Program-made: the position numbers and the translations under genes
In this document: in pieces, positions 1-64,000 of the stretch
How positions within the stretch are numbered: position 1 is the first letter of the stretch
Layout: each line of letters opens with the position of its first letter
Virus record (IMG/VR): IMGVR_UViG_3300009151_000001
Coordinates: 60,636 to 124,635 of that record
Strand: one strand, 5' to 3'
Length of the DNA stretch: 64,000 nt
Origin: a virus
The notes under the pieces: generated by a model
Seen by the model: only the letters and a program-made list of their open reading frames with translations
Told to the model about the DNA's origin: nothing
Database searches by the model: none

Positions 1-542
1 TTAAAATCAAACTCCCAATCATCTAAGGCTACTTCGCTAGGATGACTATTTATTGGTTTATATCCCGGACGATCAACACGAATAATAACACCTCCTTTAT
101 CTTTAATAGCTTTAGCTTCATTAGGAAATCTAACATCTGTTATCACCCATTTACTAGGGTGATGTTCAGACATCTTTGGTGATTTATAATCCGCGAATAA
201 AGCGTTCACCCATATATTATCGTGTAAACAGTTTCTCATAGCGTCTGTACCAAGAAGCTGTAAAAACATCCTTACAGTCATTGATTTAGAAATGTCTTCT
301 CTGTCTATACCTTTTGGTAGCCACTTTTTTTCTATAACTTTAGTATTCCATTCAGGTCCTAAATCAGTTTTTTTAAACTCTTGATCTTCAAACATTTCTA
401 CGGGAATACCTGTTAGGATAGAAGCTATGAGTTTTAACTTACCCGCAAACATTTTCATTTCCCAGGTATGATCTAATTCCCATATAATCTTTCCTATTGT
501 ACTTTTACCAGAACCACTATATCCTGAAACTCCGATTATCAT
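1..542 (-). CDS. Deoxynucleoside monophosphate kinase (T4 gp1-like), 3' end outside window
   Basis: The protein begins MIIGVSGYSGSGKST, giving a P-loop (GYSGSGKS, residues 7-14) at the very N terminus as in phage dNMP kinases, which phosphorylate dNMPs to dNDPs for replication. Later WVITDVRFPNEAKA resembles the conserved DxRF segment of the T4 gp1/P-loop dNMP kinase group. About 180 codons are visible and the frame is still open at base 1, so the C terminus is missing. It is the last gene seen of the leftward replication block. Family assignment is by motif; another small P-loop kinase is possible. Confidence 0.75.
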   Translation of the reverse strand, partial: MIIGVSGYSGSGKSTIGKIIWELDHTWEMKMFAGKLKLIASILTGIPVEMFEDQEFKKTDLGPEWNTKVIEKKWLPKGIDREDISKSMTVRMFLQLLGTDAMRNCLHDNIWVNALFADYKSPKMSEHHPSKWVITDVRFPNEAKAIKDKGGVIIRVDRPGYKPINSHPSEVALDDWEFDF

Positions 543-543
543 T

Positions 544-885
544 TTATTTATATTTATTATTAATAAATGTTTGAATCATGTCCACTACTTCTTCTACATC
601 ATCTGGTGGAACTCTAAATACTTCTTCAGTAATCAACATCAAATATACAAGATCTGCTCTATCTAAATACTTTTTTACTGTTAATACTGACTTACTATCT
701 GGCATTAAGCTACAGACTTCGTTTACAGCTAATTGAGCTGCTTTTAGAGCTTTACCTAATATATATTTTTGTTGTTTACTAGTTAAAGATTTACTAGCTT
801 CAATTCTTATTTCTATACACTTTAGATGTTGTAAAACACAAGCAAATAAATCAGATATACTATTTTCACTTAGTTGATCATCCAT
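544..885 (-). CDS. Hypothetical protein, 113 aa
   Basis: Not recognised. Mostly helical, soluble, with an acidic C-terminal part (VPPDDVEEVVDMIQ). It ends one base before the kinase start, so the two are probably co-transcribed and translationally coupled. Confidence 0.6.
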   Translation of the reverse strand: MDDQLSENSISDLFACVLQHLKCIEIRIEASKSLTSKQQKYILGKALKAAQLAVNEVCSLMPDSKSVLTVKKYLDRADLVYLMLITEEVFRVPPDDVEEVVDMIQTFINNKYK

Positions 886-893
886 AAATAAAT

Positions 894-925
894 TTAAAAA
901 ATTAGGGAGATTATTCTCCCTAATT
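894..925 (-). terminator. Rho-independent terminator
   Basis: Perfect 11-bp inverted repeat (AATTAGGGAGA / TCTCCCTAATT, 4-nt loop) followed on the minus strand by a T-run. It lies just 3' of the 257-aa gene and separates it from the gene at 544-885. Confidence 0.8.
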
Positions 926-928
926 ACA

Positions 929-1702
929 TTACAAAAATATTACACCCATATTAGGTTGTTCAAACTCTTTCATTATTTCTATTACATCAATAACCTCACG
1001 ATGTGTCACTGGTGACACCGGAACATTTATACCATTGTTTGATATAGTTGGTCTAAAATAATTTTTTAAATAATTATATAATACCAACCGATCATCAATG
1101 TATGAATAAGGATGTGACTCATCTAAAACGTCTGTCAACTTTTCAAACAACTCTAACACAGTTTTTGGAACGGATAAATCTAATTGTTTTTTTAATATAC
1201 CAACTTGTGTTAGATTTAATATGTTTTCTATAAACAACAACTGACCTATAATACTTGATGTAGTTAGTTTATCAATAGGCATATTTATAAATGAGTCTAT
1301 TGTTTCATCAATTTTTGATATATCTGATACAGTGTTTAATTGTGATTGTACAGATGCATCTATATCACTGATAGTTAACCCTGTTCTCATTTTACAGATA
1401 TTAGGTGTTCTGTTAATGATTATTTTATCCATATAACTTTTACCTAACACACATCTAAATCCAAACGAGTTAACATAAGAATTAACCCATATTAATATAT
1501 GACCTGATGTTGTATAATGAATACCTTGAACTACATCTTTAGTTGGAGTCATTCTATAATGTTCAAAAGAAATAGTATATCCATTTTTTGATAATGAGTC
1601 TTTTACACTATTTTTTACATCATTGTGTGATGTAAACCCATTTTTAGCAGGGCCACTATTTATAATAGCTTCTTCTATTACATATCCTACTTTAAGAGGC
1701 AT
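929..1702 (-). CDS. Hypothetical protein, 257 aa
   Basis: Not recognised with confidence. A mixed alpha/beta N-terminal half (residues 1-110, several Gly and Cys) is followed by a helical C-terminal half. It sits 12 bp downstream of the DNA polymerase gene and shares its transcript, so a replication-linked role is inferred from position only. Confidence 0.6.
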   Translation of the reverse strand: MPLKVGYVIEEAIINSGPAKNGFTSHNDVKNSVKDSLSKNGYTISFEHYRMTPTKDVVQGIHYTTSGHILIWVNSYVNSFGFRCVLGKSYMDKIIINRTPNICKMRTGLTISDIDASVQSQLNTVSDISKIDETIDSFINMPIDKLTTSSIIGQLLFIENILNLTQVGILKKQLDLSVPKTVLELFEKLTDVLDESHPYSYIDDRLVLYNYLKNYFRPTISNNGINVPVSPVTHREVIDVIEIMKEFEQPNMGVIFL

Positions 1703-1714
1703 AATCTATAATTT

Positions 1715-3640
1715 TTAAAATAATGATAATTGTTTAACGTTTCTGTTTTTTACCTTTTCTATCTGATTGATTTCTTTATAAATAGCTTCTAGATAATAAC
1801 TAAAATTAATGTCATAAGATTCAAACGGTTTATTAATATCTATCTCATTAGCTACTATTTGTCTCCATACACCAGCTTCTACTTGTAACTCTCTTCCGTC
1901 AGTATGACATTTTATAAGCTTAGTACCGCGATTAGATACATAATACCTAACAATCTTTTTAAGCTTTGTTACTTGTTGTTGATTATTAACAAAGTCTCTA
2001 CCTTCATAATGCCATCCAGATTTAGCTTTTACACCTCCACAATAATCAAAAATGTTAGTGTTAGTTGCTAAGAAGTCTTCATGTTTTACACCATTAACAA
2101 AATACGCGTGGATAGCTTTAGGAATAATCAAGAAAGATTTATTCTTGTGTAACGTAGCTGTTTTCTTTTTATCAAGATCTTCCCACTCAAATCTACCTTT
2201 ACATTTTACTTTACCTTTCTTATTTACCGCAATATAATTATTTACATCACCGATAACCATTTTGGTATATTCATCATGTTCAAGTTGAAGTTTAGTAAGT
2301 AGTTCCCATTGATGACATACTGACATATAAGTAGAAACCGCTGTAACAGGAATCATCATCTCTAAACCATCTGTATTCTGCATAAGAGGTGCAGCATCAG
2401 GTATAGCTTCACACAACATCTCGTACAACATACTTAACAGTAGTTGTCCATTAATAGTGATTTGCATGGTCATCTTAGGATCATAAAGAAAACTATTTTC
2501 ATCACCAGATAAACCATATGTACTATTAAGAATAATCTTATACACGTAGTTTCTAGGATCTGTTTTAGGAATCTTCACTCTCTCATTAAAAAACCACTCA
2601 TACTGTTCACAGAATTCTTTTTGAGGAAGATGTCCCGGATGAAAACCGTTACGAATAGCTAGATTAGGATAATAACTTGTAACATCTGAAGTCATAATAA
2701 CCCATCCAGGTTTAGCTTCATACACACCCATATCTGCAGCTCCATGGATACCACCAAGTCCATAATCAGTTTTAACTCCTCTATTTATAAGAGAATATTT
2801 AAACCCATCTTTAGTAGATGTAATAACTGTTTTTTTAAAAAAGTCGTGTAGCTTTTGAAACTCTAGAGTTTTAAACTTAACATAAGGAAGAATACAATCA
2901 GCTAACACTATATAACTACGCGGAGTACGCATGTCTTTTATAACACTTTTATCAAGTCCTGTCTTCTTAGAAAGAAAGAACATAAATAACTCTTTAGATA
3001 TACGGGGTTCAGAAGCTGAATATAGATCTACACCGTATTCTGTAGTAAGAAGTGTTCTTAAACTTAGTTGTTCTTTTGATAAGTGTAAAATTTGTTTAGT
3101 ACTCTTTACATCATTGACACAATAATCAACAATCATAGCTAGAGTCTTTTGATCGGGTACCGGTTCATAATGCGGATGAGGCATCTCTTCTACATTATAC
3201 CAGTCCATAGAATACTGTATCCATTTAAGACTAGACATCTTGGCTTTATTATCCCAATGGTTCATCTTAAAAAGATCAATACACTTAATCTTAAATTGTC
3301 TAGGACTAAACTCAGCAAATTCAGATCTGTTTTTACGATCTATAACATCTTGAGCGTGTTTATATATCCAGGAAGCAAGATCTTTTCCTGACATATGTAT
3401 GAGTTTCTGTTTCTCTCTTAACAGTTTTTCAGTAATCTGAGCGTCAAAAGCTATACCGTTGAAACTTATATGCCACTCGTTTTTAGTTATATTATTTTCT
3501 AAAAAAGATATTAAGTCTTTGAAATCATTCTGGTGTTCCCAGATAATAAACTTCTTTGTTTTATCCTCTTTGTAGTGTGTAAACACGGCTGTGAAAAGAT
3601 TTATAATCGTTTCATAGTCCATTACGTAATGATCTGCCAT
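1715..3640 (-). CDS. Family B DNA polymerase with 3'-5' exonuclease
   Basis: 641 aa replicative polymerase. Exonuclease motifs: DYE (D8, E10), NGIAFD (N61-D66) and YCVND (Y173-D177). Polymerase motif A is SDVTSYYPN (D319), motif B KIILNSTYG (K368-G376) and motif C QNTDG (N422, D424). The first Asp of the usual DTDS motif C is Asn and the Ser is Gly; the second Asp, the essential metal ligand in family B enzymes, is kept. The protein is short for the family because almost nothing precedes Exo I. crAss-like phages carry either family A or B polymerases; this is the B type. It is preceded by a terminator, so it has its own promoter. Confidence 0.93.
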   Translation of the reverse strand: MADHYVMDYETIINLFTAVFTHYKEDKTKKFIIWEHQNDFKDLISFLENNITKNEWHISFNGIAFDAQITEKLLREKQKLIHMSGKDLASWIYKHAQDVIDRKNRSEFAEFSPRQFKIKCIDLFKMNHWDNKAKMSSLKWIQYSMDWYNVEEMPHPHYEPVPDQKTLAMIVDYCVNDVKSTKQILHLSKEQLSLRTLLTTEYGVDLYSASEPRISKELFMFFLSKKTGLDKSVIKDMRTPRSYIVLADCILPYVKFKTLEFQKLHDFFKKTVITSTKDGFKYSLINRGVKTDYGLGGIHGAADMGVYEAKPGWVIMTSDVTSYYPNLAIRNGFHPGHLPQKEFCEQYEWFFNERVKIPKTDPRNYVYKIILNSTYGLSGDENSFLYDPKMTMQITINGQLLLSMLYEMLCEAIPDAAPLMQNTDGLEMMIPVTAVSTYMSVCHQWELLTKLQLEHDEYTKMVIGDVNNYIAVNKKGKVKCKGRFEWEDLDKKKTATLHKNKSFLIIPKAIHAYFVNGVKHEDFLATNTNIFDYCGGVKAKSGWHYEGRDFVNNQQQVTKLKKIVRYYVSNRGTKLIKCHTDGRELQVEAGVWRQIVANEIDINKPFESYDINFSYYLEAIYKEINQIEKVKNRNVKQLSLF

Positions 3641-3676
3641 ATATATAATATTCAGTTAAGCTGTTTCCCCTTCTTA

Positions 3677-3708
3677 AGAAAAAAAAGGAGATCTAATTGA
3701 TCTCCTTT
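3677..3708 (-). terminator. Rho-independent terminator
   Basis: Ten-bp stem AAAGGAGATC / GATCTCCTTT with a 5-nt loop, followed by a minus-strand T-run. It lies directly 3' of the gene at 3720-4121. Confidence 0.85.
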
Positions 3709-3719
3709 GTTGGTTTATT

Positions 3720-4121
3720 TTAAACAGTGACAATAGACTTTTTGACCGCGGTATGATTGAAAGCTTCATCTAAAATACTAAGATCAAATGTATCAGTGTT
3801 TGTTGCAAACATTTGAACAAACTGTTTAATTTCATCTTCGTTACTTATAAAGTATTCATAGAAAGTTTCTAACGCTTTTCTTTCTTCAGCATAGTCTTTT
3901 CCATTAGCTCTCTTACCTATTTTCATAGCTGTAGGATCTCCCCATTCATTAAGTTTAGCCATCATATGAAAAGTTTCTTTCTTTTCTTTTCCAATAATAG
4001 CTAACACTTTATCTTCTGGATCAAATATTACCTCGTTGTACGGACAAATTGGTGACACTGGAATCATCTTGAAAGTCTTTCTAACTCCCCAAGATGATGT
4101 AATCAAAATCATTGACTTCAT
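3720..4121 (-). CDS. Hypothetical protein, 133 aa
   Basis: Not recognised. An upstream in-frame ATG at 4145 exists, but it lies inside a consensus -7 promoter box (4143-4150), so the second Met (MKSMILITSSWG, 4121) is the likelier start. The protein is mixed alpha/beta with a charged middle and no membrane segments. It is a one-gene transcript between its own promoter and the terminator at 3677-3708. Confidence 0.65.
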   Translation of the reverse strand: MKSMILITSSWGVRKTFKMIPVSPICPYNEVIFDPEDKVLAIIGKEKKETFHMMAKLNEWGDPTAMKIGKRANGKDYAEERKALETFYEYFISNEDEIKQFVQMFATNTDTFDLSILDEAFNHTAVKKSIVTV

Positions 4122-4142
4122 AAATCTAAACTTTATTTTTTG

Positions 4143-4173
4143 CAAAGCTACTTATTTTACATCAATACTCAAA
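4143..4173 (-). promoter_or_regulatory. Bacteroidetes-type promoter (TTTG-N19-TAGCTTTG)
   Basis: Read on the minus strand: TTTG at 4173-4170, 19 nt, then TAGCTTTG at 4150-4143. This matches the Bacteroidetes -33/-7 consensus TTTG-N19-21-TAnnTTTG. It overlaps the end of the 177-aa gene and drives the gene at 3720-4121. Confidence 0.7.
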
Positions 4174-4685
4174 GTTTCTTTTTCAATATCGTATTTATCA
4201 CACAATTCTCCAACTTCTTTAAGTACGCTCACTTTTACATTCAGAAGTTTAGCATACACATCCATGTATTTTTCTGGATACAGATAAGTTTTCATATAGA
4301 GGTACTCTGATGATAGAGGACCAAAATAATCTTTAATGTGTGATTTCATATCTTTAGATAATTTAGAATACTTTCCTTCTAGAAAATACTTCCAATCTTC
4401 TTTATACTCTGTAAATTTAAACATGTATAGTTTAAACCCATCAGCTTCAATCACATATTCAAACAACTTATTGGATTGTAATACGTTCTTTTCAAATGTT
4501 TTAAAGACACTAGTGTCTTCAGCTTTATACGCACATACTAATATCATATCCTCCACTCCTATTTTATCTTTAATAGACAAGTATACACCAGCCGGTGTAA
4601 AAGGATTTTTCTTATTTATACCAAGTGCGGGAAATAAAAAAGATCTAGATTTTTGAAAATATTTATCGTATAAGCTACTAATCAT
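4152..4685 (-). CDS. Hypothetical protein, 177 aa
   Basis: Not recognised. N terminus MISSLYDKYFQKSRSFLFPALG, then mixed alpha/beta with many aromatic residues and a helical C-terminal third. Part of the tight leftward replication operon, 10 bp downstream of the PD-(D/E)XK nuclease gene. Confidence 0.65.
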   Translation of the reverse strand: MISSLYDKYFQKSRSFLFPALGINKKNPFTPAGVYLSIKDKIGVEDMILVCAYKAEDTSVFKTFEKNVLQSNKLFEYVIEADGFKLYMFKFTEYKEDWKYFLEGKYSKLSKDMKSHIKDYFGPLSSEYLYMKTYLYPEKYMDVYAKLLNVKVSVLKEVGELCDKYDIEKETLSIDVK

Positions 4686-4695
4686 AATTTGTTAT

Positions 4696-5715
4696 TTATA
4701 AAACTACGTTTCCTACAGCAAAGTCGTATGGAAGACTATAGTCTTTATTTATATAATGCCACTCAGCTTTGTTCAAGACCTCTTTCATTCTTTCTAACCA
4801 GCTGTTCATTGTTAAATCACTCACTTTAAAAGGATATACTAAAAATGATTTATCTATTACAATAAAACGAAACTCCACTTTATAACCAGCATCTATAAGA
4901 CGCGCGTAATTAACGTGAACTAATGACATATATACAACAGCTTGTAACCAATAAGAATAAAACTCTACAGTTTCTGAAAAATCTTTTAGTTCTTTACTTG
5001 TTGTTTTAATATCATTAATACGTATTACTTTTTTATCATTATCAATTACAAGATTATCCAATATACCTTTAATTCCAAAAGGTTTACCGGCAACATTCAT
5101 TGAGAGTTCTATTTCACTATATACTTCAACATCATCAAAATCAGTAGCGCTACATCCTATAAGGTTACATATCAAACTGTCTTGCTTTATCAAATCAACA
5201 GCTTCTTTACAGTAGTTGTAATCCTCTACAGATATTAAAGATTTTCCTTTCTTTTGTTTTAAAAAACTCCAGTATGATTTTGTTTCAGAAGTGATTATTT
5301 TATCAAATCTTTGATCATCTGTTTTTAAACTTTGATGTAGATTCATATCTGTCAATACATCAAGGATTGCGTTTTTAAATTCATCTAAGTTTTCTCTTCC
5401 ATCATCAGACAACTCTGAGTAATGTTTAAAAACTCTATCCACTACAGCTTTTGTATTACCTGTAGGAAGAGTATCGGGAGAAACAACAAACAATTTTTCA
5501 AAGTTATGTTCTTCTAATAACAAACAATGTACAAGTTTACCTTGTACTAAATGGTTATCCAACTTTTCTTCTTTGTTTCCTAATATATAGGATTGATAGA
5601 AAAACGCGGGATTCCACATCAGTTGTTTTAAAGAACTATAACTAAACATCATTTGTTTACTATAGAACTCATTTTGTAAATGTTCCATAGTTTCTCTTAA
5701 TAAATCCTCAAGCAT
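4696..5715 (-). CDS. PD-(D/E)XK (RecB-like) nuclease
   Basis: 339 aa. The N-terminal FSYSSLKQLMWNPAFFYQSY and LVQGKLVHCLLLEE segments match the start of RecB-like nucleases (the S-x-L-x...P and G...H helices). The catalytic core is FGIKGILDNLVID followed by RINDIKTT, that is GxxD then D-x-K, and then a helix with QAVVYMS. Expected to be an ATP-independent single-strand-dependent exonuclease acting in replication or recombination, next to the primase and polymerase genes. Partner and polarity are not visible. Confidence 0.8.
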   Translation of the reverse strand: MLEDLLRETMEHLQNEFYSKQMMFSYSSLKQLMWNPAFFYQSYILGNKEEKLDNHLVQGKLVHCLLLEEHNFEKLFVVSPDTLPTGNTKAVVDRVFKHYSELSDDGRENLDEFKNAILDVLTDMNLHQSLKTDDQRFDKIITSETKSYWSFLKQKKGKSLISVEDYNYCKEAVDLIKQDSLICNLIGCSATDFDDVEVYSEIELSMNVAGKPFGIKGILDNLVIDNDKKVIRINDIKTTSKELKDFSETVEFYSYWLQAVVYMSLVHVNYARLIDAGYKVEFRFIVIDKSFLVYPFKVSDLTMNSWLERMKEVLNKAEWHYINKDYSLPYDFAVGNVVL

Positions 5716-5727
5716 ATATTTTATTTT

Positions 5728-5916
5728 TTATAATTTGTTAGATTCAGCTTTTTTCCATAAGCCTTTTTCTTCTAGAAAAATACGAATTCTATTACCTGTT
5801 CTAAAATCTGTAGTAAAAGCTTCTGTAAGTTCTAGAAATCTATACACCTCGCAGAGTTCTTCTTTCACTTTACCTATATCATCTTCTGATAACATACCAT
5901 CTAAGAATTTACTCAT
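5728..5916 (-). CDS. Hypothetical protein, 62 aa
   Basis: Small, acidic and helical (SEDDIGKVKEELCEVYRFLE). Its start overlaps the HNH gene stop by 4 bp (ATGA type), which suggests translational coupling. Function unknown. Confidence 0.6.
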   Translation of the reverse strand: MSKFLDGMLSEDDIGKVKEELCEVYRFLELTEAFTTDFRTGNRIRIFLEEKGLWKKAESNKL

Positions 5917-6299
5917 TTCTTTCTATCTTTTTGTGTTTTAATGTTATGACAGTGGATACACAAAGTTTGTAGATTTTCTTTCTCACAAAACAGTCTAGAT
6001 ACAAATCCTTCTAAATCAGCTCCAGATGTTAAAGATCTCGCTGGTATAATGTGATCAATGTTAATATCTTTCTCCATAAACCACTCTTTACAAATGTTAC
6101 ATTGGTATTCATACTTTTGTCTTTTGTTAACTCCTTTATAAATACGTCTTGCTTCTAGTTTAACCTGTGTTATAGGTGGCCACCATCTACTTTTTTGTCT
6201 AAGAGCGCTTCTGATGAAAGTCCAGTACACAGCTTCACTCATTGTACCACCAGCTCTTGTTTTAGCAACTCTAGATTTCACTACTTTCTTTGCTTTCAT
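5913..6299 (-). CDS. Freestanding HNH endonuclease
   Basis: 128 aa with a Lys/Arg-rich N terminus and an HNH core: CNICKEWFMEKDINIDHIIP, ending LCIHCHNIKTQKDR. The DH pair and trailing His are the metal and catalytic ligands; the CxxC pairs bind structural zinc. The gene overlaps the 3' end of primase by 29 bp and is not inside an intron, so it is either a free homing endonuclease or a small phage nuclease (Rap/packaging type). A TATCTTTG box at 6304-6311 lies just upstream. Confidence 0.8.
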   Translation of the reverse strand: MKAKKVVKSRVAKTRAGGTMSEAVYWTFIRSALRQKSRWWPPITQVKLEARRIYKGVNKRQKYEYQCNICKEWFMEKDINIDHIIPARSLTSGADLEGFVSRLFCEKENLQTLCIHCHNIKTQKDRKK

Positions 6300-7281
6300 C
6301 CGGCAAAGATATAAGTTTATCTATTATTGGAACAAGTCTATTTCTAACTTGTAAAGGTCCATGATCACGAATACTATCTGAAGGATCTTTACTCATTGGT
6401 AGATAACATACATGAATATAATGATATGTTTCTTTATACTTTACCATAGCTGCTTTACCTGGTTCATCATTATCAAACATTACAAGAATCTTCTTATAGT
6501 TTAAACGATAGATTTCCATATCAGCTGCTTTAATCAAAGTGTTTTCAGAATCAGGAGCTATTATATCTATATTCTTAAGCTTCAGACTTTTAATAGCCAT
6601 TATATCTTTAAGACTAGATGTTATTAACAAAAACTGATTTAAATTAATTTGATCAAATCCTTGAATATAATCTTTAACTTTAATAAATTTTTTATCCAAA
6701 GTTTTGGGTTGGTATATTTTATACAAACTTCCATCTTTTCTAAAATATCCATATAAATAACTACCTCTGATAGTTAGTGTAATAGGACCCGCGTCTGTAG
6801 TTTTTTCCATAAGATAACTTTCAAGCGGTCTTACATTATGTTCTGTAAGAAGCTTTGATCCTATGTTAAACTGAGTCCAGAAATATTGATCTTTAGATGT
6901 CCAGGATCTAAACACTACAGATGTCACCTTATATCTTGATGACACTTTAAACTTTGACATATTATATCCTCCATTATTATGAAGAACAAAGTCATTGTAA
7001 TTTTCTATAATGATTTCAGATGCTTTATGAAAAGGAACGTTATATAGTTCTTTTACAAGATCTACAGCGGATCCTCCTTTACCTGTAGAGAAATCCTTAA
7101 ATCTATATTGACCACTTGTACAGTAAATAGAAAAACTAGGTGTTCTTTCTTCAGGATTAAATATACTTTTAATCTTTACTTCAGAACCATCTAATTTATG
7201 TTTCAGTTTACAGAAGTGTTCAAATATCCAAGGAATAGGTATCTGCTTTACATCATTTACAAGATTCTTAGTGTTAAACAT
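6271..7281 (-). CDS. DNA primase (DnaG/TOPRIM type)
   Basis: 336 aa. The N-terminal part (FNPEERTPSFSIY, then FKDFSTGKGGSAVDLVKEL) follows the layout of the CHC2 zinc-binding domain but lacks its cysteines. The TOPRIM fold follows: LLITSSLKDIMAIKSL (the usual Glu is Ser), then VMFDNDEPGKAA (DxD) and the KDPSD segment. It makes RNA primers with the DnaB helicase encoded upstream. The loss of zinc ligands and of the first TOPRIM acid is notable and may be typical of this phage group. Confidence 0.8.
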   Translation of the reverse strand: MFNTKNLVNDVKQIPIPWIFEHFCKLKHKLDGSEVKIKSIFNPEERTPSFSIYCTSGQYRFKDFSTGKGGSAVDLVKELYNVPFHKASEIIIENYNDFVLHNNGGYNMSKFKVSSRYKVTSVVFRSWTSKDQYFWTQFNIGSKLLTEHNVRPLESYLMEKTTDAGPITLTIRGSYLYGYFRKDGSLYKIYQPKTLDKKFIKVKDYIQGFDQINLNQFLLITSSLKDIMAIKSLKLKNIDIIAPDSENTLIKAADMEIYRLNYKKILVMFDNDEPGKAAMVKYKETYHYIHVCYLPMSKDPSDSIRDHGPLQVRNRLVPIIDKLISLPDESKESSEI

Positions 7282-7291
7282 AAAAACAATT

Positions 7292-7326
7292 TAAAAAAAT
7301 AGGGGATCCCTATTAAAGAATCCCCC
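7292..7326 (-). terminator. Rho-independent terminator
   Basis: GGGGAT / ATCCCC stem with a 12-nt loop followed by a minus-strand T-run, located 3' of the gene at 7351-7971 and before primase. Confidence 0.65.
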
Positions 7327-7350
7327 TTTTTTAATCAATAGCAACAATGA

Positions 7351-7971
7351 TTACATATCGAAATCAGAACCAGCGTCAAAACTTGCTACAGGTATAGATG
7401 GAGCTAAAGCTTTGTAATGATATATGTTAGTTTTATCAAATACATCAAGCTTACTTATGTCTTTAGCTACATATTTATACTTAGGAAGAGAAAGTTTAAC
7501 GATGGTTTTACCATTATATTCTTCTTCTGTTCCTTTTAAAAACCAATTAAGATCATGTCCTTTTAATACATCAATAGCTTTATCAACCCAAGTTTCAATA
7601 TTTGTAATATTATGCTTTTGACCAATCTCATCAATTTCTTTTCTCAAACCTAGTTGATCAGAAATAAATACAAGCTTACTTAAGATTTCGTTTTTAGCAA
7701 GTTCTTGACTATTATACTCAGCTGTATAAACAGTAGCTACTACTTTACCAGTAGGACCAGCATACTTAGGACCAGTTGGGTTATCTTTATCAATTGGCCA
7801 TCCTTCGAAGTCAGGAACTATTTCCCCTTCTAATAAAAGATCCAACACTTTCTTATCACCTTTTGATGATGTTCTTACTAAGCCACTTAAAATATGGGCT
7901 TTTACTACTCCTGGTGTTAGACTCTTTGATCCACCACCACTTTTTACTTCTTGTCCTTGTGTACTAAACAT
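7351..7971 (-). CDS. Hypothetical protein, candidate ssDNA-binding protein, 206 aa
   Basis: No family is recognised. It has a Gly/Ser/Lys-rich N terminus, a beta-rich body and a short acidic C-terminal tail ending SFDAGSDFDM. Acidic tails of this kind are typical of phage and bacterial SSBs, where they recruit partners. It lies directly after the Sak4-like ATPase, a family often paired with an SSB. SSB function is an inference from tail and position; a recombination accessory protein is equally possible. Confidence 0.5.
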   Translation of the reverse strand: MFSTQGQEVKSGGGSKSLTPGVVKAHILSGLVRTSSKGDKKVLDLLLEGEIVPDFEGWPIDKDNPTGPKYAGPTGKVVATVYTAEYNSQELAKNEILSKLVFISDQLGLRKEIDEIGQKHNITNIETWVDKAIDVLKGHDLNWFLKGTEEEYNGKTIVKLSLPKYKYVAKDISKLDVFDKTNIYHYKALAPSIPVASFDAGSDFDM

Positions 7972-7982
7972 GTGTGTTTTTT

Positions 7983-9043
7983 TTAATTTTCGTAATCAAT
8001 AATTCCTTTTCTAACCAGTTCTAAATCATTAGGTATTTCTAATGTTAGAAACATTCCTCTCGGAGATTTACATGTGTTATCTCCTGTTGTTTGAGTTTCA
8101 AATACATAACGAATTGTTCCATCTTTATCTTTTTTAACTTTACCAAACAACACTATAGAAAATAAACCTTCGAGTGTAAGTTTCTCATCAACCATTTTCT
8201 TTTTACACCTTTTATTTCTAAAAGGAATAGACTATATCTCTTAACTTTTGTATTTCCATATCAAACCACAAGCCGACTTGGTTCTTTGTCGACATACATT
8301 TGAGATTTGACCTCTTCTACAGTTATATACAAAACTATCGGTAAAATACAAAATTTAACTTACCATTTCCCCTAAAGTTTTCACTAACTTTAGAGTACTC
8401 CCCATCACAGGGATAGTCGTTGAACTTTATTCCTCAACACCACTTGTAGGAATCTTAGCTGCTGATTGTCCAATCTTCATCTCTTTTACTATAGTAGAAT
8501 CATTACTGTTCTACAGAGTGTATGAAGCTCTAAGGATATTCCAGTCAATTAGATAAGTACGGGCAAAATGTCTTCACCGATTGTTTTAGCTTTCACCTTA
8601 CGTTTACCTTCTATATCTACGCTTTCTTCAGCGTGTGTTAAATAAAAAACAGTTAGGTCTTCTCTCAAATTCTGAGGAAGTCTGGATAATTTAGATAATT
8701 TACCACCAATTTGAGTAAATTTTTCATACCCTTTTTCATTTATCTTATCAAAAAACTCAAATGAACTTACATACTGAAAATCATCTATAACAATAGTGGT
8801 GATTTCAGGACGCTTTTCATTTACATACTTGATACAAGCTTCAATACTTTCAGCATCATGTCTACTGATAATATTACCTTTAGGACTATCTTTACTCCAA
8901 GCTACATATTTAGACTTCCATCCTTTAAATGGAAGTGGTTTATTAGCTACATTGATTATAAAAGTCTCAGAAGGATTTAGACTTTCAATACTTGTACTTT
9001 TTCCGGAACCTGATTCCGCAATAATTAAAACACCTCTTCCCAT
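7983..9043 (-). CDS. Sak4-like AAA ATPase, split by a group I intron
   Basis: Two exons. Exon 1 (9043-8555) starts MGRGVLIIAESGSGKST with Walker A at its N terminus, has Walker B TIVIDDF and a FYLTHAEES strand, and ends IGEDILPVL. Exon 2 (8198-7983) supplies the C-terminal part (KMVDEKLTLEGLFSIVLF, TTGDNTCKSPRGM). Joining CTT to AAA keeps the frame and gives 234 aa, normal for RecA-like Sak4 recombinases. Without splicing exon 1 reads into a stop two codons on. Met at 9043 is chosen because an upstream ATG at 9082 overlaps the preceding gene. Likely role: annealing or recombination ATPase. Confidence 0.8.
8199..8554 (-). other. Group I self-splicing intron (ORF-less) in the AAA ATPase gene
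   Basis: 356 nt. On the minus strand the core elements are visible in order: P3/P4 segment AATCAGCAGCTAAG, P6-P7 segment GTTCAACGACTAT, and the 3' P7 segment AGATATAGTCTATTC. The upstream exon ends in T and the intron ends in G, as required. No endonuclease ORF is inside. Confidence 0.85.
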
Positions 9044-9048
9044 AATTT

Positions 9049-9660
9049 TTACTTCTGATTTTTGATTAAATCGTTTAACCAATGTTTGTTTGATACTGGA
9101 TTACCCGTGTGTATCGCATAATAATCTCTTATTGTCATATCTGAATAAGGAGCATCATCTACAGATGTAGAAGATATAGATATAGGAGCTTTGAAGAAAG
9201 TAACCGCGGGATTTTTAGTTTCTTGTTTACTGTTTTTCAAAACACTATCACTACTTATCGCTGCAGACGATTTAGATATAGCAACTGATGTTGGGTTAAC
9301 AATTCTTAATTCTTCTAATGGAACATAATACGAACCTCTTTCATTAAGTTCATACTCATCTTCAAAATGTGGATTATAAGGAACTCTATATACAGTTCTT
9401 TCGTTTGTAATAGGTTTATAATCTCTACCAATTACTTCAATATACAATCCTGATGGTCTTCTAAACTCACTTGGGAAGATTCCCACTACTGTTTTGTTTA
9501 GATATTTACCAGTGCTTGAATAAAAAGCCATCTTCATCTGAAAATCACCTGGAGTAATACCAAGATCTTTAATAAGATCAGCATGATACTCTCTAATAGT
9601 TTTTAACTGATGAACTTTGTAATCCGCCTCTGTAGCGAAACCTTCAAAAATACCTGACAT
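9049..9660 (-). CDS. Conserved hypothetical protein, 203 aa
   Basis: No known domain. A beta-rich N-terminal half (residues 40-125) is joined by a Ser/Ala-rich linker to a C-terminal motif DMTIRDYYAIHTGNPVSNKH ending LNDLI. This C-terminal motif recurs, to my memory, in replication-region proteins of crAss-like and related Bacteroides phages and may be a docking segment. It lies between DnaB and the Sak4-like ATPase, hinting at a helicase or recombinase accessory role. Confidence 0.65.
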   Translation of the reverse strand: MSGIFEGFATEADYKVHQLKTIREYHADLIKDLGITPGDFQMKMAFYSSTGKYLNKTVVGIFPSEFRRPSGLYIEVIGRDYKPITNERTVYRVPYNPHFEDEYELNERGSYYVPLEELRIVNPTSVAISKSSAAISSDSVLKNSKQETKNPAVTFFKAPISISSTSVDDAPYSDMTIRDYYAIHTGNPVSNKHWLNDLIKNQK

Positions 9661-9685
9661 GTGTAATGTGTTAATGTGAAAAATG

Positions 9686-11017
9686 TTAAGTGGTGCGCCA
9701 TTTTACAGCTTTAGCTCCTCCACTATTAGGAGCTGAGCTTACTACTGGAGGAGCGACTTCTATCATTCTACCACGATTGAACTCTGCTTTCATAAAAACA
9801 AGATTACTGTTGTTAGGACTGTTTCTTGATTTAATAATATGCATTGCGATATCATCACTTGTCATAATATAACCATTAGGACCATACACTGGTACATCAG
9901 CTATAAAAGGACGGTTCATAACACTCACCATATCTGAACATTGCATAAGAGCGTCCATTTTATTATCTTAAAGGCTCTTTATCCTTTAATTCTTATAGTT
10001 ACTCTTCCTATAAGATTAGACTATATCTTAGGTTGTTACATCAACCCCGGGATTTCGTGGATATTTTATCCGTTCTGGATTACTTTATCTAGTCGTTGCT
10101 CCTTTTCTATATTCCTATAGAAAGTGGATCAGGATTTGGATTTTCACCATTCCCTGAATTAACCCCGTTTTTTATAATTTGGTTACACTTTAAAACTATA
10201 TTAGTAAAAAGTGTGTCTATATTAATATAGACGTTATGTAAAAACCAAACTAATGGTGGCAATTGCTCTGTTCACCACCAAATATATCAGAACTAGTTGG
10301 ATAATTAGCTATGTTACCTGGTAATTTTCTTACCGCGTCATCAATACCTCTGTTAAGTTGACTTAACATGATAATAATAACTGGTAAATCTCTTTTAACA
10401 TTCATCAAAGTTTCAGCCGTGTTGTAAAGAGTAGAAATCTTCTCCTTTTCTGTTATGGACTGTTTAATTAACCAACTATGATCTATAGTGACAATAAGAG
10501 GTTTACCACCCATCAGATTATAATAATGATGGATAGCCTTCTCAATATCCTTATGACCCATTGATTGACTAATTAAATAACGCATAATACCTAGCTTTTC
10601 TAAAGCTATAGTATCATGTAAATGTTGGATCATTTGTTTATGAGCAAAGTCTTCTAGTTCTCTATACGCACTAAGAACAGTGTTGTAATCTAGAGCTGTC
10701 TCTGCAGCGAAAGCTCTTGAAGCATACTGTTTAGTACCCATTTCAAACTGAAACTCTAAAATACTAAAATCCATTTTAGGATTTAACATTCTAGACTCTC
10801 TTAGAATTTGACTTACAATCATAGTTTTACCAGATCCGGGTCTAGCACCTATAGTCCATAGGGAGCCCCACTCTAAACCATTTACTCCGGAACTATTAAT
10901 TCCGTTCCATGGTGTCAAAAAAGAAACGTTTTTACCTTTCTTTCTATCTTCTACATAAATCAGACCTTCCCTAAGAATTTCCGAATACCTTTTTCCGCCA
11001 AATATTTCATTATCCAT
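9686..11017 (-). CDS. DnaB-type replicative helicase, split by a group I intron
   Basis: Exon 1 (11017-10274) has Walker A ARPGSGKT, the helicase motif LEFQFEMG and Walker B PLIVTIDHS, then IIMLSQLNRGID and a segment ending SSDIFGG. Exon 2 (9955-9686) resumes DALMQCSDMVSVMNRP and ends with the NSNLVFMKAEFNRGRM strand. Splicing gives 337 aa, normal for RecA-core-only DnaB helicases of crAss-like phages, which lack the N-terminal primase-binding domain. It drives the fork with the primase at 6271-7281. A consensus promoter lies 20 bp upstream. Confidence 0.87.
9956..10273 (-). other. Group I self-splicing intron (ORF-less) in the DnaB gene
   Basis: 318 nt. Minus-strand core pieces: GGAGCAACGACTAGAT (P6-P7) and AAGATATAGTCTAATC (3' P7). 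The exon before it ends in T (GGT) and the intron ends in G, after which GAC GCT CTT restores the helicase frame. It interrupts the conserved FGG-DALMQ segment, the nucleotide-binding core favoured by homing introns. No ORF inside. Confidence 0.83.
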
Positions 11018-11037
11018 ACACGGTATTAGGGGGTTTG

Positions 11038-11068
11038 CAAATATAAACTATTCATTTTAACCAACAAA
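11038..11068 (-). promoter_or_regulatory. Bacteroidetes-type promoter (TTTG-N19-TATATTTG)
   Basis: Read on the minus strand: TTTG at 11068-11065, 19 nt, TATATTTG at 11045-11038, an exact fit to the Bacteroidetes consensus, 20 bp before the DnaB start codon. Confidence 0.8.
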
Positions 11069-11071
11069 TAA

Positions 11072-11650
11072 TTATATAGCTCTTGTTAAAATAGATGGAT
11101 CATCTTTAATCATTTGACAATAATCAGCCAACTTAGATGACATTGTTTTATGAATATCCATTTTTTTTATAAAATAGCTACTACTCATTGTAAATTGAAA
11201 GTTTACAAGTCTTTTTTGTATAATATAATATTGTGTTGCATCTAAAACAAGATCCCAATTGAACTCTTGATACGTTTTAAAAAACCATATAAATTTATCT
11301 TTAAGTTCTTGAGTATTTTGTCTAGCTAACTCTCCAGAAGGAAACTTTCCATCTGGAAAGATCTCTCTATATTCATTTATTTTAATAATAAAATCTTCTC
11401 CAAGTACAGATGTTGTAACAACTTTTTTAGTTTTAACTAAATAAGTTTCAAACTCATCTAACATAGTCATAGCTGTATGACTTAACACACCACTTTCATC
11501 TATATAACCTTTACTTTTTGCTATTTTGTATTCTTCGGTTACGTCTATTATCTGCGAAGGTTTTATCTTGTATCTGCAACAATCTAAGAAGTACAGTTGG
11601 TTCGGGCTCAACTGATATCTGATCAAACTTGTCCATATCTGATGACTCAT
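11072..11650 (-). CDS. Conserved hypothetical replication-region protein, 192 aa
   Basis: No named domain. The segment LSPNQLYFLDCCRYKIKPS near residue 14 looks like a conserved helix found in crAss-like phage proteins at this locus. All-helical, with two predicted helical halves. Its first 140 bp overlap the end of the upstream DnaA-domain gene in another frame; the conserved segment lies in that overlap, so the long overlap appears real. Position before DnaB suggests a helicase loader or initiator partner, but this is inference. Confidence 0.65.
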   Translation of the reverse strand: MSHQIWTSLIRYQLSPNQLYFLDCCRYKIKPSQIIDVTEEYKIAKSKGYIDESGVLSHTAMTMLDEFETYLVKTKKVVTTSVLGEDFIIKINEYREIFPDGKFPSGELARQNTQELKDKFIWFFKTYQEFNWDLVLDATQYYIIQKRLVNFQFTMSSSYFIKKMDIHKTMSSKLADYCQMIKDDPSILTRAI

Positions 11651-12089
11651 ATTTTTTTAATTTTAATCTATATATAGTGTTTATTTTATCAAATAAAAGT
11701 TTAAAATCTGGATCGGTTTCTATAAAATCATTAAAACTTTGTAAAGCGTGTACTACAGATGTATGATCTCTATTTAAAAATACAGCTATCTCTTTAAGAG
11801 TATATTTCATAGTTCTAGCTAAGAAACAAAAAATAACTCGTAACTCTACTAGTTTTCTTATTTTAGATTTATTACTTAAAGTAACTTTTACTCGAGGAAT
11901 TTTAGGAAGAAAATCTTTAAATATATCACTTAATTCTTCTAAAGATATAACTATATTTTTATGATATACATCTAAAGTATATTTACTAAATATAACGGGA
12001 TAATATCCCATTTTTTCATAAAAATCATCTTTAAATTTTTCTATAAGTTTTGTCTCAAGTTTACATTCATAATCATCTATAACGTGCAT
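11511..12089 (-). CDS. DnaA domain IV-like DNA-binding protein
   Basis: 192 aa. Residues about 85-140 match the DnaA C-terminal HTH: RVIFCFLARTMKYTLKEIA, then NRDHTSVVHALQSF with the DnaA signature D-H-T-(S/T)-V-x-H-A. In DnaA this domain reads DnaA boxes; here no AAA+ domain is attached. It is the first gene of the leftward replication cluster, opposite the divergent plus-strand genes, so it may be an origin-binding initiator or a regulator mimicking DnaA. Confidence 0.85.
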   Translation of the reverse strand: MHVIDDYECKLETKLIEKFKDDFYEKMGYYPVIFSKYTLDVYHKNIVISLEELSDIFKDFLPKIPRVKVTLSNKSKIRKLVELRVIFCFLARTMKYTLKEIAVFLNRDHTSVVHALQSFNDFIETDPDFKLLFDKINTIYRLKLKKYESSDMDKFDQISVEPEPTVLLRLLQIQDKTFADNRRNRRIQNSKK

Positions 12090-12172
12090 AGGCTAAATAT
12101 TTATTTTTTTAAATGTTTTTAACAAAAAAGATGTATATTATATTGTACATTAAATACAAAACTTTATATACT
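12090..12172. promoter_or_regulatory. Divergent AT-rich intergenic region
   Basis: Separates the leftward replication genes from the rightward tail/lysis genes and must hold promoters in both directions. It is almost pure A/T; no exact TTTG-N19-TAnnTTTG match was found. The region could also hold sites for the DnaA-like protein. Confidence 0.4.
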
Positions 12173-12760
12173 ATGAGTCAATTATTCTATGCCCAAAAAG
12201 ATAATCTTGGTTTTCCTATTCCAGGTACCATGATGTCAACTTCTTTAGCATCTATTCCTAAGAATACATATGCTATAACTACTTCACCAGCTATATATCA
12301 AAGAGAATTAATTCACGAAGGTGGATTAAGATATTTTGTTCGTAAAAAAACTAATGGTAATATTATAGCAAACAGTTTGTTTATTAATACAAAACAACCA
12401 TCGGGTTTTGTTTATGAACTAAAAACTTTTAAAAATATACCTACTACTATACAAGGGTTTGACTATGTTGTTGGTAGCGGTCCTAGTGTTGTTGTTACAC
12501 AACCTATTGCATTATATAATATAGTTTCAGGTCAAACTGTTACAATATCACATTCTTCAACTAATTTTCAGATATCTTTAGATGGTAGTACATATACAAC
12601 ATCTAGTGTAACAGCTACAACAGATGGATCTAATCCTTACAATATCACTTTGTATATTAGGCTTAAGTCTGGTTTATCTGCAGCTACTTATACAGAAACT
12701 GTTACAATTAGTGTATCAGGTGTTTCAACTACATTTACAGTGAGTGGTATAGTTTCTTAA
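12173..12760 (+). CDS. Tail/fibre-like structural protein with Ig-like C-terminal domain
   Basis: Start taken at MSQLFYAQKDNLGFPIPGTM; the 20 upstream in-frame residues lie in AT-rich promoter sequence. Residues 1-95 form an N-terminal domain of phage structural type. Residues 100-195 are Ser/Thr/Val-rich beta strands (SGQTVTISHSS, SLDGSTYTTSS, SGVSTTFTVSG) typical of BACON/Ig-like domains in crAss-phage virion proteins that bind glycans. First gene of a rightward operon ending in lysis genes. Confidence 0.7.
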   Translation: MSQLFYAQKDNLGFPIPGTMMSTSLASIPKNTYAITTSPAIYQRELIHEGGLRYFVRKKTNGNIIANSLFINTKQPSGFVYELKTFKNIPTTIQGFDYVVGSGPSVVVTQPIALYNIVSGQTVTISHSSTNFQISLDGSTYTTSSVTATTDGSNPYNITLYIRLKSGLSAATYTETVTISVSGVSTTFTVSGIVS

Positions 12761-12778
12761 CTTTTAATATATTCTACG

Positions 12779-13141
12779 ATGCCCGCATCAACACCTTTAG
12801 CTGATAAAGTAAAAATATGGCTTTTCCCATCTCTAATGGGAATACTTGGTATGTTAATTTGGAATGATCTCCAAACAATTAAGACAAATCTAGCTAATGC
12901 ATTGATACAAACAACTACGGATAAAGCAAATATAGAGAATCTTAATAATCGAGTAAACAGATTGGAAAATTTTGTTTATAAAACATCACCTGTTCAAAAT
13001 ATTATTAGTGATTCTAATAAACAAAAACAAACCTCCGTACCAACATCTAATGATACACTACCTACTTTTCAAAAAATAGTAGCTATAAAACCCGATGAAA
13101 GGGATATAATAGCTAAAGTAATTCCTAAAAAAACTTTATAA
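12779..13141 (+). CDS. Small membrane protein with coiled coil, 120 aa
   Basis: One hydrophobic segment (WLFPSLMGILGMLIWNDL, residues 14-31), then a coiled coil (residues 32-65), then a Pro/Lys-rich tail. The layout resembles phage holin or spanin-like proteins and the gene is upstream of the lysis cassette. No sequence family recognised. Confidence 0.6.
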   Translation: MPASTPLADKVKIWLFPSLMGILGMLIWNDLQTIKTNLANALIQTTTDKANIENLNNRVNRLENFVYKTSPVQNIISDSNKQKQTSVPTSNDTLPTFQKIVAIKPDERDIIAKVIPKKTL

Positions 13142-13143
13142 CT

Positions 13144-13677
13144 ATGACCAGAGGATTATTTGAGTCAATTGATTGGCTTACAAAAAAAGTTAATATTTTT
13201 TTAGCATTAGTTCCATTTCCATCTTTCGGATCTTTTGAAGATTCTACTACACAATCAAATGCTGGTGTTACTTCTGTAAATATAGTTACATTTAGTGGTA
13301 CATCACAATCTAATGGTGTATATATTGTATCAAGTTCAAAAATAACTTACGCTAATTCTGGAAACTATCTTATTAATTTTCTTGGACAGTTTTTCTTTAG
13401 CGGTGGTGCATCAAACTATAACATTACTGTTTGGTTAAGAAAAAATGGAGTAGATTTATTAGACTCTTCTTATACATTTACTACTACAAGTGCTCAAGGT
13501 GCTCAAACATTAGCTAATTTAGAAGATATTATTACAGTAAAAGCTGGTGATTATATCGAAGTGTGTTGGTGGGCCGGTGCTTCAGGTATAACACTTAGTC
13601 CAACTACTGTTGGATCAAATCCAACAAGACCAGCATCACCAAGTGCTAATATAAATACTTGGAAACTAGGAAACTAA
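13144..13677 (+). CDS. C1q/TNF-like jelly-roll virion protein, 177 aa
   Basis: From residue 28 on it has the alternating beta pattern of a C1q-like jelly roll, with NIVTFSGTSQSNGVYIVS, a YLINFLGQFFFSG strand and VKAGDYIEVCWWAG near the end, ending NTWKLGN. Such trimeric domains form phage tail fibre tips or head decorations. Starts 2 bp after the previous stop. Confidence 0.6.
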   Translation: MTRGLFESIDWLTKKVNIFLALVPFPSFGSFEDSTTQSNAGVTSVNIVTFSGTSQSNGVYIVSSSKITYANSGNYLINFLGQFFFSGGASNYNITVWLRKNGVDLLDSSYTFTTTSAQGAQTLANLEDIITVKAGDYIEVCWWAGASGITLSPTTVGSNPTRPASPSANINTWKLGN

Positions 13678-13692
13678 CTAAAAAATAAATAT

Positions 13693-13893
13693 ATGAAATT
13701 CGGAACAGATCAATACTATCAACCAACACCAAAGAAAATAGTTAAAGCTGCTAACTCCATTATTACAGCTTGTACATTCGCTGGATCAGCTGCTTCATTA
13801 AACAATCAACCTATCATAGGAACAATCATATTTGTACTAGGATATCTAGCTAAGATTGTTTCTGAATACTTTGGAGAAACACCAAGTGCATAG
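13693..13893 (+). CDS. Small hydrophobic protein, holin candidate, 66 aa
   Basis: Two hydrophobic stretches: IITACTFAGSAASL and IIGTIIFVLGYLAKIV, with a charged N terminus, the size and layout of a small class II holin. It lies in the lysis cassette upstream of the endolysin. Holin role is inferred from context. Confidence 0.6.
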   Translation: MKFGTDQYYQPTPKKIVKAANSIITACTFAGSAASLNNQPIIGTIIFVLGYLAKIVSEYFGETPSA

Positions 13894-13896
13894 TTT

Positions 13897-14511
13897 ATGA
13901 ATAAAAATACTCTCCCATACATAGTGATAGTGATATTACTATGTATTTTGCTTTTACAAAGATATGGCTGTGGTAAATCAAATGTAAAAATTATTGATAC
14001 CATCAGCATAAAACATGATACCTTTTATGTACCTATTCATGATACAACAAAAGGTAAAACTGTAACACTTCCTGGTAGAGTGGATACTATGTGGAAACAC
14101 GATTCATTCTATAAACCTAGTAGTAATTGTGATACATTGTTACAACAATACACCAATCTTGGAAACAGCTACTTCAGTGTAAATGTTTCTAAAACTAAGT
14201 TTCCTATAAAAAACTATGGATATGTTACAGTATATGACAGTGTGTCACGTAACCGTGTTATATCAGCTTTTGCTATAGATAGTCTTAAGCTTCCTGTTAT
14301 TCATGATATCTACACGGTAGTAGAACCACCTAAGAGACAACTCTATATAGGTGGTCAATTATTCACTAATAGCTCAGATCCTGTTAGTGCTATTCAAATC
14401 GGTATTATCTATAAAGATAAGAAAGATAGAATATTCACTATTAGTACAATATACGATGGTACATTCTCTTATGGAGCTGGTTGTTACTGGAAAATAAAAC
14501 TTAAAAAATGA
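13897..14511 (+). CDS. Membrane-anchored protein, 204 aa
   Basis: N-terminal membrane anchor (LPYIVIVILLCILLLQRYG, residues 6-24) followed by a periplasmic-looking beta-rich domain with repeated short DT segments. Three bases after the holin candidate and overlapping the next gene by 4 bp. Comparable proteins sit in crAss-like lysis cassettes; a spanin-like role is possible but not shown. Confidence 0.6.
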   Translation: MNKNTLPYIVIVILLCILLLQRYGCGKSNVKIIDTISIKHDTFYVPIHDTTKGKTVTLPGRVDTMWKHDSFYKPSSNCDTLLQQYTNLGNSYFSVNVSKTKFPIKNYGYVTVYDSVSRNRVISAFAIDSLKLPVIHDIYTVVEPPKRQLYIGGQLFTNSSDPVSAIQIGIIYKDKKDRIFTISTIYDGTFSYGAGCYWKIKLKK

Positions 14512-14924
14512 ACTGGAAAAACTTTGGAATAACGTTAGCTGACAACGTAGCTTCTTTTGTAGGAAGCTGGAAGTTTATCATTTGGCAAACTGTTATCCTA
14601 GTTATATGGGGTGCTGCTAATGTATTAAACATCACTCACTTCGATCCTTATCCTTTTATTTTAATGAATCTTCTTCTTTCTTCTCAAGCTGCTTACGCTA
14701 CACCAATGATTCTTATGTCTTCTAATAGACAAGCTGTTAAAGATCGAGAGGAACTTCTTAAAGATCTAAGAGTAGATCAAGAATCTAATGAGATGTTAAA
14801 GAGTATACTTACACTACTTAAGAAAGTAGAAGAAGATATTGCTTTAGATAAACAAGCTATAAAACAACACGCTGAAATATTATCAGAGATTAAGAAAATT
14901 AAAAAAACTAAGAACAATGGCTAA
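14508..14924 (+). CDS. DUF1003-like inner-membrane protein
   Basis: 138 aa with two membrane segments (KFIIWQTVILVIWGAANVL and PFILMNLLLSSQAAYATPMI) followed by SSNRQAVKDREELLKDL, the pattern of DUF1003 proteins (FDPYPFILxNLxLS...P.I.M...RQ..rDR). The C-terminal 50 residues form a coiled coil. It overlaps both neighbours by 4-8 bp in the lysis operon, which suggests a role as holin or holin regulator. Confidence 0.72.
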   Translation: MNWKNFGITLADNVASFVGSWKFIIWQTVILVIWGAANVLNITHFDPYPFILMNLLLSSQAAYATPMILMSSNRQAVKDREELLKDLRVDQESNEMLKSILTLLKKVEEDIALDKQAIKQHAEILSEIKKIKKTKNNG

Positions 14925-15453
14925 GTTTGATCTTTACTTTCCTAAAGAAATTAAGTTTGAAGGAAGTGAATATGAAAATGTTCCAGGTGATAATGGTGGT
15001 TGTACTCGTTGGGGTCTAACGCTAGATGATCTAAAAGAATACAAATTAGACACTGATCACAATGGAATATTTGATTGTAATGATGTAAAAAATCTTACAA
15101 GAGAACAAGCTTACAAAGTACTTAAAAAACTATATTGGGATTATTTTAAAGCTGATGATATTCCTCATCAAGCTTTAGCTGAGTTTATTGTAGACGCAGG
15201 ATTAAATCAAGGACGTGTTCTTATAGTTAAGTACTTACAAAATTTATTAGGTGTAACAGTAGATGGACATTTTGGTCCTATATCATTTAAAATTCTATTA
15301 GATAGGATTAAGATTGATAGTGGTAAAGGATTGTTTAATGAACTGTATCAAAAAAGATTTGATAGATATAAAGCTATTGTAGTTAATAATCCATCACAGA
15401 ACAAATTTTTTAAAGGCTGGATAAATAGATTAAATGGAATTAAATACTCTTAA
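14917..15453 (+). CDS. Endolysin, GH108-like N-acetylmuramidase
   Basis: 178 aa. The N-terminal FEGSEYENVPGDNGGCTRWG matches the GH108 signature (E-G-x-Y-x-N-x-P-x-D-x-G-G-x-T-x-x-G-I); E15 would be the catalytic acid. The C-terminal part NQGRVLIVKYLQNLLGVTVDGHFGP is a peptidoglycan-binding (PG_binding_3-like) segment. It hydrolyses the glycan backbone at lysis. No signal peptide, so it needs the upstream holin-type proteins for export. Confidence 0.85.
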   Translation: MAKFDLYFPKEIKFEGSEYENVPGDNGGCTRWGLTLDDLKEYKLDTDHNGIFDCNDVKNLTREQAYKVLKKLYWDYFKADDIPHQALAEFIVDAGLNQGRVLIVKYLQNLLGVTVDGHFGPISFKILLDRIKIDSGKGLFNELYQKRFDRYKAIVVNNPSQNKFFKGWINRLNGIKYS

Positions 15454-15455
15454 AT

Positions 15456-15575
15456 ATGGCTAAAACAACAACTGGTGCTAATAAAATTACTTTTGGAGCG
15501 CGTAAAAGTGGTAAATCCAAAAAGTCTTCAGGACCAAAAGACAAAAAAGTGTCTAAATATGTAGGACAAGGATAA
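15456..15575 (+). CDS. Small basic protein, 39 aa
   Basis: ATG GCT AAA start two bases after the endolysin stop. Lys/Gly/Ser-rich with a C-terminal KYVGQG. Small basic proteins ending in a K-Y-x-G-Q-G segment occur in crAss-like genomes to my recollection. Last gene of the operon; function unknown. Confidence 0.65.
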   Translation: MAKTTTGANKITFGARKSGKSKKSSGPKDKKVSKYVGQG

Positions 15576-15580
15576 TAAGA

Positions 15581-15609
15581 AAAGGAGCTAAGTTAATAGC
15601 TCCTTTTTT
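15581..15609 (+). terminator. Rho-independent terminator between convergent genes
   Basis: Perfect 10-bp stem AAAGGAGCTA / TAGCTCCTTT with a 6-nt loop and a plus-strand T-run. It ends the tail/lysis operon; its inverted form may also stop leftward transcripts. Confidence 0.85.
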
Positions 15610-15610
15610 G

Positions 15611-17152
15611 TTATCTTATAACTCCACCTTTACTATTAATATTATAAATCTTTTTACCATCAAACATAACAGCTTGATTTTTTTGTACATATTTTTCTAT
15701 AATATCACTCTTAAAGTTATTAAATCTACAACCTTCAACACCTACAAAGAAAGCTTTTTCTGAATAATAACTACAATTATCTTCAGCATCTGTTATGATG
15801 ATAGCATTATCATCATTAGACATAATGTGAGCTAACACTTTGTTAATATTTGTACCACCATGTAGTCCTATAGACGCAATACTAAAAACATTTGGATTTA
15901 TTTTTTTTACACTGTCATTAAAAACATATATATCTTTTAATAAATCCATTTGTTGTAATTTGAAAGCAAAAGCTTTACAAAAATCCAACTTGTCAATATT
16001 ATTACCATTGACATCAGTAACACCACAAGTACCAGACATAGATCCAGAAATATCAATATAAATACTAATTTTCCCTATTTTGTTAACCTCTTTGATCTGA
16101 ACATCTTCGATCATAAACTTTCTTAACATAGGATGTAAAAGCATATAATCTTCTATACCAGCTACATTATCAGTGTTGAATATATCTTCATACTTAACCT
16201 CATCTCTAGATGAAAAATAATTTTTAGATCTATCCATGAGTTTTTTAATAGCTTCTTTAAGACTACCCATAGAAAGTCCTATTTTAGCTAAATGTTCTCC
16301 TACTTTTTTTAATTCTCCTAGATCAAGTTTTGCGGCTCCTGATGCTTTGTCAGAATTATTATATAAATCTTCTTGAGTTGGTTCATCCATGATTTCATCT
16401 AAAGACTTACAAAGATTTTGAGCGTCTTGTATAGCTTTATCCATCTGGTCTTTAGATTGTTTATCATCAAACATTTTTTTCATCAGATTTTCCATACCGT
16501 CATTATCTCCACTTCCTTTAAATGAATCCATCATTTTATCATGTTCATTTGGATCAGTATATTCTAATAAAGTCATTCTAGATATGAAATATTGTAAAAC
16601 ATTTCTTGTGAAAATAGAACTTTTCAGATTACTTGTTTCAGACATGATTTTACCAACTGGATTATTGGCTTTTTCTATAAATTTATACTGACTATAATTC
16701 TTATCAGTACGTTCTTCAAAATTTATACTACTTATTTTGTGGTAATACATTTTAAAGATGTCGTTTTTAAGATGTTTCGGAAACTTTCTATAGTTTTCTT
16801 TCATCTTTTTACTAAATGCGTCAAAGTCAGGTTTAGAATCATTACCTGATAAAGCTTTGTAAGACGATGATTTTTGTATACTTTCAAACACGTCTTTCAT
16901 ACTTTTTGGATCATCTAAAAATTTAGAACAGATATTATCTAATCTGTCTTCATCTATATAATGCATATATGGTTTAATAAGATCGTTCTTTTTATAAAAA
17001 CTTACTTTATCAAATAAACCACCTCCAGTCTTGTAGTGAGAAGTTATCTCACCTTTCTTTACTTTTTCTAAAATTGTATAAGGGTTTTTTAAATCCTTTA
17101 CATTATTAGTTGTTATTCTTTCTCCTGTTGAGAGACTTCTTAAATTAGCCAT
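15611..17152 (-). CDS. VWA-domain protein, partner of the MoxR ATPase
   Basis: 513 aa. The C-terminal von Willebrand A domain has a complete MIDAS: DISGS (D367, S369, S371), HGGTN (T434) and IIITDAED (D455). The N-terminal 350 residues are helical and charged, as in CobT/CoxE/CbbO-type proteins. In cellular MoxR-VWA pairs the VWA protein binds a target and the hexameric ATPase remodels it. Here the gene lies 60 bp downstream of the ATPase gene, on the same strand, but with a terminator between. Target unknown. Confidence 0.82.
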   Translation of the reverse strand: MANLRSLSTGERITTNNVKDLKNPYTILEKVKKGEITSHYKTGGGLFDKVSFYKKNDLIKPYMHYIDEDRLDNICSKFLDDPKSMKDVFESIQKSSSYKALSGNDSKPDFDAFSKKMKENYRKFPKHLKNDIFKMYYHKISSINFEERTDKNYSQYKFIEKANNPVGKIMSETSNLKSSIFTRNVLQYFISRMTLLEYTDPNEHDKMMDSFKGSGDNDGMENLMKKMFDDKQSKDQMDKAIQDAQNLCKSLDEIMDEPTQEDLYNNSDKASGAAKLDLGELKKVGEHLAKIGLSMGSLKEAIKKLMDRSKNYFSSRDEVKYEDIFNTDNVAGIEDYMLLHPMLRKFMIEDVQIKEVNKIGKISIYIDISGSMSGTCGVTDVNGNNIDKLDFCKAFAFKLQQMDLLKDIYVFNDSVKKINPNVFSIASIGLHGGTNINKVLAHIMSNDDNAIIITDAEDNCSYYSEKAFFVGVEGCRFNNFKSDIIEKYVQKNQAVMFDGKKIYNINSKGGVIR

Positions 17153-17172
17153 ATGTAAATTTGAAATAAAAT

Positions 17173-17199
17173 AAAAAGAGAGGGATTTTTCCCTCTCTT
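17173..17199 (-). terminator. Rho-independent terminator
   Basis: Ten-bp stem AAGAGAGGGA / TCCCTCTCTT with a TTTT loop, followed by a minus-strand T-run, between the MoxR ATPase and the VWA gene. Confidence 0.85.
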
Positions 17200-17212
17200 A
17201 ATTATCGTTATG

Positions 17213-20200
17213 TTAGAATGGGTACTCTACTTCAGCTACCTTTATAGCTTCTCCATTAGACATATCACTAGCTAATTCACCCATCATTTCGTCAAAAGAT
17301 TCTGTAGAATCTTTACGAGCTGGATGAGAAGATAAGATAAAATCAATAGCTGTTTCTATCTCGTTTACTTGTATTTCATCCATTATACCACGAGTAGTAT
17401 ATGCATTAATACCAGCTTCTATCTCAGCGATAGCCAACTCAAGTTGTTCTGTTGTAGTATAAGATGCTAACATTTCTACTTTGCTCATAATAGCTTTTAC
17501 TTCAGGAGACATCAATTTATTTTGAAGTTCTGAACCAGCTGATTGAGAAATCATAATTTGAGCTGTCTTTACAAGAGCTTTATCTACACTGATGTTCCAA
17601 ATAAAAGATATAGCTTTAGCTAATCCAGGAACAAAAGTTAAAGTTCTATCAGAACTGTGTTGATAACCAACTTCTAAATACTTTTCAAGTTTTTTAGTTG
17701 GTACATCTACTGTTGATATTTCTGTTTTATCAGGAACAGAAATCTTTATTTTCTCACGGTAGTTACGTGCACCCTTATCAAAATATTTAACTAATTCACC
17801 AGCAGATACACGGTTTACTGTCATTTTTAACATAAACCTATCCCAAAAAGGACTACCTACTTCTTCTTTTGGTATTTCATTACAAGTAGCTACAAATAGT
17901 TTCCATTTACAAGGAATCTTGTGTTTACCGTTAAATAAAAACTTCTCGTTCATTACACCCAACATTGCGTTACGGATAGCTGAAGAAGCTTTATCCACCT
18001 CATTAATCACTACTATTTCCGCGTCAGCAATAGGAGTGTTTAAGGTATACTGATTAGAAGTAAACAATTTACCCAGGTCCGGTCATTTTGTTATCCTAAG
18101 AACTCTTTATTTCTTAGATCTGTATCTTTTTTTAGATTATAAATGTTATCTTTTATTTATATAATCAAGAGTTTTTTCTAGAAAACCAGGTTTTTCAATA
18201 TGACCTAATGATACATTACAACCAATGCAAAGAACTCCTCGCACATGCTGATTTGTATGACAGTGGTCAATAACTGGTTTTAATTTATCTGTAAACTCTT
18301 TTTCACATAGACAACATTTGTTGTTTTGGTCTAATAATAATTTATGATAAGATTCTGGAGTTAATCCATATTTTTTAAGATTATAAATAAAACCATAGTT
18401 ACTTGTAAGCTTTTTAGACTTTTCTGTAGCTCTATGAATTAATTGTTTTTCTCTTAATTGCTTACCTTTACGTATATAATAAACAGCTTGATTTTCTTGA
18501 CGTTTGGTTGTGTTATTTTTTACCCATAAAGCGGTTTTTTCTTTAGCACATTCCTTACAATAAGAAGTAAGTTCATCTTTTGACTTATTATTCCTATTAA
18601 ATAAATCTAACTCTTTATTCATTTGACATCTTGCACATTTTTTCATAATGCAAATATACGAATTATTTTAGACTATACAACCATACAGTTCAGACTATAT
18701 CATCAATTATAAAATATTATTATAACTGTTCTGCGCTCGTGGTACTTTACTATCTTCACCATTACGTGGTCAGACTCCATGTACTAGTCGTTGAACCTTC
18801 TAATTATTTCTAATTAGCTTGGCTGCTGATTATCCATCTCTGGGTTTTCCAGCAATTCACAGAATTTAAAGGGGACTTCCGATACCTTTATTTTTAAACA
18901 TATTTCTACTTCACCACCATTACATAATAATACTACTTGTTTATTTAAGTACTTAACTAAAGAATTAGAGTCTGTAAATGTTGTTCCGTCAACTAATGTT
19001 ATTGTTTTTTTACCATCAATAGCATTAAGTTTACCTTTAAAAGATAAAGCTGATATTTTACTAGAATCACTTTTAAGTTTCCATTGTAATCCATATGCTG
19101 ATACTCTTTCTTTTCTTATACATTTACCTATTTGTTGTGTGCCACAAGAATTGTTTTTACCTAATTCTTTTAAAGCTAAACTCATAGAATCAAAAGTTTT
19201 TACATAATTACCATTTAAATCATAACACTCTACTGGTTTACTTTCATGATTATTTAATCCGGTTTTTTGTAAAAGCTTTTGACTATCTGACATCTTTTGT
19301 CTTACTTCATCATCAAAATAATATTCATTGTATATGTTAATCAAATTGTACGCAGGTTTTTCTTTTTCTATAAGATCATATTCAACTTTTCTTACATTTT
19401 CTAAAGTTTCATAACTAAGTATTTCTACTTTAAATGAGCTTTCACCATATTTATTATAACTATTTTGTAATTTAGAATTTCCATGAATATTTTTTCTAAG
19501 TTTACTATAATGTTGACAAATTCTATGGTATAAGTTGACTGATGAACCTATATAATAATCACCTGTTGTAATGTTTAAAATCTTATAAACACCTGATTTT
19601 TTGACGTTTTCTGTAGAAATAATGTTTTTCATATTAATAATGTAGTTTGTTTAACCTACACTATAATATACAACTTTTTTTAGTTAATCCCCTTAATTTC
19701 TGATGACTTAGTCCCTTCGTCAGTTTCTAAGATATAAATCTTGTTCGCAAAGTCTTCAGCGGTCATATTACCGTCTTTATTTAACCAAGCTTTAGCATAT
19801 TCTATTATTGTTTTTGTTTTAGCAACACCAGGATTACCCACTAACAAACAAGGAAGTCCTGTTGACTCAGCTAAAGCTAACATCTTAAATACTTCTTCTT
19901 TATTAATCAAAGAACTGTCAATAACTCTTACTTCTTTTGCTGTTACTTTACTGGTTGATTTACCTTTTCCTAAGCTTGTAGCCATTTTTCTTAAATTTTT
20001 TTGTTTAATAATTTTTTCAACATTGAGATTTCTCTCCACTAATTTAAATGATTCTTCTCTAATTACACCACTTGTAGCTCTATGATTTTTTTCTATATCT
20101 ACGTATAATTTGTCTTGATCTACTAAAGTGTAATTATATATTGGGTGGACTTGAAATACATCTTTAATAACAAAAAACTTTCCAACTAAACAAGGATTAC

Positions 20201-20255
20201 ACCCCCACCCATCTTCTACAACTTCTACTAAATCACCTGGTTTAAACTTATTCAT
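17213..20255 (-). CDS. MoxR-type AAA+ ATPase, split by a two-ORF group I intron
   Basis: Exon 1 (20255-19686) starts MNKFKPGDLVEVVEDGWGCN, an SH3-like module of about 85 residues, then the ATPase core with Walker A LLVGNPGVAKTKT and the ETDEGTKSSEIKG segment. Exon 2 (18079-17213) continues DLGKLFTSNQYTLN with Walker B IVVINEVDKAS, sensor 1 LFVATCNEIP and WDRFMLK. Spliced length 478 aa. MoxR/CbbQ ATPases work with a VWA protein, here encoded next door. A second possible start (19983, MATSLGKGKS) would drop the SH3-like module; ATG 20255 is favoured because it directly follows the upstream stop. Confidence 0.8.
18146..18646 (-). CDS. Intron-encoded HNH endonuclease, endonuclease VII-like
   Basis: 166 aa. 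N-terminal zinc-ribbon-like CARCQMNKELDLF with YCKEC, a linker, then CLCEKEF and VIDHCHTNQHVRGVLCIGCN, the recombination endonuclease VII signature (D-H-C-H...V-R-G-x-L-C-x-x-C-N). It cleaves DNA and probably mobilises the host intron. A TATATTTG box at 18,651-18,658 with GTTG 19 nt upstream may give it its own promoter. Confidence 0.85.
   Translation of the reverse strand: MKKCARCQMNKELDLFNRNNKSKDELTSYCKECAKEKTALWVKNNTTKRQENQAVYYIRKGKQLREKQLIHRATEKSKKLTSNYGFIYNLKKYGLTPESYHKLLLDQNNKCCLCEKEFTDKLKPVIDHCHTNQHVRGVLCIGCNVSLGHIEKPGFLEKTLDYINKR
18814..19632 (-). CDS. Intron-encoded GIY-YIG homing endonuclease
   Basis: 272 aa. The N-terminal GIY-YIG domain is SGVYKILNITTGDYYIGSSV with the following R-x-x-x-H helix, and a Y-N-K-Y-G-E segment. 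Residues about 133-185 form a NUMOD-type DNA-binding module (VECYDLNGNYVKTFDSMSLA). The C-terminal codons (DNQQPS) coincide with the intron P3/P4 core sequence, so gene and ribozyme constrain each other. Typical of intron-borne GIY-YIG enzymes such as I-TevI. Confidence 0.88.
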   Translation of the reverse strand: MKNIISTENVKKSGVYKILNITTGDYYIGSSVNLYHRICQHYSKLRKNIHGNSKLQNSYNKYGESSFKVEILSYETLENVRKVEYDLIEKEKPAYNLINIYNEYYFDDEVRQKMSDSQKLLQKTGLNNHESKPVECYDLNGNYVKTFDSMSLALKELGKNNSCGTQQIGKCIRKERVSAYGLQWKLKSDSSKISALSFKGKLNAIDGKKTITLVDGTTFTDSNSLVKYLNKQVVLLCNGGEVEICLKIKVSEVPFKFCELLENPEMDNQQPS

Positions 20256-20256
20256 A

Positions 20257-20631
20257 TTATAAGTTAGCAAATGCATCAGCTCCAGATATCTCTTCTTCTG
20301 ATACAGAAACAACTGGTTCAGGAACCGTTATTCTACCTATTCCACTAAAACCTGTAAAAGCAGCCATTATTGGTTTTGTTTCTTCTTCTTGTACAGGAAC
20401 TGGTTCTACTACTTTAGTGTCATCCACTATTACAAAAATCTTATTAATTGTTTGAAGATTTACTAAGGCTGAATGTTTTTTGATTGTCATAATTTGACTA
20501 TCCAAGGCTTCATACTTTTCTTGAATTGAGCCATAACCAATGTCATCTCTCTTTAACCAAGTTAAACCACTACCAAGATCTGCTTGGATACTACTTACTG
20601 TTAGCTGTACTTTCGGCAACTGTTTGTTCAT
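20257..20631 (-). CDS. Hypothetical protein, 124 aa
   Basis: Not recognised. An N-terminal folded part (LTVSSIQADLGSGLTWLKRD) is followed by a Pro/Glu/Val-rich low-complexity linker (residues 75-90) and an acidic C terminus ending SGADAFANL. Its stop is one base before the MoxR start, so it is translated just ahead of the ATPase and may be an adaptor. Confidence 0.6.
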   Translation of the reverse strand: MNKQLPKVQLTVSSIQADLGSGLTWLKRDDIGYGSIQEKYEALDSQIMTIKKHSALVNLQTINKIFVIVDDTKVVEPVPVQEEETKPIMAAFTGFSGIGRITVPEPVVSVSEEEISGADAFANL

Positions 20632-20650
20632 ATTTGCTTATTTTAAATGT

Positions 20651-21361
20651 TTAATACCAATTAATTTGAAACTCTGAACCATTCATATTTTTAATAAGTC
20701 TATTGGTTTCGTTAAATATATTATTACAATCCCAATCTTTACCAGTGTATCCAGCTGATGCGGGATGACTAGCTTTAAGAACATGATGTTGAGGTCCTAT
20801 TATTTGCTCAAGTTCTTGAGCTTTTTTACCTAACAAAATAAAAATTAAACCCGCGTTAGTAAGATTTAACATATCTATAGTGTACATTACAAAATCATTC
20901 CATATTCCGTAATGTGTTCCTGGTTTATCTATCTGACAAGTGAGCGCGCTATTTAATAATAACACACCTTGATTAGCCCAACGCTTTAAATCAGGATCTT
21001 GATAAACAGGAAAACCTTGAGCCACTGTCCTTTCGATTTCTTTAAAGATTTCTTTAAGACTCGGTTGTGGTTTCATAGATATACCACAAGAGAATCCTAT
21101 ACCATCGGCCACTTCAATTTGAAAATATGGATCTTGCCCAATGATTACAACTTTTAGATTATCTAATGGACATTCTTCAAACGCTCTAAATACACGTTTA
21201 AGAGGAGGTGTAAATCTTTTCCCTTCTTCTCTGAGATCATAAAGTTGTTTAATAATACTATCAAACTCACTACTTTGAATAAATCCTTTTAGTTTAATAG
21301 CCCAACCTGTAGGTTTAAGCTTTTCTATAAGTTTTTCTTTTATTTCATCGAGATCTATCAT
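20651..21361 (-). CDS. ung: Uracil-DNA glycosylase, family 1
   Basis: 236 aa. The water-activating motif GQDPYF, the uracil-pocket segment GIGFSCGI, LLLNSALTC, and the Leu-loop motif KASHPASAG are all present, as in Ung. It removes uracil from DNA. Full length and intact. In crAss-like phages it sits with replication genes; a role in coping with misincorporated dUMP is likely. Confidence 0.93.
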   Translation of the reverse strand: MIDLDEIKEKLIEKLKPTGWAIKLKGFIQSSEFDSIIKQLYDLREEGKRFTPPLKRVFRAFEECPLDNLKVVIIGQDPYFQIEVADGIGFSCGISMKPQPSLKEIFKEIERTVAQGFPVYQDPDLKRWANQGVLLLNSALTCQIDKPGTHYGIWNDFVMYTIDMLNLTNAGLIFILLGKKAQELEQIIGPQHHVLKASHPASAGYTGKDWDCNNIFNETNRLIKNMNGSEFQINWY

Positions 21362-21382
21362 ATCTTTGTAAAAATTATTTAT

Positions 21383-21688
21383 ATGTCAAATGTAACAATG
21401 ATTAAAAAAGACGCTAAGGTTACTATTACTATTGGCGCTGGATTTATAGGTGAATTACAAAAACTTTTAATAAGTTTTTCTGCTGATAAATCAACAGAAG
21501 AAATAGAAGAGTTTAAAAAACTAGCTGAATCTGGAAAAACACCTACAAAACCTTGGATGAATAATGTTATTGTAATAGCAGCTCTTTTAAAAGAGATTGA
21601 AATAGAAGCTATGAAACAAAATCAGACGTTTAAAGAAGATGATTCTGTTATCCAAGAGGACAATTTATCTCAGTTCCTAAATTTATAA
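21383..21688 (+). CDS. Conserved hypothetical protein, 101 aa
   Basis: Plus-strand gene embedded in a leftward cluster. Pattern: short beta N terminus (AKVTITIGAGFIGELQKLL), helix-rich, C-terminal acidic tail. Resembles a small crAss-phage protein family of unknown role. It is convergent with, and overlaps by 41 bp, the gene at 21648-22043. Confidence 0.65.
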   Translation: MSNVTMIKKDAKVTITIGAGFIGELQKLLISFSADKSTEEIEEFKKLAESGKTPTKPWMNNVIVIAALLKEIEIEAMKQNQTFKEDDSVIQEDNLSQFLNL

Positions 21689-22043
21689 TAGCTTGTATAG
21701 CTAGAGCTAGTTCTTCTTTAGAACACTCACCAAAGCTCTTTACGAGGAAGTATTCTTTACCGGATACTTCCCGCGCTATACAAAGTCCCGCTTTATCTTT
21801 AACCATCACCTTTAAATCTTCTACAAGAATACCGGTGTGTAAAGACAACGTTTTTAACATAGCGTGTATCTTAGCTAACTGAGGAAGTGTACCATCATCA
21901 TGTGTAGCTTCAAAAAAAAACTCAACAATCTGACCCTCTTCTACTTTAGATAAGAATAATTCAAATTGTTTAGAAAGAGCTAAAGTAGAATACTTTAGCT
22001 TTCCTTCTTTCTTTATCATTTTTCCATTAAAATGTCCTGTCAT
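21648..22043 (-). CDS. Hypothetical protein, 131 aa, possibly NinB-like
   Basis: Mixed alpha/beta. The stretch LPQLAKIHAMLKTLSLHTG, then LKVMVKDKAGLC and KSFGECSKEELALAIQAIIN resembles the layout of phage NinB/recombination accessory proteins, but no catalytic motif can be named. It overlaps the SF2 helicase start by 4 bp, so a role with the helicase in recombination is plausible. Confidence 0.6.
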   Translation of the reverse strand: MTGHFNGKMIKKEGKLKYSTLALSKQFELFLSKVEEGQIVEFFFEATHDDGTLPQLAKIHAMLKTLSLHTGILVEDLKVMVKDKAGLCIAREVSGKEYFLVKSFGECSKEELALAIQAIINLGTEINCPLG

Positions 22044-23143
22044 AGATTAAAATACTTTATTTTACTTTGATCAAAGTCTTTCAGCGCTTCTTTTACCCAT
22101 ATCTCATCTACAGTATTTTTATAACATAATATGTGTATAATAGCTGTTTCTTTTGGATTAAGCCTGAGGGTGCGCCCCAGTCGTTGTGAAACTTTACGTT
22201 CATTACCATAAGCGTGTAATATAATACATACACTAAGATTAGGAATATTAACACCTTCGCTTATTTGTAACACACAAGAAGCTTGTTGTATATCTCCTCT
22301 TTTAAACTTATCTAGATTATCCTGACTATCTGGATTACTAGAATGAATAGAGTGAGAACACATTTCATCAGCTTGTTCTTGTGTATTACAGAATATAAGA
22401 CACTTTTCATCTATAAGAAGAGCTAACTTTTTAGCGTATCTTGCTTTAGACGACATATTCATTAGACTCTTCATACGCATCACTGACGCTATCTGTTTGT
22501 CTTTTTTACCAACAGCTTCATCAACTCGATTTGTCCAGTAGTTGTAGTCATCTATTTCAGATTTATAAAAGCTTCCACCATTTTTAGTATTCACTTTTAT
22601 TGTTTTATCAAAAGACAATGATAGATTGTGTACTATGATTCTATAATCATTAAGTATTTCATCTTCTACAGCGTTATCTGTTATATAAATAAACTTTACT
22701 GGACATACACTAGTAATCATCTTACTCTTTTCACTGTTAGGATATCTTGGCGGAGTACCTGTTAATCCTAATGTTCTTCCTGTATAGAAGCTAAGAAATC
22801 CTAAATGTGAATATAATAAATTATGTACCTCATCAAAGATTACAATACTGTAATCATTAGGATTCTTTTTATTAAGAGATATATAAGTAACATACTCTAC
22901 AAGATCCATTACAGGTTTGTGTATATTATGCTTTATAGCTTCATCTTTCCAAGTAGTAAATATAGACTTCTTAGGGCCTACTATTAACACTTTCTTTTTA
23001 ATTTTTCCTTCAAGATAAAACTTTTGTAAATAACGTAATCCTATAAGTGTCTTACCAACCCCCATTGATACAGCCAATGTTACACGAGGATTATTTATCG
23101 CTATTTGTAAAGCGTCATCTTGGATTTGTTGTCGTTTATCCAT
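22040..23143 (-). CDS. SF2 DNA helicase (SNF2/UvsW-like)
   Basis: 367 aa. Motif I SMGVGKT, motif II VIFDEVH, motif III LTGTPP, motif IV region CLIFCNTQEQADEM, motif V ISEGVNIPNL and motif VI QRLGRTLRL are all present. A compact two-domain SF2 ATPase without accessory domains, as found in crAss-like and other phages, where such helicases remodel forks and recombination intermediates. Confidence 0.88.
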   Translation of the reverse strand: MDKRQQIQDDALQIAINNPRVTLAVSMGVGKTLIGLRYLQKFYLEGKIKKKVLIVGPKKSIFTTWKDEAIKHNIHKPVMDLVEYVTYISLNKKNPNDYSIVIFDEVHNLLYSHLGFLSFYTGRTLGLTGTPPRYPNSEKSKMITSVCPVKFIYITDNAVEDEILNDYRIIVHNLSLSFDKTIKVNTKNGGSFYKSEIDDYNYWTNRVDEAVGKKDKQIASVMRMKSLMNMSSKARYAKKLALLIDEKCLIFCNTQEQADEMCSHSIHSSNPDSQDNLDKFKRGDIQQASCVLQISEGVNIPNLSVCIILHAYGNERKVSQRLGRTLRLNPKETAIIHILCYKNTVDEIWVKEALKDFDQSKIKYFNL

Positions 23144-23146
23144 ATT

Positions 23147-23174
23147 AAAAAAATTAGCTGTTCTGGTACAGCTA
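23147..23174 (-). terminator. Rho-independent terminator
   Basis: Stem TAGCTGT / ACAGCTA with a 6-nt loop and seven minus-strand Ts, just upstream of the SF2 helicase start; it closes the accessory operon to the right. Confidence 0.75.
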
Positions 23175-23216
23175 GACCCCCCTGATCATCTTATTACTGA
23201 GACTAGTCAAAACAAC

Positions 23217-23325
23217 TCAGTTATGTTGCAAGTAAATATCAGATGAACTATGTCTAAACCAACCACGAGGCCATGGTACAAGGTAAAATGCTGCAAACTT
23301 CTGAGCGTGGCTAATATGTTTATTA
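23217..23325 (-). CDS. Possible small ORF without a clear start
   Basis: An open frame reading KINKHISHAQKFAAFYLVP and WPRGWFRHSSSD up to TGA at 23217. It looks protein-like but has no ATG; a CTG or other rare start next to the previous stop would be needed. Could be a fragment of a lost gene. Confidence 0.3.
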
Positions 23326-23547
23326 ATCTTCAGGTATTTTACTTTGTATAATAATAGATATAAAAAATAACATTATTAAACTCAATAATACCCATAAAAA
23401 AATAATTTTTATACTACTGATTATATAAAATAATTGAATCAATAGTTTGTAAGATATGTAAATTAGTAGTAAAATTGATATTAGACAAAAAAACAGAAAA
23501 GAAAATGTCATTATAACATTACATATTAGATTTAGAATCTTTTTCAT
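23323..23547 (-). CDS. Small membrane protein, about 74 aa
   Basis: Start taken at MKKILNLIC (23547), which follows the previous stop by 10 bp; a longer in-frame start would overlap it. Two long hydrophobic helices of Ile/Leu/Phe and a charged end SKIPED. Function unknown. Confidence 0.55.
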   Translation of the reverse strand: MKKILNLICNVIMTFSFLFFCLISILLLIYISYKLLIQLFYIISSIKIIFLWVLLSLIMLFFISIIIQSKIPED

Positions 23548-23557
23548 AATTAATAGT

Positions 23558-23800
23558 TTAGTTAAACCATTTTTGTGTGTATTTACCACAAGGACAAACC
23601 CAACCATCAGTTGTGGCTATAAGTACACCTTCGTTTTCGTTAGTGTATTCTACAGTTTCTCCTTCACTACGTTTTAACGTGGCCGCGTTTCTAAAACATT
23701 CTGATATACCATCTCCACAACATGTATAGGGATGAAATCTACTATCGTTTTGACGTTCGTTAAGCTCTTTTACTACAATATCTGTAAAGGATGTATTCAT
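23558..23800 (-). CDS. Hypothetical Cys-containing protein, 80 aa
   Basis: Cysteines in YTCCGDGISECF and the C-terminal VCPCGKYTQKW suggest one bound zinc. Typical small accessory protein of Bacteroidetes phages; no function known. About 130 bp between its start and the next gene holds no convincing gene. Confidence 0.6.
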   Translation of the reverse strand: MNTSFTDIVVKELNERQNDSRFHPYTCCGDGISECFRNAATLKRSEGETVEYTNENEGVLIATTDGWVCPCGKYTQKWFN

Positions 23801-23927
23801 AACTTATTTTTTAATGATAATGACCACATGGTCCTTTTATTTTAAATACTTTACCGTATTTTTTATCTAAATATACTTTTAAATTAGGTAAAGGATCTAC
23901 CAAATAACCAACGCTCTAGGAGTGATT

Positions 23928-24143
23928 CTATTTGTGATAGTGTTTCTTGTTGTCCCATAATTTCCATCTATTTTTAATTAACTTCCTTTGTTTTCTGTTA
24001 AGATGAATTTGTTTTAAATCTGTACGGTAAATTCTATCGTGTACATCGTAGTACCATATTTGACCATTTATAACTCGTTTGAGCCGTTGTATAAGAAAAA
24101 AACATTTTACATCACTATAACTCCACGTTCTTATTTTTCCCAT
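23928..24143 (-). CDS. Hypothetical protein, 71 aa
   Basis: Basic and aromatic-rich, ending KHYHK. Overlaps the upstream gene by 13 bp. Not recognised. Confidence 0.45.
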   Translation of the reverse strand: MGKIRTWSYSDVKCFFLIQRLKRVINGQIWYYDVHDRIYRTDLKQIHLNRKQRKLIKNRWKLWDNKKHYHK

Positions 24144-24466
24144 TTTACTTCAATTTCTTTACCCGTAAACAATCTTATTAACTGTTGTAGTTGGTGTAGG
24201 TAGGTAATAGTACAACGTTCATCATAAAAAAATCCATTATCTCTCTCCCACAAAACTATATCATCGGTAATATAATATCCACCAGTACCGACTTTTACTA
24301 CTCCCTCTATCCTCTCCATTATTTCAGGAGTTAGTTTGATAGGTTTAATATTAGCAAATGCAGGATTAACATCTAAGGTAAGTAGTGTAGTTGGACTAAC
24401 TTTAAATTCAACATCATTTCTTAATACCCAATCCCCCGCCATTAATTTTAATTCGTTACTTTTCAT
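24131..24466 (-). CDS. Small Bacteroidetes-phage accessory protein, 111 aa
   Basis: Start taken at MKSNELKLMAGDWVLRND (24466), because a longer start overlaps the upstream gene. Pattern GDWV..., IKLTPEIMERIEG and ITYLHQLQQLIRLFTGKEIE is one I recognise from many Bacteroides phage and prophage accessory proteins of unknown function (the Y-V-H-Q-L-Q-N-L...L-T-G-x-E motif). It supports a Bacteroidetes host. Confidence 0.72.
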   Translation of the reverse strand: MKSNELKLMAGDWVLRNDVEFKVSPTTLLTLDVNPAFANIKPIKLTPEIMERIEGVVKVGTGGYYITDDIVLWERDNGFFYDERCTITYLHQLQQLIRLFTGKEIEVKWEK

Positions 24467-24470
24467 TATC

Positions 24471-24767
24471 TTATAATTTAATTGTGATAGGTTGTGTGAG
24501 ATTTCTTTTTTTTCTTTCTTCAAAATCACTATCATTAAAACCACACCCATATCCATAACCAAAAGCGTCATTTAATATAGGCTCTATTGAGAATAGTTGG
24601 GATTCTACGGTTTCTAAAATACTTAATTGATTTTTACATGATTCTATATGTGGTGAAGGTAGATTACTATTTATGACTATATTCAATAGCCTTTTTTTCT
24701 CGCGTAACCATTCCCTATCAATGCACCCTATCTGTGAGGGTAGTAGTTGTTTAGTTGTGTTGCTCAT
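24471..24767 (-). CDS. Hypothetical protein, 98 aa
   Basis: Helical with a Gly/Tyr/Cys patch (AFGYGYGCGFND) near residue 68. Overlaps the upstream gene by 17 bp. Not recognised. Confidence 0.55.
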   Translation of the reverse strand: MSNTTKQLLPSQIGCIDREWLREKKRLLNIVINSNLPSPHIESCKNQLSILETVESQLFSIEPILNDAFGYGYGCGFNDSDFEERKKRNLTQPITIKL

Positions 24768-25011
24768 TGTTTTTAAATTTTAAATGTTTTTTATTCGCTG
24801 ATTTTTGACTAGAAGCGATGCAAGAAAAACCATCATCGTAATAATATTTCTTGCAGCCATTAGGAATAGGAGGTGTAGGTAATTCTCCTGTAACATTATT
24901 TACGTTTACACGAGGATTAGAATCACCATCAAGCCTATTTACATCATTTTCAAACATTCCAGCTACAGCTAAAAGTGCAGCTAAATTTTTTATACTATTC
25001 ATTTTGCTCAT
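24751..25011 (-). CDS. Hypothetical protein, 86 aa
   Basis: Start taken at MSKMNSIKNLAALLAVAGMF. The N-terminal helix NLAALLAVAGMFENDVNR and later NGCKKYYYDDGFSCIA resemble small proteins shared by Bacteroides phages. A weak signal or anchor helix at the N terminus. Confidence 0.55.
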   Translation of the reverse strand: MSKMNSIKNLAALLAVAGMFENDVNRLDGDSNPRVNVNNVTGELPTPPIPNGCKKYYYDDGFSCIASSQKSANKKHLKFKNNEQHN

Positions 25012-25186
25012 AATTGTCCGTTTTAAAGTATTTGTCAATATCTGACTTTGTTAATCTTTTAAAAGCTAAATCCATTTGTTTTTTCATCAACCTAAGTCTT
25101 ACCTTAGCCTTCCTATTTGGATGCTTAAATGCAGCATTATTCTTCAATCTAGCATTAGTGTAGCGTAAGAATGTATCTACTAACAT
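24995..25186 (-). CDS. Hypothetical basic protein, 63 aa
   Basis: Arg/Lys-rich (NRKAKVRLRLMKKQMD), helical, possibly nucleic-acid binding. Overlaps both neighbours. Confidence 0.5.
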   Translation of the reverse strand: MLVDTFLRYTNARLKNNAAFKHPNRKAKVRLRLMKKQMDLAFKRLTKSDIDKYFKTDNYEQNE

Positions 25187-25544
25187 AATTCTTTTTGCAT
25201 ATTGCGTAAGTTTTATTTAGTGAAAGATTTTGTGATTCAAGTAAAGAATTAAAAGATTCTAAAGCAGTAGGATAAGTGTTCCAATAATATTCATAATCTT
25301 CATACCCACAACCCATCATAAGTACTTTATAAACTATCCCCTTCGCTATTTCCTCCGTTATTGTATCTGTTGTACATAGAAAATCGTAATTTCCTTGAAT
25401 AATATCACTCCAATTTGCAACTTCATTAATTGAATAAAATAATGAACAAGTATTATCTGGATAGTTTTCTATAAGAAAATTAGCTCCATCTTTGGATACT
25501 TCCACAAATATGTAAGTACCATTATTAGTTGTTACTGTTGTCAT
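25155..25544 (-). CDS. Hypothetical protein, 129 aa
   Basis: Begins MTTVTTNNGTYIFVEVSKDG. Mixed alpha/beta with CGYEDYEYYWNTYP; resembles small accessory proteins of Bacteroides phages. Starts 1 base from the stop of the next upstream gene. Confidence 0.55.
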   Translation of the reverse strand: MTTVTTNNGTYIFVEVSKDGANFLIENYPDNTCSLFYSINEVANWSDIIQGNYDFLCTTDTITEEIAKGIVYKVLMMGCGYEDYEYYWNTYPTALESFNSLLESQNLSLNKTYAICKKNYVSRYILTLH

Positions 25545-25732
25545 TAATCCGTAAATTTTGAGATTAATAATTCTTTTGAAAGCTCTCTTTGTTTCTCGTA
25601 TTCTTTAGATTCTAAATACCCTAAATCCTCATTTCTTTCTAATTCTACATTAGCAACATGGTAATAGGCGGTTAAAGCACTTTGTATTAAATACCATTCA
25701 CTACTATGTTTTTTTATTTTTACTGTTGTCAT
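25544..25732 (-). CDS. Hypothetical protein, 62 aa
   Basis: Helical, charged; starts MTTVKIKKHSSEWY. Its N terminus resembles the adjacent gene's MTTV start, but no homology beyond that is seen. Confidence 0.5.
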   Translation of the reverse strand: MTTVKIKKHSSEWYLIQSALTAYYHVANVELERNEDLGYLESKEYEKQRELSKELLISKFTD

Positions 25733-25734
25733 TG

Positions 25735-26460
25735 TTAATTATTTAAAGTTTTACCTATTGTAAATTGTCCATTTTGATGAATAAGATACTCACCAGACGT
25801 TCCTAACGTATCAATAAAATAATATCTACCACCAGTAGCTTTACCTTGAATATCAATCTGAGATTGTTTAGTATGACCAACTACTTGAATAACTTCTTTA
25901 CGAAGCTTATTATAGTTATCAGCCATCAGAGAACGCGGTCTTATCCATATTGGTGTTTGGTAAACATTATCTCCATAAGAATCTCTACCATTAAAAACAA
26001 ACGTTTTAGGTTGATATTTAAACTTCTCATTAAGAAGTTCTACAATATCTTCTGTTTTCCATCCATCTTTACCAAATGTAATATCCATAAACGTTTCACT
26101 AACGCCTGCGTGTGTACATAATACATCATCAAACCTATAAGCCATCTGTAGATGTTCTCTATTTTCATCTATCACTTGATTAATACTAGGAGCTATTCTA
26201 GTTTGATACCCGCTTGTACCAGTGCATCCTATTTCTGGAAAATAGTGATGGTCGTGATTACCAACTAATATTATAACTTCAGTATTAGTTGATTTCTTAT
26301 ATTCAATAATCTCTTTAAAGTTAGCTATTTGTTCTACTCCACTAATATCAAATGAATCAAAGTAATCACCAATAAAAACAATTCTATCTGGTTTCTCTTG
26401 ATATACTATTAGTTTCCATGTTGATCTACCGTGGATGTCTCCTATTAATACTGTTTTCAT
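25735..26460 (-). CDS. Metallophosphoesterase (PPP-like)
   Basis: 241 aa. Motifs in order: GDIHG (7-11), GDYFDS (31-36), GNHDHH (around 66), THAG (around 116) and VGHTKQS (around 195), the complete calcineurin-like dinuclear metal site. Related to phage protein phosphatases such as lambda PP. Substrate unknown (protein phosphate or a nucleotide). Overlaps its upstream neighbour by 4 bp. Confidence 0.88.
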   Translation of the reverse strand: MKTVLIGDIHGRSTWKLIVYQEKPDRIVFIGDYFDSFDISGVEQIANFKEIIEYKKSTNTEVIILVGNHDHHYFPEIGCTGTSGYQTRIAPSINQVIDENREHLQMAYRFDDVLCTHAGVSETFMDITFGKDGWKTEDIVELLNEKFKYQPKTFVFNGRDSYGDNVYQTPIWIRPRSLMADNYNKLRKEVIQVVGHTKQSQIDIQGKATGGRYYFIDTLGTSGEYLIHQNGQFTIGKTLNN

Positions 26461-26669
26461 GATGTTGGTATTGTATCATCTATTAATTCTCTAAGAACTA
26501 CACGATAAAACTCTATAGCTTCATTCATTATTTCACGTTCTTTATCTGTTAACTCTCCTTTTTCATCAAGAGATTTTATAGAAGCTTTAAGTTCTAATAA
26601 CGAATACTTTTTAAAGAAATATAAAGCTTTCTTTTGTGTACTAGTAAGTATTGTTGATATATTACTCAT
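26457..26669 (-). CDS. Hypothetical protein, 70 aa
   Basis: All helical with charged repeats (LDEKGELTDKEREIMNEAIE). ATGA overlap with the phosphatase gene suggests co-translation. Confidence 0.55.
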   Translation of the reverse strand: MSNISTILTSTQKKALYFFKKYSLLELKASIKSLDEKGELTDKEREIMNEAIEFYRVVLRELIDDTIPTS

Positions 26670-26686
26670 TTATTTATTTTTTTAAT

Positions 26687-26941
26687 TTACACTGGATATG
26701 AATCATCTACATCATCACTTTCGAATCCACCAAAACACCATACAATAAGAAATATTATACTTATTATTAGTGCTGCGCTTATTAGCACAGTAAATTCAAA
26801 CCGTATTACATTTGTATACTTTTCTATAAAGGTTTTACTAATTTTATTCTTTTCATCAATAATACCTATTAAAACAGGGAATATATTTAATACCAATACT
26901 ATACCTAATAATCTTTTTAATATTTTATTTTTAATTGTCAT
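26687..26941 (-). CDS. Small two-span membrane protein, 84 aa
   Basis: Hydrophobic helices at LLGIVLVLNIFPVLIGII and FTVLISAALIISIIFLIVWC, with an acidic C terminus. Not recognised. Confidence 0.55.
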   Translation of the reverse strand: MTIKNKILKRLLGIVLVLNIFPVLIGIIDEKNKISKTFIEKYTNVIRFEFTVLISAALIISIIFLIVWCFGGFESDDVDDSYPV

Positions 26942-27150
26942 CTTTTTTATTTAAACGTGATTCACTAAAACCTAGTTCTTTAGGTCCATGTACTATATCT
27001 AAATGTAAAGTAAGAATGTTTACTTTTACCATGAAGATATTTATGTATAGTTGTACGATGTATACCAAATTGTTCAGATACTTCTTCTTGAGTTCTAAAT
27101 TTTTTGTATAACTCATCTTTTACATACACATCATTTTTACTTATAAACAA
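26931..27150 (-). pseudogene. HTH-domain protein gene with a +1 frameshift
   Basis: One frame encodes a clear helix-turn-helix (RTQEEVSEQFGIHRTTIHKY) and stops soon after; the shifted frame continues HLDIVHGPKELGFSESRLNK to 26931. Dropping one A from the AAAA run at 27024-27027 joins them as IHKYLHGKVNILTLHLDIVH. Start uncertain (TTG 27150 or GTG 27129). Either a broken gene, a programmed shift, or an indel in the assembly. Confidence 0.6.
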
Positions 27151-27152
27151 AA

Positions 27153-27566
27153 TTATTCTATAAGTCTAAGACCAAGTTCTACTGCTTCTTCTGTAGATAA
27201 CACATCATGTATTTGATGATGACAATTACGACATACCGCTTTCCATGAAGTTATTTTTAAAAAGTATTTAGATCTATCTTTACCTGAATAAAGATGATGG
27301 ACGTCAGTAGATACATTAGTACATCCTATTAATTTAGCTTCACAATGAGGTTTAGCTATTAAAAACAGATTTCTAAGTTTAGAATACTCATCAATCTCTT
27401 CTTTTTTCTTTTTACTAACCGGAGCTATTCTTTTAGTACTTTTATTAATTGTCTTAGGCTGCTGGATATTATACCAGCAGCTTTGACAAAATTTTTCTTT
27501 ACCTAGACTTTTCCAAATATGTTTAGATTGATTACAACCGTTACATGTTTTTAATTTACTAATCAT
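27153..27566 (-). CDS. HNH-type nuclease / NinG-like protein, 137 aa
   Basis: N-terminal zinc ribbon CNGCNQSKHIWK with CQSC, then the nuclease part HCEAKLIGCTNVSTDVHHLY and VCRNCHHQIHD, a treble-clef HNH fold with VHH and CxxCH. Similar to phage Rap/NinG-like endonucleases. It overlaps the upstream gene by 4 bp. Confidence 0.72.
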   Translation of the reverse strand: MISKLKTCNGCNQSKHIWKSLGKEKFCQSCWYNIQQPKTINKSTKRIAPVSKKKKEEIDEYSKLRNLFLIAKPHCEAKLIGCTNVSTDVHHLYSGKDRSKYFLKITSWKAVCRNCHHQIHDVLSTEEAVELGLRLIE

Positions 27567-28084
27567 ACACTTAACTCAAAAAAGTTTAAAGGTAATATTT
27601 TAAACTCAATAAGTTTACTAGCAATCATAACATTTGTTATCTTTAAGTCTTTAAATGATGACTTATTTTTTACATTGCTATCAATACCTTTAGTTTGAAC
27701 AAAAGCTTTAGTAATTTTTGAGTGAGGAAATAACTTCATTAGAAACTCATCAACATCTTTATTAATGATTTCTTGTTTCCAATGATTTAAAAGTCTTTGT
27801 GTTCTTTCAAATGTCTTAACAATATTATTCTTTTTAGTTTTAGACATTTCAACTAATTCATTTTCTGAATAAGTACTTAAACCATAAACAACCTCATTGT
27901 ATAATGTTTGTTGAGTTTTGTTAAAAGGTTTAAATTCTAATTGTTGATACTTTGATACTCCTTTTAAAGGAATGTGTTTGTCTACTTGAATACCTTCGTA
28001 GTACAACCATTGATGTTTTTGTACATCTGTATAACAGATTAAAACACCTTTTTTTGAAGCAGACGCTGTCTTGTTCAAATTCAT
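27563..28084 (-). CDS. Hypothetical protein, 173 aa
   Basis: Start taken at MNLNKTASASKKGVLICY, with 11 upstream in-frame residues judged untranslated. Beta N terminus, then helical, Lys-rich. Co-transcribed with the HNH gene; function unknown. Confidence 0.55.
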   Translation of the reverse strand: MNLNKTASASKKGVLICYTDVQKHQWLYYEGIQVDKHIPLKGVSKYQQLEFKPFNKTQQTLYNEVVYGLSTYSENELVEMSKTKKNNIVKTFERTQRLLNHWKQEIINKDVDEFLMKLFPHSKITKAFVQTKGIDSNVKNKSSFKDLKITNVMIASKLIEFKILPLNFFELSV

Positions 28085-28120
28085 AATCATTGTTTTTTTG
28101 TTGTTAATAAAAATCAAATA

Positions 28121-28147
28121 AAAAAAGAGTCATAAGACTCTTTTTCT
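28121..28147 (-). terminator. Rho-independent terminator
   Basis: Perfect stem AAAAAGAGTC / GACTCTTTTT around ATAA, giving T-runs on both strands; it ends the gene at 28169-28585. Confidence 0.85.
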
Positions 28148-28168
28148 ATTTAAATATTTTTTTTAATA

Positions 28169-28585
28169 TTATTTCTGTGCTTCTATTATTTCATCTGAGT
28201 TATCATGTGAAATAAGAACATCTTTAGCCTGTTCATCAGGTGTAAAGTAACATTGGCGATAGATTGGTTGTCCTTTAATAGAACATACTACTCCAGTGTC
28301 TCCAGCTATTTTTAGATTTTTTTCCGGGTTTACAGGATTAAATGGTTTTAAAGATTCTTCTACTATTATTTTACCATCTAAAGTGTCACCCTTTTTATAA
28401 TTTGTTTCTACCAAATCTTCAACTTTACCGTTAATAAAAGCTGATCTTTTTGCTTTACGCAACCATCCTTTATTATTTATAACCAAAATCTCTTGTTCTA
28501 CACGAATATATCCCCACTCAGGTTTATTTTCATTAATAGATATAATATGATTATGTTTATCGGCAGTTACTACAACTTTACCCAT
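28169..28585 (-). CDS. Hypothetical protein, 138 aa
   Basis: Beta-rich (EWGYIRVEQEILVINNKGWL) with a conserved-looking GQPIYRQCYFTPDEQAKDV near the end. Reminiscent of small crAss-phage proteins; no domain named. Confidence 0.6.
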   Translation of the reverse strand: MGKVVVTADKHNHIISINENKPEWGYIRVEQEILVINNKGWLRKAKRSAFINGKVEDLVETNYKKGDTLDGKIIVEESLKPFNPVNPEKNLKIAGDTGVVCSIKGQPIYRQCYFTPDEQAKDVLISHDNSDEIIEAQK

Positions 28586-28596
28586 AACTTCATACT

Positions 28597-28860
28597 TTAA
28601 TCTTCTAAACCAGTAATAGTGTAGTCTATATCAAGATCTGAATATTTTTCAATTTGATCCAAATCTGTTAAATCTGGAAATAAGTCTTCATCATCTATTA
28701 GAGATACTTTTTGTCTACTGAGTATTGATCCATGCCAGGGATCCTCCACTACGTCTCCTTGATTTCGAGCTATTAATCTATCTAATTGATCATCAGTCAT
28801 ATCTAGATATTGTTCTACACTCATTTCTATCACTTTTCCACTTGGTAATTGGTATATCAT
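28597..28860 (-). CDS. Conserved hypothetical protein, 87 aa
   Basis: Begins MIYQLPSGKVIEMSVEQYLD, a start I associate with a short acidic crAss-phage protein family. Highly acidic C-terminal half. Function unknown. Confidence 0.65.
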   Translation of the reverse strand: MIYQLPSGKVIEMSVEQYLDMTDDQLDRLIARNQGDVVEDPWHGSILSRQKVSLIDDEDLFPDLTDLDQIEKYSDLDIDYTITGLED

Positions 28861-28942
28861 TTTATATAATTTGTATAAAATTACCTATTTATAACAAATA
28901 ATAATTATATGTTATAAGAATTAATGGATGATAGAGCTATGA

Positions 28943-29110
28943 CTATTTAAAATTTTTTAAGTGATAATACTTTTTTTTCCAAAAAGCATTTGTTTTATCA
29001 ATATTTTTTTGACTTTCTTTTAACTTTTCTTCAAGTTCACTGATTTTAGTTTTTAATATTTCAACTTCAGTGTTATTTTCTTTTTTTTTAATCTTATCAA
29101 ACCACCCCAT
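28943..29110 (-). CDS. Small coiled-coil protein, 55 aa
   Basis: ATG at 29110 overlaps the upstream stop (TAATG). Reads MGWFDKIKKKENNTEVEILK, then a heptad coiled coil (LEEKLKESQKNID). Too short for many gene callers but coupled to its neighbour. Function unknown. Confidence 0.6.
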   Translation of the reverse strand: MGWFDKIKKKENNTEVEILKTKISELEEKLKESQKNIDKTNAFWKKKYYHLKNFK

Positions 29111-29625
29111 TAACTTGTAAATTTATTGTACAGATTAGCAAATAAACCTTCTCCAATACCACTTGGATCAATTTTTTCATCTTGAAACTCTAAAAATGTT
29201 GATGACTCAAAACCATCTGCTGTTACTTTCATGTTATTTCTAACAATATTGTATAAGCGTATAGTACAAAAGTCCGCGCAATCCATGTTAATAATTACGC
29301 CTTCGCTTGTTATTTCTTCATTAGTTTCTAATGATATTTCTTTTTTCCACATTTCAGAAACAAAACATACACATTTTATTTCTATATTTTTTTCTAGTAT
29401 ACTTTTTTTAATATCTGGTATAATATACTCAACAAAAAACTCTTTTTGTTCTTTATTATTCATTATTTTACCGGGTATAGGCATATGTATAACTATTGGT
29501 TTATCTTCTTCTAAATGATAACCAATTATCGTAATATGAGGATATATACTTTTATTCTCATCAAAACTTTTAAGAACAAAACTAATTTGTTCTTTTTTTA
29601 ATTTTTCAAATAACTCTTGATCCAT
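29110..29625 (-). CDS. Hypothetical protein, 171 aa
   Basis: Mixed alpha/beta with conserved-looking SEGVIINMDCADFCTIRLYN and a C-terminal IGEGLFANLYNKF. Not recognised. Stop shares a base with the start of the small coiled-coil gene. Confidence 0.6.
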   Translation of the reverse strand: MDQELFEKLKKEQISFVLKSFDENKSIYPHITIIGYHLEEDKPIVIHMPIPGKIMNNKEQKEFFVEYIIPDIKKSILEKNIEIKCVCFVSEMWKKEISLETNEEITSEGVIINMDCADFCTIRLYNIVRNNMKVTADGFESSTFLEFQDEKIDPSGIGEGLFANLYNKFTS

Positions 29626-29629
29626 CTTT

Positions 29630-29884
29630 TTAATTTAAAGATTCAATAAATAACTCACTACAAGTCTTTTTTCCTTTGGGTACGTTATCTCCTGTATCAG
29701 GATCCATAAGATGTGTAGCGTAATTAGGGTATCCTCCATCATCATCATAAAACTTATGTACTTCGTGTTTTGTACCTTTTGGTATCAATTTTTTACAATG
29801 TTCACAAATTTTATCTTTTCTTCCTTTAGAAACAAATGAGGATTCATAATGATCCTCATTTGTTAAATATTCGTGTTTTTTCAT
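29630..29884 (-). CDS. Zinc-finger-like protein, 84 aa
   Basis: ICEHCKKLIPKGTKHEVHKF plus a later KKTCSELF gives C-x2-C and H/C ligands for one zinc. Similar small proteins (PARP-zinc-finger-like fold) occur in phage accessory regions. Confidence 0.6.
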   Translation of the reverse strand: MKKHEYLTNEDHYESSFVSKGRKDKICEHCKKLIPKGTKHEVHKFYDDDGGYPNYATHLMDPDTGDNVPKGKKTCSELFIESLN

Positions 29885-29885
29885 A

Positions 29886-30422
29886 TTACTTGATTACATA
29901 CTTAATACCACGACAGATTACGTGATTTATCGTGCGCGGATCAACTAATCTAATACGAGCGTCATGTTTATCGTTTATATCATGAGCTATTTCCATGTCT
30001 GTAAAATAAACGCGGCCAAAACTATCTACACTACCGGTATGTCTACCTTTCATAGTACGTTCTTCTCCTTCTAGAGCAATCTTTACAACTTTTTTAAGCT
30101 TTTTATCAAGTTCTTTTGGTGTACTTGTTTGATACACATTTTGAATTTCTTTTAACACATCTGCTTCTTTAACTTGTTTATTAAAGTTGATGGTCAACGC
30201 AACATTAGGAGAACTAATAAACAATTGAGCTAGTTCTGTTCTAGTTAATCCCATTTCTAAATTGTACTCATCAGCTGAGCTTATATGAGCTTCAGCATAC
30301 GCTTTACTTACTACGATTTTTTCATTCGTATCTGTTAGTAAAACAATTTGATCTTCATCTAAAATTTCTGAAACTACATAAAACTGTGTTTCACTCGCTA
30401 CATTTCCTACTTTTAAACTCAT
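29886..30422 (-). CDS. Hypothetical protein, 178 aa
   Basis: Beta N terminus (VVSEILDEDQIVLLTD), a helical middle, and a C terminus with MKGRHTGSVDSFGRVYFTDM and RLVDPRTINHVICRG. Looks like a conserved crAss-group protein, possibly RNA or DNA binding; nothing diagnostic. Confidence 0.6.
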   Translation of the reverse strand: MSLKVGNVASETQFYVVSEILDEDQIVLLTDTNEKIVVSKAYAEAHISSADEYNLEMGLTRTELAQLFISSPNVALTINFNKQVKEADVLKEIQNVYQTSTPKELDKKLKKVVKIALEGEERTMKGRHTGSVDSFGRVYFTDMEIAHDINDKHDARIRLVDPRTINHVICRGIKYVIK

Positions 30423-30451
30423 AATTGTTTATTTTTAGTGATTAAATACAT

Positions 30452-30481
30452 AAAAAAAGCTCTAGATTTCTCTAGAGCTTT
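30452..30481 (-). terminator. Rho-independent terminator of the tmRNA/tRNA transcript
   Basis: Eleven-bp stem AAAGCTCTAGA / TCTAGAGCTTT around TTTC, followed by seven Ts on the minus strand, 47 nt past the predicted tmRNA 3' end. Confidence 0.88.
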
Positions 30482-30527
30482 GGTAACAAAACAAAATCTG
30501 TGTGGAGGTAACCAGATTTTGTGTGGA

Positions 30528-30974
30528 GGTGGAGGTGAGGGGATTTGAACCCCTGTGTTAAGAAGAACGCCATAATACCAACGTCTCACATGTTTAGCTA
30601 CTCTGTTTCTCAGAAGCAGGAGATTAATCTGTGTTTTCACTGATTAGTAAAGGGCTGTACTGATTTAGGGTACAACATCCACCATCCTGATTTTTTAGCG
30701 TTGTACAGATAAACAACGGTAGTACTTTTAAAAGGTGTGTACTACTACCTTGAGTTTGTGACTTACTGTTCCACCCAAGTCACCAGAGGAAGAGTTACGC
30801 TGCTACAGCAACACGAGCGTTAGCGAACGCCATGTTAATGATTTTTGCACCGATAGCTTGATGATCAACTGTGTTGTCATTTATTGTTTTGTGTAACGAT
30901 TAAAGAGAATTAACACCATATCTCTACATGTGATACTATCCATTACATCTCAGTCGAATGCCAGTAACACCCCC
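30528..30974 (-). ncRNA. ssrA: Phage-encoded tmRNA (transfer-messenger RNA)
   Basis: About 447 nt. The 5' end GGGGGTGTTACTGGCATTCG has the tmRNA signature (TGG-x-TTCGAC follows). Acceptor GGGGGTG pairs with the 3' CACCTCC; the T arm is AGGGG-TTCAAAT-CCCCT. Helix P2 is supported by 5' ATAGTATC + CACATGT pairing with 3' ACATGTG and GGTATTAT. An internal frame after ATTAAC reads GCG TTC GCT ... GTA GCA GCG TAA, giving tag AFANARVAVAA at about 30830-30795. Downstream hairpins (GGTAGTA / TACTACC and others) would be the pseudoknots. tmRNA rescues stalled ribosomes and tags proteins for proteolysis. Confidence 0.85.
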
Positions 30975-30987
30975 GATAAATAAAAAG

Positions 30988-31103
30988 CCGGGATCTAAGG
31001 AATCGAACCTTAATCTAAGCCTTTGGAAAGACCACGTTCTCTCATATTTATTTGATCATGTAAAACATACCAAGTAAAATGATACCAATTAAACTACACC
31101 CCG
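30988..31103 (-). tRNA. tRNA-like gene, 116 nt, anticodon not assignable
   Basis: Acceptor CGGGGTG / GATCCCG (one mismatch), D-loop AATTGGTA and T arm TAAGG-TTCGATT-CCTTA are tRNA-like. But about 40 extra nt, able to form a hairpin (TTGGTATGT / ACATGATCAA), lie between the D loop and a second stem GGTCT-TTCCAA-AGGCT with a 6-nt loop. No standard 5-bp/7-nt anticodon arm is found. Confidence 0.55.
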
Positions 31104-31112
31104 ATAAAAAAG

Positions 31113-31210
31113 TGGAAGGAGGAGGACTCAAACCTCCCAGTAATACTTGTAAAATCATATGATTTGCGGTCTATACATTTTACAGGATCTTACTGATCCA
31201 TATTCCCCCC
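31113..31210 (-). tRNA. tRNA-like gene, 98 nt, possible Cys (GCA)
   Basis: Acceptor GGGGGGA / TCCTTCC pairs fully and the T arm is GGAGG-TTTGAGT-CCTCC. The anticodon region holds CCGCAAA (GCA, Cys) at the tip of a long arm extended by TGTAAAAT / ATTTTACA. The D loop lacks the GG pair. Extended arm makes identity uncertain. Confidence 0.55.
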
Positions 31211-31215
31211 ATGAG

Positions 31216-31299
31216 CAGTACACCTTGGATTCAAACCAAGAACCTCTCCTAAGCTTCGAAGCAAGTGGAGTGCCACTTTCTATTTGTAACTTGTGTACT
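31216..31299 (-). tRNA. tRNA-like gene, 84 nt, anticodon not assignable
   Basis: Acceptor AGTACAC / GTGTACT is perfect and the T arm CTTGG-TTTGAAT-CCAAG is canonical. The D loop lacks GG. The anticodon region is CTCC...GGAG enclosing about 17 nt with an inner palindrome GCTTCGAAGC, not a 7-nt loop. Confidence 0.55.
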
Positions 31300-31372
31300 T
31301 ATCTCTAAGTTTTTACGTACGATATTACTTAAAGTATTACAACTACCTTCCGATAGTTCTTTAAATTTAATG

Positions 31373-31444
31373 TTTGGGAGACAGGACTCGAACCTGTGAC
31401 CTACCTTAATTAAAAGATCGCATCTACCCCTGAGCTACTCCCAA
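31373..31444 (-). tRNA. tRNA-like gene, 72 nt, 6-nt anticodon loop
   Basis: Acceptor TTGGGAG / CTCCCAA and T arm ACAGG-TTCGAGT-CCTGT are perfect, with variable loop AGGTC. The D arm carries one extra base and the anticodon arm folds best as ATCTT-TTAATT-AAGGT, a 6-nt loop. Anticodon could be read as TAA, AAT or TTA depending on register. First gene of this RNA transcript. Confidence 0.6.
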
Positions 31445-31468
31445 CACCTGTTTAAGGTACAAGTGAGC

Positions 31469-31476
31469 CAAACCTA
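31469..31476 (-). promoter_or_regulatory. -7 box (TAGGTTTG) for the tRNA-like/tmRNA transcript
   Basis: Minus-strand TAGGTTTG, matching TAnnTTTG, 25 bp before the first tRNA-like gene. No clear TTTG at the -33 spacing. Confidence 0.55.
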
Positions 31477-31504
31477 TTTTTTAAAATAATTTACTACCTA
31501 GACA

Positions 31505-31774
31505 CTACTGTTTTTTTAGTGATTTATATAAAATTAAACCACTAAATATTAATGTAAATAATAAATATAACGCACCTATCTGATAGTATAATGTTAAAAA
31601 CACTAAAACATGTAATAACATTAATAAAGAACACACCGCTCCTATAAAAGATACACTTTGTTTTTTAAACTCACATATACAATACGCGATTAAATCAGGG
31701 GCGCGTTTGGTAAATAATACAACAATTAAGATACATAATAGTATCACTAATGTTATAATTAATGAATCTAACAT
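31505..31774 (-). CDS. Small membrane protein, 89 aa
   Basis: Three hydrophobic segments: IITLVILLCILIVVLFT, FIGAVCSLLMLLHVLVFLTL and ALYLLFTLIFSGLILY. Not recognised. Confidence 0.55.
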   Translation of the reverse strand: MLDSLIITLVILLCILIVVLFTKRAPDLIAYCICEFKKQSVSFIGAVCSLLMLLHVLVFLTLYYQIGALYLLFTLIFSGLILYKSLKKQ

Positions 31775-31791
31775 TTTATTTATTTTTACTT

Positions 31792-32832
31792 TTAAAAAGC
31801 AAACCCTTGGAAAGCTGAGTGATATGTTCTTGCTTTCTCAATAACATACTTTTTAGATATTTTTATATCTTTACCATCTTTATCAGTGTCCCAATCTTCT
31901 ACAATTATAGTGTCATCAGAAATAACTTCTTTAATTGTACCTAGATGTAAACCATCTACATAAAAATCATAATCCCTACCAGTCATACGTTTTTCAAACT
32001 TTTTTGGGTCTATTTTAACATTTTGACCAATTATTTCAGGTTTCTTACCAGGTTCTAAAACAGTAACATCAAACATATTTTCAATCTTCTTAACATTGAA
32101 TACATCTAAGAAGTTAATAGGAAGTTCATCATGAATATTAACTTCTGATACTATAGCTTTCACTATATCAACAGTTATTATTTCCAACTCAGCTATTGAC
32201 TTAATAGTGTCATTTCTATGTTCTTTGTTGATTAACATATCATCAACAATCTCTGTAATGTTTTCGATAGAAAGATCTTTGAAAGTCTTTAAATAACGAA
32301 TACGACCCGGGCGCTGTAACATATTACTGTTAATATACAGCTCATTAGTAGTAAGAATAAATACTTTCTTAAAACCATTATCCAATACACCATCCATTAC
32401 CGTTAATACGCTGTAATCTTTTTCTGGATACACTTTTTCATATTCATCAATCATTACAACAATATTCTGTTGTATACTATTGATAAAACTAGGAATACCT
32501 GGATAAGGTTGATGAATAATAATCACTGGAAGATTCAAATCATTACAGATTTGTTTTGATGTAACGGTTTTACCAGTACCTTTAATTCCCGTCATTAACA
32601 CACCAAGATTAGTTGACATATTGTCATACGTCTTAATTACACGATTTATAAAATTTGTTTCTATTCCATACTTTTTATACGGAAAATCAAATTTGTCTTG
32701 TATCTGTGTTAAATACAGTTCTCCTTGTGGAGTCATGTTTAACTTATATACTCCTGTAGGTAATATATTTTCTTGTTGACTCATTTCTCTCATGAAGAAA
32801 TCTCCTGAGCTTCTCATCCATTGATTGTTCAT
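31792..32832 (-). CDS. AAA+ ATPase (Bcs1/FtsH-like core)
   Basis: 346 aa. Walker A LMTGIKGTGKT, Walker B NIVVMIDEYEKV, sensor 1 VFILTTNELY, and the arginine-finger segment LQRPGRIRYLKTF are all present. The C-terminal 90 residues are a small mixed domain (IGQNVKIDPKKF). Such AAA ATPases occur in crAss-like and other Bacteroides phages; target unknown. Confidence 0.85.
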   Translation of the reverse strand: MNNQWMRSSGDFFMREMSQQENILPTGVYKLNMTPQGELYLTQIQDKFDFPYKKYGIETNFINRVIKTYDNMSTNLGVLMTGIKGTGKTVTSKQICNDLNLPVIIIHQPYPGIPSFINSIQQNIVVMIDEYEKVYPEKDYSVLTVMDGVLDNGFKKVFILTTNELYINSNMLQRPGRIRYLKTFKDLSIENITEIVDDMLINKEHRNDTIKSIAELEIITVDIVKAIVSEVNIHDELPINFLDVFNVKKIENMFDVTVLEPGKKPEIIGQNVKIDPKKFEKRMTGRDYDFYVDGLHLGTIKEVISDDTIIVEDWDTDKDGKDIKISKKYVIEKARTYHSAFQGFAF

Positions 32833-32840
32833 TGTTGTTA

Positions 32841-33221
32841 CTATTTAACTGTTCTAAAATAAATGTTTTGAGGATATTCCCCATTAAAGACGTATTTTGT
32901 TACAGGACACAACCATATAACAAAACCATCAGATTCTCTTGTATAATAGGCTCCCATTTCTATAGGATGACCATATTCATTCAGTTCTTCAGCGTCCATT
33001 CCAAAACCGCTTATGATCATGTGATGTTCCCATCCTTCAAATGAGTCATCAGAAAACTCTAATGTTACATTTTTACCATCTTCTGATAGTAAATCTAATA
33101 ATTCATCAGCTCCGGCTACCATTTGTAGATTACTTTTTTCAAATAAACCACTTTCAATAACACCTGGAAGATCTATAAACCATCCAGTTTCATCTTTGTA
33201 AAAACGATAAGTAAAAGTCAT
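32841..33221 (-). CDS. Hypothetical protein, 126 aa (resembles DUF6717)
   Basis: Opens TFTYRFYKDETGWFIDLPGV, then LQMVAGADELLDLLS, and near the end VIWLCPVTKYVFNG. This pattern is one I associate from memory with small Bacteroidetes proteins annotated DUF6717. No known activity. Co-transcribed with the AAA+ ATPase. Confidence 0.65.
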   Translation of the reverse strand: MTFTYRFYKDETGWFIDLPGVIESGLFEKSNLQMVAGADELLDLLSEDGKNVTLEFSDDSFEGWEHHMIISGFGMDAEELNEYGHPIEMGAYYTRESDGFVIWLCPVTKYVFNGEYPQNIYFRTVK

Positions 33222-33235
33222 AATTAAGTATTTGT

Positions 33236-33454
33236 TTACGGGAATAATTTTTTAAATATACGTTTAACATACCATGTAGTATAAAACATATAAGACACCA
33301 ACCATACTAAAAAAATAATAACACCTATTATATTAAAAATAGTGTTAGCTAAATTTAAAAGATAAAAAATTAATTTAAAAGTATAAAAAGTAGTAATTGC
33401 TAAAACTATTAGTTCAAGTAATCTTTTTATAAAATAGATATACATTTTTTTCAT
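33236..33454 (-). CDS. Small membrane protein, 72 aa
   Basis: Two hydrophobic helices (LELIVLAITTFYTFKLIFYL, NIIGVIIFLVWLVSYMFYTT) with positive ends. Not recognised. Confidence 0.55.
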   Translation of the reverse strand: MKKMYIYFIKRLLELIVLAITTFYTFKLIFYLLNLANTIFNIIGVIIFLVWLVSYMFYTTWYVKRIFKKLFP

Positions 33455-33463
33455 ATGTTTTAT

Positions 33464-33784
33464 TTAAAATTCACCAATAATTATTTCTTGTTTAAAAGTT
33501 CCTTCATAAGGAGAACCATCTTTAATTTTTATAAACTGTAAAAGAATATAAAACTCAGCAAAAATATCATATTCTATTTTTTTACCAAGACTTTTGTCTA
33601 AAACATAACCATTACCATCATCTAGTATACTCATTATTTTTTCTCCACGAACATGTTCACTCCATGTTTCACAATAACTTCTATGAAGTGAATATTCAAC
33701 ACCTTCATCTTTTTCGTTTACTTTTATTATGTATTCATTAGTGTTTTTTGAATTCTTACTACTTACGTAATATACATTTTTCAT
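33464..33784 (-). CDS. Hypothetical protein, 106 aa
   Basis: Beta-rich soluble protein (YIIKVNEKDEGVEYSLHRSY). Not recognised. Just downstream of the large structured RNA-like stretch at 33810-34260. Confidence 0.55.
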   Translation of the reverse strand: MKNVYYVSSKNSKNTNEYIIKVNEKDEGVEYSLHRSYCETWSEHVRGEKIMSILDDGNGYVLDKSLGKKIEYDIFAEFYILLQFIKIKDGSPYEGTFKQEIIIGEF

Positions 33785-33809
33785 ATAAAATAATTTAATA
33801 ATTAAAAAA

Positions 33810-34260
33810 ACGTTTATCTTGAGGATAATATTTCTAAGTGTTTAGGAAAATGTGGAGTTTCACTTACTCATGCTTAAAAGTAAAGATTTTCAGGTACTAG
33901 TCGAAGAACCACCAAGTTAATACTATATTAGCTCTCAAGATCAAACGTATAAGATAAACTTTATGGAAGTACTGGAAAGATATGATGATATCTTTTCGGA
34001 ATGCGATATTCCTAATCAGCTCTTGGCCCACTGTTTACACTTCTTTCCCCAAACGCCCAGATCATTTGGGTTCCAGATCATAAAGTTTGTTCTGAGGAGG
34101 GGTGCCTCTTTTTAGTTTACAAGCGATATAAATCCTTATAATAGTATCAAAGAGTACACACCCCCTCAGAACGAGAATAAGTTTAGTCATACGGTGGGGA
34201 CAAAATAAAATAGTTAGCAAATTAATATTTCTAGTATTATTATTTCTCTACACCCACCGT
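33810..34260 (-). ncRNA. Candidate large structured ncRNA with four domains
   Basis: No gene fits in these 450 nt, but four long-range stems follow each other: ACGTTT and TCTTGAG (33810-33823) with CTCAAGA and AAACGT (33934-33948); AAACTTTATG (33956) with CATAAAGTTT (34088), plus inner CTGG/CCAG and two small hairpins; GTTCTGAG and GGGGTG (34089-34104) with CACCCC and CTCAGAAC (34159-34172); ACGGTGGG (34191) with CCCACCGT (34260). Strand is assumed from the flanking genes. ACGAGAA recurs after domains 3 and 4. Confidence 0.6.
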
Positions 34261-34270
34261 ATAACGAGAA

Positions 34271-34552
34271 TTATTTAAGAAGCTCTGTAATATGTGTTTT
34301 ACCATAACCACGAGCTATTCTTTTGATATATCCTTTACTTTCCAAAATACTTAAACATCTTTTTACTGTAGCTTGTGATACACCACACTCATTAGATATT
34401 CTAGATACACTCACTATTGTTTCATTTGTATAATTATCTACATATGTACATAAATAAGCGTAAATAGCTTTTTCTTTTAAAGAAAGAGTTGGATCTCTGA
34501 TTACAGTATTTGACACTTGTCCAAATCCATTTGTTAAACGTGAATTTGTCAT
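34271..34552 (-). CDS. Winged-helix DNA-binding protein, 93 aa
   Basis: DPTLSLKEKAIYAYLCTYVD followed by VSRISNECGVSQATVKRCLS and LESKGYIKRI: a winged HTH of the type at the N terminus of replication initiators and phage repressors (HTH_36-like). Probably a transcription regulator of the accessory region. The structured RNA-like stretch lies directly downstream. Confidence 0.8.
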   Translation of the reverse strand: MTNSRLTNGFGQVSNTVIRDPTLSLKEKAIYAYLCTYVDNYTNETIVSVSRISNECGVSQATVKRCLSILESKGYIKRIARGYGKTHITELLK

Positions 34553-34558
34553 ACAAGT

Positions 34559-35209
34559 TTATAATTCTGGATCTTGGTAAGCTGTTTTTATTATATCATT
34601 AAGAAAAGTATCTTCTGGTAACATTTGTCCTGTTACTATCTTATAATAAGTAGGAAAATGATAGTTTGCTTTCTTTACAGCTGGGATACAAACATCCACT
34701 ATAAAATCAATATTACCAAATTTTTTATTCTCAAAATCAATATATGATTCTTCTTCATTTTTTTCATCTGAGTTAAAACTTTTTGTAAACTTAGTAATAC
34801 TTTTTTTAAGTTTATAAAGTTCTTTCCCTTTTTTAACATCATTTATCATTTCTTCAGATACATTTTCAAGATCTACTTCTTTTAAAACATACTGTAACAT
34901 AGCGTCTTTAGCTATCTCATGAACCTTTAAAAAATTAAGTAGTCCCCATTCATAATCTGCTTCAGTTTGTGTTAATAAGAAAAACTTCTTCATATCACCT
35001 GTAAGCGTTATTAATTCTAGTGGTGCCTCATCATTATTCATAGGTATTGATAATCCATGAATATCAAATATCCGTAGAGTATTACTAAAATGACTAAATA
35101 AGATCATATGTCTTACTCTCATACAATCTAATCGACTTATTCCAAAACTTTCGTTGAAATATTCTTTACTGTGATCTACAGTACATGTAGCAAAATAACC
35201 TTTTGTCAT
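34559..35209 (-). CDS. Hypothetical protein, 216 aa
   Basis: Mostly helical, with a charged middle (KKGKELYKLKKSITKFTKSF). No domain recognised. Six bp upstream of the winged-helix gene, so likely in one operon with it. Confidence 0.55.
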   Translation of the reverse strand: MTKGYFATCTVDHSKEYFNESFGISRLDCMRVRHMILFSHFSNTLRIFDIHGLSIPMNNDEAPLELITLTGDMKKFFLLTQTEADYEWGLLNFLKVHEIAKDAMLQYVLKEVDLENVSEEMINDVKKGKELYKLKKSITKFTKSFNSDEKNEEESYIDFENKKFGNIDFIVDVCIPAVKKANYHFPTYYKIVTGQMLPEDTFLNDIIKTAYQDPEL

Positions 35210-35238
35210 AACTTTTAATATTATTTTAAATTGTGAAA

Positions 35239-35268
35239 GAAAAAAATAATAGGTTTAACCCACCTATT
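35239..35268 (-). terminator. Rho-independent terminator
   Basis: AATAGGT / ACCTATT stem followed by a minus-strand T-run. About 80 bp of intergenic sequence separate it from the gene at 35348. Confidence 0.65.
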
Positions 35269-35347
35269 GTAGAAAGTAAACTTCAGGGAATATCTTTACA
35301 TCTTTAAGCCATGATTCATGACGCCTTACATAGACACTGGGTAGCAT

Positions 35348-35761
35348 CTAGACACTCCGTATCTCTGTTGATTCAGAGGCGGAATGAATATTTCTAATAT
35401 CTCTAAATAAACGAAGTTGTTCTCGTTTTAGTTCTACAAGATCTTGTGGTATATCTTTAAATGATAAATTTTCATCTTTAACAATTAGAGATTTAACATA
35501 ACGATCAGATAAGTTTTTAGTCATATTGTTTTGATATTGTCTTGACCAAATTTTAAATTTTTCTGTTTTATTATATTTTTTAGAATTTTTTCTATAAAGT
35601 TTTCTAAAATGTTCTCTATTGTTGTTTATATACAACTTATCACGTTCACTTTTTTTCTTATAACAAGTATAATAAGGTATTTTATTTTTATTTAAACGTG
35701 CAAACCATTTAGTATTACCACAATGAGAACACACTTTATCTGGAATATCTATCGTAGGCAT
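35348..35761 (-). CDS. Zinc-ribbon protein, 137 aa
   Basis: N-terminal KVCSHCGNTKWFARLNKN and YTCYKK form a ribbon like that of phage HNH proteins, but no HNH core follows; instead a Lys-rich helical tail ends LVELKREQLRLFRDIRN, a pattern common in Bacteroidetes phage proteins of unknown role. Confidence 0.6.
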   Translation of the reverse strand: MPTIDIPDKVCSHCGNTKWFARLNKNKIPYYTCYKKKSERDKLYINNNREHFRKLYRKNSKKYNKTEKFKIWSRQYQNNMTKNLSDRYVKSLIVKDENLSFKDIPQDLVELKREQLRLFRDIRNIHSASESTEIRSV

Positions 35762-35764
35762 ATT

Positions 35765-35968
35765 CTATGGTTTTTTAGGTGACCACTTTTGTTCCTGTAT
35801 AACAGCTCTTCTAGCTGATATAGATACTCGATAAGCAGCTAACGCTAATTTTCCAACATTAATGTTTTTTTGTTTAGATGCGTAATAATCGTTCATATTT
35901 TCATTACCCATTTCTCTTGTTACATCAGCTATATCAGATACGTTTTTAGCACTTACTTTTTTTGCCAT
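35765..35968 (-). CDS. Hypothetical protein, 67 aa
   Basis: Small, basic, helical (LALAAYRVSISARRAVI). Ends 3 bp before the zinc-ribbon gene. Confidence 0.5.
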   Translation of the reverse strand: MAKKVSAKNVSDIADVTREMGNENMNDYYASKQKNINVGKLALAAYRVSISARRAVIQEQKWSPKKP

Positions 35969-35988
35969 TTTTTTTCTTTTTTTAATGT

Positions 35989-36153
35989 TTAAAAAATTGT
36001 TAATCTCGGTCTTAGCGTTTTATGGATATGTTTAGCCCAATCATTAAAGTCGGGTGTTTCAACTGGTTTAGTAGTTGATTTTAGTTTAATCTTTCCTGGA
36101 ACAGGAAGATCACTTTCTTTTTTTAAGTTGTTACGTCTAAATTTAAACTTCAT
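35989..36153 (-). CDS. Small basic protein, 54 aa
   Basis: ATG at 36153: MKFKFRRNNLKKESDLPVPG then PDFNDWAKHIHKTLRPR. Coupled to the small gene just upstream (stop at 36156). Unknown function. Confidence 0.5.
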   Translation of the reverse strand: MKFKFRRNNLKKESDLPVPGKIKLKSTTKPVETPDFNDWAKHIHKTLRPRLTIF

Positions 36154-36155
36154 TG

Positions 36156-36281
36156 TTAGATGTTTTTTATAAATGAAAGAATAATTAGGGCTTCTTCATA
36201 GTTACGAGCCCATATTTTATAATCTTCTATGATGTAAAGTATTTTTTCATCATCAGAAGTTTCGTCTTGATCACAATACAT
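36156..36281 (-). CDS. Small acidic protein, 41 aa
   Basis: MYCDQDETSDDEKILYIIED followed by a helix; stop is 2 bp before the next ATG. Unknown function. Confidence 0.45.
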   Translation of the reverse strand: MYCDQDETSDDEKILYIIEDYKIWARNYEEALIILSFIKNI

Positions 36282-36358
36282 ATTTTCTAATGTTAAATTG
36301 TTAAAAAAGAGGGGGAAGTAGACACAACCCCCGGTAACGATTGCTTGTTATGAAAAAG

Positions 36359-36440
36359 AATCTCTAGTAGGATTTGAACCTACGACCTTTAGTTTGTTGC
36401 TTTCGCCCACTAACACGCTACCGGACTGCGCCATAGAGAT
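36359..36440 (-). tRNA. tRNA-like gene with a 15-nt anticodon loop
   Basis: Acceptor ATCTCTA / TAGAGAT, D stem GCGC / GCGT with AGTCCGGTA loop, variable loop AGGTC and T arm GTAGG-TTCAAAT-CCTAC are canonical. The anticodon stem TTAGT / ACTAA is perfect but encloses 15 nt (GGGCGAAAGCAACAA) instead of 7, with an internal GC-GAAA-GC mini-hairpin and no T33. The body resembles tRNA-Pro-type D arms. Anticodon not assignable. Confidence 0.6.
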
Positions 36441-36448
36441 CACCATTA

Positions 36449-37183
36449 TTAAATACTCAATCCAAGATTATCAAGTATTTTAGCTCGAAGTTTACCTCCA
36501 GCCGCGTTCTGAATCAACTTTTTGTTCATTTTTACACGCATATCTTTCAATACGCTGTTGTAGTTAATATTTACATCTTTGTATTTAGCTACTATTTCAT
36601 CACACATAGTATTACTTGTGGCAATCTTATCTAATATAGCTTTACTATCAAAAGTGTGAGTCATAGAAACTGTTACTTCGTACATAGTTTCTATAGAAAT
36701 ATCATCTACAACAGTGGTAACTTTGAAACAAATATCAGCTTGAAGATCAAATGTACCAGTTTTAAATACTTTTCTACTACCACAACCCCGAGATGTACTA
36801 CTAATTGATTCATTACTACGATATTCTTCTTTTATTATTTTAGATACCATATGTGATTCCCTTATCTCTTTATTAGTAAGATAAGAAGCATGAAAATTAT
36901 AAAGATTTTCTTTACTAACTTTAATTTTAGCTTTTTTAAGTTTGTCAACAGCAATATCTATAAACGCTGCTTTAAATTCTTCTTTTTCATTATCTAATTC
37001 ATCAATAATATCTTTAACAAAATTATTGACATCTGTTATTTCTTTATCAATAACAGCTAAACGTTCTGATACCAATACCTCTAAAAGATCATTCTGGGTA
37101 AGCTGGGTTTTTATACCCGATTCATTAAGATCATTTTGATCTAAATCAACTACTTTTTGTAAACTTTTTGTACTTTTTGACAT
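36449..37183 (-). CDS. Conserved hypothetical protein, 244 aa
   Basis: Helical N-terminal 120 residues, then a Ser/Gly/Cys stretch (ISSTSRGCGSRK) and a beta-rich part with IETMYEVTVSMTHTF, ending in a basic helix. Not recognised; ordinary size for a conserved phage protein. Confidence 0.6.
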   Translation of the reverse strand: MSKSTKSLQKVVDLDQNDLNESGIKTQLTQNDLLEVLVSERLAVIDKEITDVNNFVKDIIDELDNEKEEFKAAFIDIAVDKLKKAKIKVSKENLYNFHASYLTNKEIRESHMVSKIIKEEYRSNESISSTSRGCGSRKVFKTGTFDLQADICFKVTTVVDDISIETMYEVTVSMTHTFDSKAILDKIATSNTMCDEIVAKYKDVNINYNSVLKDMRVKMNKKLIQNAAGGKLRAKILDNLGLSI

Positions 37184-37276
37184 TGTTTATTTTTTAGTGT
37201 GAAAAAAACTAATTTGCGGTAGGTAAAAACATATTCAATATGCTTTGATGACCTTTAGGAAGAGTTGATGCTTTAA

Positions 37277-37876
37277 TTACATCTCTATTACTTTTTTTAA
37301 TTGTACAAAAACATTTGGAAACTTTTTTTCCATGATCTTTCTCTGTTCTTCATCAGATATTAACCATATGTTATAAATAAACTGTTTGTCCGGGACATAA
37401 ATAGGTTCATATTTCTTTATTTTAGTAATATCATATAATGAACCTATTCCTTTTGATGGGTTTACACCTAATATAGCGTAAGTGACTTTAAAATAACCTT
37501 CAACAGCACTATAAGATCCATTATAATAAAGAAACGGTTGTTCCATTTCTTTAGCTAAAGTCCATTGATCTGTTATACTATTATATGGTTTAATACTTAC
37601 TCTTTCATCAGTGGTAACAATACATTTATCATATTGTGCAAAATCATTAGTATCTGTGTAAAGTATTACATCACTAATATCAAAAAAATCTCCAGTAGGA
37701 TAGATTGACATCTCTGCACTAAAACAATGATAATTAGAATGTTTATGTATTCCAGTATAATAAAGAAAATCTTGATTATTACGTAAAGCCTGTTTCCATT
37801 CAAGAGAATTATTTAAACTTATACCTCCTATTGTTTTTCTTATAGGTTTATATTTTTTACCAATTATTAGTTCCAT
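37277..37876 (-). CDS. Hypothetical protein, 199 aa, with possible -1 frameshift extension
   Basis: Beta-rich protein starting MELIIGKKYKPIRKTIGGIS. The annotated frame stops at 37277 after QLKKVIEM, but at the run of seven As (37292-37298) a -1 shift would continue KKSNRDVIKASTLPKGHQ to a TAG at 37209. The extension looks protein-like (SILNMFLPTAN). Confidence 0.55.
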   Translation of the reverse strand: MELIIGKKYKPIRKTIGGISLNNSLEWKQALRNNQDFLYYTGIHKHSNYHCFSAEMSIYPTGDFFDISDVILYTDTNDFAQYDKCIVTTDERVSIKPYNSITDQWTLAKEMEQPFLYYNGSYSAVEGYFKVTYAILGVNPSKGIGSLYDITKIKKYEPIYVPDKQFIYNIWLISDEEQRKIMEKKFPNVFVQLKKVIEM

Positions 37877-37908
37877 AATACATATTTTTTGTATTTACAG
37901 TGGGATCA

Positions 37909-37975
37909 AATTTGAGCTCTAATCATACTCAATATATAAATACTTATTGAGTATGACATAGGGCTCAAATATGAG
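37909..37975 (-). promoter_or_regulatory. Structured leader / hairpin
   Basis: Nested inverted repeats: CATACTCAATA / TATTGAGTATG (perfect 11 bp) inside TTTGAGC / GCTCAAA. It lies upstream of the 199-aa gene on the minus strand. A second hairpin (AGACCC / GGGTCT) follows at about 37987-38014. May be a leader, attenuator or small RNA. Confidence 0.45.
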
Positions 37976-38027
37976 CTCAATGAAGAAGACCCTTTGGCCT
38001 AAACCTCCGGGTCTCTCTCTCACTTAA

Positions 38028-38153
38028 TTATTTTAACAGTTTAACTACTGTTACTTCTGTTCCGTTATGGAACACTTTTTCTCCAGACTGGAGATTTAAT
38101 GTTGTACCTAATGTGTACATTGCTAAGTTAATAACTACTAAATACCTTTTCAT
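38028..38153 (-). CDS. Small protein, 41 aa
   Basis: MKRYLVVINLAMYTLGTTLN then EKVFHNGTEVTVVKLLK. Beta-rich, possible small SH3-like fold; lies directly after a tRNA gene. Unknown function. Confidence 0.45.
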   Translation of the reverse strand: MKRYLVVINLAMYTLGTTLNLQSGEKVFHNGTEVTVVKLLK

Positions 38154-38184
38154 GTTTGAGAGTTTTAAAATGAAAGAATAAAAG

Positions 38185-38259
38185 CCGTTCTTATGGGAAT
38201 CGAACCCATACCTTCGTGGTTAACCGCCCCGATATTCAGACCAACTAAACCAAAGAACA
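38185..38259 (-). tRNA. tRNA, probable Asn (GTT), with G33
   Basis: 75 nt. Acceptor TGTTCTT / AAGAACG, D stem GTTT / GAAT, T arm ATGGG-TTCGATT-CCCAT. The anticodon arm is CGGGG-CGGTTAA-CCACG with one G-A mismatch and loop C-G-GTT-A-A; position 33 is G instead of the near-universal U. Asn is the best reading; function doubtful. Confidence 0.6.
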
Positions 38260-38302
38260 ACCGAGGGTTATTTTGATGATAATTCCCACAAAAACATCTA
38301 TC

Positions 38303-38773
38303 TTAAGACTTAGCTACAAAATTCTCTAATTTGGCCAAATAAGCCGCTTTTTTGTCGTCTATAGTCATAAACTCTTTAGATTCCTCAATGAGCTTATTTA
38401 ACTCGTCCATTTCCTCCTTATTTTGAATAATAGCTATTCTTAACTTAATGTCTTGTTTAAGCTCATCAGCTGTAGCACCTTCTAGGTTCCAAGCTTTACA
38501 CTTACTAACACCAAGTTCTAAACACGCAGCATCAAAAGCTTTTTCTCTACCAGTAATAGAAGCACACATAGAAATTAAGTTTTCAATACTTGTTTCTTCT
38601 TTAATAACTTTTGGAAATGGATCAATTCGTCCATGAGTGATATACTTACTATCACTAATACCTTCAAAGCTTTTTTTCTTAGCTTTTAACACTTCAACGA
38701 TATCGTTGATTGGAGTTTTTACTGTTAAAGACATTTTTGTACTCGTTTGAGTAGTTTTGTTACTGTTTGCCAT
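38303..38773 (-). CDS. Hypothetical protein, 156 aa
   Basis: Helical; Thr/Ser-rich N terminus, then KTPINDIVEVLKAKKKSFEG and a long helical C terminus with TIDDKKAAYLAKLENF. Not recognised. Confidence 0.6.
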   Translation of the reverse strand: MANSNKTTQTSTKMSLTVKTPINDIVEVLKAKKKSFEGISDSKYITHGRIDPFPKVIKEETSIENLISMCASITGREKAFDAACLELGVSKCKAWNLEGATADELKQDIKLRIAIIQNKEEMDELNKLIEESKEFMTIDDKKAAYLAKLENFVAKS

Positions 38774-38806
38774 AATTGTTCTTTTTTTTGTTTATTAAAA
38801 TGTGAA

Positions 38807-39094
38807 TTAAAAAATTGGAAAGTTGATTTGTTTACTGTCTTTTTTATATTTAGGATACACTAATAGTATTTCTTCTGTTGTAGCTAAACGTAATTCTTTA
38901 AATTTTAAATAACTCAGCCATGATGGATAAGTATCTTTAAATGTATTAGAAATAGTATTACATCTTATAAATCTCTTTTCAGTATATAAATCATTAGTAG
39001 TTTTACTAACATTTCTTACAAAAAATATACATTCTTCATTATCGTTATCTTTTCTATAGCCCCAATCTCCTGGTTTAAAATCAGAATACTTCAT
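38807..39094 (-). CDS. SH3-like small protein with SKQI tail, 95 aa
   Basis: MKYSDFKPGDWGYRKDNDNE is typical of small SH3-like beta-barrel proteins. The C terminus KKDSKQINFPIF matches the ends of the proteins at 39344-39562 and 39549-39752 (SKQI-x-Y/F-x-x-F/Y). The start overlaps the broken gene upstream. Confidence 0.6.
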   Translation of the reverse strand: MKYSDFKPGDWGYRKDNDNEECIFFVRNVSKTTNDLYTEKRFIRCNTISNTFKDTYPSWLSYLKFKELRLATTEEILLVYPKYKKDSKQINFPIF

Positions 39095-39341
39095 ACACTA
39101 TCTGGTTACTTGTTTTACATTTGTCTTCTACCGGTGGATTTTCATGAACTTTAGCCCAAAAATCATTACTTTCTGGACTATTAGTCCAGCCAAACCCATT
39201 CATAATAGCTAATTTTATACTATGTTGTATATTTTTAAGATTTCTACCATTGTAATAGTTTTTACAATTTTATATAGCTTTACTCTTATATGGTTCTTTT
39301 AATGTATTAAACCATTCTTCTGTAGTTTTATATTCTTTCAT
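39081..39341 (-). pseudogene. EPYKS-repeat protein gene with an in-frame TAA
   Basis: Reads MKEYKTTEEWFNTLKEPYKS then KAI, TAA (39272-39270), and stays open in the same frame through IKLAIMNGFGWTNSPESNDF to TGA at 39081. The parts on both sides match the repeat of the intact gene at 40985-41467 (WFKEPYKS, FNWSKSPEGHNYW), so one codon was converted to stop. Pseudogene, or read through if a suppressor tRNA exists. Confidence 0.65.
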
Positions 39342-39343
39342 GA

Positions 39344-39562
39344 TTAAAAAGTTTGATATACAATTTGTTTAGAGGGTTTACTAATAACAGTCCATTTAGG
39401 TTCTTTTTTTCGGTTTAAGCAGTCTAATGCTGAAGATACTAGAGTAGACGCATTATTATTTAAATTTATTCTACCATCATCGTAAACTTTTATGATAGTA
39501 TATTCACCACCACCATTATTAAATGTAAGACCGGGTACAAGATCTTCTTTAGTATACTGCAT
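39344..39562 (-). CDS. SH3-like small protein with SKQI tail, 72 aa
   Basis: MQYTKEDLVPGLTFNNGGGE, beta-rich (YTIIKVYDDGRINL), ending KPSKQIVYQTF. Overlaps the next gene by 14 bp. One of three adjacent proteins sharing the same C-terminal motif. Confidence 0.55.
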   Translation of the reverse strand: MQYTKEDLVPGLTFNNGGGEYTIIKVYDDGRINLNNNASTLVSSALDCLNRKKEPKWTVISKPSKQIVYQTF

Positions 39563-39752
39563 AATTAATTTGTTTAGAGCGTTTTACTAATACATAATTC
39601 TCTGAACTATAACTATTTTCATCATTATCAAAGATTAATAGTCCTGAATAAGACTTTGATATATCTTTTATTACGTTTATATCACCTACGTTATGATTAC
39701 CAAAATGAGTTTTAATACGTTTTACTGTATCACCTATTTTAAATTTATACAT
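39549..39752 (-). CDS. SH3-like small protein with SKQI tail, 67 aa
   Basis: Start at MYKFKIGDTVKRIKTHFGNH (39752): an upstream in-frame ATG at 39839 lies before a strong terminator, so it is not used. KOW/SH3-like barrel; C terminus KRSKQINYAVY. Confidence 0.6.
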   Translation of the reverse strand: MYKFKIGDTVKRIKTHFGNHNVGDINVIKDISKSYSGLLIFDNDENSYSSENYVLVKRSKQINYAVY

Positions 39753-39773
39753 ATAATAATTGTTTATTGTGTT

Positions 39774-39804
39774 AAAAAAAATAGAGGATGTAGAAACATC
39801 CTCT
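39774..39804 (-). terminator. Rho-independent terminator
   Basis: AGAGGATGT / ACATCCTCT around AGAA, followed by eight Ts on the minus strand. The 39805-40048 stretch beyond it has no gene; it holds AT-rich sequence and short inverted repeats (GTATTG... CAATAC). Confidence 0.85.
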
Positions 39805-40048
39805 TTGTAAACTAAAACTTGCTTATTATAACTTAGCACCCTCTTGTCTTATTTGCTGTTTGTAATACCCTAATAAGGGACTAAATAAGAGTAGGGTCTA
39901 GCTGAGAACTCATTCGTATTGTAAAATGATAATTCCTATATTTTCTTTTGGTACACCAATTCCTTTCTCAAGGGAACAATACGTATAACATCACTGTTAT
40001 CATTTTTATGTACTTATGTACAAAGCAATCAATGTTTAAGCTATATTC

Positions 40049-40363
40049 TTAATGTGATCTCGGACCAACTGATCCTCTTGTTTTACCATCACGTCTTTTA
40101 GATGGTTTACTCTTTGTTCTACGCCACAATAAAGCGTCAGCATAGTTTTTCTTTTGAACTACTCTAATCTTAGCTTTACAAGCTTTTTTCATTTCTCTCC
40201 ACTTAGCTAAATCAGCGGTTGTAGGTGATTTACCAATAAGATGTTTTTCTTTACCATCAGCTGATAAACCAACACTATTGGGTTCTAATAAACCCTTCTT
40301 TACCATGTTCTTGTAAGCTGTTTTACTTACTCCGAACTTCTCTTTGTACGCTTGAGAATTCAT
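40049..40363 (-). CDS. Hypothetical basic protein, 104 aa
   Basis: Starts MNSQAYKEKFGVSKTAYKNM (HTH-like helix), Lys/Arg-rich C terminus RRTKSKPSKRRDGKTRGS. Probably binds nucleic acid. Preceded by a long hairpin leader (40393-40479). Confidence 0.55.
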   Translation of the reverse strand: MNSQAYKEKFGVSKTAYKNMVKKGLLEPNSVGLSADGKEKHLIGKSPTTADLAKWREMKKACKAKIRVVQKKNYADALLWRRTKSKPSKRRDGKTRGSVGPRSH

Positions 40364-40392
40364 GTTTTTTTGTTTTAAAATGAAAAAAAAGC

Positions 40393-40479
40393 GGATAGAT
40401 GTATGCTACAGACGAACTTATTTAAACAGTGTATTCTCCCATAGCCACTAGTCTATGATCTGTATAGTACATCCTATCC
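40393..40479 (-). promoter_or_regulatory. Long-hairpin leader (GGATAGATGTA type)
   Basis: GGATAGATGTA and CTACAGA at one end pair with TCTGTATAG and TACATCCTATCC at the other, followed by eight Ts on the minus strand. Similar termini occur at 42676-42778. It lies just 5' of the gene at 40049-40363, as leader or independent small RNA. Confidence 0.5.
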
Positions 40480-40486
40480 TATAAGT

Positions 40487-40771
40487 TTATTTTTTTAATA
40501 ATTTTACAATATTAGTTATTAGATATTCTACTTGAAAATCATCTAATGTATTATATATATCTTCTGAATAATAAGACACATCATTAACAACTGTATAATA
40601 ATACACTTTATTAATAACTACACTATCATCAGATAATATATAAAACACAACAAACAAGTTGTCAATTCTAATATTACCTTTTTTTATAATATCATCTTTT
40701 TTAGAAGATTCTAACATAATTAATACTACTGTTATTACAGTAAGAAAACAACAAATAATAATCCAAAACAT
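40487..40771 (-). CDS. Membrane-anchored protein, 94 aa
   Basis: N-terminal anchor FWIIICCFLTVITVVLIML, then a soluble beta/alpha domain rich in Tyr and Val. Not recognised. Confidence 0.5.
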   Translation of the reverse strand: MFWIIICCFLTVITVVLIMLESSKKDDIIKKGNIRIDNLFVVFYILSDDSVVINKVYYYTVVNDVSYYSEDIYNTLDDFQVEYLITNIVKLLKK

Positions 40772-40793
40772 ATGGCAAACGTTTTAAAAATTG

Positions 40794-40982
40794 TTAACGA
40801 TTTAGTGCATAGTATCCTGTTTGAACAATATGATTTTTATATCTTTTAGGTATAGATAATTGATCTAGTTCTGAAACTTTTTCTACGCGCCCGGGTGAAA
40901 AAAAATAGTTTTTTTGTTCTTCTTCTGGTACAAGAACAGTAATATCAACATCCTGATACTGTTCTTCTGTTTCATATTTCAT
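40794..40982 (-). CDS. Hypothetical protein, 62 aa
   Basis: Acidic N terminus (EEQYQDVDITVLVPEEEQK). Two bp after the EPYKS-repeat gene. Not recognised. Confidence 0.5.
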   Translation of the reverse strand: MKYETEEQYQDVDITVLVPEEEQKNYFFSPGRVEKVSELDQLSIPKRYKNHIVQTGYYALNR

Positions 40983-40984
40983 GA

Positions 40985-41467
40985 TTAATTAATTTTGTTT
41001 TGTAAATAAAACAAATATTCTTCTTTAATGTACTTTTCAAGTAAATTACTTGATATATCTCTGTATATTTCAGACCAATAAGTTCTACCTTCTTTTGATA
41101 GATCCCAATCAATCTCATTAATAGCTTCAAGTAATGAAGAAACAAGTTTATCATGTACATGTTTTGTATAAGATAACGCTTGAATACGATAAGGTTCATT
41201 AAGACTGTTTAAAAAATCTTTTACAGATGTAAATGTTTTAGTCGTCATGTATGTATCTGTTTTACCTGATAGAATATCATTATCAATTTGAGACCAATAA
41301 TTGTGACCTTCTGGTGATTTACTCCAATTAAACAAACTAGAAAAATTTATATATAATTCTTTAAGTACTTTTTCATCAGTGTTTTTTAACAACTGACTTT
41401 TATATGGTTCTTTAAACCATTTATTTATATAATCTTCTCCTGATAAAGATTTTATATCATTATTCAT
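40985..41467 (-). CDS. EPYKS-repeat protein, 160 aa
   Basis: Two copies of a module W-F-x-E-P-Y-(K/R)-x...W-x-x-S-x-E-G-x-x-Y-W: residues 10-75 (KWFKEPYKSQLLKN, SPEGHNYW) and 80-145 (SLNEPYRIQALSYT, SKEGRTYW). Widespread in Bacteroidetes phages, function unknown. A third, broken copy lies at 39081-39341. Confidence 0.65.
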   Translation of the reverse strand: MNNDIKSLSGEDYINKWFKEPYKSQLLKNTDEKVLKELYINFSSLFNWSKSPEGHNYWSQIDNDILSGKTDTYMTTKTFTSVKDFLNSLNEPYRIQALSYTKHVHDKLVSSLLEAINEIDWDLSKEGRTYWSEIYRDISSNLLEKYIKEEYLFYLQNKIN

Positions 41468-41488
41468 AACAAATAATTTGGGGCGTGG

Positions 41489-41529
41489 TAAAAAACTCTC
41501 TACATTTCTTATATAAGAAACATAGAGAG
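41489..41529 (-). terminator. Rho-independent terminator
   Basis: Long interrupted hairpin CTCTCTA...TTTCTTAT / ATAAGAAA...TAGAGAG followed by T's on the minus strand; ends the gene at 41544-41825. Confidence 0.8.
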
Positions 41530-41543
41530 AATCTTAATACTCC

Positions 41544-41825
41544 TTAAGACAAATTAGGTGGATTAAATAAATCCATTCTAGCTTTAACAGCGTCCATTTG
41601 TTCTATTACATCATCAGCATCACCTGTTGTATGATGTAACAAATATAGTTGAGCTGAAAACATGATATGATGCTCAGTTTGAGTTATATCTTCTTCAGAC
41701 TTATTAAGAAGTTTAGCTTCTCTATACATATCTATGTCTTCACCGAGTTTCTCGATGATTTGTTCTTTAGACATCATTTTAGACATCATTACCAAAATGT
41801 TACGGATCTCTGCACCTCTACTCAT
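41544..41825 (-). CDS. Hypothetical protein, 93 aa, paralogue of its upstream neighbour
   Basis: Helical. Shares the layout of the 81-aa protein at 41837-42082: MMSKEQIIEKLGEDIDMYRE against MSKKDLFKSIKSAITDYETA, then an acidic loop and a FSAQLYLL / FCQIFLL helix. Likely a tandem duplication. Function unknown. Confidence 0.6.
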   Translation of the reverse strand: MSRGAEIRNILVMMSKMMSKEQIIEKLGEDIDMYREAKLLNKSEEDITQTEHHIMFSAQLYLLHHTTGDADDVIEQMDAVKARMDLFNPPNLS

Positions 41826-41836
41826 AATAAAATAAT

Positions 41837-42082
41837 TTAAATAGTTTCTGAAGTTTTTATATTACTAATGTCTTCCAACATTTTTTCTTCAGAGTCTTCT
41901 ATATTACTAAGAAGAAAAATCTGACAAAAAAAAGATACTTTCATTTTAGATTCTGTAAGATCTTCACCAGCTTCTTCAGCTGTTTCATAATCAGTTATAG
42001 CTGATTTAATAGATTTAAACAAGTCTTTTTTAGACATTTTTTTAGAAGCTGTTACTAACAGTTCTGTAATTGCATCACTCAT
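41837..42082 (-). CDS. Hypothetical protein, 81 aa, paralogue of its downstream neighbour
   Basis: Helical, acidic. Paralogue of the 93-aa protein 11 bp downstream. The 42083-42253 gap upstream contains an inverted repeat (CAGAC / GTCTG, at about 42113-42180) followed on the minus strand by a T-run. Confidence 0.6.
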   Translation of the reverse strand: MSDAITELLVTASKKMSKKDLFKSIKSAITDYETAEEAGEDLTESKMKVSFFCQIFLLSNIEDSEEKMLEDISNIKTSETI

Positions 42083-42253
42083 TTTTAATGTTTTTTTATG
42101 TGAGAAAAAAATATAACAGACTTTCTGTTTCCAGTACCGTCTGTCAGGGTCGTACGTCTTTCCGTTCTTGTCTGATTGTTAACCTGCACACATAGCTCCT
42201 AATAATATTAGAAACACTATGATAGTGTCTTGTAAGTCTTTGTTCATGTTTTT

Positions 42254-42634
42254 TTATTTTAATAAAGAATAATAAACATATAAAACATCATCATACATAA
42301 AAGAAAAACTAATTATTCCTTTAGAATATTTTGTTACAACTCTTAATATGACATTATGTTCATCATATCCCATCCAACTTCTTACTTTTACACCATCAAT
42401 TGATTCTGTTCCTAATGATTTAAATGTTGTGTAATGAGACATGTTTTTACTCTCTACATAAATATTATCATTTATACATGTAATCTTTATTTTGTCATAA
42501 GTGATATCAACATTGTCCCATTCTTTTGTTATTGTGTTCCATCCATAAGACATATTCTTATATGTTACACAAGAAGTTTGTCCTTTAACAATGCTACATA
42601 TACATAGCATTAAAATAAATAATAGTTTTTTCAT
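42254..42634 (-). CDS. Secreted protein with signal peptide, 126 aa
   Basis: N-terminal signal peptide KKLLFILMLCICSIVKGQTS (cleavage after G or in KGQ, the Bacteroidetes pattern). Mature part is beta-rich, with WNTITKEWDNVDITYDK. Export to the periplasm or envelope suggests a surface or superinfection role, but that is inference. Confidence 0.65.
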   Translation of the reverse strand: MKKLLFILMLCICSIVKGQTSCVTYKNMSYGWNTITKEWDNVDITYDKIKITCINDNIYVESKNMSHYTTFKSLGTESIDGVKVRSWMGYDEHNVILRVVTKYSKGIISFSFMYDDVLYVYYSLLK

Positions 42635-42675
42635 TTGTATTAAGTTTTAAAGAGTGATTTTTTGTCGCGGTAAGA

Positions 42676-42778
42676 TAAACAGAGATAGATGTAAATAATG
42701 ATTCAGTCTAATTCAACAATCTATTTGTACAAATCTCAAACTTGAAAGGTTATCTATTAATCATATTACATCTATCCC
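42676..42778 (-). promoter_or_regulatory. Long-hairpin leader (GGATAGATGTA type)
   Basis: ACAGAGATAGATGTAA...TAATGATT pairs with AATCAT...TTACATCTATCCCTGT across about 100 nt. Termini resemble the element at 40393-40479. It lies directly upstream of the secreted-protein gene. Confidence 0.5.
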
Positions 42779-42796
42779 TGTGTATTGAAATACTTA

Positions 42797-43099
42797 TTAA
42801 TCTTCTACATTAATAGGTGTTATTGAGTATAGCTCCATTTCTTCTTTTCCTTCACCATTATTACCTACAGGTAGGATAACATTGTTATTAGAAACATTAG
42901 ACATATTAGACTCCATATAAAAGTTATCAGATGGATCAATACAAGAAAGTCTGTCAAGCTCTAAAGTTATAAGGTTTTTTACCTTTTTTTGAGCTCCTTC
43001 AATAGTAGAATGATAAGAAATAATTCTTTCTTCTACCCAGTATTGCCAACCATCAGAATCAGAACGAGAAATGTTCTCATAAACTTTGTAAATAATCAT
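42797..43099 (-). CDS. Hypothetical protein, 100 aa
   Basis: Beta start MIIYKVYENISRSDSDGWQY and an Asn-rich linker (NMSNVSNNNVILPVGNNGEG). Not recognised. Confidence 0.5.
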   Translation of the reverse strand: MIIYKVYENISRSDSDGWQYWVEERIISYHSTIEGAQKKVKNLITLELDRLSCIDPSDNFYMESNMSNVSNNNVILPVGNNGEGKEEMELYSITPINVED

Positions 43100-43171
43100 A
43101 ATAAATAAATTTTAATTGTTAGTAATAGTGTTATGTGATTGGTATATTTAAAAATACAGGCTTTTACTGTT

Positions 43172-43310
43172 TCAACAATCAGTTCTATTATGTTCTCTAT
43201 CAAACAGCTCTATTTGCTTGATTGTTTAGCTTGAGTTTCACTTAATAAACAGAGATAAGTATAGATGCCTCGTTCGAATGTCTTATACTACATTATCTCT
43301 CTGTTATTTA
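43172..43310 (-). promoter_or_regulatory. Structured leader with conserved 16-nt loop (copy 1)
   Basis: Two stems: AACAATCA / TGATTGTT (43174-43227) and ACAGAGATAA...GTATA / TATAC...TTATCTCTCTGT (43249-43305). The loop of the second holds ATGCCTCGTTCGAATG, repeated exactly in a different hairpin at 45071-45086. Lies upstream of the gene at 42797-43099. Confidence 0.5.
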
Positions 43311-43329
43311 ACAACATTAATTTACCCTT

Positions 43330-43435
43330 ATAGATGATTGTTATCATGTAAGGATTTCATTTAAGGAGAGTATGTACCCCAGCCCCTAAACCACCACACA
43401 ACTTGGGTGTCATAATCCTCATCTATAATGTAAAC
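43330..43435. ncRNA. Candidate structured RNA in a gene-free stretch
   Basis: Nested stems: ATAGATGA / TCATCTAT outside, AAGGATT / AATCCT, and ACCCCA / TTGGGT inside. No credible gene. Strand unclear because the structure is nearly symmetric. Confidence 0.4.
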
Positions 43436-43569
43436 TTGAACAAGTACTCACTCATTGTTCACTGTTACCCGTTGTTGGAAAATAATAGCTGTATGAAGTA
43501 TGTCACACATTTAAAATACACCAACATGTATTCACTATTATTAATCCCTCTGTACTCTACTGTAATAAT

Positions 43570-43669
43570 GTATCCCTTTTTACATTTACTTAGTTGTCTT
43601 GTAATTCTCTTTTTTCAGAGTATCCCTGTTCAATGTTAATCAGTTGTCTTGTAATTCACTATTACAGCA
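43570..43669. repeat. Two 50-bp imperfect tandem repeats
   Basis: Both units start GTATCCCT and share AGTTGTCTTGTAATTC at the same offset (units 43570-43619 and 43620-43669, about 70% identical). Could be iterons or repeated regulator sites; no gene spans them convincingly. Confidence 0.6.
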
Positions 43670-43689
43670 GCCCCACCTTGGGAATGAGG

Positions 43690-43930
43690 AATGATACATT
43701 ACATATATATAGCCATACTAGTCCGCGTTTTTTATACTATTTCTAGTATATTTTATACATCAATATATCTTTAGATGTGTTCCTGACACACCTTCACACC
43801 TCCACACATTAAACTATATTAACAAAACTAATACTATTTTAACATAAAAATGCGATCTCTCTCGAGGACAAATGTTAAAATAGTATCAGAATGTATAATA
43901 CGTACTAAGCACATCGCACACGTTAAACAA
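43690..43930. ncRNA. Candidate pseudoknotted RNA
   Basis: A perfect 15-bp stem (ATACTATTTTAACAT / ATGTTAAAATAGTAT, about 43831-43886) closes a loop that begins with TGCGAT; downstream ATCGCA (around 43913-43918) can pair with that loop, forming an H-type pseudoknot. Smaller hairpins (TATACTA / TAGTATA, ACATC / GATGT, GTGT / ACAC) precede it. No gene fits. Confidence 0.45.
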
Positions 43931-43965
43931 GTCCGTAAACTTTCGCTTTGTACATAGAGATTAAA

Positions 43966-43994
43966 AGAACCCTATATTTCTATAGGGTTCTTGA
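43966..43994 (-). terminator. Rho-independent terminator
   Basis: AAGAACCCTATA / TATAGGGTTCTT around TTTC, just 3' of the gene at 43999-44577; T's follow on the minus strand. Confidence 0.85.
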
Positions 43995-43998
43995 ATCA

Positions 43999-44577
43999 TT
44001 AGAATGGTGCCTTTTCTTCTTTTTTTGAAGACTTTCCAACAGCGTCATTAGTTTCAAACTGCGGCTCTGTCTTGTCATCTTGTTGTTCTTGATTAGGAAC
44101 AAACCCTGTTCTAGCTTGAGCTACTTTACGAGCTTTGAGTGCCTCGATACGTTTGTTAAGCGCAATCTGTTGGCGTTCTTTATCTTGCTCGATAACAGCT
44201 TTTGCTTTTACGGTAGTGTTAAACTCCATAGCGGCAGCTCTATAACTTTCGCTCTTAACAAAGTTAGAGACATTACTGTTATTAGTTAACAGTCTAGAAT
44301 ATGTACCTTCTAGTACAGATTCAATACGCTCTTGCGGTGTAGTGATGTTACCCGCTAAATCTACGTTATCTATCAAAGTGATAGTACAACCGTAGATGTT
44401 ATCTAACAGGTCTTTATTAATACCCGCCTTGTGGCGCATATAATAATCTGTTAGAGTGATAAGGATTTCTTCCTTATCAGAAGTTTCAGCTGTAAATACA
44501 GTGTGAACGGTATTGTTATTACCGATTACTTGTTCGAGGTTCTCAACCCCTGTAAGCGTGATTACATTTGTACGCAT
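43999..44577 (-). CDS. Hypothetical protein, 192 aa
   Basis: N-terminal alpha/beta part (TNVITLTGVENLEQVIGNNN, TVFTAETSDKEEILITLTDY), a helical middle and a charged, disordered C terminus (QEQQDDKTEPQFETNDA...). Codon use is a little less AT-rich than that of its neighbours. Layout resembles a nucleic-acid-binding phage protein with acidic tail, but no family recognised. Confidence 0.6.
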   Translation of the reverse strand: MRTNVITLTGVENLEQVIGNNNTVHTVFTAETSDKEEILITLTDYYMRHKAGINKDLLDNIYGCTITLIDNVDLAGNITTPQERIESVLEGTYSRLLTNNSNVSNFVKSESYRAAAMEFNTTVKAKAVIEQDKERQQIALNKRIEALKARKVAQARTGFVPNQEQQDDKTEPQFETNDAVGKSSKKEEKAPF

Positions 44578-44614
44578 AAAAAAACAATTTAAAAATTAAT
44601 AAAAAAAATACAAC

Positions 44615-44735
44615 ATAATAAAGGACAATAGATATCTATAATATCTGATGTTAGAATAAGACATAACAGCCCGAGTTTATAAAGGAGTGTGAGCTTTAGC
44701 TCTTTGGAATATTATATAATATAAGAACCCTACTT
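44615..44735 (-). promoter_or_regulatory. Repeated structured leader, copy A
   Basis: Plus-strand blocks TAATAAAGGACAA, then TTTATAAAGGAGT, a hairpin GAGCT-TT-AGCTC and TTGGAATA in fixed order, shared with copy B (44955-45058) although the hairpin sequence differs. Lies just 5' of the 192-aa gene on the minus strand. Confidence 0.6.
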
Positions 44736-44764
44736 CAGATTACTCTGTTTCAGGTTCTTAATCA

Positions 44765-44917
44765 TTACTTATCAACTCTGTAACAAGAAAAATTAATACA
44801 ATCTTCATTTGTAAATACAGTTACCCTGATACATTCCAAGGCTTCTTGTTTCTCTTCAAATGTTAGTATTGTACTTTTTCCCCTTTTAAAATGAAATGTT
44901 ACAACCCATTTACTCAT
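44765..44917 (-). CDS. Small protein, 50 aa
   Basis: MSKWVVTFHFKRGKSTILTF then EEKQEALECIRVTVF, a beta-beta-alpha-like small protein ending YRVDK. It sits between the two leader copies A and B, so each copy precedes one minus-strand gene. Confidence 0.5.
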   Translation of the reverse strand: MSKWVVTFHFKRGKSTILTFEEKQEALECIRVTVFTNEDCINFSCYRVDK

Positions 44918-44954
44918 AATATATATTTAAGATTAAGAAATAATAATACTAAAC

Positions 44955-45058
44955 TAATAAAGGACAAACTATTTAGAATAACAGTGTATTACTATTATAT
45001 CAGCAACTACATTTATAAAGGAGTCCATCTTTAGATGATTGGAATAGTTGTATAAAAA
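44955..45058 (-). promoter_or_regulatory. Repeated structured leader, copy B
   Basis: Same ordered blocks as copy A: TAATAAAGGACAA, TTTATAAAGGAGT, hairpin CATCT-TT-AGATG, TTGGAATA. The stem bases differ from copy A at most positions yet still pair. Upstream of the 50-aa gene. A third TATAAAGGACAA block occurs at about 45213. Confidence 0.6.
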
Positions 45059-45059
45059 A

Positions 45060-45205
45060 TAACAGATAGAATGCCTCGTTCGAATGACTTATATCTATCT
45101 GTTACATACGTGTGCCGACTAAGGCTGTTGTGGTATTACGCATCAAAGTTATAAGATGCAACCTTTGTGTTTTAAACCATATAGAGATATTGTTTAGTCA
45201 CTATC
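45060..45205. ncRNA. Structured RNA with conserved 16-nt loop (copy 2) and nested stems
   Basis: Hairpin TAACAGATAGA / TCTATCTGTTA (45060-45104) with loop ATGCCTCGTTCGAATG as at 43267-43282. It is followed by nested pairs TTAGTC / GACTAA-type, ACCA / TGGT and GCATC / GATGC up to 45205. No gene. The 45206-45378 stretch beyond it is also gene-free and holds a GTAATA / TATTAC inverted repeat. Confidence 0.5.
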
Positions 45206-45378
45206 CCTAATATTATAAAGGACAAAAGATGCTGAACTTTCCAACCTCTCTAGATAAATAAAAGCTTTTTACAATAAAAAGAGTCTAAGATTCTCTGTGG
45301 GGGTAATACCTTGGTTTTAGCTTGGCGGGGGTTTGTCATTGGGAGGCACCAACAACCTCTATTACAATCATTATTTTT

Positions 45379-45410
45379 TTTGGGTAGAAAAAAAATTTTA
45401 TATACCTTTA
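45379..45410 (+). promoter_or_regulatory. Bacteroidetes-type promoter, very close to the start codon
   Basis: TTTG at about 45379, 20 nt, TACCTTTA at 45403-45410 (last base off consensus). The next ATG is at 45415, so the mRNA would be nearly leaderless. Confidence 0.5.
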
Positions 45411-45414
45411 CAAT

Positions 45415-45612
45415 ATGAAAAAGATATTAGATTCAAACTTTGTGTGGTGGTATATAGGAATTGTGTTTCCGTTGGCTACATTTATTCAGCTGATTAAATC
45501 TTTATCTTATCCATCATTTGATACATTTGGTATTGTGTTGTGGTGTATTATAGGGAGTAGTTTATTAATAGCTACTATTAAGCATTTTGTATTTGATGAT
45601 CTTAATAATTAA
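45415..45612 (+). CDS. Small two-span membrane protein, 65 aa
   Basis: FVWWYIGIVFPLATFIQLIK and FGIVLWCIIGSSLLIATIKH are membrane segments. First gene of the rightward half. Not recognised. Confidence 0.55.
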   Translation: MKKILDSNFVWWYIGIVFPLATFIQLIKSLSYPSFDTFGIVLWCIIGSSLLIATIKHFVFDDLNN

Positions 45613-45614
45613 TC

Positions 45615-45941
45615 ATGACACTAGAATCACAATATAAACTTTATCTACAGGAACACCCCGAATCTACATTTACATTTGAAGAATGGAAGAAGTGGTTTTC
45701 TGAAGAATTAGAAAAAGGAATAAATAACTTTATGATACAACAAGAATTAGAAAAAAAATATTCTACTAGATTGTTTCAGGAACCTGACTGGGACCCTAGT
45801 ATGCTAGGTGAAATGGAAGAAGTATTTCTTTTTAAAGAAGGTGTAATGACAAAAGAAGAACATAAAGAACTTTTAAAAAAGAAAGGAATTATAGCTCCTA
45901 GTATTATCTGTAGAAATGTTATGTTTATAGATGTTCCATAA
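45615..45941 (+). CDS. Hypothetical protein, 108 aa
   Basis: Acidic and helical, starting MTLESQYKLYLQEHPESTFT then FEEWKKWFSEELE, resembling small accessory proteins with a FTFEEWK(x)W motif. Two bp after the membrane-protein gene. Confidence 0.6.
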   Translation: MTLESQYKLYLQEHPESTFTFEEWKKWFSEELEKGINNFMIQQELEKKYSTRLFQEPDWDPSMLGEMEEVFLFKEGVMTKEEHKELLKKKGIIAPSIICRNVMFIDVP

Positions 45942-45959
45942 TACAAACTAAATTAATTA

Positions 45960-46054
45960 TGTTAGGTGGTGAAATTGGCAGACACGCTATCTTGTCTCGA
46001 TAGTGAGAATATATTATGTATATTCTTGTGGAGGTTCAAATCCTTCTCTAACAG
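45960..46054 (+). tRNA. Class II tRNA (Leu-like body) with anticodon GTC
   Basis: Acceptor TGTTAGG / TCTAACA, the Leu-type D arm GGTGAAATTGGCAGACACGC, a long variable arm (GAATATA...TATATTC) and T arm GGAGG-TTCAAAT-CCTTC. The anticodon arm CTATC-TTGTCTC-GATAG is perfect and gives anticodon GTC (Asp codons), with T instead of a purine at 37. Body and anticodon disagree. Confidence 0.7.
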
Positions 46055-46060
46055 CATTGT

Positions 46061-46198
46061 GGCTCACCTCTGTATATCAAGCAGTGAGTCTCCCCAGTAG
46101 GTTGCAAGTAATCTGGGATAAGTGTAAACCTAATAAGATACACCTAGAGATGTTCGACTGACTTCTCGTAAAACCTCATCTCTTGATGGGGTTTTTTT
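46061..46198 (+). ncRNA. Candidate structured small RNA ending in a terminator
   Basis: After the tRNA come three hairpins: GGCTCAC / GTGAGTC (46061-46090), CCCAG / CTGGG (46093-46117) and GTGTA / TACAC (46122-46143), then a rho-independent terminator AAAACCTCATC / GATGGGGTTTT with T-run (46170-46198). Probably co-transcribed with the tRNA. No ORF. Confidence 0.55.
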
Positions 46199-46239
46199 AT
46201 GTCACAAATTTGTATTACTTTTGTGACAAAATTATAATT

Positions 46240-46482
46240 ATGTTTAATGATGGTTATTCGTCTCCTAAAAAATCCACATATAGATTTTATTATATAGATA
46301 CATATATAGTTAATAATCAAAAATCTATACCCATTCGTATAAAAGATATAACAGTGTATGCAGATCATATGGGACTCGGAGCTGATGTTCATGAAGCTAA
46401 AAAAGAATTAATTAGAAGTTTAGATTTTGATGAAGCTCATTTTATATGTGTTAAAAGTGAATTATTAAATCGCGAGTTTTAA
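46240..46482 (+). CDS. Hypothetical protein, 80 aa
   Basis: Start at MFNDGYSSPKKSTYRFYYID; upstream in-frame codons lie in the terminator. A TACTTTTG -7 box at about 46214 precedes it. Helical C-terminal half (HEAKKELIRSLDFDEAHFI). Not recognised. Confidence 0.55.
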   Translation: MFNDGYSSPKKSTYRFYYIDTYIVNNQKSIPIRIKDITVYADHMGLGADVHEAKKELIRSLDFDEAHFICVKSELLNREF

Positions 46483-46488
46483 AAAAAA

Positions 46489-46520
46489 TTTGGTAGATAA
46501 AATATATATTCTTATATTTG
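46489..46520 (+). promoter_or_regulatory. Bacteroidetes-type promoter for the tRNA array
   Basis: TTTG at 46489-46492, 20 nt, TATATTTG at 46513-46520: an exact consensus match, ahead of the six-tRNA array. Confidence 0.8.
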
Positions 46521-46651
46521 TATTACAATGAAGAATAACAATACATATTATTTATCCCTTAGTTGGTTGTCATTAGTTGATGATCGGGGATAATATGTCT
46601 TATAAAAACTATATACATAGAAGCCTCAGAATTATCTGGGGCTTTTTATTT

Positions 46652-46733
46652 GCTTCTATGGCGGAATTGGTAGACGCGCTACACTTAGGATGTAGTGTTT
46701 TAAAACGTAAGAGTTCGAGTCTCTTTGGAAGTA
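46652..46733 (+). tRNA. tRNA-Leu (TAG)
   Basis: Class II. Acceptor GCTTCTA / TGGAAGT, anticodon arm CTACA-CTTAGGA-TGTAG (anticodon TAG), T arm AAGAG-TTCGAGT-CTCTT. Canonical. Confidence 0.92.
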
Positions 46734-46736
46734 CAT

Positions 46737-46817
46737 ACCGGTATGGTGAAATAGGTAGACACGAGAAGCTTAAGACTTCTTCCCGATGGGGTACAGGTTC
46801 GATCCCTGTTATCGGTA
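46737..46817 (+). tRNA. tRNA-Leu (TAA)
   Basis: Class II. Acceptor ACCGGTA / TATCGGT, anticodon arm AGAAG-CTTAAGA-CTTCT (TAA), T arm ACAGG-TTCGATC-CCTGT. Canonical; 3 bp after the previous tRNA. Confidence 0.92.
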
Positions 46818-46880
46818 CATGATGGATAATTCACTCATTAACTCCTGTAAAGAAGGTTAACGATGGATATATCCTACAAA

Positions 46881-46968
46881 AGGTGAGTTGGTAGAGTTGG
46901 TTTATTACACCGGTCTTGAAAACCGGAGGAGGTAACACTTCCGTGAGTTCGAATCTCACACTCACCTC
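46881..46968 (+). tRNA. tRNA-Ser (TGA)
   Basis: Class II. Acceptor AGGTGAG / CTCACCT, anticodon arm CCGGT-CTTGAAA-ACCGG (TGA), variable arm GGAGGTAACACTTCC, T arm GTGAG-TTCGAAT-CTCAC. Confidence 0.92.
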
Positions 46969-46982
46969 TTATAGAGAGTAAA

Positions 46983-47060
46983 GGAGAGAAATGGTATCCC
47001 CGGTTGTTTGCTAAACAACAACCCATTAGGTTGGGCACAGTTCGAGTCTGTTTCTCTCTG
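46983..47060 (+). tRNA. tRNA-Ser (GCT)
   Basis: Acceptor GGAGAGA / TCTCTCT, anticodon arm GTTGT-TTGCTAA-ACAAC (GCT), long variable arm ACCCATTAGGTTGGGC-type, T loop TTCGAGT. Confidence 0.9.
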
Positions 47061-47065
47061 CTTTT

Positions 47066-47151
47066 GGGAGTAAGGTGGATTTTGGTTTAGCCACCACGGT
47101 CTGTAAAACCGTAGCCTGTCAAAGGAGCTTGTTCGATTCAAGCTACTCCCA
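47066..47151 (+). tRNA. tRNA-Tyr (GTA)
   Basis: Acceptor GGGAGTA / TACTCCC, anticodon arm ACGGT-CTGTAAA-ACCGT (GTA), class II variable arm, T loop TTCGATT. Canonical. Confidence 0.92.
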
Positions 47152-47156
47152 CATAC

Positions 47157-47227
47157 GCGTGTATGGTGAAACGGTATCATGACGGTCTCCAAAACCGTTG
47201 GTCTAGGTTCGAATCCTAGTATACGTG
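47157..47227 (+). tRNA. tRNA-Trp (CCA)
   Basis: Acceptor GCGTGTA / TATACGT, anticodon arm ACGGT-CTCCAAA-ACCGT (CCA), T loop TTCGAAT. Class I body. Confidence 0.9.
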
Positions 47228-47263
47228 CAAATGTCAAGTATTATATTCAGTTTACTTGACAAA

Positions 47264-47292
47264 AAAAAGTCAGACATTAGCCTGACTTTTTT
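47264..47292. terminator. Bidirectional rho-independent terminator
   Basis: AAAGTCAG / CTGACTTT hairpin flanked by A- and T-runs. It ends the rightward tRNA array and the leftward PhoH gene. A second inverted repeat, GTCAAGTA / TACTTGAC, lies just before it. Confidence 0.85.
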
Positions 47293-47315
47293 TATTATAA
47301 TGTAATATTACAGTA

Positions 47316-47981
47316 TTACGAAACTGTTTTATCAAACTCATAATCTAATACTTTTCCTACTAGATCACTTCTGTGGTTGTATTTAAGCTTCACCCATTTA
47401 ATCTCTTCTATCTTTTTAGATAGCTCGATTAAATACTGTAGTCCGTTTATCTCTCCATTGTTTTTAATATCACACTGTTGTAGATCACCATTAAAGATCA
47501 TCTTACCTGTTTTACCCAACCTTGTAATGATGGCTAAGATTTCTCCTTTGGTAAGATTCTGAGCTTCTTCTATAATCAGAATATCATCTACAGTCTTTCC
47601 TCTAATAAACTGTACAGGAAGAGCTTTGATAGATCCATCCGCCACAATCTTGTCTATTGTCACTTTATCTTTACACTTGTATAGATTTTCTATAAGAGCT
47701 TCAAGATATGGATTAAACTTATCATCTAATCCTCCGGGAAGAAATCCAAGAGTCTTACCCACTTCAATAGCAGCTCTTGTTACATAGATGTTTTCACACT
47801 GTTTTTTAAACAAGAAGTCTAAAGCCACTTGTGCTGATATTAAAGACTTACCTGTTCCAGCAAATCCAGTTATCACTACCACCTGATTTTCAATGATCAA
47901 TCTTTTGGCTTCTTTTTGTTCATCATTTAAAGTGATGTTATACTTTATATCACTTTTACGTTCTCTGTTGGGTTCTTTCAT
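47316..47981 (-). CDS. phoH: PhoH-like ATPase
   Basis: 221 aa. Walker A ITGFAGTGKSL near residue 40, ARAAIEVGKTLGFLPG-type PhoH segment (TRAAIEVGKTLGFLPGGLDD), Walker B ILIIEEAQN and MIFNGDLQQCD. PhoH-like proteins are RNA-linked ATPases common in phages, role unresolved. It is the only minus-strand gene between two rightward blocks. Upstream 47982-48108 is AT-rich divergent promoter sequence. Confidence 0.9.
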   Translation of the reverse strand: MKEPNRERKSDIKYNITLNDEQKEAKRLIIENQVVVITGFAGTGKSLISAQVALDFLFKKQCENIYVTRAAIEVGKTLGFLPGGLDDKFNPYLEALIENLYKCKDKVTIDKIVADGSIKALPVQFIRGKTVDDILIIEEAQNLTKGEILAIITRLGKTGKMIFNGDLQQCDIKNNGEINGLQYLIELSKKIEEIKWVKLKYNHRSDLVGKVLDYEFDKTVS

Positions 47982-48108
47982 AAATTGTTTTGTATGTACA
48001 ATACAATATAATGATTATATGTTATAAACAAATGTTTAAAAGTATTTTTATAATATCTTATTTTAAATTTAAATTTGCTAAGTTTAAACTTAATAAGTAT
48101 ATTATATT

Positions 48109-48399
48109 ATGAACAATCAACCAACAAATGATGTTCTTCTTGATATAGAAGAACATTTAGAAAAGAAAAGAGGATATAAAGAAGTTCTTGTAGAAGACAA
48201 GTATAGTCACTACAGACAGAGTATTCCAAAAAGACCAGGTGGTGCTATAAGTAATGTTCCTGTTATTGATGTACGGGATGGATTAGCTGAACGAATGTTA
48301 GCTGAGTCTATGAGGAAAGCTTCTAATAGAAGTAAGTATATGAACTACAATCAATATAATCTATCACCTAAAAAAAGAAATCATGATACATCGTTGTAA
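48109..48399 (+). CDS. Conserved hypothetical protein, 96 aa
   Basis: Polar, helical; GGAISNVPVIDVRDGLAERM and a Tyr/Asn-rich C terminus. Overlaps the next gene by 17 bp. First gene of the packaging/head operon. Confidence 0.6.
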   Translation: MNNQPTNDVLLDIEEHLEKKRGYKEVLVEDKYSHYRQSIPKRPGGAISNVPVIDVRDGLAERMLAESMRKASNRSKYMNYNQYNLSPKKRNHDTSL

Positions 48400-48679
48400 T
48401 GTGGAGTGTCATAAACATGACTCACTAACTCAAGAACTTATAGGAGATAGTGAAAGTATATGGTTAAAGTTTTCGTTTCTATTAGATACGGTTGTTGCTA
48501 TTAAAGAAACGTCATCTGATACAGATGAATTTAATTATAAAACCACTACGGTTTATATGGATGAAAACAGATCTTATATAATAGATACACCATTTACGGT
48601 ATTTGAAAAAATATGGATTGAGTTTGTAACTGGAGAATCTATTGATGATTACATGTCTAATAATAACGCAGAATTATAA
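48383..48679 (+). CDS. Hypothetical protein, 98 aa
   Basis: Beta/alpha protein; WLKFSFLLDTVVAIKETSSD and TVYMDENRSYIIDTPFTVFE. Ends 10 bp before the next start. Not recognised. Confidence 0.6.
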   Translation: MIHRCNVECHKHDSLTQELIGDSESIWLKFSFLLDTVVAIKETSSDTDEFNYKTTTVYMDENRSYIIDTPFTVFEKIWIEFVTGESIDDYMSNNNAEL

Positions 48680-48689
48680 AACAATAAAT

Positions 48690-49058
48690 ATGTCACAAGA
48701 ACAAGAAGTACAGAATGTTCCTACAAAAAAAGAAATAATATCTATGTTACAAGATCAGATAGATATTAGAGAGTTACAAGCTAAGTTAGCTCAGTTAAAC
48801 GCTGATATTGCTGCAGCTAAAGCTAAAGAGTTAGAAGCTCTTTCTTTTATAGGAAGAACAACACAAGGTGGTAGTCAAACTCCTCCGGGTAATGTTCACA
48901 CTATTACTCAACAAGATTTGGATAATAATCCAGAACTAATTGATGAAGGATTAAAAGTAGGAGATCAAGTGATGATTCCTACAGAAGAAGAAGTAAAGAA
49001 AGCTGAAGTTAATGAAGCTAAAGAAAGGAGTAAACGATCTCTTAAAAAAGTTGATTAA
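48690..49058 (+). CDS. Coiled-coil protein, 122 aa
   Basis: Start at MSQEQEVQNVPTKKEIISML (an upstream ATG lies in the previous gene). Long coiled coil (residues 20-60, AKLAQLNADIAAAKAKELEA), then a Gly/Gln linker and ELIDEGLKVGDQVMIPTEEE. Typical of a small crAss head-operon protein. Confidence 0.6.
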   Translation: MSQEQEVQNVPTKKEIISMLQDQIDIRELQAKLAQLNADIAAAKAKELEALSFIGRTTQGGSQTPPGNVHTITQQDLDNNPELIDEGLKVGDQVMIPTEEEVKKAEVNEAKERSKRSLKKVD

Positions 49059-49065
49059 TTAATTG

Positions 49066-49090
49066 TGGAGTGAGAACTATCTCACTCCAT
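49066..49090 (+). terminator. Hairpin, weak terminator
   Basis: GGAGTGAG / CTCACTCC stem with a 6-nt loop followed by an AT-rich tail with few Ts; may be a partial terminator or processing site. Confidence 0.5.
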
Positions 49091-49105
49091 TAATTTTATA
49101 AAAAC

Positions 49106-49474
49106 ATGGCAATAGTAAATAAAGTAGATAAAAAAATGAAGATGAATAGGTGGGCTATAGTAAAGTTCCAACTATTTACTTATTGTTATTTATATAAAAT
49201 TCAGATAAGTGATGCTGATCTGGATTGTCTAACTCTTTTGGCCACCGAGGGTGATCAAGAACTTACATCTTTTTGTACAAAAGCTCATGAAAAAAGTATT
49301 TTTTCATCTATACAATCTGTACGAAATTGTTTAACGAAAGCTGAAAAGAAAAGTCTTCTTATTAAGGAAGGAAAAAATAAAAAAAAGATATACATTAATC
49401 CAGAGCTTAATATACAATCAAAGGGAAACATATTATTAGAATATAAATTTTTGAGCGTTGCCACTGAATCCTAA
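49106..49474 (+). CDS. Hypothetical protein, 122 aa
   Basis: Mostly helical with a small winged-helix look (SSIQSVRNCLTKAEKKSLLI followed by a basic GKNKKKIYIN strand). Overlaps the IHF-like gene by 17 bp. A conserved crAss protein of this locus is likely. Confidence 0.6.
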   Translation: MAIVNKVDKKMKMNRWAIVKFQLFTYCYLYKIQISDADLDCLTLLATEGDQELTSFCTKAHEKSIFSSIQSVRNCLTKAEKKSLLIKEGKNKKKIYINPELNIQSKGNILLEYKFLSVATES

Positions 49475-49871
49475 AAAAGCTAAGAGAGATATAGGTTCTG
49501 TTGCTAAAGAACTTGATATTCCTGAGAATGTTGTAAAAGATGTAGTTGACTTTTATTGGAGAGAAGTGAGAAGAAACCTTTCTTCACTATCTTATCCAAG
49601 AATCCATATAACAAACTTAGGTGATTTTACTATTAAACATTGGAAACTAGATGATATAATAGAAAAACATGAAAAGTTTGAAGAAGTAAACAGACAACGC
49701 GGATTACAACAGATAACCGCTAGATTTAAGACAGCTGAAAATCTTTTTGAATTAAAGAAAATAAAACGACTTATCAACGAAGAAAAAGATAGAAAAGAAT
49801 TTGTTAAAGTAGAAAAACAACTTAACCATGAAATTAAGCAGAGAAAACATAATAAGGATCTGGAAGAGTAA
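49458..49871 (+). CDS. IHF/HU-like DNA-bending protein
   Basis: 137 aa. Helical N terminus (VAKELDIPENVVKDVVDFYW) then the beta-arm segment YPRIHITNLGDFTIKHWKLD, matching the R-I-x-I-x-x-L-G-x-F core of IHF subunits, followed by a basic C-terminal extension. Starts with TTG inside the preceding gene. IHF-like proteins near the terminase are usual in crAss-like phages and may help packaging or transcription. Confidence 0.78.
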   Translation: MPLNPKKAKRDIGSVAKELDIPENVVKDVVDFYWREVRRNLSSLSYPRIHITNLGDFTIKHWKLDDIIEKHEKFEEVNRQRGLQQITARFKTAENLFELKKIKRLINEEKDRKEFVKVEKQLNHEIKQRKHNKDLEE

Positions 49872-50166
49872 AGGTCAGATAGTAGAAGGGATTAAAAATT
49901 CAATATTCAAATCTGAAGATATAGAACTAATAGCTGAAGAAAGATTAAACATATGTAAAGCTTGTCCATCTCATCTATATGATGAACAAGGATCTGGTTG
50001 TATAGTGGGTTTATCAGCTCCTTGTTGTAACCAATTAAAAGGTGGATGCGGATGTTCTTTAAAACTAAAAACAAGAAGTCTTTCTTCTGAATGTCCTAAA
50101 GGATATTGGAAAGCTGAATTAACAGAACAAGAAGAAGATCAATTAAAAGAAAAATTAGGAATATGA
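49828..50166 (+). CDS. Cys-rich zinc protein, 112 aa
   Basis: Nine cysteines in three clusters (ICKACPS; SGCIVGLSAPCCNQ; GGCGCSLKLK, and SSECPKGYW) suggest two metal sites, with basic N and acidic C termini. Overlaps the IHF-like gene by 44 bp. I recall similar proteins at this place in crAss-like genomes; function unknown. Confidence 0.65.
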   Translation: MKLSRENIIRIWKSKGQIVEGIKNSIFKSEDIELIAEERLNICKACPSHLYDEQGSGCIVGLSAPCCNQLKGGCGCSLKLKTRSLSSECPKGYWKAELTEQEEDQLKEKLGI

Positions 50167-50999
50167 GTATATTAAGATTTACAGCACACGATCACAAGTA
50201 CACAACAATAGATAATCATGAAGAAGAGTGGTTATCTGTAACTAGTCTTATCAGTCAGTTTAAACAACCGTTTGATGCTGAAAAGATGTCAGTTAAGTCT
50301 TCTAAAAATAAAAAGAGTAAGTGGTATGGTATGACACCAGAAGCTATTAAAGAAGCTTGGAAAAATGAAGCTAACCGAGCCACAACTCTTGGAACATGGT
50401 ATCATAATCAACGCGAAAAAGATCTTTGTTCTTTTGAAACAATAGAAAGACATGATGTATCTATTCCTATTTATAAACCTGTAGAAATAGATGGAATAAA
50501 ATATTCTCCTAATCAAAAAATTGAAGATGGAGTATATCCAGAACATCTTGTATATTTAAGATCGGCTGGTTTATGTGGTCAAAGTGATCTTATCGAAGTG
50601 ATAGATAATGAAGTGTTTATTACAGACTATAAAACAAATAAGGAAATAAAAACAGAAGGATATGTTAGTTGGGATGGAATAACACAAAAACTAGCTTCTC
50701 CTATTTCTCATTTAGATGATTGTAATTATATACATTATGCATTACAACTATCTGTGTATATGTATATTATTCTTAAACACAACCCTAAATTAAAACCGGG
50801 TAAAATGTTTCTTCATCATATTCTTTTTGAAGAAGCCGGAAAAGATAAATATGGTAATCCTATTGCTGCATTAGATAGTAATGGTGATCCTATAGTGGAA
50901 CATGTTATTCCTTATGAAGTTCCCTATCTAAAGAGTGAAGTGATAAAAATTATACATTGGTTAGAAGATAATAAACATAAACTTAAACCTAAACATTGA
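50163..50999 (+). CDS. PD-(D/E)XK nuclease, Cas4/RecB-like
   Basis: 278 aa. Core: LGTWYHNQRE (helix with conserved His), then AGLCGQSDLIEVIDN and VFITDYKTNKEI (G-x-x-D...D-Y-K), then YALQLSVYMYIIL (QxxxY). All catalytic residues are intact. No Cys4 cluster is seen. Precedes the terminase operon, so it may process DNA ends for packaging or recombination. ATGA overlap with the previous gene. Confidence 0.83.
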   Translation: MSILRFTAHDHKYTTIDNHEEEWLSVTSLISQFKQPFDAEKMSVKSSKNKKSKWYGMTPEAIKEAWKNEANRATTLGTWYHNQREKDLCSFETIERHDVSIPIYKPVEIDGIKYSPNQKIEDGVYPEHLVYLRSAGLCGQSDLIEVIDNEVFITDYKTNKEIKTEGYVSWDGITQKLASPISHLDDCNYIHYALQLSVYMYIILKHNPKLKPGKMFLHHILFEEAGKDKYGNPIAALDSNGDPIVEHVIPYEVPYLKSEVIKIIHWLEDNKHKLKPKH

Positions 51000-51247
51000 T
51001 GAACTTTATAACAAAAGTTAAAGATAAATATTTTGTAAGAAAACAAGAACAAAACGATCTTGAACAGTTTTTATGTACTCTTCCTGGTAAATGTTCTAAA
51101 ATTTCTAAAATATATGTATGGTTAAATACTATTAGAGATTTATTTAATAAACAAAGAATGTTAGAAATAGATGAGAAATACACTTGGAAAGATTGGATAG
51201 AAACACAAGATGAATTAGCTAAGAAAAAATTAAAAGATGTCAGATAA
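50999..51247 (+). CDS. Hypothetical protein, 82 aa
   Basis: Starts at ATG overlapping the nuclease stop (TGATG). Basic and helical (KVKDKYFVRKQEQNDLEQFL). Not recognised. Confidence 0.55.
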   Translation: MNFITKVKDKYFVRKQEQNDLEQFLCTLPGKCSKISKIYVWLNTIRDLFNKQRMLEIDEKYTWKDWIETQDELAKKKLKDVR

Positions 51248-51440
51248 ACTACCGTCACTAGACGAATTAGAAGAACAATATTTAGAAGGAACACTTCCTG
51301 ATCAGTTAGCTTATGAGTATTTTAATAATGAAAGAATTGCTATTATTCATAGAGATGAGTTACATAAAAATGTTATATTAAATAATCTTTATGATACAAA
51401 AAGTAATGATAAGTTTTTAACAATAAAAACACGAGCATAA
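51237..51440 (+). CDS. Hypothetical protein, 67 aa
   Basis: Acidic N terminus (LPSLDELEEQYLEGTLPD), helical. Its stop shares a base with the next start. Not recognised. Confidence 0.55.
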   Translation: MSDKLPSLDELEEQYLEGTLPDQLAYEYFNNERIAIIHRDELHKNVILNNLYDTKSNDKFLTIKTRA

Positions 51441-51955
51441 TGATAAAACTTTTTGACATAGCGGGTGGTAAAATAATACCAACAGAACATTGTTACAGCC
51501 TTAGATTTCTTCAAAATATAATGAAGAACTATCCTGATGATTATTTACAGATATACTCATATTTGTTTTATATGACTTGTCCCAACCCAGACTTAAATCC
51601 ATTCTTTCACTTCAAAGAAGATGAGAAAGAAGAAGTTATATTAGAAGAGATTGGGGCTGAGTTTTCTACAGAAGATGATGATATTATACACGCTCTTTCA
51701 AGATGTAAACAAATGTATGAAACAGAAACCTCACGAGCTTATTACGGGATCAAGACGGCCATGGATAATCTTGGTAAGGTGTTATCTACAGAGACACCTA
51801 CATTTGGTCGTGATGGGTCTGCTGTGGGTATATTACGTATAGCTGAGAAGTTTGACGCGGTAAGACAATCTTATAAAGGAGTGTATAAAGATTTGATGGA
51901 TGAACAACAAACCACAGTAAGAGGTGGACAGAACAGAGCTTACGATGATAATTAA
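51440..51955 (+). CDS. Conserved packaging-region protein, 171 aa
   Basis: Helical protein with YLFYMTCPNPDLNPFFHFKE and a later AMDNLGKVLSTETPTFGRDG, then a helix ending in an unstructured tail. Conserved in crAss-like phages upstream of TerL to my recollection. A small-terminase role is a guess from position and size. Confidence 0.6.
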   Translation: MIKLFDIAGGKIIPTEHCYSLRFLQNIMKNYPDDYLQIYSYLFYMTCPNPDLNPFFHFKEDEKEEVILEEIGAEFSTEDDDIIHALSRCKQMYETETSRAYYGIKTAMDNLGKVLSTETPTFGRDGSAVGILRIAEKFDAVRQSYKGVYKDLMDEQQTTVRGGQNRAYDDN

Positions 51956-51958
51956 AAT

Positions 51959-52228
51959 ATGAAAAGAGCTAAAATACATATAGAAAACTGTCAGATAAAA
52001 TCAATAGAAAAAGCTATTATAGTAGCTAAATGTTTAGATACATTAGAAAAAGAAATAGGTATTAAAGAAACAGAAATATCTTTTAAAGATATGTTCATCT
52101 GTCCAGATATTGATTTAACGGTGTTAGCTAACTCAAAAGATCCGATGGAAAAGCTAGTAGGTGGTATCTTTATAAGAATGGATAGATTAAAATATGGTAA
52201 ACATAGTAATTATAAAACAAATAAATAA
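51959..52228 (+). CDS. Hypothetical protein, 89 aa
   Basis: IKSIEKAIIVAKCLDTLEKE and KEISFKDMFICPDIDL-type helices and strands; not recognised. Two bp before the next gene. Confidence 0.55.
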   Translation: MKRAKIHIENCQIKSIEKAIIVAKCLDTLEKEIGIKETEISFKDMFICPDIDLTVLANSKDPMEKLVGGIFIRMDRLKYGKHSNYKTNK

Positions 52229-52230
52229 AC

Positions 52231-52461
52231 ATGGAACAAAAGTTAACATTTGGAGAACAGTTAGTAGGATTAACATTTAATCCTAGTGGTGATGAAAGAG
52301 TACTTAAAGCTAAACAACTATGTGCTGAGTTAGCTAATCTAGTGAAGGAAGATAGTGATAATCATCCAGATAGTCATCTGAGAGATGTTTTATATTCTCA
52401 TACTATAGGTGAGATCTTAAACGCTCAGATGAACGTGGTAAAACTTTTAACACTTAAATAA
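52231..52461 (+). CDS. Acb1/ThsA-sponge-like small protein, 76 aa (Tad-like helical fold)
   Basis: MEQKLTFGEQLVGLTFNPSG followed by DERVLKAKQLCAELANLVKE and a second helix with HTIGEILNAQMNVVKLLTLK. The start pattern T-F-G-E-x-x-V-G-x-x-F-N-P-S-G and the two-helix layout match a widespread phage family whose members include the Tad-type sponge proteins that bind defence signalling nucleotides. This is recognised from memory; binding is not shown here. Confidence 0.5.
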   Translation: MEQKLTFGEQLVGLTFNPSGDERVLKAKQLCAELANLVKEDSDNHPDSHLRDVLYSHTIGEILNAQMNVVKLLTLK

Positions 52462-52467
52462 AAATTT

Positions 52468-52668
52468 ATGAATGAGTTATATAATTGGTTATTCCACAAA
52501 GGACTTGATGGAAACTGGGCCGCCATCCCCAGAGATAAAGTGGCTGATTATTTTAATGATTATAATACTCCTGGTATTATACGGTCATCTCAACTTGAAA
52601 CAGTAACAGAATTAGCTGCCAAAGTGACATATGATCCTGATTATTTAAAAACAATAGAATGTTTATAG
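52468..52668 (+). CDS. Hypothetical protein, 66 aa
   Basis: MNELYNWLFHKGLDGNWAAI then PRDKVADYFNDYNTPGII. The pattern W-x-F-H-x-N-...-W-A-A-I-P-x-D is one I associate with small phage proteins near TerL. Overlaps TerL start by 10 bp. Confidence 0.55.
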   Translation: MNELYNWLFHKGLDGNWAAIPRDKVADYFNDYNTPGIIRSSQLETVTELAAKVTYDPDYLKTIECL

Positions 52669-55600
52669 AAATTCCTACATACCAAAACAAATCCTGGAGC
52701 TCTACTGTGTTTCATACACGGGAAGAGTTTCGGGATTTTCTTATTCCTTTATTTAAAGAACCTGGACAATACAAGTTTAATGATGTAACGTCTTCAATAT
52801 TTAATGAACAAGGACGTTTGTTTGAAAAATATGGATACTATTGTTTGGCTCCGTTAAAAACAAAAGACTTTATTAAATACTGGGATGATCAAAAAGCTAA
52901 ATGTAGAAATGGTATAATAGTGATAGATGGTGAAGATACATGGTATATCACTAGAGATTATTATATGTGGCTTAATTTTCTTCCTATATATGATAAAGAA
53001 GAAAAACGATTTGCTTTTGCTAAAATAAGAGATGCTCAATATCATATGGCTCTATATGAGATATTAGCGGAGCTTCATTATAAACACGCTGTTATTCTAA
53101 AGAAACGGCAGATAGCTAGTTCTTATTTTCATATGGCTAAGTTTATTAACCAGTGGTATTTTGAACAAGGTGCTGTATTAAAACTAGGAGCTAGTCTTAG
53201 AGATTATATTAATGAGAAAGGATCTTGGAAGTTTCTTAATGAATATAAAAACTTTTTAAACGAACATACCGCTTGGTATCGTCCAGCTGAACCAGATAAA
53301 GTGGGCGCGTGGCAACAACAGATTAAAGTGAGGATTAATGGACGTGATACTTATAAAGGATTGAAGGGTACAATAAATTTGTACTCTTTTGAAAAAGATC
53401 CTACAAATGGTGTCGGTGGTCCCGTTACTTATTTTTTTCATGAAGAAGCTGGTATTGCTCCTAAGATGAATGATACTTATGGGTTTATGAAACCCGCTCT
53501 TAAATCTGGTCATATAATCACTGGTCAGTTTATAGCTGCAGGATCTGTAGGTGATCTTGACCAATGTGGTCCATTAAAAGAATATATACTTAATCCAGAA
53601 GCTAATGGTTTTTACGGAGTAGAATCTAATCTAATAGACAAAGATGGAACCATTGGGATTATAGGATTGTTTATTCCGGAACAATGGAGTATGCCACCAT
53701 ATATAGATGAACATGGAAACTCTTTAGTAGAAGAAGCTTTAGAAGCTTTAGAAAAAGAATTTGAGAAAGCTAAAAGAGATTTGGAACCAGCTGCGTATCA
53801 ACTTACTGTTTCTCAACATCCGCGTACAATAGAAGAAGCTTTTGCTAGTAGAAAACTATCTGTGTTTCCTCCACATTTGATAGCTAAACAACAACAACGT
53901 ATATCTGAAAAGACTTATTCTGTAGAATATTTAGAACTATCTAGAGATTCAGAAGGAAAGATAGTAGATAAACAATCTAGAAAAACTCCTATTATGGAGT
54001 GGCCAGTTAGTAAAAATACAGTGGATAAAGAAGGAGTGATATGTATATATGAACGTCCTCATAAAGATCCATCTTTTGGAATGTATTACGCTTCTGTGGA
54101 TCCCGTGGCTGAAGGTAAAGCCGAATATATTAATAATATGTTATATACACCTACTGGTAAAAAAAGAATAGGTGATATAAAAATAGGAGATGCTGTTATG
54201 AATCCTGATGGAACATCTACACTAGTTACTGGTGTTTTTCCACAAGGACAAAAAGAATTGTATAGAGTATTTTTTAATGATGGATTTAGTATTTTAGTTT
54301 GTAAAGAACATTTATGGTCAGTATATGCAAGTGATAATGATAAAATTAATCCCCATGTATTATCAGTAGATCAATTATTAGATTTAGAAGGATCCGTTAA
54401 AAGTTTAGGAGTAGGAAAAAATAAAACTAAAATATACAATACTAAAACTTATTATAAAAAAGGTAATATATCTAAATGGAAAATACCCATTACTAATCCT
54501 TTAATATTTGATAAAAATGAAATACCATTAGATTCTTATTTTTTAGGATTACTATTAGGTGATGGAGGAATATCTACTAGAAGTATTCACTATACATCTG
54601 CTGATAAAGAATTAATTGATCATATAAAAACTGTACTACCATCAGATATATCTATTAAACAAACTGGTAAATATGATTATAGAATTTCAACATCTAAATC
54701 TCGTAATTCTATAATGGGTATTTTACGAAGTTTAAATTTACAAGGTACCAAATCACAAACTAAATTTATACCAGAGATCTATAAGTATTCATCTATAGAT
54801 AATCGACTTGCTTTATTACAAGGATTAATGGATACTGATGGTTATTGTGGAAATCATGGAGCTGAATATTATTCTATTTCTTTTAATTTAGCTAATGATG
54901 TTGTAGATTTAGTTCATAGTTTGGGTGGTATAGCTAGAATAAGAAAAAAAATTACAAATAAAAAAAAGAAAAATGGGGTAGGTTATATTTACATAGTTAG
55001 AGTAAGTCTTCCTAAAATGTTTAATCCATTTAGATTAAAAAGAAAATCAAATTTATATAAACCTTCAAATAAGTTTTCACGATATATTTCAGATATAAAA
55101 TTTGAAAAGATTGATGAAGCTATTTGTATTAGTGTAGAAAATCCTAATAATCTATATATTACTGAACATGGTATTGTAACACACAATACCACTACGTCAG
55201 ATTCTTTATGTTCTATATACGTTTATAAGAATCCGCGGATGTTAATAAAAGATGATGGATCAGGAAAGATTGAAAGCTCATATGAGCGTGATGGTATAGT
55301 AGCTTCATGGTGTGGAAGATTTGATGATCTTAATAAAACACATGAACGTTTAGAACTTCTTATAGAATGGTATAACGCGTGGACTGTTGTAGAAAATAAC
55401 GTAGCTTTATTTATACAATATATGATATCTAAAAAGAAACAAAGACATCTTGTTCCTAAAAGTATGATATTGTTTCTAAAAGATATAGGAGCTAACTCAA
55501 ATGTGTTTCAAGAATATGGTTGGAAGAATGTAGGTACATTATTTAAAGGAACTATATTATCGTATGCTATAGAGTTTTTAAAAGAAGAAATTGATACAGA

Positions 55601-55928
55601 AACATTAGCTGATGGAACTATAGTAAAAACTATATATGGAGTGGAGCGTATTCCAGATCCTATGCTTCTTAAAGAGATGCAAGGATACCAAGATGGAGTA
55701 AATGTCGACAGATTGGTTGCGTTTGCGGCTCTTATAGCTTTTGCTAAAGTACAGCAATCTAACAGAGGTATGGCTCGTGATATAGAATATACAAAAAGTA
55801 ATTTGGACAACTCTAAAAAATTCAGTAGATTTAATATGAGTAATAGTCCTTTTAGACACATGGGAAACACTCGTGGCGGAGGATCAATGAGTTCTCCAAG
55901 AAGAAGTGCTTTTAAAAATATTAGATAA
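52659..55928 (+). CDS. Terminase large subunit (TerL) with an in-frame intein
   Basis: 1,089 aa precursor; 733 aa after splicing. The ATPase half has a Walker A-like VILKKRQIASS (146-155) and Walker B TYFFHEEAG (257-265). The nuclease domain starts at YASVDPVAEGK with D481. The intein (residues 488-843) is inserted seven residues after this catalytic Asp; the extein resumes TTTSDSLCSIYVYKN. TerL docks on the portal (encoded 240 bp downstream), pumps DNA and cuts concatemers. Unspliced protein should be inactive, so splicing gates packaging. Confidence 0.93.
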   Translation: MFIEIPTYQNKSWSSTVFHTREEFRDFLIPLFKEPGQYKFNDVTSSIFNEQGRLFEKYGYYCLAPLKTKDFIKYWDDQKAKCRNGIIVIDGEDTWYITRDYYMWLNFLPIYDKEEKRFAFAKIRDAQYHMALYEILAELHYKHAVILKKRQIASSYFHMAKFINQWYFEQGAVLKLGASLRDYINEKGSWKFLNEYKNFLNEHTAWYRPAEPDKVGAWQQQIKVRINGRDTYKGLKGTINLYSFEKDPTNGVGGPVTYFFHEEAGIAPKMNDTYGFMKPALKSGHIITGQFIAAGSVGDLDQCGPLKEYILNPEANGFYGVESNLIDKDGTIGIIGLFIPEQWSMPPYIDEHGNSLVEEALEALEKEFEKAKRDLEPAAYQLTVSQHPRTIEEAFASRKLSVFPPHLIAKQQQRISEKTYSVEYLELSRDSEGKIVDKQSRKTPIMEWPVSKNTVDKEGVICIYERPHKDPSFGMYYASVDPVAEGKAEYINNMLYTPTGKKRIGDIKIGDAVMNPDGTSTLVTGVFPQGQKELYRVFFNDGFSILVCKEHLWSVYASDNDKINPHVLSVDQLLDLEGSVKSLGVGKNKTKIYNTKTYYKKGNISKWKIPITNPLIFDKNEIPLDSYFLGLLLGDGGISTRSIHYTSADKELIDHIKTVLPSDISIKQTGKYDYRISTSKSRNSIMGILRSLNLQGTKSQTKFIPEIYKYSSIDNRLALLQGLMDTDGYCGNHGAEYYSISFNLANDVVDLVHSLGGIARIRKKITNKKKKNGVGYIYIVRVSLPKMFNPFRLKRKSNLYKPSNKFSRYISDIKFEKIDEAICISVENPNNLYITEHGIVTHNTTTSDSLCSIYVYKNPRMLIKDDGSGKIESSYERDGIVASWCGRFDDLNKTHERLELLIEWYNAWTVVENNVALFIQYMISKKKQRHLVPKSMILFLKDIGANSNVFQEYGWKNVGTLFKGTILSYAIEFLKEEIDTETLADGTIVKTIYGVERIPDPMLLKEMQGYQDGVNVDRLVAFAALIAFAKVQQSNRGMARDIEYTKSNLDNSKKFSRFNMSNSPFRHMGNTRGGGSMSSPRRSAFKNIR
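54120..55187 (+). other. Class 3-type intein with LAGLIDADG endonuclease in TerL
   Basis: 356 aa. It begins AEYINNMLYTPTGKK: position 1 is Ala, not Cys/Ser. Block B has VCKEHLW (W553), block F has AICISVENP (C823), and the junction is GIVTHN followed by Thr844. Ala1 with the Trp-Cys-Thr set is the mark of class 3 inteins, which start splicing from the block F Cys. The endonuclease motifs are LGLLLGDGG (629-637) and LLQGLMDTDG (719-728), both with their Asp. Confidence 0.87.
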
Positions 55929-55929
55929 T

Positions 55930-56163
55930 ATGGATCAAGAAATACATAAAAAGAAAATTGTTTTACTTTCCAGATTAAAAGAAGAAGGAGTTATAACATT
56001 AGAAGAAAGTTTATTACTTCTTAATGAAGAAGGTACTGAAAAAATCCCTATTTCTAAAAATCTTGAAGATGTTTTAAAAAGATATCATGAAAAATTAAAA
56101 ACTCGAATAGTTACATATCCTAATCCATATTTAAATAACAGTAATCCTTATAATATAACTTAA
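55930..56163 (+). CDS. Hypothetical protein, 77 aa
   Basis: Start at MDQEIHKKKIVLLSRLKEEG, two bp after TerL. Helical, with a Pro/Asn-rich tail (PNPYLNNSNPYNIT). Not recognised. Confidence 0.55.
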   Translation: MDQEIHKKKIVLLSRLKEEGVITLEESLLLLNEEGTEKIPISKNLEDVLKRYHEKLKTRIVTYPNPYLNNSNPYNIT

Positions 56164-56170
56164 TAATACA

Positions 56171-58927
56171 ATGCAAATATATAACGCCTTAGATCTTAAA
56201 GCTGGTAAAAAAGTTAGCTATAATCGTATGGGTACATTAACCCAGCCCATTCAGTTTCTTCCAGAAAAAGAAAAGGATGATGAATGGCGCGCTTGGAACC
56301 TTGATTGGTTAGAGTTTCAAGGTATGAAGATGTTACGTAGAAATGCTAGACGGTTAATGAAAAACTATAAACTTTCTAAAGGTATTATAGATAAAACCGA
56401 CTATATAGTAGAACAAGATAATGAAATGGCTGATCTTGTAGATATACTTACTAAACAAGATGAATCAGCATTAGAACTTAAGTTTTATCCTATAATTCCA
56501 AATGTTATAAATGTTTTATGTAATGAGTTTTCTAAGAGAACATCTCGTATAATATATAAGGCTGTTGATGACATTTCATATAATGAAATGTTAGAACAAA
56601 AGAGAGAAATGGTTGAGAAAGTTTTGTTATCTGAAGCTCAACAAAAGATACAAGCTCAACTAGCTCAAATGGGTATGGCTCCTGATTCTCAAGAAGGTCA
56701 ACAAGAATTAGCTCCTGAAAAACTTAAAACTCTTCCAGAAATAGAACAATTCTTTAGAAAAGATTATAGATCTATGGTAGAACAATGGTCTACCCATCAA
56801 CATAATGTAGATGAAGAAAGGTTTAAGATGCAAGAACTAGAGGAAAGAGCATTTAGAGATGTGCTTATTACCGATAGAGAGTTTTGGCATTTTAACATGA
56901 TGGAAGATGATTACGAAATTGATTTATGGAATCCATTATTAACCTTTTATCATAAAAGCCCAGACGTAAGATATATATCTCAAGGTAACTGGGTTGGTAA
57001 AATGGATATGATGTCTATATCTGATGTTATAGATAAATATGGATGGATGATGACCGCTGAACAACTTAAAGCATTGGAAGTAATATATCCTGTAAGATCC
57101 GCGGGATATGCTGTACAAGGATATCAGAATGATGGTACATATTATGATCCTACACGTACACACGAATGGAATACACAGATGCCGTCATTAGCTTATAGAC
57201 AATATACATCTATGTATGACGCTAAGTTAGGAACTGGTGATATTGTAGAATGGATTATGTCAGATTCTGAAGATCTTCAAGACTTTGGTAAATCACATAT
57301 GCTTCGTGTATCCACTATCTACTGGAAGAGTCAACGTATGGTGGGACATCTTACTAAAATAACAGAAGATGGTAACCTTATTCAAGAGATTATAGGAGAA
57401 GATTATACAGTGGTTGATAAACCACTGTATGATACTTCAACATATAAACAAAAAACAAAAGATAATTTAATCTTTGGTGAACATATAGATTGGATATGGA
57501 TTAATGATGTATGGGGTGGAATAAAGATTGGTCCTAACCGCCCTACATTCTGGGGTATGAATAATCCTGGTGGATTAAATCCAATATACTTAGGATTAGC
57601 CGGTGGTAAACCTGGTCGTATACCTTTCCAATTTAAAGGAGACAATAGTCTTTATGGTTGTAAACTTCCTGTAGAAGGATGTGTATTTGGAGATAGAAAT
57701 ACTGTATCTGTTTCTATGGTAGATTTAATGAAACCATCACAGATAGGATATAATATAGTGAATAATCAAATAGCTGATATATTAGTAGATGAACTTGGTA
57801 CAGTGATAATGTTAGATCAAAACTCTTTACCGCGTCACTCTTTAGGAGAAGACTGGGGAAAAAATAATCTAGCTAAAGCTTATGTAGCAATGAAGAACTT
57901 TCAAATGCTCCCTTTAGATACCACTATCACTAATACAGAAAACCCTCTTAATTTTCAACATTATCAAGTATTAAATCTTGAACAGACTAATAGGCTTCTT
58001 TCTCGTATTAAATTAGGAGAATATTTTAAAACACAAGCTTTTGAAATAATAGGTTTGAATCCACAGAGGATGGGTCAACAGATAGCTCAAGAACAAACAG
58101 CTACTGGTGTTGAACAAGCTACTAATGCTTCTTACGCTCAAACAGAACAATATTTTATACAACATAGTGATAACCTAATGCCGCGGGTACACGGAATGAG
58201 AACAGACTTAGCTCAGTTCTATCATTCTAGAAAACCTAGTCTTAGACTTCAATATATAACATCTAATGATGAAAAAGTAAACTTTCAGATTAACGGTACT
58301 GATCTTTTATTAAGAGACCTTAACATATTTGCTACTACTAAGACAAATGCTCGTGCTGTAATGGATCAGTTGAAACAATTAGCTGTTAAAAACAACACTA
58401 TGGGTGCGTCTATATATGATCTTGGTAATGTTATCAAATCTGAGAGTATTGCTGAGCTTACACAAGTTCTTAAGAAAGCTGAAGAAAAAGCTAATGCTCA
58501 AAGACAAGAACAACAACAACACGAACAACAGATGCAACAAGAACAAATTAAAGCTCAACAAGATCAACTTAGACAAGCTCAACAGTTTGAAGCTGATGAG
58601 AATGAGAAAGATAGACAAGCTAAGATACTTGAAACTCAAATATCGGCTGCTGGTAGAGGATCTGGATTTGATGTTAATCAAAATAAACAATCAGATTATC
58701 TTGATGCTATGGAGTCTATAAAGAAAGAACAACAACATCAAGACGCAATGAACTTTAAAAGAGAACAGGAAGTAAATAAAAATACTCACCTTACTGAACA
58801 AAGACAACTTCAACGTGACAAGATGTCTACAGAAAACAGAAAAGCTGAGATAGAGTTACAGATATCGCGTGAGAATAAAAATAGGTTTGACGCGCCTAAA
58901 TCTAAACAATCGGATAAGAAGAAATAA
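56171..58927 (+). CDS. Portal protein
   Basis: 918 aa. N-terminal wing and stem region (IDKTDYIVEQDNEMADLVDI, VINVLCNEFSKRTSRI), central portal core, and a long Gln-rich C-terminal helix (QEQQQHEQQMQQEQIKAQQD) that would form the barrel. Size and position directly after TerL and before scaffold and capsid match crAss-like portals. It forms the dodecameric ring through which DNA enters the head. Confidence 0.85.
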   Translation: MQIYNALDLKAGKKVSYNRMGTLTQPIQFLPEKEKDDEWRAWNLDWLEFQGMKMLRRNARRLMKNYKLSKGIIDKTDYIVEQDNEMADLVDILTKQDESALELKFYPIIPNVINVLCNEFSKRTSRIIYKAVDDISYNEMLEQKREMVEKVLLSEAQQKIQAQLAQMGMAPDSQEGQQELAPEKLKTLPEIEQFFRKDYRSMVEQWSTHQHNVDEERFKMQELEERAFRDVLITDREFWHFNMMEDDYEIDLWNPLLTFYHKSPDVRYISQGNWVGKMDMMSISDVIDKYGWMMTAEQLKALEVIYPVRSAGYAVQGYQNDGTYYDPTRTHEWNTQMPSLAYRQYTSMYDAKLGTGDIVEWIMSDSEDLQDFGKSHMLRVSTIYWKSQRMVGHLTKITEDGNLIQEIIGEDYTVVDKPLYDTSTYKQKTKDNLIFGEHIDWIWINDVWGGIKIGPNRPTFWGMNNPGGLNPIYLGLAGGKPGRIPFQFKGDNSLYGCKLPVEGCVFGDRNTVSVSMVDLMKPSQIGYNIVNNQIADILVDELGTVIMLDQNSLPRHSLGEDWGKNNLAKAYVAMKNFQMLPLDTTITNTENPLNFQHYQVLNLEQTNRLLSRIKLGEYFKTQAFEIIGLNPQRMGQQIAQEQTATGVEQATNASYAQTEQYFIQHSDNLMPRVHGMRTDLAQFYHSRKPSLRLQYITSNDEKVNFQINGTDLLLRDLNIFATTKTNARAVMDQLKQLAVKNNTMGASIYDLGNVIKSESIAELTQVLKKAEEKANAQRQEQQQHEQQMQQEQIKAQQDQLRQAQQFEADENEKDRQAKILETQISAAGRGSGFDVNQNKQSDYLDAMESIKKEQQHQDAMNFKREQEVNKNTHLTEQRQLQRDKMSTENRKAEIELQISRENKNRFDAPKSKQSDKKK

Positions 58928-59055
58928 ACTAGATAGTTATAGCTCTACTATCCATAGCTTCGTTCACTTTTATTGATATATTTAAATTTTAATAGTTTAA
59001 AGTTGTATATTAATAATGTAGAGATATACAATTAAAAAACCAAACAAAAAGATAT

Positions 59056-60276
59056 ATGACAGAAAATCAAAGTGTTCAAGAAGTTGAACTAGATATTGAT
59101 AATTGGGATGTGGCTCCAGGTGGTAGTAATATAATTACATCTACTGAAAAAAAGGAAGAAGCAAAACCAAACATGTTTTCAAGAGGAACTCAAGATATGA
59201 GTTTTTTAGATGAAGAAGAAAAACCAGATGCTGATAAAGCTGAGGTTATTAAAGATACATTAGATCTATTAGATCAAGATATTAAAGGAGATAATCCAAA
59301 TCTTGATGAACCTGGATCTAACAAAGGAAGACCAAAGACAGAAAAAAATGGTTTGGTAGAATTCCTAAAGAAAAGAATAGAATCAAAAGAGATGTTTGCT
59401 TTTGATGACTTTGATGAAACAAAACAAGATCTTGGTGATTATCTTACTGGACTTTCAGAAAAAGATGTTGATGAATTGTGGCAAGCTAACGTTGACAATC
59501 TTAAAACTGAGGTAGCGTCTAGAACACCAAAAGAGTTCTTTGAATCACTTCCTGATGAATTACAATATGCTGCTAAGTATGTAATGGATGGAGGACAAGA
59601 TCTAAAAGGATTATTTGCGTCATTAGCTGCTGTAGAAGAAGTAAGACAATTAGATCCAGCTCAAGAAGGAGATAGAGAATATATTGTTAGAAGTTATCTT
59701 CAAGCTAGAGGTGAATCAACTGAAGATATTGAAGACGAAATTAATACTTTAAAAGATCTTGGTACTTTAGAAAAGAAAGCTAAACAGTATAAACCTAAAC
59801 TTGACGCTATGCAAGAAGAGTTAGTACAAGCTCGTATAGCTGAACAAGAACAAAGACAATATCAACAACAACAAGCGGCCCAAGCTTATACACAAAATGT
59901 ATATGAAGCGTTAAGACCAGCTGAGATTAATGGTATTAAGCTTGATAAAAAAACACAAGCTCAGTTGTATTCAGGACTTACTCAAGCTCAATATCCTTCT
60001 GTAAGTGGACGTCCTACTAATCAATTAGGACATCTTTTAGAGAAATATCAATTTGTAGAACCCAACTATCCTTTGATAGCTGAAGCTCTTTGGTTATTAT
60101 CTGATCCTGAAGGATATCGTAAAAATCTTCAAGTGGTTGGTAAGAATCAAGCTACTGAAAATACTGTAAGACAGTTAAAAACAGAACAAGCTAGAAAAAA
60201 TTCTTATACAGCTACAGAAGATGATGACAGAGGTACAAGGAAGATTACAAGACAAACAAATATATTTAAACGATAA
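59056..60276 (+). CDS. Head scaffolding-like protein, 406 aa
   Basis: Acidic, largely helical: N-terminal disordered acidic region, helical core (about 120-290) with a Gln-rich stretch (AEQEQRQYQQQQAAQAYTQ) and a basic C terminus (RGTRKITRQTNIFKR). This layout, immediately before the capsid gene, fits a scaffolding protein; no direct homology is claimed. Confidence 0.65.
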   Translation: MTENQSVQEVELDIDNWDVAPGGSNIITSTEKKEEAKPNMFSRGTQDMSFLDEEEKPDADKAEVIKDTLDLLDQDIKGDNPNLDEPGSNKGRPKTEKNGLVEFLKKRIESKEMFAFDDFDETKQDLGDYLTGLSEKDVDELWQANVDNLKTEVASRTPKEFFESLPDELQYAAKYVMDGGQDLKGLFASLAAVEEVRQLDPAQEGDREYIVRSYLQARGESTEDIEDEINTLKDLGTLEKKAKQYKPKLDAMQEELVQARIAEQEQRQYQQQQAAQAYTQNVYEALRPAEINGIKLDKKTQAQLYSGLTQAQYPSVSGRPTNQLGHLLEKYQFVEPNYPLIAEALWLLSDPEGYRKNLQVVGKNQATENTVRQLKTEQARKNSYTATEDDDRGTRKITRQTNIFKR

Positions 60277-60306
60277 TATTATTAATTATTAAAACCCAAA
60301 ACAAAT

Positions 60307-61929
60307 ATGGCAACTCCCGTATTAAATAATGGTATCTTTCTACGCGATACCACTTATCAAACAAGTTCACACGTAGATTCTTATCACCTTTCAAATCTCT
60401 TGAAGAGTGCTGAACCTACAGATTTAGGTCCGGTAGATCTTTGGGCGATGGCTCAAAAGGTTGAAATGCCTCTTTACCAAATGTCTAGCTTTGGTGGAAA
60501 GAATGTTATTATGGTAGACAACGCTCGTGGAGAGTATAAGTGGCAGATTCCTGTTATGCAAGATCTTCCTTACATTGTTGAGAATATTGAAGGTTCAAAC
60601 AATCAATTAGGTGCTGATGGTCAAGCGTTCAAGATTAAGCTTAACAAACGTATGTTTGGTCATGGTGATATCATCACTTATGATAAATACAACGGTGTGG
60701 AACTTTATATTATCGCTGACGATATCATCCCTGCTGGTGATGGTTTTATTTACACTGTACAGTTGGTAAACAACGACAACGTTAAATATCTAGATGCTTC
60801 TAAGTATTTAAGGATTGGTACTAAGTTCTTCCGTAAAGGTAGTGCTCGTGGTGAATATGGTGAAAGATTCTCTGATATTGGAAGTGTTTCTTCTGGTTTC
60901 CGTGAGTTCTACAACTATGTTGGTGGTGCTGATGCTCACGTTCATTATACTATTTCTAGTAAAGCAGATTTAATGATGAAGGGTGGTATGAAAGCTGATG
61001 GTACAGTTCCAGTAACTGAACTTTGGAGAAACTTTGATAAAACAAATGATCCTTCTATCACTTCTTTAGAAGATATGGCTTCTAAGCTTGGTAAAGATTA
61101 TGTGAAGAAAGCTTATCAATCAGGTCAATTGACTCGTTCATTCTTGACTACTTTGGAAGCAGCTCACCTTACTAAGATCGCTAATGACATCGAAACTTAT
61201 TTGATGTGGGGACAAGGTGGTAAGATTAAACAAGATGGTCCTGATGATATCAGATTGTCTGTGGGTCTTTGGAAACAACTTGATAACTCTTTCAAACGTA
61301 TCTACAACAAATCTAGCTTTAACTTAGATCTTTTCAAATCTGAAATCTTCAACTTCTTCAATGGTAAAGTTGAGTTCCAAGGTCCAGATCCTAAACGTAG
61401 TTTGATTGTTCAAACAGGTTTAGGTGGTATGAAACTTATCAACGAAGCTATTAAGAAAGAAGCTATCAACAGTGGATTGGTTATCAACGCATCTGAAGTT
61501 GGAGCTATCACTGGTAAAGGTATGGATCTTAACTTTGGATTTGCTTACACTCAATATGTTATCCCATTCTTGGCTAACGTTAAGTTTGTATTGAACCCAG
61601 CTTTTGATAATATCCACACTAATGATATTGAGAATCCAATCATAGATGGTTTCCCATTAAGTTCTTACAACTTCATTATCTTTGATATCACTGATAATAC
61701 AAATGATAATATCTTCTTGTTAAAATTATCTTGGGATAACCAATTAAAGTGGCATTACCAAAATGGTACAATGGATTATATGGGTCGTACTCAAGGATTC
61801 CAAAGTTCTGGTAACTTCAACGGATACCGTGTGTTCATGAGTCAAACAATGCCAGCGATCTGGGTTAAAGATCCTACTAAGGTGTTGAAGATAGTTATGA
61901 GAAACCCTGTTACGGGAGGAAGCTTTTGA
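60307..61929 (+). CDS. Major capsid protein (HK97 fold, crAss type)
   Basis: 540 aa. Starts MATPVLNNGIFLRDTTYQTS and contains the conserved-looking FGGKNVIMVDNARGEYKWQI, GHGDIIT and MDYMGRTQGFQSSGNF segments I associate with crAss-like capsid proteins. Codon use is less AT-biased (more C at third positions) than its neighbours, as expected for the most highly expressed gene. Forms the icosahedral shell. Confidence 0.9.
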   Translation: MATPVLNNGIFLRDTTYQTSSHVDSYHLSNLLKSAEPTDLGPVDLWAMAQKVEMPLYQMSSFGGKNVIMVDNARGEYKWQIPVMQDLPYIVENIEGSNNQLGADGQAFKIKLNKRMFGHGDIITYDKYNGVELYIIADDIIPAGDGFIYTVQLVNNDNVKYLDASKYLRIGTKFFRKGSARGEYGERFSDIGSVSSGFREFYNYVGGADAHVHYTISSKADLMMKGGMKADGTVPVTELWRNFDKTNDPSITSLEDMASKLGKDYVKKAYQSGQLTRSFLTTLEAAHLTKIANDIETYLMWGQGGKIKQDGPDDIRLSVGLWKQLDNSFKRIYNKSSFNLDLFKSEIFNFFNGKVEFQGPDPKRSLIVQTGLGGMKLINEAIKKEAINSGLVINASEVGAITGKGMDLNFGFAYTQYVIPFLANVKFVLNPAFDNIHTNDIENPIIDGFPLSSYNFIIFDITDNTNDNIFLLKLSWDNQLKWHYQNGTMDYMGRTQGFQSSGNFNGYRVFMSQTMPAIWVKDPTKVLKIVMRNPVTGGSF

Positions 61930-62050
61930 TGCAAAAAATATTTTGGATTATTAATAACTTATATTTATAATTGTATTAAATAAGATACAAATAAAAAAGA
62001 TAAGTTTAGAAAAGTCCGAAGAAATAATAAGGTTGTATAAAGAAGGAAAG

Positions 62051-62143
62051 ATGTTGACTGAAATATGTAAGTCAACATCTTCTTCACAACCAATTAAAAA
62101 ACAATTAATAAATAATAATTATGGCAAAGATGTCTCCAAATAA
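62051..62143 (+). pseudogene. HTH-domain remnant overlapping a hairpin
   Basis: The open frame from about 61958, with ATG only at 62051, reads SEEIIRLYKEGKMLTEICKS and ends NNNYGKDVSK, resembling the HTH segment of homing HNH enzymes. The DNA also folds as GATGTTGACT / AGTCAACATC inside GGTTGT / ACAACC. May be an endonuclease relic or a regulatory hairpin between capsid and the next gene. Confidence 0.35.
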
Positions 62144-62321
62144 ATCTGTTGAAGCTTCTAAAAAAGCTACTACTGGTTCTTCAAGAAGTAGCGCTCCTAG
62201 TGGTGCTATCGGATCTGCTGGTAAACCATCTGTAGGAAGAAGCTCAGCTCCATCTTCAGCTGCACCCGCTATGAAAAAGGGTGGTATGGTAAAGATGAAG
62301 AAAGGTGGTAAATGTTGTTAA
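62121..62321 (+). CDS. Low-complexity Ser/Ala/Lys protein, 66 aa
   Basis: Ser/Ala/Gly-rich body with two GKPSVGRSSAPS-like repeats and a basic tail MKKGGMVKMKKGGKCC. Small proteins ending K-K-G-G-x are common in crAss-like virion regions. Likely structural or DNA associated. Confidence 0.6.
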   Translation: MAKMSPNKSVEASKKATTGSSRSSAPSGAIGSAGKPSVGRSSAPSSAAPAMKKGGMVKMKKGGKCC

Positions 62322-62330
62322 AAAATCCTT

Positions 62331-62425
62331 CCCTAACATTAGTAATGTTAGACCCGTTCCTGTTGTATGTAAACCCTAAAGTACAAAGGGAGAGCTTACA
62401 ACTCTCAACAGGACCAATGCTCAAT
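62331..62425 (+). promoter_or_regulatory. Structured intergenic RNA element
   Basis: CTAACATTA / TAATGTTAG hairpin, then TCCTGTTG / CAACAGGA enclosing CCCT / AGGG and GAGAG / CTCTC. It separates a short gene from the 338-aa gene within the head operon; could be a processing or attenuation site. Confidence 0.45.
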
Positions 62426-62456
62426 AAGAGCTTTATTAAAAAACCAACAAAAATAT

Positions 62457-63473
62457 ATGAGTAGTGTTACTATCGTGGAAAGGTATCCACAAAACAAAAA
62501 GTCTACAATAGCTATTCGTCCTTATTTTAATTCTGTTGTTGATAACATGGGATTACAAAATTACGGACTTAGTTTATTTGACGGAGCGTTTCATGAAGAA
62601 CAACTTTGTTGTTTAGAAATTAATGGTATCAAAAGATACATTACTGGTTTAAATGAATTCTCTCCAGAAGTTAAGATGCTTCCTTTAGATGAGCAAGAAG
62701 CTAAAGTAAAACAAATTAGACAAGTTGTTAGTCAGTTAGAAAAAGAACTTGCTTCTAATATAGTAGATCCGGAAGATAAAGAGTTTTGGAATAAGTTAAA
62801 ACTATTAAAACCGGACAACTTTGAATTTTGGGATAAGATTAAAATCAGAGTTGGTAATGAAGCTATCTTCTTAGAACCTGATAAAGATCCATACGATCTT
62901 ATTAAGCTTTACGCTATAGAAGTGGGTGGGTTCTCAATGATCGCAAAGTCTCTTGATGATGCAAGAAGTACACCAAAAGCGCCTAAGTTTTATCTTGATA
63001 AGTTAGAAGCAACAGCTTCTCTAAATACAGAAGTTAAAAAACTTCGTAATAAAGCTCTTTCAGAACTTCAGAAGTTATTTGATAAGAATCAAAACAAACT
63101 TTTCTATGTTGTTAAGATATTAGATCCTAATAGCGCTCAATATAAGAAGTCAACACCAAACGACATCATGTATGATAATGCTGATAAGTATATTAACGGT
63201 GATCTTATAGAAAAGGATAAAACTAAAACAGCTCAAAGATTCTTAGATGCGGCTGGTCTTGATATGGAAACTCTTAAGATAAGAGCTATTATCAAAGATG
63301 CTACATACTACAGATTTATTTCTAGTAAAGCTGATGGATTTATCTGGGAAGTTGAAGGTTCTGTAATGTTAGGACGTACAACTGTAGATGTAATGGAATA
63401 TTTAAAGAATCCATTAAACGAAGAAATACTTATTAAACTTACTAAGAAAGTTGAAAAATACTGGAATCAATAA
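62457..63473 (+). CDS. Conserved head-region structural protein, 338 aa
   Basis: Alpha/beta N-terminal part (YPQNKKSTIAIRPYFNSVVD), a long helical middle (VKQIRQVVSQLEKELASNIV), and a beta/alpha C terminus (FISSKADGFIWEVEGSVML). Conserved downstream of the crAss capsid gene to my recollection; may be a head-tail or internal head protein. Confidence 0.65.
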   Translation: MSSVTIVERYPQNKKSTIAIRPYFNSVVDNMGLQNYGLSLFDGAFHEEQLCCLEINGIKRYITGLNEFSPEVKMLPLDEQEAKVKQIRQVVSQLEKELASNIVDPEDKEFWNKLKLLKPDNFEFWDKIKIRVGNEAIFLEPDKDPYDLIKLYAIEVGGFSMIAKSLDDARSTPKAPKFYLDKLEATASLNTEVKKLRNKALSELQKLFDKNQNKLFYVVKILDPNSAQYKKSTPNDIMYDNADKYINGDLIEKDKTKTAQRFLDAAGLDMETLKIRAIIKDATYYRFISSKADGFIWEVEGSVMLGRTTVDVMEYLKNPLNEEILIKLTKKVEKYWNQ

Positions 63474-63484
63474 AATTAATAATA

Positions 63485-63661
63485 ATGGCTACAAAACCTA
63501 TACTATCTGCTCAAGATAAACGTTGGGAAATAGAAGATGCTATAAGAACATTACAAAGAGCTGAAGATATTCGTAGTAATGCAAAGCTTATGAGTGATGT
63601 TAAAAGCTCAATAACTAAATTACAAAAAGTTGTAACGTCTTCTTCTCCTAAAAAGAAATAA
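63485..63661 (+). CDS. Small helical protein, 58 aa
   Basis: MATKPILSAQDKRWEIEDAI with a long amphipathic helix (RTLQRAEDIRSNAKLM) and a basic tail. TAATG overlap with the next gene. Unknown function. Confidence 0.6.
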   Translation: MATKPILSAQDKRWEIEDAIRTLQRAEDIRSNAKLMSDVKSSITKLQKVVTSSSPKKK

Positions 63662-63861
63662 TGATTTTTGAACCACAAAACAGAATAGAAGTATCTACAC
63701 CTAAAGGAGATGCAATCATCTGGTTAGTTACTGACTATGGACATGAAACTGATACTATATATACAGTGATAATAAATAATTCTGGAGAGATGTGGCAGTT
63801 TACACATAAAGATATCAAAGTTAAAAGTAATATAACATTTAATAGAAATATAAAAACATAA
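63661..63861 (+). CDS. Small beta-rich protein, 66 aa
   Basis: MIFEPQNRIEVSTPKGDAII followed by WLVTDYGHETDTIYTVIIN: a five-strand small barrel. Small proteins of this kind are common in crAss head operons. Confidence 0.65.
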   Translation: MIFEPQNRIEVSTPKGDAIIWLVTDYGHETDTIYTVIINNSGEMWQFTHKDIKVKSNITFNRNIKT

Positions 63862-63865
63862 CATA

Positions 63866-64000
63866 ATGGCTACAAAGAAAGTAAACAAATATCAACAAGG
63901 TGGAACAGCTGTTCCTAAAGGAATGGTGAAAGGAGAGATGACAGGTAAACTGTATTCTAAATCTGATATGGATAGTTGGCAAACTAAACAAGCTGCTGCT
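63866..64000 (+). CDS. Start of a Gly/Lys-rich virion-region protein (partial)
   Basis: MATKKVNKYQQGGTAVPKGM, then GEMTGKLYSKSDMDSWQ; still open at the window end. The K-Y-Q-Q-G-G start is frequent in crAss-like virion proteins. Confidence 0.6.
   Translation, partial: MATKKVNKYQQGGTAVPKGMVKGEMTGKLYSKSDMDSWQTKQAAA

Follow-up and report, generated by a model that had tools for sequence, protein, structure and literature searches.

The occurrence of a tmRNA gene with an unusual tag in a viral genome raises two questions: whether the gene is a working part of the phage or recently came from a host, and what its tag would do to the polypeptides that receive it. A reading of the sequence alone (the sequence-only reading) had picked out the gene in a stretch of 64,000 bases, here called the window, which comprises bases 60636-124635 of a 124,635-base (124.6 kb) IMG/VR virus record. 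We suggest that the locus is likely to be a functional, long-established phage tmRNA, which would depend on the SmpB of the host and would add a tag of 27 amino acids (aa).

A complete one-piece tmRNA

On the minus strand, ARAGORN calls a one-piece tmRNA at 30528-30974, and with Infernal/Rfam the whole of model RF00023 (positions 1-374) matches 30527-30974 on the same strand with 75.9 bits (E 1.1e-27; gathering score 47 bits). Both of the proposed checks, by covariance model and by ARAGORN, call a tmRNA and bear out the two halves that had been recognized by eye; the location also stood, and only the minus strand, left unstated before, had to be added. The features of the locus are:

30527-30974, minus strand: one-piece tmRNA (ssrA) gene, ~447 nt (ARAGORN and full-length RF00023 match)
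30968-30974, minus strand: acceptor stem, 5' strand GGGGGTG, with G3 at 30972 (sequence; 7/7 pairs)
30926-30932, minus strand: inner P2 helix, 5' strand CACATGT (MFE fold; also in relatives)
30891-30925, minus strand: PK1-like pseudoknot (AGAGA/TCTCT, GTGT/ACAC) that precedes the tag (read from the sequence)
30795-30878, minus strand: tag frame GAC...GCG TAA encoding DNTVDHQAIGAKIINMAFANARVAVAA, 27 aa (resume context as in relatives; translation)
30587-30593, minus strand: inner P2 helix, 3' strand ACATGTG, partner of 30926-30932 (MFE fold; also in relatives)
30538-30554, minus strand: T arm AGGGGTTCAAATCCCCT (RF00023 alignment, sequence)
30531-30537, minus strand: acceptor stem, 3' strand CACCTCC, U70 being at 30533; A73 and CC come next (sequence)
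30491-30522: 10-bp hairpin between the tmRNA 3' end and the terminator
30456-30481, minus strand: intrinsic terminator, 11-bp stem and T-run, ~46 nt past the tmRNA 3' end (fold)

The acceptor strands pair along their full length and the T arm and P2 helix are present, as had been read from the sequence. The alanine identity pair G3-U70 and the discriminator A are both in place; the 3' end is encoded as ACCT, which leaves an incomplete CCA for the host to finish. The AGAGA/TCTCT helix of the pseudoknot is recovered in the MFE fold, and with 5/6 pairs the outer P2 helix is less complete than in most relatives. The MFE of the entire RNA is unexceptional (z -1.4), as expected for a pseudoknotted molecule, and the region 30445-30530 that holds the terminator folds at z -6.1. 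Just past the tmRNA 3' end, two 21-nt repeats with TGTGGAGGT (30489-30530) echo the acceptor end. In total, the molecule shares with bacterial tmRNAs (RF00023) the tRNA-like domain with G3-U70, P2, the pseudoknots, an internal tag ending in AA and the one-piece organization, and differs from them in its 27-aa tag, in being phage-borne and in lacking an adjacent smpB gene.

The virus and its possible host

Protein family matches identify the record as a crAss-like phage (Crassvirales), with a portal (phrog_6547, 1.3e-85), a major head protein (phrog_11589, 2e-30) and a terminase (phrog_6681, 4e-58) of crAss-like type; the description of the tmRNA as phage-encoded is thus upheld by the portal and terminase of a virus contig. 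The portal is 24-32% identical to those of the nearest named phages, Leptolyngbya phage Lbo-JY46 (32%), csAssE-Sib and Cellulophaga phi17:2, and 72-80% identical to those in many contigs of the viral collection. A Shine-Dalgarno-like site precedes 1 of 62 genes, and the bases upstream of genes are A-rich, a pattern also described for Bacteroidota (PMC6847099). The missing sites were rejected as a host indicator, because Lbo-JY46, whose reported host is a cyanobacterium, likewise has none (0/17) and their absence thus does not separate hosts. The Bacteroidota-type promoter motif TAnnTTTG is not enriched.

Giant ORFs of up to 2257 aa, typical of crAss-like phages, are read in the standard code at G000:C1:20000-59999 (L239, L240), and terL (52659-55928, plus strand) is interrupted by an in-frame insert that resembles an intein (LAGLIDADG_3, Hint). 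Genetic recoding was considered and rejected, since the standard code yields intact giant ORFs in the stretches read. The idea that the tmRNA serves many interrupted or frameshifted messages finds no support in the same intact ORFs or in the in-frame nature of the terL interruption.

The tag is longer than it first appeared

The tag had initially been read as AFANARVAVAA, which is merely the end of the frame. ARAGORN places the tag start at GAT 30866, four codons downstream of GAC 30878, giving the 23-aa tag DHQAIGAKIINMAFANARVAVAA (DHQ...). In relatives, the resume codon is preceded by AATAAAY (AATAAAY|GNN) or AATAACC. The window has AATAAAT|GAC ... GTAGCAGCG TAA, in which a tail of small hydrophobic residues precedes the stop, and given that AATAAAT matches the context in relatives, we infer by this comparison that GAC 30878 is the resume codon of the 27-aa frame. 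In the relative L126 the ARAGORN start likewise follows AGTT, and the tag can be extended in the same manner.

At ~27 aa the tag is nearly three times the usual length; the most frequent length is 10 aa according to the tmRNA database paper (PMC11915505), and 51 of the 110 tags in the bacterial set compared here have this length. The claim that the tag is unusual therefore understated the case, all the more as the tag is conserved in related phages. The statement that Bacteroidetes tags end in ALAA agrees roughly with three Bacteroidota-type tags, which are 10-12 aa long and end in LAA. An amphipathic helix was considered and rejected, the helical moment of any tag being no better than that of shuffled sequences.

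A family of long-tag tmRNAs in environmental crAss-like phages

Relatives were sought by a pattern scan of viral contigs, which is biased to the acceptor of the window tmRNA, followed by ARAGORN. The scan and ARAGORN together yielded tags of 20-31 aa at at least ~35 loci; many of the matches listed carry short host-like tags such as ANDDNYALAA and ANDESYALAA. Two long types recur: type A, with the consensus xKTQSERVAEGEAILASIFGEVAVAA (26-27 aa), is found repeatedly in crAss-like contigs, and type B has ELSxxTFEDAMAFVGADYAVAA. Most tags keep the end of small hydrophobic residues, and the extension is conserved between crAss-like groups as SERVAEGE.IL. Within type A, it is the window copy that has diverged furthest. 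The portal search led to one contig (L088, the contig of L053) whose tmRNA is full-length at 79.4 bits and encodes the tag GKTQSDRVAEGEAILASIFGEVAVAA. Of the 46 records tested for a crAss-like portal, eight of them short-tag controls, 18 have it; the crAss-like terminase family occurs in 24 of 40 records and in none of 14 control genomes. Several type-B contigs carry neither marker; these contigs may be fragments, or type B may not be confined to crAss-like phages.

Both genes were located by hand in 16 records that carry tmRNA and terL directly on a single contig. In all of these (16/16) the tmRNA lies 7-22 kb upstream of terL and is encoded on the other strand, the records being related to one another and not independent. 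Two further records fit if their contigs are circular. The locus is common to several crAss-like groups. In five close relatives no tmRNA was found within the ~40 kb that precede terL, so that it is dispensable; taken together with the shared placement, the gene is old but patchy. In related crAss-like contigs, Hatchet ribozyme matches lie upstream of terL (L225 9307-9439 and L227 8059-8197; 78 and 77 bits).

These data bear on whether ssrA was recently taken, whole or as a 3' fragment, from a host chromosome, as a captured gene or an attachment-site remnant. Integration at ssrA is common, and the short host-like tags among the listed scan matches would fit such an origin. However, the window gene is complete, its locus is shared between crAss-like groups, and a narrow pattern scan did not find the type-A tag in bacterial genome contigs. 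We disfavour this origin and consider it very improbable. Neither was the type-A tag found in named phages, nor the exact 3'-end DNA of the window tmRNA in other viruses; a comparison of the whole molecule with 50,697 phage records gave no match, and the tmRNAs of the relatives match such records over short stretches only, mostly at the 3' end.

Structure and tag are maintained in the family

G3-U70 is present in 30 of the 31 long-tag tmRNAs compared, and in some relatives acceptor pairs 4-7 have compensatory changes that affect both strands. Complete pairing of the outer P2 helix (6/6) is seen in 15 of 18 sequences scored, with very different letters and mostly at a constant distance from the T arm. 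Among 14 relatives, third positions of tag codons differ at 0.37 compared to 0.18 and 0.22 for positions 1 and 2 (permutation p 0.002), and pooled pS is 0.43 versus a pN of 0.27. Both the third-position excess and pS > pN support that the tag is translated in the family; between the window tag and its relatives synonymous differences are near saturation, and these rates therefore do not show selection on the window copy itself. The refuting outcome named by the sequence-only reading was the lack of both a covariance-model match and a conserved tag frame in related phages, and the results on both points favour a tmRNA. Combining the homologues, the shared placement, the compensatory helix changes and the third-position excess, we conclude that this is an old and probably functional phage gene.

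No SmpB gene was found in the record of the window or in 40 records with a model that finds SmpB in 10 control genomes; SmpB, AlaRS and the proteases must therefore come from the host. An AAA+ ATPase at 31792-32832 was rejected as a partner, being present in only 4 of 29 records, and a search for a phage ClpP gave none in G000 and one match in 29 records. The lack of a phage SmpB in these records would also suit a decoy, in which the RNA mainly competes for SmpB, AlaRS and ribosomes and so dampens host trans-translation, the tag being secondary. There is a precedent in phage DS6A, where hardly anything beyond the tRNA-like domain is present, and a DS6A-like molecule inhibits tmRNA (PMC4131195, PMC11915505), in E. 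coli according to PMC11915505. We regard such a role as improbable here, given that the complete mRNA domain, the resume context and the third-position excess argue that the tag is translated.

Relation to known phage tmRNAs

Phage tmRNAs are already known and are encoded by ~2.3% of 18,146 phage genomes (PMC9004378). Those of the mycobacteriophage Bxz1 group, Bacillus phage G, Melnitz, Streptomyces phage BillNye and Enterococcus phage iF6 are likewise phage-borne and have tag sequences that differ from that of the window; the tags of BillNye and S-CAM1 are 20-21 aa long. Within the Crassvirales, tmRNAs are annotated in RefSeq for the gut crAss-like Burzaovirus cr7_1 and cr124_1 (Suoliviridae), but these are circularly permuted and have 13-aa tags (DNVNNIVDYTNVA and GNVNNIVDYTNVA), unlike the one-piece, 27-aa-tag molecule of the window. 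In excerpts of the literature on crAss-like phages, tmRNA figures only as a feature of annotation tools or as a reference. The conserved family of extended tags in environmental crAss-like phages, as judged by sequence comparison, appears to be new, and we found none described.

A model for the phage tmRNA and its tag

In the model that we favour, transcription would end at the terminator at 30456-30481 and be followed by trimming, and the host would add CCA and alanine and supply SmpB. The phage tmRNA would then enter ribosomes that have stalled on non-stop messages of the phage or the host, translation would resume at GAC 30878, and the 27-aa tag would be added to the nascent chain, its AVAA end being readable by host proteases of the ClpXP type. 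The conserved extension of ~20 aa before AVAA could provide an additional or different recognition element, for a protease or an adaptor, compared to the short host tag. The structure of the RNA and the conservation of the tag frame are established here, and expression, charging, tagging and degradation are the predicted steps. A rescue function is the safe reading of the phage tmRNA; a redirected fate of the tagged chains is a possibility.

For the extension itself, several readings have to be weighed. The phage RNA could simply provide more trans-translation capacity, with ClpXP reading AVAA and the extension being a neutral spacer that reflects RNA structure or history. The retention of the small hydrophobic end in most tags fits this explanation, as do the long tags of bacteria such as the Omnitrophota MAGs (22-31 aa by ARAGORN), from which it follows that length alone need not imply a new function. 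Against it, the extension is the very part that is conserved between crAss-like groups, as SERVAEGE.IL, and most of the variation in its codons falls on third positions. We give a mere extra dose somewhat less than an even chance.

The extended tmRNA tag of Mycoplasma is reportedly recognised by Lon, the extension switching the protease, as described by Gur and Sauer in 2008 and by Ge and Karzai in 2009 (both cited in PMC11986505). This Lon-read tag of Mycoplasma and Mesoplasma resembles the phage tag in length only, and no sequence relation is claimed. By analogy, we tentatively propose that the phage extension offers a protease or adaptor a further or alternative site of recognition on the tagged chains. 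It is a little more doubtful that the extension, SERVAEGEAILASIFG in type A and ELSxxTFEDAMAFVG in type B, would be a phage-specific degron or adaptor signal that leads to a protease or partner different from that of the host tag; if so, crAss-like phages would reprogram the fate of stalled-ribosome products. Having a conserved extended tag that is not host-like makes it testable whether the tag, rather than rescue, matters to the phages that carry a tmRNA, and the tag peptides are candidates for new degradation signals.

Additional observations

The Omnitrophota MAG tmRNAs include L274, L253, L312, L319 and L273 as well as others, and many of their predicted tags end in N (ARAGORN); the tag of L273, ANNSYDVVAEAEAILAGAEAPALV, resembles the phage type-A tag. 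Three tRNA-like sequences lie beside the window tmRNA on the minus strand. That at 31372-31444 is a tRNA with a 6-nt anticodon loop and an anticodon that is not assignable (ARAGORN, Rfam), and that at 30986-31106 (121 nt) is tRNA-like, contains an AU-rich hairpin of ~40 nt as an insert and folds no better than shuffled sequences. The third, at 31112-31210, is a tRNA-Cys(GCA)-like gene that was missed by ARAGORN; it folds into a cloverleaf (z -2.1) with an anticodon stem of 12-14 bp instead of 5 and with C at position 33.

What the first reader, a model, noticed from the sequence alone, without database searches (positions are those of the whole stretch)
30988..31444. Cluster of tRNA-like genes with abnormal anticodon arms
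Seen: four minus-strand tRNA-like genes beside the tmRNA keep good acceptor and T arms but have 6-nt loops, long extended arms or inserts where the anticodon loop should be. The genes at 36359-36440 (15-nt loop) and 38185-38259 (G33) share the trend, while most of the plus-strand tRNA array is canonical. Inference: they may be decoys or cleavage-resistant tRNAs against anticodon nucleases, tRNA-like regulators, or decaying genes.
Basis: partly seen in the sequence, partly recalled or inferred. Interest (0 to 1): 0.75.

Follow-up and report, generated by a model that had tools for sequence, protein, structure and literature searches.

The report
Phage tRNAs with swapped-out decoding arm
This phage, and hundreds of other uncultured phages, carry genes shaped like transfer RNAs whose codon-reading arm has been replaced by other folded RNA, and in the commonest group the replacement is exchanged wholesale between phages like a cassette, which points to an unrecognised kind of phage RNA that does not translate codons.

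Summary
Four minus-strand tRNA-like genes beside the tmRNA (30988-31103, 31113-31210, 31216-31299, 31373-31444) keep paired acceptor and T arms but have no usable anticodon arm. Genes at 36359-36440 and 38185-38259, and one plus-strand gene (45960-46054), share the defect. Random decay does not explain it. In a 96-98% identical phage, three cluster genes are nearly unchanged, while the fourth gene's middle and the tmRNA's acceptor and T arms are replaced wholesale. Relatives led to a large family, apparently undescribed: 318 distinct units in 238 loci, from crAss-like and T4-like phages, with an invariant tRNA frame (AGTCAGG...CCTGACT) around 202 unrelated payloads. Payloads tend to form H-type pseudoknots ending 2 nt before the T stem (p about 1e-8), and alignments show compensatory changes. 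At matched flanks payloads are either the same (>=95%) or unrelated (<=52%), never in between. Best reading: non-decoding, tRNA-framed effector RNAs exchanged as cassettes, plausibly in the arms race with host defences. Class and exchange are shown; expression, processing and function are inferred. The window's own cluster shares the principle but not the AGTCAGG frame, and its genes do not individually show a significant pseudoknot.

The parts
31373..31444 (-). Gene A: tRNA-like, acceptor TTGGGAG/CTCCCAA, D arm with GG, 6-nt loop TTAATT in place of the anticodon loop; its middle is replaced wholesale in L009 (GGTAGATGCGATCTTTTAATTAAGG -> GGTAGAGCAGCCCCTGCAGAAGGGG) although flanks are about 97% identical
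31216..31299 (-). Gene B: tRNA-like, acceptor AGTACAC/GTGTACT, T loop TTTGAAT (C56 lost), no GG in the D loop, extended arm CTCC-17 nt-GGAG; 100% identical in L009
31113..31210 (-). Gene C: tRNA-like, acceptor GGGGGGA/TCCTTCC, T loop TTTGAGT (C56 lost), D stem GGATC/GATCC without GG in the loop, 8-bp extended arm TGTAAAAT/ATTTTACA
   Evidence: 97% identical in L009
30988..31103 (-). Gene D: tRNA-like, acceptor CGGGGTG/GATCCCG (one G-G mismatch), T arm TAAGG/CCTTA, about 70-nt insert with two hairpins where D 3' strand and anticodon arm should be
   Evidence: 26.8 bits; 96% identical in L009
30528..30974 (-). tmRNA (tag DHQAIGAKIINMAFANARVAVAA); in L009 the 5' acceptor strand and, about 400 nt away, the T arm and 3' acceptor strand are replaced together with pairing kept, the rest being nearly identical
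36359..36440 (-). tRNA-like with 15-nt loop (GGGCGAAAGCAACAA), ARAGORN 'Arg gcg' with an 8-nt 'intron'; no U33
38185..38259 (-). tRNA-like, ARAGORN 'Asn gtt'; loop CGGTTAA with G33 and a mismatched anticodon stem
45960..46054 (+). Leu-like D arm with loop TTGTCTC (GUC, U37) and long variable arm; D arm and anticodon arm constant but acceptor, T arm and variable arm changed in 8 viral loci; acceptor TGTTAGG resembles the AGTCAGG frame
46652..47228 (+). Canonical phage tRNAs Leu(UAG), Leu(UAA), Ser(UGA), Tyr(GUA), Trp(CCA): internal control with ordinary anticodon arms

Best explanation
The genes encode non-decoding, tRNA-framed RNAs. The parts that tRNA-maturing enzymes and the tRNA elbow need (acceptor stem, T arm, usually the 5' D arm with GG, C74) are kept as a frame. 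The anticodon/variable region is replaced by another folded RNA, in the large AGTCAGG family typically an H-type pseudoknot whose last strand ends 2 nt before the T stem. The frame presumably lets host RNase P, 3' processing and the CCA-adding enzyme produce a compact, nuclease-resistant RNA that displays the payload. Payloads are exchanged as whole cassettes between phages, probably by recombination through the constant frame, perhaps helped by GIY-YIG homing endonucleases. The most likely role of the payload is to bind and block host factors, such as RNA- or tRNA-targeting defence proteins, which would explain many different payloads and rapid replacement. Shown: missing decoding arm, conserved frame with covariation, pseudoknot enrichment, cassette replacement, spread over unrelated phages. 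Inferred: transcription, processing, binding, anti-defence role, and that the window's own cluster (other frames) works the same way.
For: Frame conserved and middle at about 0 bits in 219 units, with U48 and N73 = A conserved. A strict canonical anticodon arm occurs in 2 of 219 units, and default ARAGORN misses 160 of 219. In 24 units with one payload, 10 pairs in the acceptor, T and pseudoknot stems change on both sides against 1.5 expected (0/500), and slid structures pair at most 44.5% against 99%. Taking one unit per payload group (202 groups), the pseudoknot score exceeds shuffles (Wilcoxon p 4e-8) and the last strand ends 2 nt before the T stem in 28 of 69 strong cases, against about 13% in shuffles. 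Orthologous slots: 54 pairs with unrelated payload (34-52%) at 84-100% flank identity, 56 pairs with the same payload, none in between. 90 of 108 near-identical unit pairs have different flanks on both sides. The same payload sits on different frames: AGTCAGG, AGTGGTA, AGTGAGG, TTTAGGG. Spread over T4-like (Gp23 in 22 of 39 contigs) and crAss-like phages, including close relatives of this phage (L132-L134, L137; L365 from a phage with an 81% identical capsid protein). Window versus L009 shows the same wholesale replacement in gene A and in the tmRNA ends.
Against: No expression, processing or binding data exist. Window genes B, C and D have relatives only in one near-identical phage, do not carry the AGTCAGG frame, and do not individually beat shuffles in the pseudoknot test (best is C, P = 0.08). 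B and C have lost GG18/19 and C56, so the elbow is not kept there. Gene A in L009 looks like a nearly normal tRNA (61.4 bits, with G33), so for that gene loss of a tRNA function in the window phage is also possible. No direct link to any defence system was found.
Confidence: 0.6

Rival explanations
1. Decaying tRNA genes: once-functional phage tRNAs losing the anticodon arm under relaxed selection.
For: In the window the genes have low model scores and various defects; L009 has a better-formed gene A (61.4 versus 39.1 bits).
Against: Decay would hit all arms, but acceptor and T stems are kept with compensatory changes; payloads are conserved to >=95% across dozens of contigs or replaced wholesale, with nothing in between; all seven window genes keep C74.
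Confidence: 0.12
2. Functional decoding tRNAs with small introns in the anticodon region that are removed by a splicing endonuclease and ligase.
For: ARAGORN fits an 8-nt intron in the 36359-36440 gene.
Against: No flanking halves of an anticodon stem in the AGTCAGG family: 2 of 219 with a strict arm, 17 of 219 with a loose one against 8 by chance; payloads of 23-83 nt are too short for group I introns; Rfam finds no intron family in six unit-rich loci.
Confidence: 0.06
3. A mobile or recombination element (integron-like folded site, or a tRNA-derived retroelement) whose middle is incidental.
For: Exact boundaries at tRNA ends, near-identical units in unrelated flanks, slot exchange, all units on one strand in 37 of 38 contigs.
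Against: No tyrosine recombinase (1 degenerate match in 36 contigs) and no reverse transcriptase (0 of 36) in these phages; no clean empty sites among 327 units; payloads are conserved and structured. GIY-YIG homing endonucleases are common (19 of 36) but act on DNA around such genes rather than needing the units.
Confidence: 0.12
4. Acceptor substrates: RNAs that are still charged with an amino acid (identity in the acceptor stem and A73) and act as amino-acid or EF-Tu sinks, or donors for non-ribosomal reactions.
For: Acceptor, C74 and N73 = A are the most constant parts.
Against: Does not explain the many conserved, structured payloads or their exchange; the four cluster genes have four different acceptors and N73 = A or G.
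Confidence: 0.08

Closest known systems
tmRNA tRNA-like domain (RF00023)
   Same: acceptor and T arm of a tRNA, reduced D arm, no anticodon arm, pseudoknots elsewhere in the molecule
   Different: tmRNA has a long body with a tag reading frame; these units are 70-140 nt, have no recognised tag frame and carry hundreds of unrelated payloads
Phage tRNAs with anticodon-loop mutations that evade anticodon nucleases (PMC10264068)
   Same: phage-encoded tRNA genes whose anticodon region departs from that of the host
   Different: there point changes in tRNAs that still decode; here the arm is missing or replaced by another fold
Type III toxin-antitoxin RNAs (ToxI; PMC8860590, PMC5772629)
   Same: short H-type pseudoknot RNA; inhibitor RNA of a phage-defence nuclease
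   Different: ToxI is a tandem repeat next to its toxin gene, with no tRNA frame; no sequence match found here
RNA anti-CRISPRs (Racrs; PMC10651486)
   Same: solitary small RNAs in viral genomes that block a host defence
   Different: Racrs mimic CRISPR repeats; similarity to CRISPR repeats was not tested here, and Racrs have no tRNA frame
Engineered tRNA scaffold for expressing RNAs (own knowledge; cf. PMC3753655)
   Same: foreign RNA fold inserted in place of the anticodon arm of a tRNA to gain stability and processing
   Different: that is a laboratory construct; this would be a natural counterpart
T4-type tRNA clusters with SegB homing endonuclease (PMC13096335)
   Same: tRNA-rich phage loci rearranged with GIY-YIG endonucleases and used against defences
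   Different: there intact tRNAs are amplified; here non-decoding units are exchanged

Membership tests
Functional elongator tRNA | 7-nt anticodon loop with U33 on a 5-bp stem | tested here: not met
   window genes A-D, 36359-36440 and 38185-38259 fail by inspection; 2 of 219 units of the large family pass the strict test
Functional elongator tRNA | paired acceptor stem and T arm with T loop | tested here: met
   acceptor+T-arm scanner, 0 hits in 733 kb shuffled; covariation in both stems; gene D has one mismatch
tmRNA | tag-peptide reading frame and full RF00023 match | tested here: not met
   RF00023 matches only 30527-30974, not the neighbouring genes
AGTCAGG tRNA-framed family found here | acceptor AGTCAGG/CCTGACT with D and T arms of the family | tested here: not met
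   no window gene carries this acceptor; 45960-46054 (TGTTAGG) is similar in D arm; relatives with 81-91% capsid identity do carry it or its payloads
AGTCAGG tRNA-framed family found here | H-type pseudoknot ending about 2 nt before the T stem | tested here: inconclusive
   significant over the family, not significant for any single window gene (best P 0.08 for gene C)
Type III antitoxin RNA (ToxI-like) | tandem pseudoknot repeats next to a ToxN-like gene, or match to an Rfam antitoxin family | tested here: not met
   Rfam matches in six unit-rich loci are tRNA and tmRNA only; units are single and tRNA-framed; neighbouring toxin genes were not searched for
Integron attC-type recombination site | an encoded tyrosine recombinase that uses the site | tested here: not met
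   PF00589 in 1 of 36 contigs, with stops
Anti-defence RNA | blocks a host defence system | not testable with these tools
   needs experiments

The most novel reading that the evidence does not exclude
Phages keep a shared, exchangeable pool of tRNA-framed RNA cassettes: one constant, processable frame and hundreds of evolved pseudoknot payloads, each a natural inhibitor or aptamer against a host (or rival) protein, swapped between unrelated phages in the arms race.
Probability: 0.35. Interest if true: 0.95.

Novelty: categorically new. Interest (0 to 1): 0.85.

Why it matters
Phage tRNA genes are usually counted as translation aids. A large class that cannot decode would change how phage 'tRNAs' are annotated: current tools miss most of them or assign spurious anticodons, including Pyl(CUA) and other odd calls. 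The natural experiment of one frame with about 200 unrelated payloads makes function directly testable by frame- and payload-swap experiments, and it may be a reservoir of natural RNA inhibitors. It also shows whole-cassette exchange of RNA genes between unrelated phages.

Tried and rejected
Random decay (rejected for the class: covariation, bimodal payload identity). Introns (ARAGORN with introns on; no canonical arm restored). Integron or retroelement mobility (no integrase or RT). Empty sites: 13 junction-spanning hits were mostly alignments to another unit; one weak possible empty site (L237 versus L345, 74%). Known phages: no DNA match to the cluster in INPHARED; only short tRNA matches to a family member. 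Per-gene pseudoknot tests on the window genes: not significant. Wider orthologues of genes B, C and D: none beyond L009 in the loci fetched. Rfam families other than tRNA/tmRNA in unit-rich loci: none. Literature searches for tRNA-like phage RNAs without an anticodon, pseudoknot tRNAs or natural tRNA scaffolds gave no description; only open-access PMC papers were searched.

Full report
Check of the observation. The window is bases 60636-124635 of a 124,635-bp virus record. ARAGORN reports a tmRNA at 30528-30974(-), 'tRNA-???' at 31372-31444(-), Arg(gcg) at 36358-36440(-), Asn(gtt) at 38184-38259(-) and six plus-strand tRNAs at 45960-47228. Rfam agrees and finds 30988-31103 below its cut-off (26.8 bits). 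Two more tRNA-like genes, 31113-31210 and 31216-31299, escape both programs but have fully paired acceptor and T arms. An acceptor+T-arm+C74 scanner recovers 31216-31299 and has no hit in 733 kb of shuffled sequence. In all four cluster genes the region between D arm and T arm cannot form a 5-bp stem with a 7-nt loop carrying U33. All seven aberrant genes of the window, and the canonical ones, have C at position 74. One addition: genes 31113-31210 and 31216-31299 have also lost the partners of the elbow, G18G19 and C56, together.

Near relative. L009 (IMGVR_UViG_3300032329_000471) shares most of the region at 95-98% DNA identity. Genes B, C and D are 100%, 97% and 96% identical there. Two places are different in kind. 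In gene A the stretch from the D loop to the end of the anticodon stem is replaced (GGTAGATGCGATCTTTTAATTAAGG in the window, GGTAGAGCAGCCCCTGCAGAAGGGG in L009) between nearly identical flanks. In the tmRNA, the 5' acceptor strand and, about 400 nt away, the T arm and 3' acceptor strand are both replaced so that pairing is kept (GGGGGTG/CACCTCC to GGGGCAT/ATGCTCC), while the body is almost unchanged. Random decay does not do this.

Relatives and the large family. The phage is crAss-like: its capsid protein is 23-29% identical to csAssE-Sib and Leptolyngbya phage Lbo-JY46, and its terminase, portal and capsid match PHROGs. Relatives with 80-97% capsid identity were searched for tRNA and tmRNA and the hits read. 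Several carry tRNA-like genes with long non-anticodon middles that share one frame: acceptor AGTCAGG/CCTGACT, D arm GGCGGAATTGGTAGACGC, T arm CAGGTTCGAATCCTG. With later loci this gives 318 distinct units in 238 loci, which fall into 202 payload groups, 156 of them singletons. In bacterial and archaeal genomes only five contigs match, all from metagenome-assembled genomes, three of them labelled Bacteroidota; these may be phage contigs. The cultured-phage collection has no clear member.

Anatomy of the family. Positions 1-13, G18G19, U48, the T arm, the acceptor and N73 = A are conserved, while positions 26-47 carry almost no information; the middle is 23-83 nt, and C74 is present in 98%. A strict canonical anticodon arm occurs in 2 of 219; a loose one in 17, against 8 in shuffles. 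Default ARAGORN finds nothing in 160 of 219 and assigns scattered anticodons to the rest. Middles fold slightly better than shuffles (mean z -0.67). An H-type pseudoknot whose last strand lies next to the T stem is enriched: on one representative per payload group, score 18.3 against 15.5, Wilcoxon p 4e-8, and the last strand ends exactly 2 nt before the T stem in 28 of 69 strong cases against about 13% in shuffles (first test). For one payload, 24 units were aligned: 10 of 26 pairs change on both sides (1.5 expected, 0 of 500 shuffles), spread over acceptor, T stem and pseudoknot stem 2; sliding the partners drops pairing from 99% to at most 44.5%. A second payload, found in 49 contigs, has two crossing helices with one compensated pair.

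Cassette behaviour. Of 108 near-identical unit pairs with readable flanks, 90 have unrelated flanks on both sides. Conversely, of 110 pairs with both flanks alignable, 54 have unrelated payloads (34-52% identity) although flanks are 84-100% identical, 56 have the same payload (95-100%), and none lies between. These pairs are not independent, since a few slots contribute many. The same payload occurs on different frames, for example AGTCAGG, AGTGAGG with the compensating CCTCACT, AGTGGTA and TTTAGGG. Units lie on one strand in 37 of 38 contigs with matches, sit among canonical tRNAs and occur in T4-like phages (Gp23 in 22 of 39 contigs) as well as crAss-like ones. Tyrosine recombinases and reverse transcriptases are essentially absent; GIY-YIG endonucleases are present in 19 of 36 contigs, and such enzymes are known to rearrange phage tRNA loci (PMC13096335).

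Interpretation. Shown from sequence: the genes lack a normal decoding arm; the frame and many payloads are under structural selection; payloads are exchanged whole between phages. Inferred: the frame ensures processing and stability, and the payload acts on a host factor. Exchange of whole payloads at fixed slots, with strong conservation of each payload, fits an arms race better than drift. A defence target is therefore my first choice, but nothing here identifies it. The window's own cluster shows the same principle (frame kept, decoding arm replaced, wholesale replacement in gene A and in the tmRNA ends), yet uses other frames, and genes B-D have no relatives outside one near-identical phage. 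Their assignment to the same functional class is an analogy, not a proof.

Limits. IMG/VR contigs are fragments and partly redundant; scans stop at 120 rows, so counts are lower bounds. Habitat and host were not established. Only open-access literature was searched.

Noticed in passing
window 30528-30974 versus L009 13108-13552: The tmRNA acceptor 5' strand, T arm and 3' acceptor strand are replaced together with pairing preserved while the tmRNA body is nearly identical.
   Followed up: partly
window 45960-46054; L131 3511-3629; L402-L409: Leu-like tRNA body with a constant D arm and anticodon arm (loop TTGTCTC, GUC, U37) but changing acceptor, T arm and variable arm in eight viral loci.
   Followed up: partly
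window 52659-55928: The terminase large subunit carries an insert of about 360 aa that looks like an intein (PHROG hits at residues 485-860).
   Followed up: no
window 18814-19632; window 35348-35761: A GIY-YIG endonuclease gene and, near the 36359-36440 gene, an ORF that looks like a zinc-finger/HNH homing endonuclease by eye.
   Followed up: partly
L281, L368, L371 and others; L263, L285, L320 and others: Two payloads are found nearly unchanged in 45 and 49 viral contigs; their identity is unknown.
   Followed up: partly
L188 5724-6218: A unit-rich T4-like phage also carries a tmRNA and more than 20 canonical tRNAs, like the window phage, which has a tmRNA among odd and canonical tRNAs.
   Followed up: no
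L360-L364: Five MAG contigs (Bacteroidetes, Saprospiraceae, Chitinophagaceae, Helicobacteraceae, Rickettsiaceae) carry AGTCAGG units; phage contamination or prophage not checked.
   Followed up: no
AGTCAGG units in L144-L330: ARAGORN assigns spurious anticodons (for example Pyl CTA, and with introns allowed SeC TCA and Stop TTA) to these non-decoding genes, a possible source of false suppressor-tRNA claims in phages.
   Followed up: yes

Follow-up and report, generated by a model that had tools for sequence, protein, structure and literature searches.

Two copies of a putative tandem early promoter with a structure-conserved hairpin at the divergent junction of a crAss-like phage

The DNA analysed here (the window, 64,000 nucleotides) covers positions 60,636-124,635 of a virus record of 124,635 nt. 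The portal protein of the record matches phrog_6547 (E 1.3e-85) as well as crAss-like isolates, and the capsid protein matches phrog_11589. On the basis of these portal and major capsid protein matches the record is assigned to the crAss-like phages (Crassvirales); it also encodes a giant candidate virion polymerase of the DFDxD type. A mostly minus-strand block of small genes and replication genes spans 1-44.6 kb of the window, and a plus-strand block of structural genes begins at ~48 kb. Within the former, ARAGORN places a tmRNA gene at 30528-30974 (minus strand) with the tag DHQAIGAKIINMAFANARVAVAA, adjoined by several tRNAs. Within the latter, the portal gene (56171-58927, plus strand) has as its top match among phage records Leptolyngbya phage Lbo-JY46 (32% identity), which was reported from a cyanobacterium and here outranks the Bacteroidota crAss-like isolates. 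Directly 5' of the portal gene is an ORF of 1,089 amino acids (52659-55928, plus strand), the large terminase by position, with a seeming intein and a homing-endonuclease-like stretch, judged by eye on the translation. The elements studied here, copies A and B, are located at the divergent junction of the two blocks (Table 1).

Table 1. Features of the divergent junction, in window coordinates.
Feature	Position	Strand	Basis or remark
Third copy of TGTCCTTTATWA, without hairpin	45224-45213	-	exact motif search
Third core CCTTTATAATATTAG, no clear hairpin; 5' of structured RNA	45207..45221	-	top weight-matrix match in the record
Structured RNA GGTTG[stem]CTTATAACTTTG[stem']GTAATACCACAACAGCCTTAGTCGGCAC	45112..45163	-	12 phages, covarying stems; outside copies A and B
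Terminator-like inverted repeat AACAGATAGA...TCTATCTGTT then ATTTTTTATA, between structured RNA and copy A	45051..45103	-	direct reading
Copy A TATTCCAA	45046-45039	-	sequence
Copy A hairpin CATC-TAAA-GATG	45037-45026	-	sequence; among the 14 H-elements tested
Copy A block ACTCCTTTATAAA	45024-45012	-	sequence
Copy A upstream core P1 CCTTTATAAATGTAG, within ACTCCTTTATAAA	45007..45021	-	among four top held-out matrix matches
Copy A block TGTCCTTTATTA	44966-44955	-	sequence
Copy A gene-proximal core P2 CCTTTATTAGTTTAG, then TATT and TTTCTTAATC	44949..44963	-	ATG 46 nt on; core spacing, matrix
50-aa ORF behind copy A	44765..44917	-	ATG at 44917
Terminator-like inverted repeat AAGAACC...GGGTTCTT, 3' of 50-aa ORF	44712..44760	-	direct reading
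Copy B TATTCCAA	44711-44704	-	sequence
Copy B hairpin GAGC-TAAA-GCTC	44702-44691	-	sequence; orthologous site in six other phages carries an H-element
Copy B block ACTCCTTTATAAA	44688-44676	-	sequence
Copy B upstream core P1 CCTTTATAAACTCGG, within ACTCCTTTATAAA	44671..44685	-	among four top held-out matrix matches
Copy B block TGTCCTTTATTA	44627-44616	-	sequence
Copy B gene-proximal core P2 CCTTTATTATGTTGT	44610..44624	-	ATG 47 nt on; exact block match; outside top matrix matches
192-aa ORF behind copy B	43999..44577	-	ATG at 44577; OB-fold and long helix predicted, with a disordered tail whose last residue is F

Both copies are read on the minus strand and contain, in the same order, TTCCA(A), a hairpin, ACTCCTTTATAAA, TGTCCTTTATTA ~60 nt further on, and the ATG of a gene; the gap between the two blocks is ~45 nt and that from TGTCCTTTATTA to the ATG ~40 nt. 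An earlier reading, made from the sequence only, described them as two copies of a leader RNA with compensatory stem changes, each 5' of one minus-strand gene. The sequence and the relatives described below confirm that the ordered blocks and the hairpin form a real unit, and each copy indeed precedes one gene, the 50-aa ORF (A) or the 192-aa ORF (B). The hairpin also is real, but the proposed stem of 5 bp (GAGCT or CATCT) over a loop of AA is better described as 4 bp closed by C-G, with a TAAA loop. Exactly three copies of TGTCCTTTATWA are present in the record, all at this junction. Searched singly with mismatches, the blocks occur in the window at chance frequency (10 observed vs 9.6 expected, 9 vs 8.3 and 6 vs 5.4). 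Folded alone, copy A gave z values of 0.27 as DNA and -0.41 as RNA, and copy B modest values of -1.82 and -2.77, respectively. Since single blocks are at chance level and the folding of single copies is weak, the two copies alone are insufficient; the strength of the case is in the ordered combination of blocks and in the relatives.

Both shared blocks are variants of a single motif, CCTTTATnAAnTTRG, denoted the core. Cores are located mostly 42-57 nt 5' of early start codons, whether a hairpin is present or absent; for the gene-proximal core (P2), the distance from the start of the core to the ATG is 42-57 nt in the relatives G012, G030 and G013, and 46 and 47 nt in the window. Frequently, TATT and TTCTTAATC come next after P2. 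We constructed a weight matrix from 32 cores of relatives and none from this record, and scanned both strands of the record, leaving out 635 nt (genome positions 60,001-60,635). The four top matches, at window positions 45221, 44685, 44963 and 45021, are all on the minus strand and within 540 nt of each other. Shuffled genomes sometimes yield a single score of that size but never four, let alone side by side. This result is a held-out confirmation of the cores at copies A and B and of a third core. At 45250-45281 (minus strand), 43 nt above the third core, there is a perfect 7-bp AT hairpin (CTTTTTA-TTG-TAAAAAG) directly followed by the core-like CTTTTATTTATCTAG, perhaps a degenerate form of the hairpin-bearing element defined below.

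Among 80 loci of portal homologues screened on the IMG/VR side, two, L007 (G012) and L033 (G011), share the junction anatomy of the window. Pattern scans added L109 (G013), L112 (G001), L117 (G025), L118 (G030) and L209; L109 is near-identical to L033, and the pair was counted once. Many related phages of the portal set are without the core motif, indicating that it is a property of one clade and not of all crAss-like phages. A search with the back-translated 192-aa protein as query yielded no relatives, and neither did a scan of IMG/VR for the exact two-block pattern, the latter because the relatives vary the first block.

We use the term H-element for a core preceded by TTCCA(A/C/T), with few one-letter variants, and by a hairpin ending 0-4 nt before ACWCC. 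The sequence-only reading had made its case depend in part on further copies, and these exist: 16 H-elements are found in seven crAss-like phages. Each of them lies where the early block begins, and in every one of these phages this block is a string of short units. The orthologue of the copy B gene is located behind an H-element in 7/7 phages, and the stem differs at this one orthologous site while pairing is kept, indicating true compensatory change. Homologues of the 50-aa ORF were found in L007 (by a BLAST match) and, by eye, in L209. This small gene has no H-element in G012 or L209, although the core is present in L209, and therefore the H module moves between genes.

Pairing was tested in 14 H-elements (two in the window, three each in G012 and G030, and two each in G001, G025 and G013), to which the two of L209 do not belong. 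All 14 hairpins are paired, with 10 distinct stems; across the innermost four pairs, 56/56 cells are of Watson-Crick type and none is G-T. When the 3' arms were reshuffled in 20,000 rounds, the mean was 28.6 and the maximum 44, so that no round reached 56; with distinct stems only (n=10), 40/40 cells are paired, vs 19.4 on average and at most 34 in the shuffles. The pair closing the loop is C-G in all 14, the next three pairs vary among A-T, T-A, G-C and C-G, and the loops include TAAA, TATC, TTC, TAC and TTTCA. As judged across the phages, these counts show that the sequence of the stem is free and its pairing is under selection, and the stem changes first noticed between copies A and B are compensatory as claimed. 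One H-element of L209 (~1925-1850, minus strand) has a long stem of ~15 bp, interrupted by one bulge and capped by a 9-nt loop; GACACCTTTATAAAATTAG follows it. Counted on the sequences, the distance from the core of the H-element to the P2 core is 48-65 nt in 12/16 cases; the exceptions are 33, 23 and ~24 nt and one fused case. In the latter (G025), the hairpin, the core and TATATT stand directly 5' of the gene, and this core, the only one of the gene, starts 47 nt from the ATG.

We also compared the hairpins of each genome with one another for shared downstream sequence. This unbiased self-comparison returned only H-elements in 6/6 early regions. It yielded no pair in Lbo-JY46, no pair with shared downstream sequence in the first 9.7 kb of the plus strand of Cellulophaga phage phi14:2, and one unrelated pair on the phi14:2 minus strand. 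The pattern TTCCA-n-ACWCCTTTATAAA has 127 matches in IMG/VR, nine of them with a hairpin; these are the known ones, those of L209, and three, in L172, L264 and L282, that we regard as chance. Four weak hairpin matches elsewhere in the record and its relatives were likewise regarded as chance, and pattern matches of the kind TTCCATTAAATCTTTATAC... fall outside the early junction and lack a proper hairpin. The H-hairpins are not intrinsic terminators, as they are followed by ACWCCTTTAT and not by a T-run; neither copy is in the list produced by the terminator scan, which also misses the repeat between the structured RNA and copy A, its loop being too long.

A second element of the junction, located between the third core and copy A, can also be written GGTTG[stem]CTTATARCTTTG[stem']GTAATACCACAACAGCCTTAGNMGGCA. 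It was found close to the beginning of the early block in 12 crAss-like contigs (the window, L131, L132, L133, L134, L135, L113, L116, L119, L121, L125 and L209). Its first stem carries changes on both sides in 3/5 pairs; the second is invariant in 11 contigs and changes from G-C to A-U in L209. Overall, 91.7% of the cells are paired vs 78.6% in shuffles, and slid controls are all at or below 49%. The element has no match in Rfam 15, and its core, used as a sequence query against the phage collection, found none either. In 84,980 bacterial and archaeal genomes the pattern has 26 matches, which we attribute to chance because none has the conserved downstream TTAGNMGGC. On this comparative evidence, the true structured RNA at the junction is this element, distinct from copies A and B, and it is possibly more novel than the H-elements.

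We interpret copies A and B as two copies of a putative tandem early promoter, and the cores as putative early promoters of which a subset has a structure-conserved hairpin; we assign this reading a probability of about one half. Each early gene on the minus strand would form its own unit, consisting of the terminator of the previous unit, a promoter and the gene. The sequence-specific part of the promoter would be CCTTTATnAAnTTRG(TATT) at the P2 position, mostly 42-57 nt 5' of the start codon. A special form would have a second core, P1, usually 48-65 nt further upstream, directly after TTCCA and the short hairpin. The inference that the cores act as promoters has three grounds: no other sequence is conserved 5' of each unit, gene-proximal cores often stand directly 3' of the terminator hairpin of the previous unit, and one core precedes the first unit. 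A scan for sigma-70-type promoters (TTGACA/TATAAT), Bacteroidota-type promoters being outside its scope, gave 14 vs 11.6 expected, not above chance. Against the promoter reading count the lack of an H-hairpin at most cores, by which the hairpin is dispensable for some units; the variable spacing from the core of the H-element to P2; the many portal-set relatives without the motif; and the early region on the plus strand of phi14:2, which is without the element although gp66 of that phage is the characterised relative.

The second-best explanation, which we consider unlikely, is that the hairpin lies within a transcribed 5' leader and acts as an RNA structure, such as a 5' stabiliser or a binding site for a phage or host protein. 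Selection of a stem for pairing only is typical of RNA, the orientation of the element relative to the gene is constant, and G013 has a core just above one H-element, from which a transcript could include the hairpin. However, the conserved sequence above the hairpin consists of TTCCA and the terminator of the previous unit, ~10-20 nt away, with nothing promoter-like and able to start a transcript, and hence a promoter that has a DNA hairpin upstream of it fits better than a transcribed leader. The core adjoining the hairpin also stands hairpin-free before other genes, at a distance that would suit a promoter. In addition, a scan of 43500-47500 against Rfam 15, in which only tRNAs reach the gathering score, gave no match for either copy, and the lack of G-T among the 56 cells, though RNA usually tolerates G-U, is a weak argument in the same direction. 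The designation as leader RNA is not supported: the blocks are variants of one motif that occurs with or without a hairpin and, in G025, as a single fused copy.

It is improbable that the hairpins followed by CCUUUAUUAAAUUAG are cleavage sites on a long read-through transcript, freeing single-gene mRNAs. The frequent position of gene-proximal cores directly after the previous terminator hairpin would agree with such processing, but cores are also found ahead of the first unit, which does not require a transcript from further upstream, some have no strong hairpin before them, and the units are set apart by terminator-like repeats that carry T-runs. Still less probable is an operator or replication origin, in which the core would be the site of a regulator or initiator and the hairpin a cruciform landmark: the elements are indeed concentrated at the divergent junction, where an origin or a control region would be plausible, but their position is tied to the start codons of separate genes, and their copy number follows the number of early genes rather than one locus. 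A functionless similarity, due to recent duplication or to chance, to which the chance frequency of single mismatched blocks would be favourable, is contradicted by the comparative data, namely conservation across seven divergent phages with altered stems and the held-out matrix result, and has next to no probability.

Under the promoter reading, the cores would be read by a two-barrel RNA polymerase that the phage itself encodes and packages in its virion. A protein of 2,257 amino acids with the sequence DFDID, encoded in the record at genome positions 44,542-51,315, matches gp66 of phi14:2 (BLASTP E 1e-24) and is a candidate for a two-barrel, gp66-related virion RNA polymerase. The virion RNA polymerase of crAss-like phages is a relative of the eukaryotic RNA-interference polymerases. 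A gp66-like virion RNA polymerase is the likely, putative reader of the cores; it would enter with the DNA and start the early genes, including that of the SSB-like protein. The latter is the 192-aa product behind copy B, whose family gave nothing usable against Pfam, PHROGs and PDB sequences and is without a Pfam or PHROG family. The model of the protein has a pLDDT of 78, with a low-confidence tail, and its top structural matches, which score weakly (Foldseek E 5.5e-3; Z no higher than 6.0), are OB-fold ssDNA-binding proteins. The C-terminal F is invariant in the family; for comparison, the SSB tail is acidic and disordered and ends in PF. As modelled, the protein is a candidate SSB-like early product, and it may be speculated that an early SSB would suit the hairpin model.

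The H-hairpin probably acts in DNA, considering that it is upstream of the core with no conserved promoter above it. As with phage N4, extrusion would take place at the early promoter, and the structure of the hairpin would be what is recognised. The N4 early promoters tolerate any change of the variable stem bases that leaves the hairpin intact; extrusion is brought about by gyrase and SSB stabilises the hairpin, which spans -17 to -5 from the start site and has a purine-rich loop of 3 nt with G at its centre, -11 (PMC4496689). Like the promoters of the N4 virion RNA polymerase, H-elements combine a short inverted repeat with an adjacent conserved sequence 5' of early genes, their non-conserved stem bases can be swapped provided that pairing is preserved, a C-G pair stands beside the loop, and the phage would likewise encode a virion-packaged polymerase. 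In contrast to N4, whose polymerase is T7-like and single-subunit, the candidate here is of the two-barrel DFDxD type, the loops begin with T and are mostly 3-5 nt, the core also occurs without a hairpin, and the arrangement is tandem. As the polymerase family and the loop differ, the H-elements are not classed as N4-type promoters. Thermus phage P23-45 similarly has class-specific conserved motifs 5' of pre-early and early genes, which two-barrel phage polymerases read, but its AT-rich and GC-rich promoters are presented, in the portion of the account available to us, as sequence motifs with no hairpin (PMC10770324). Phage phi14:2 resembles the present phage in its homologous virion polymerase, gp66, and differs in having no H-type pair in the first 9.7 kb of its plus strand.

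The open-access literature that we searched contains no description of crAss-like early promoters or of start-site choice by the virion polymerase. Tentatively, and with rather less confidence than in the promoter reading itself, the H-elements of this clade may represent DNA-hairpin promoters of a second class that arose independently, combining an extruded hairpin whose structure is fixed and whose sequence is free, a two-barrel virion polymerase that reads it and an SSB-like protein among the first products. A candidate promoter that is repeated and structure-bearing in seven phages would make the question of where this polymerase starts testable in vitro, and the natural stem-swap variants of the H-element are variants that evolution has already tested.
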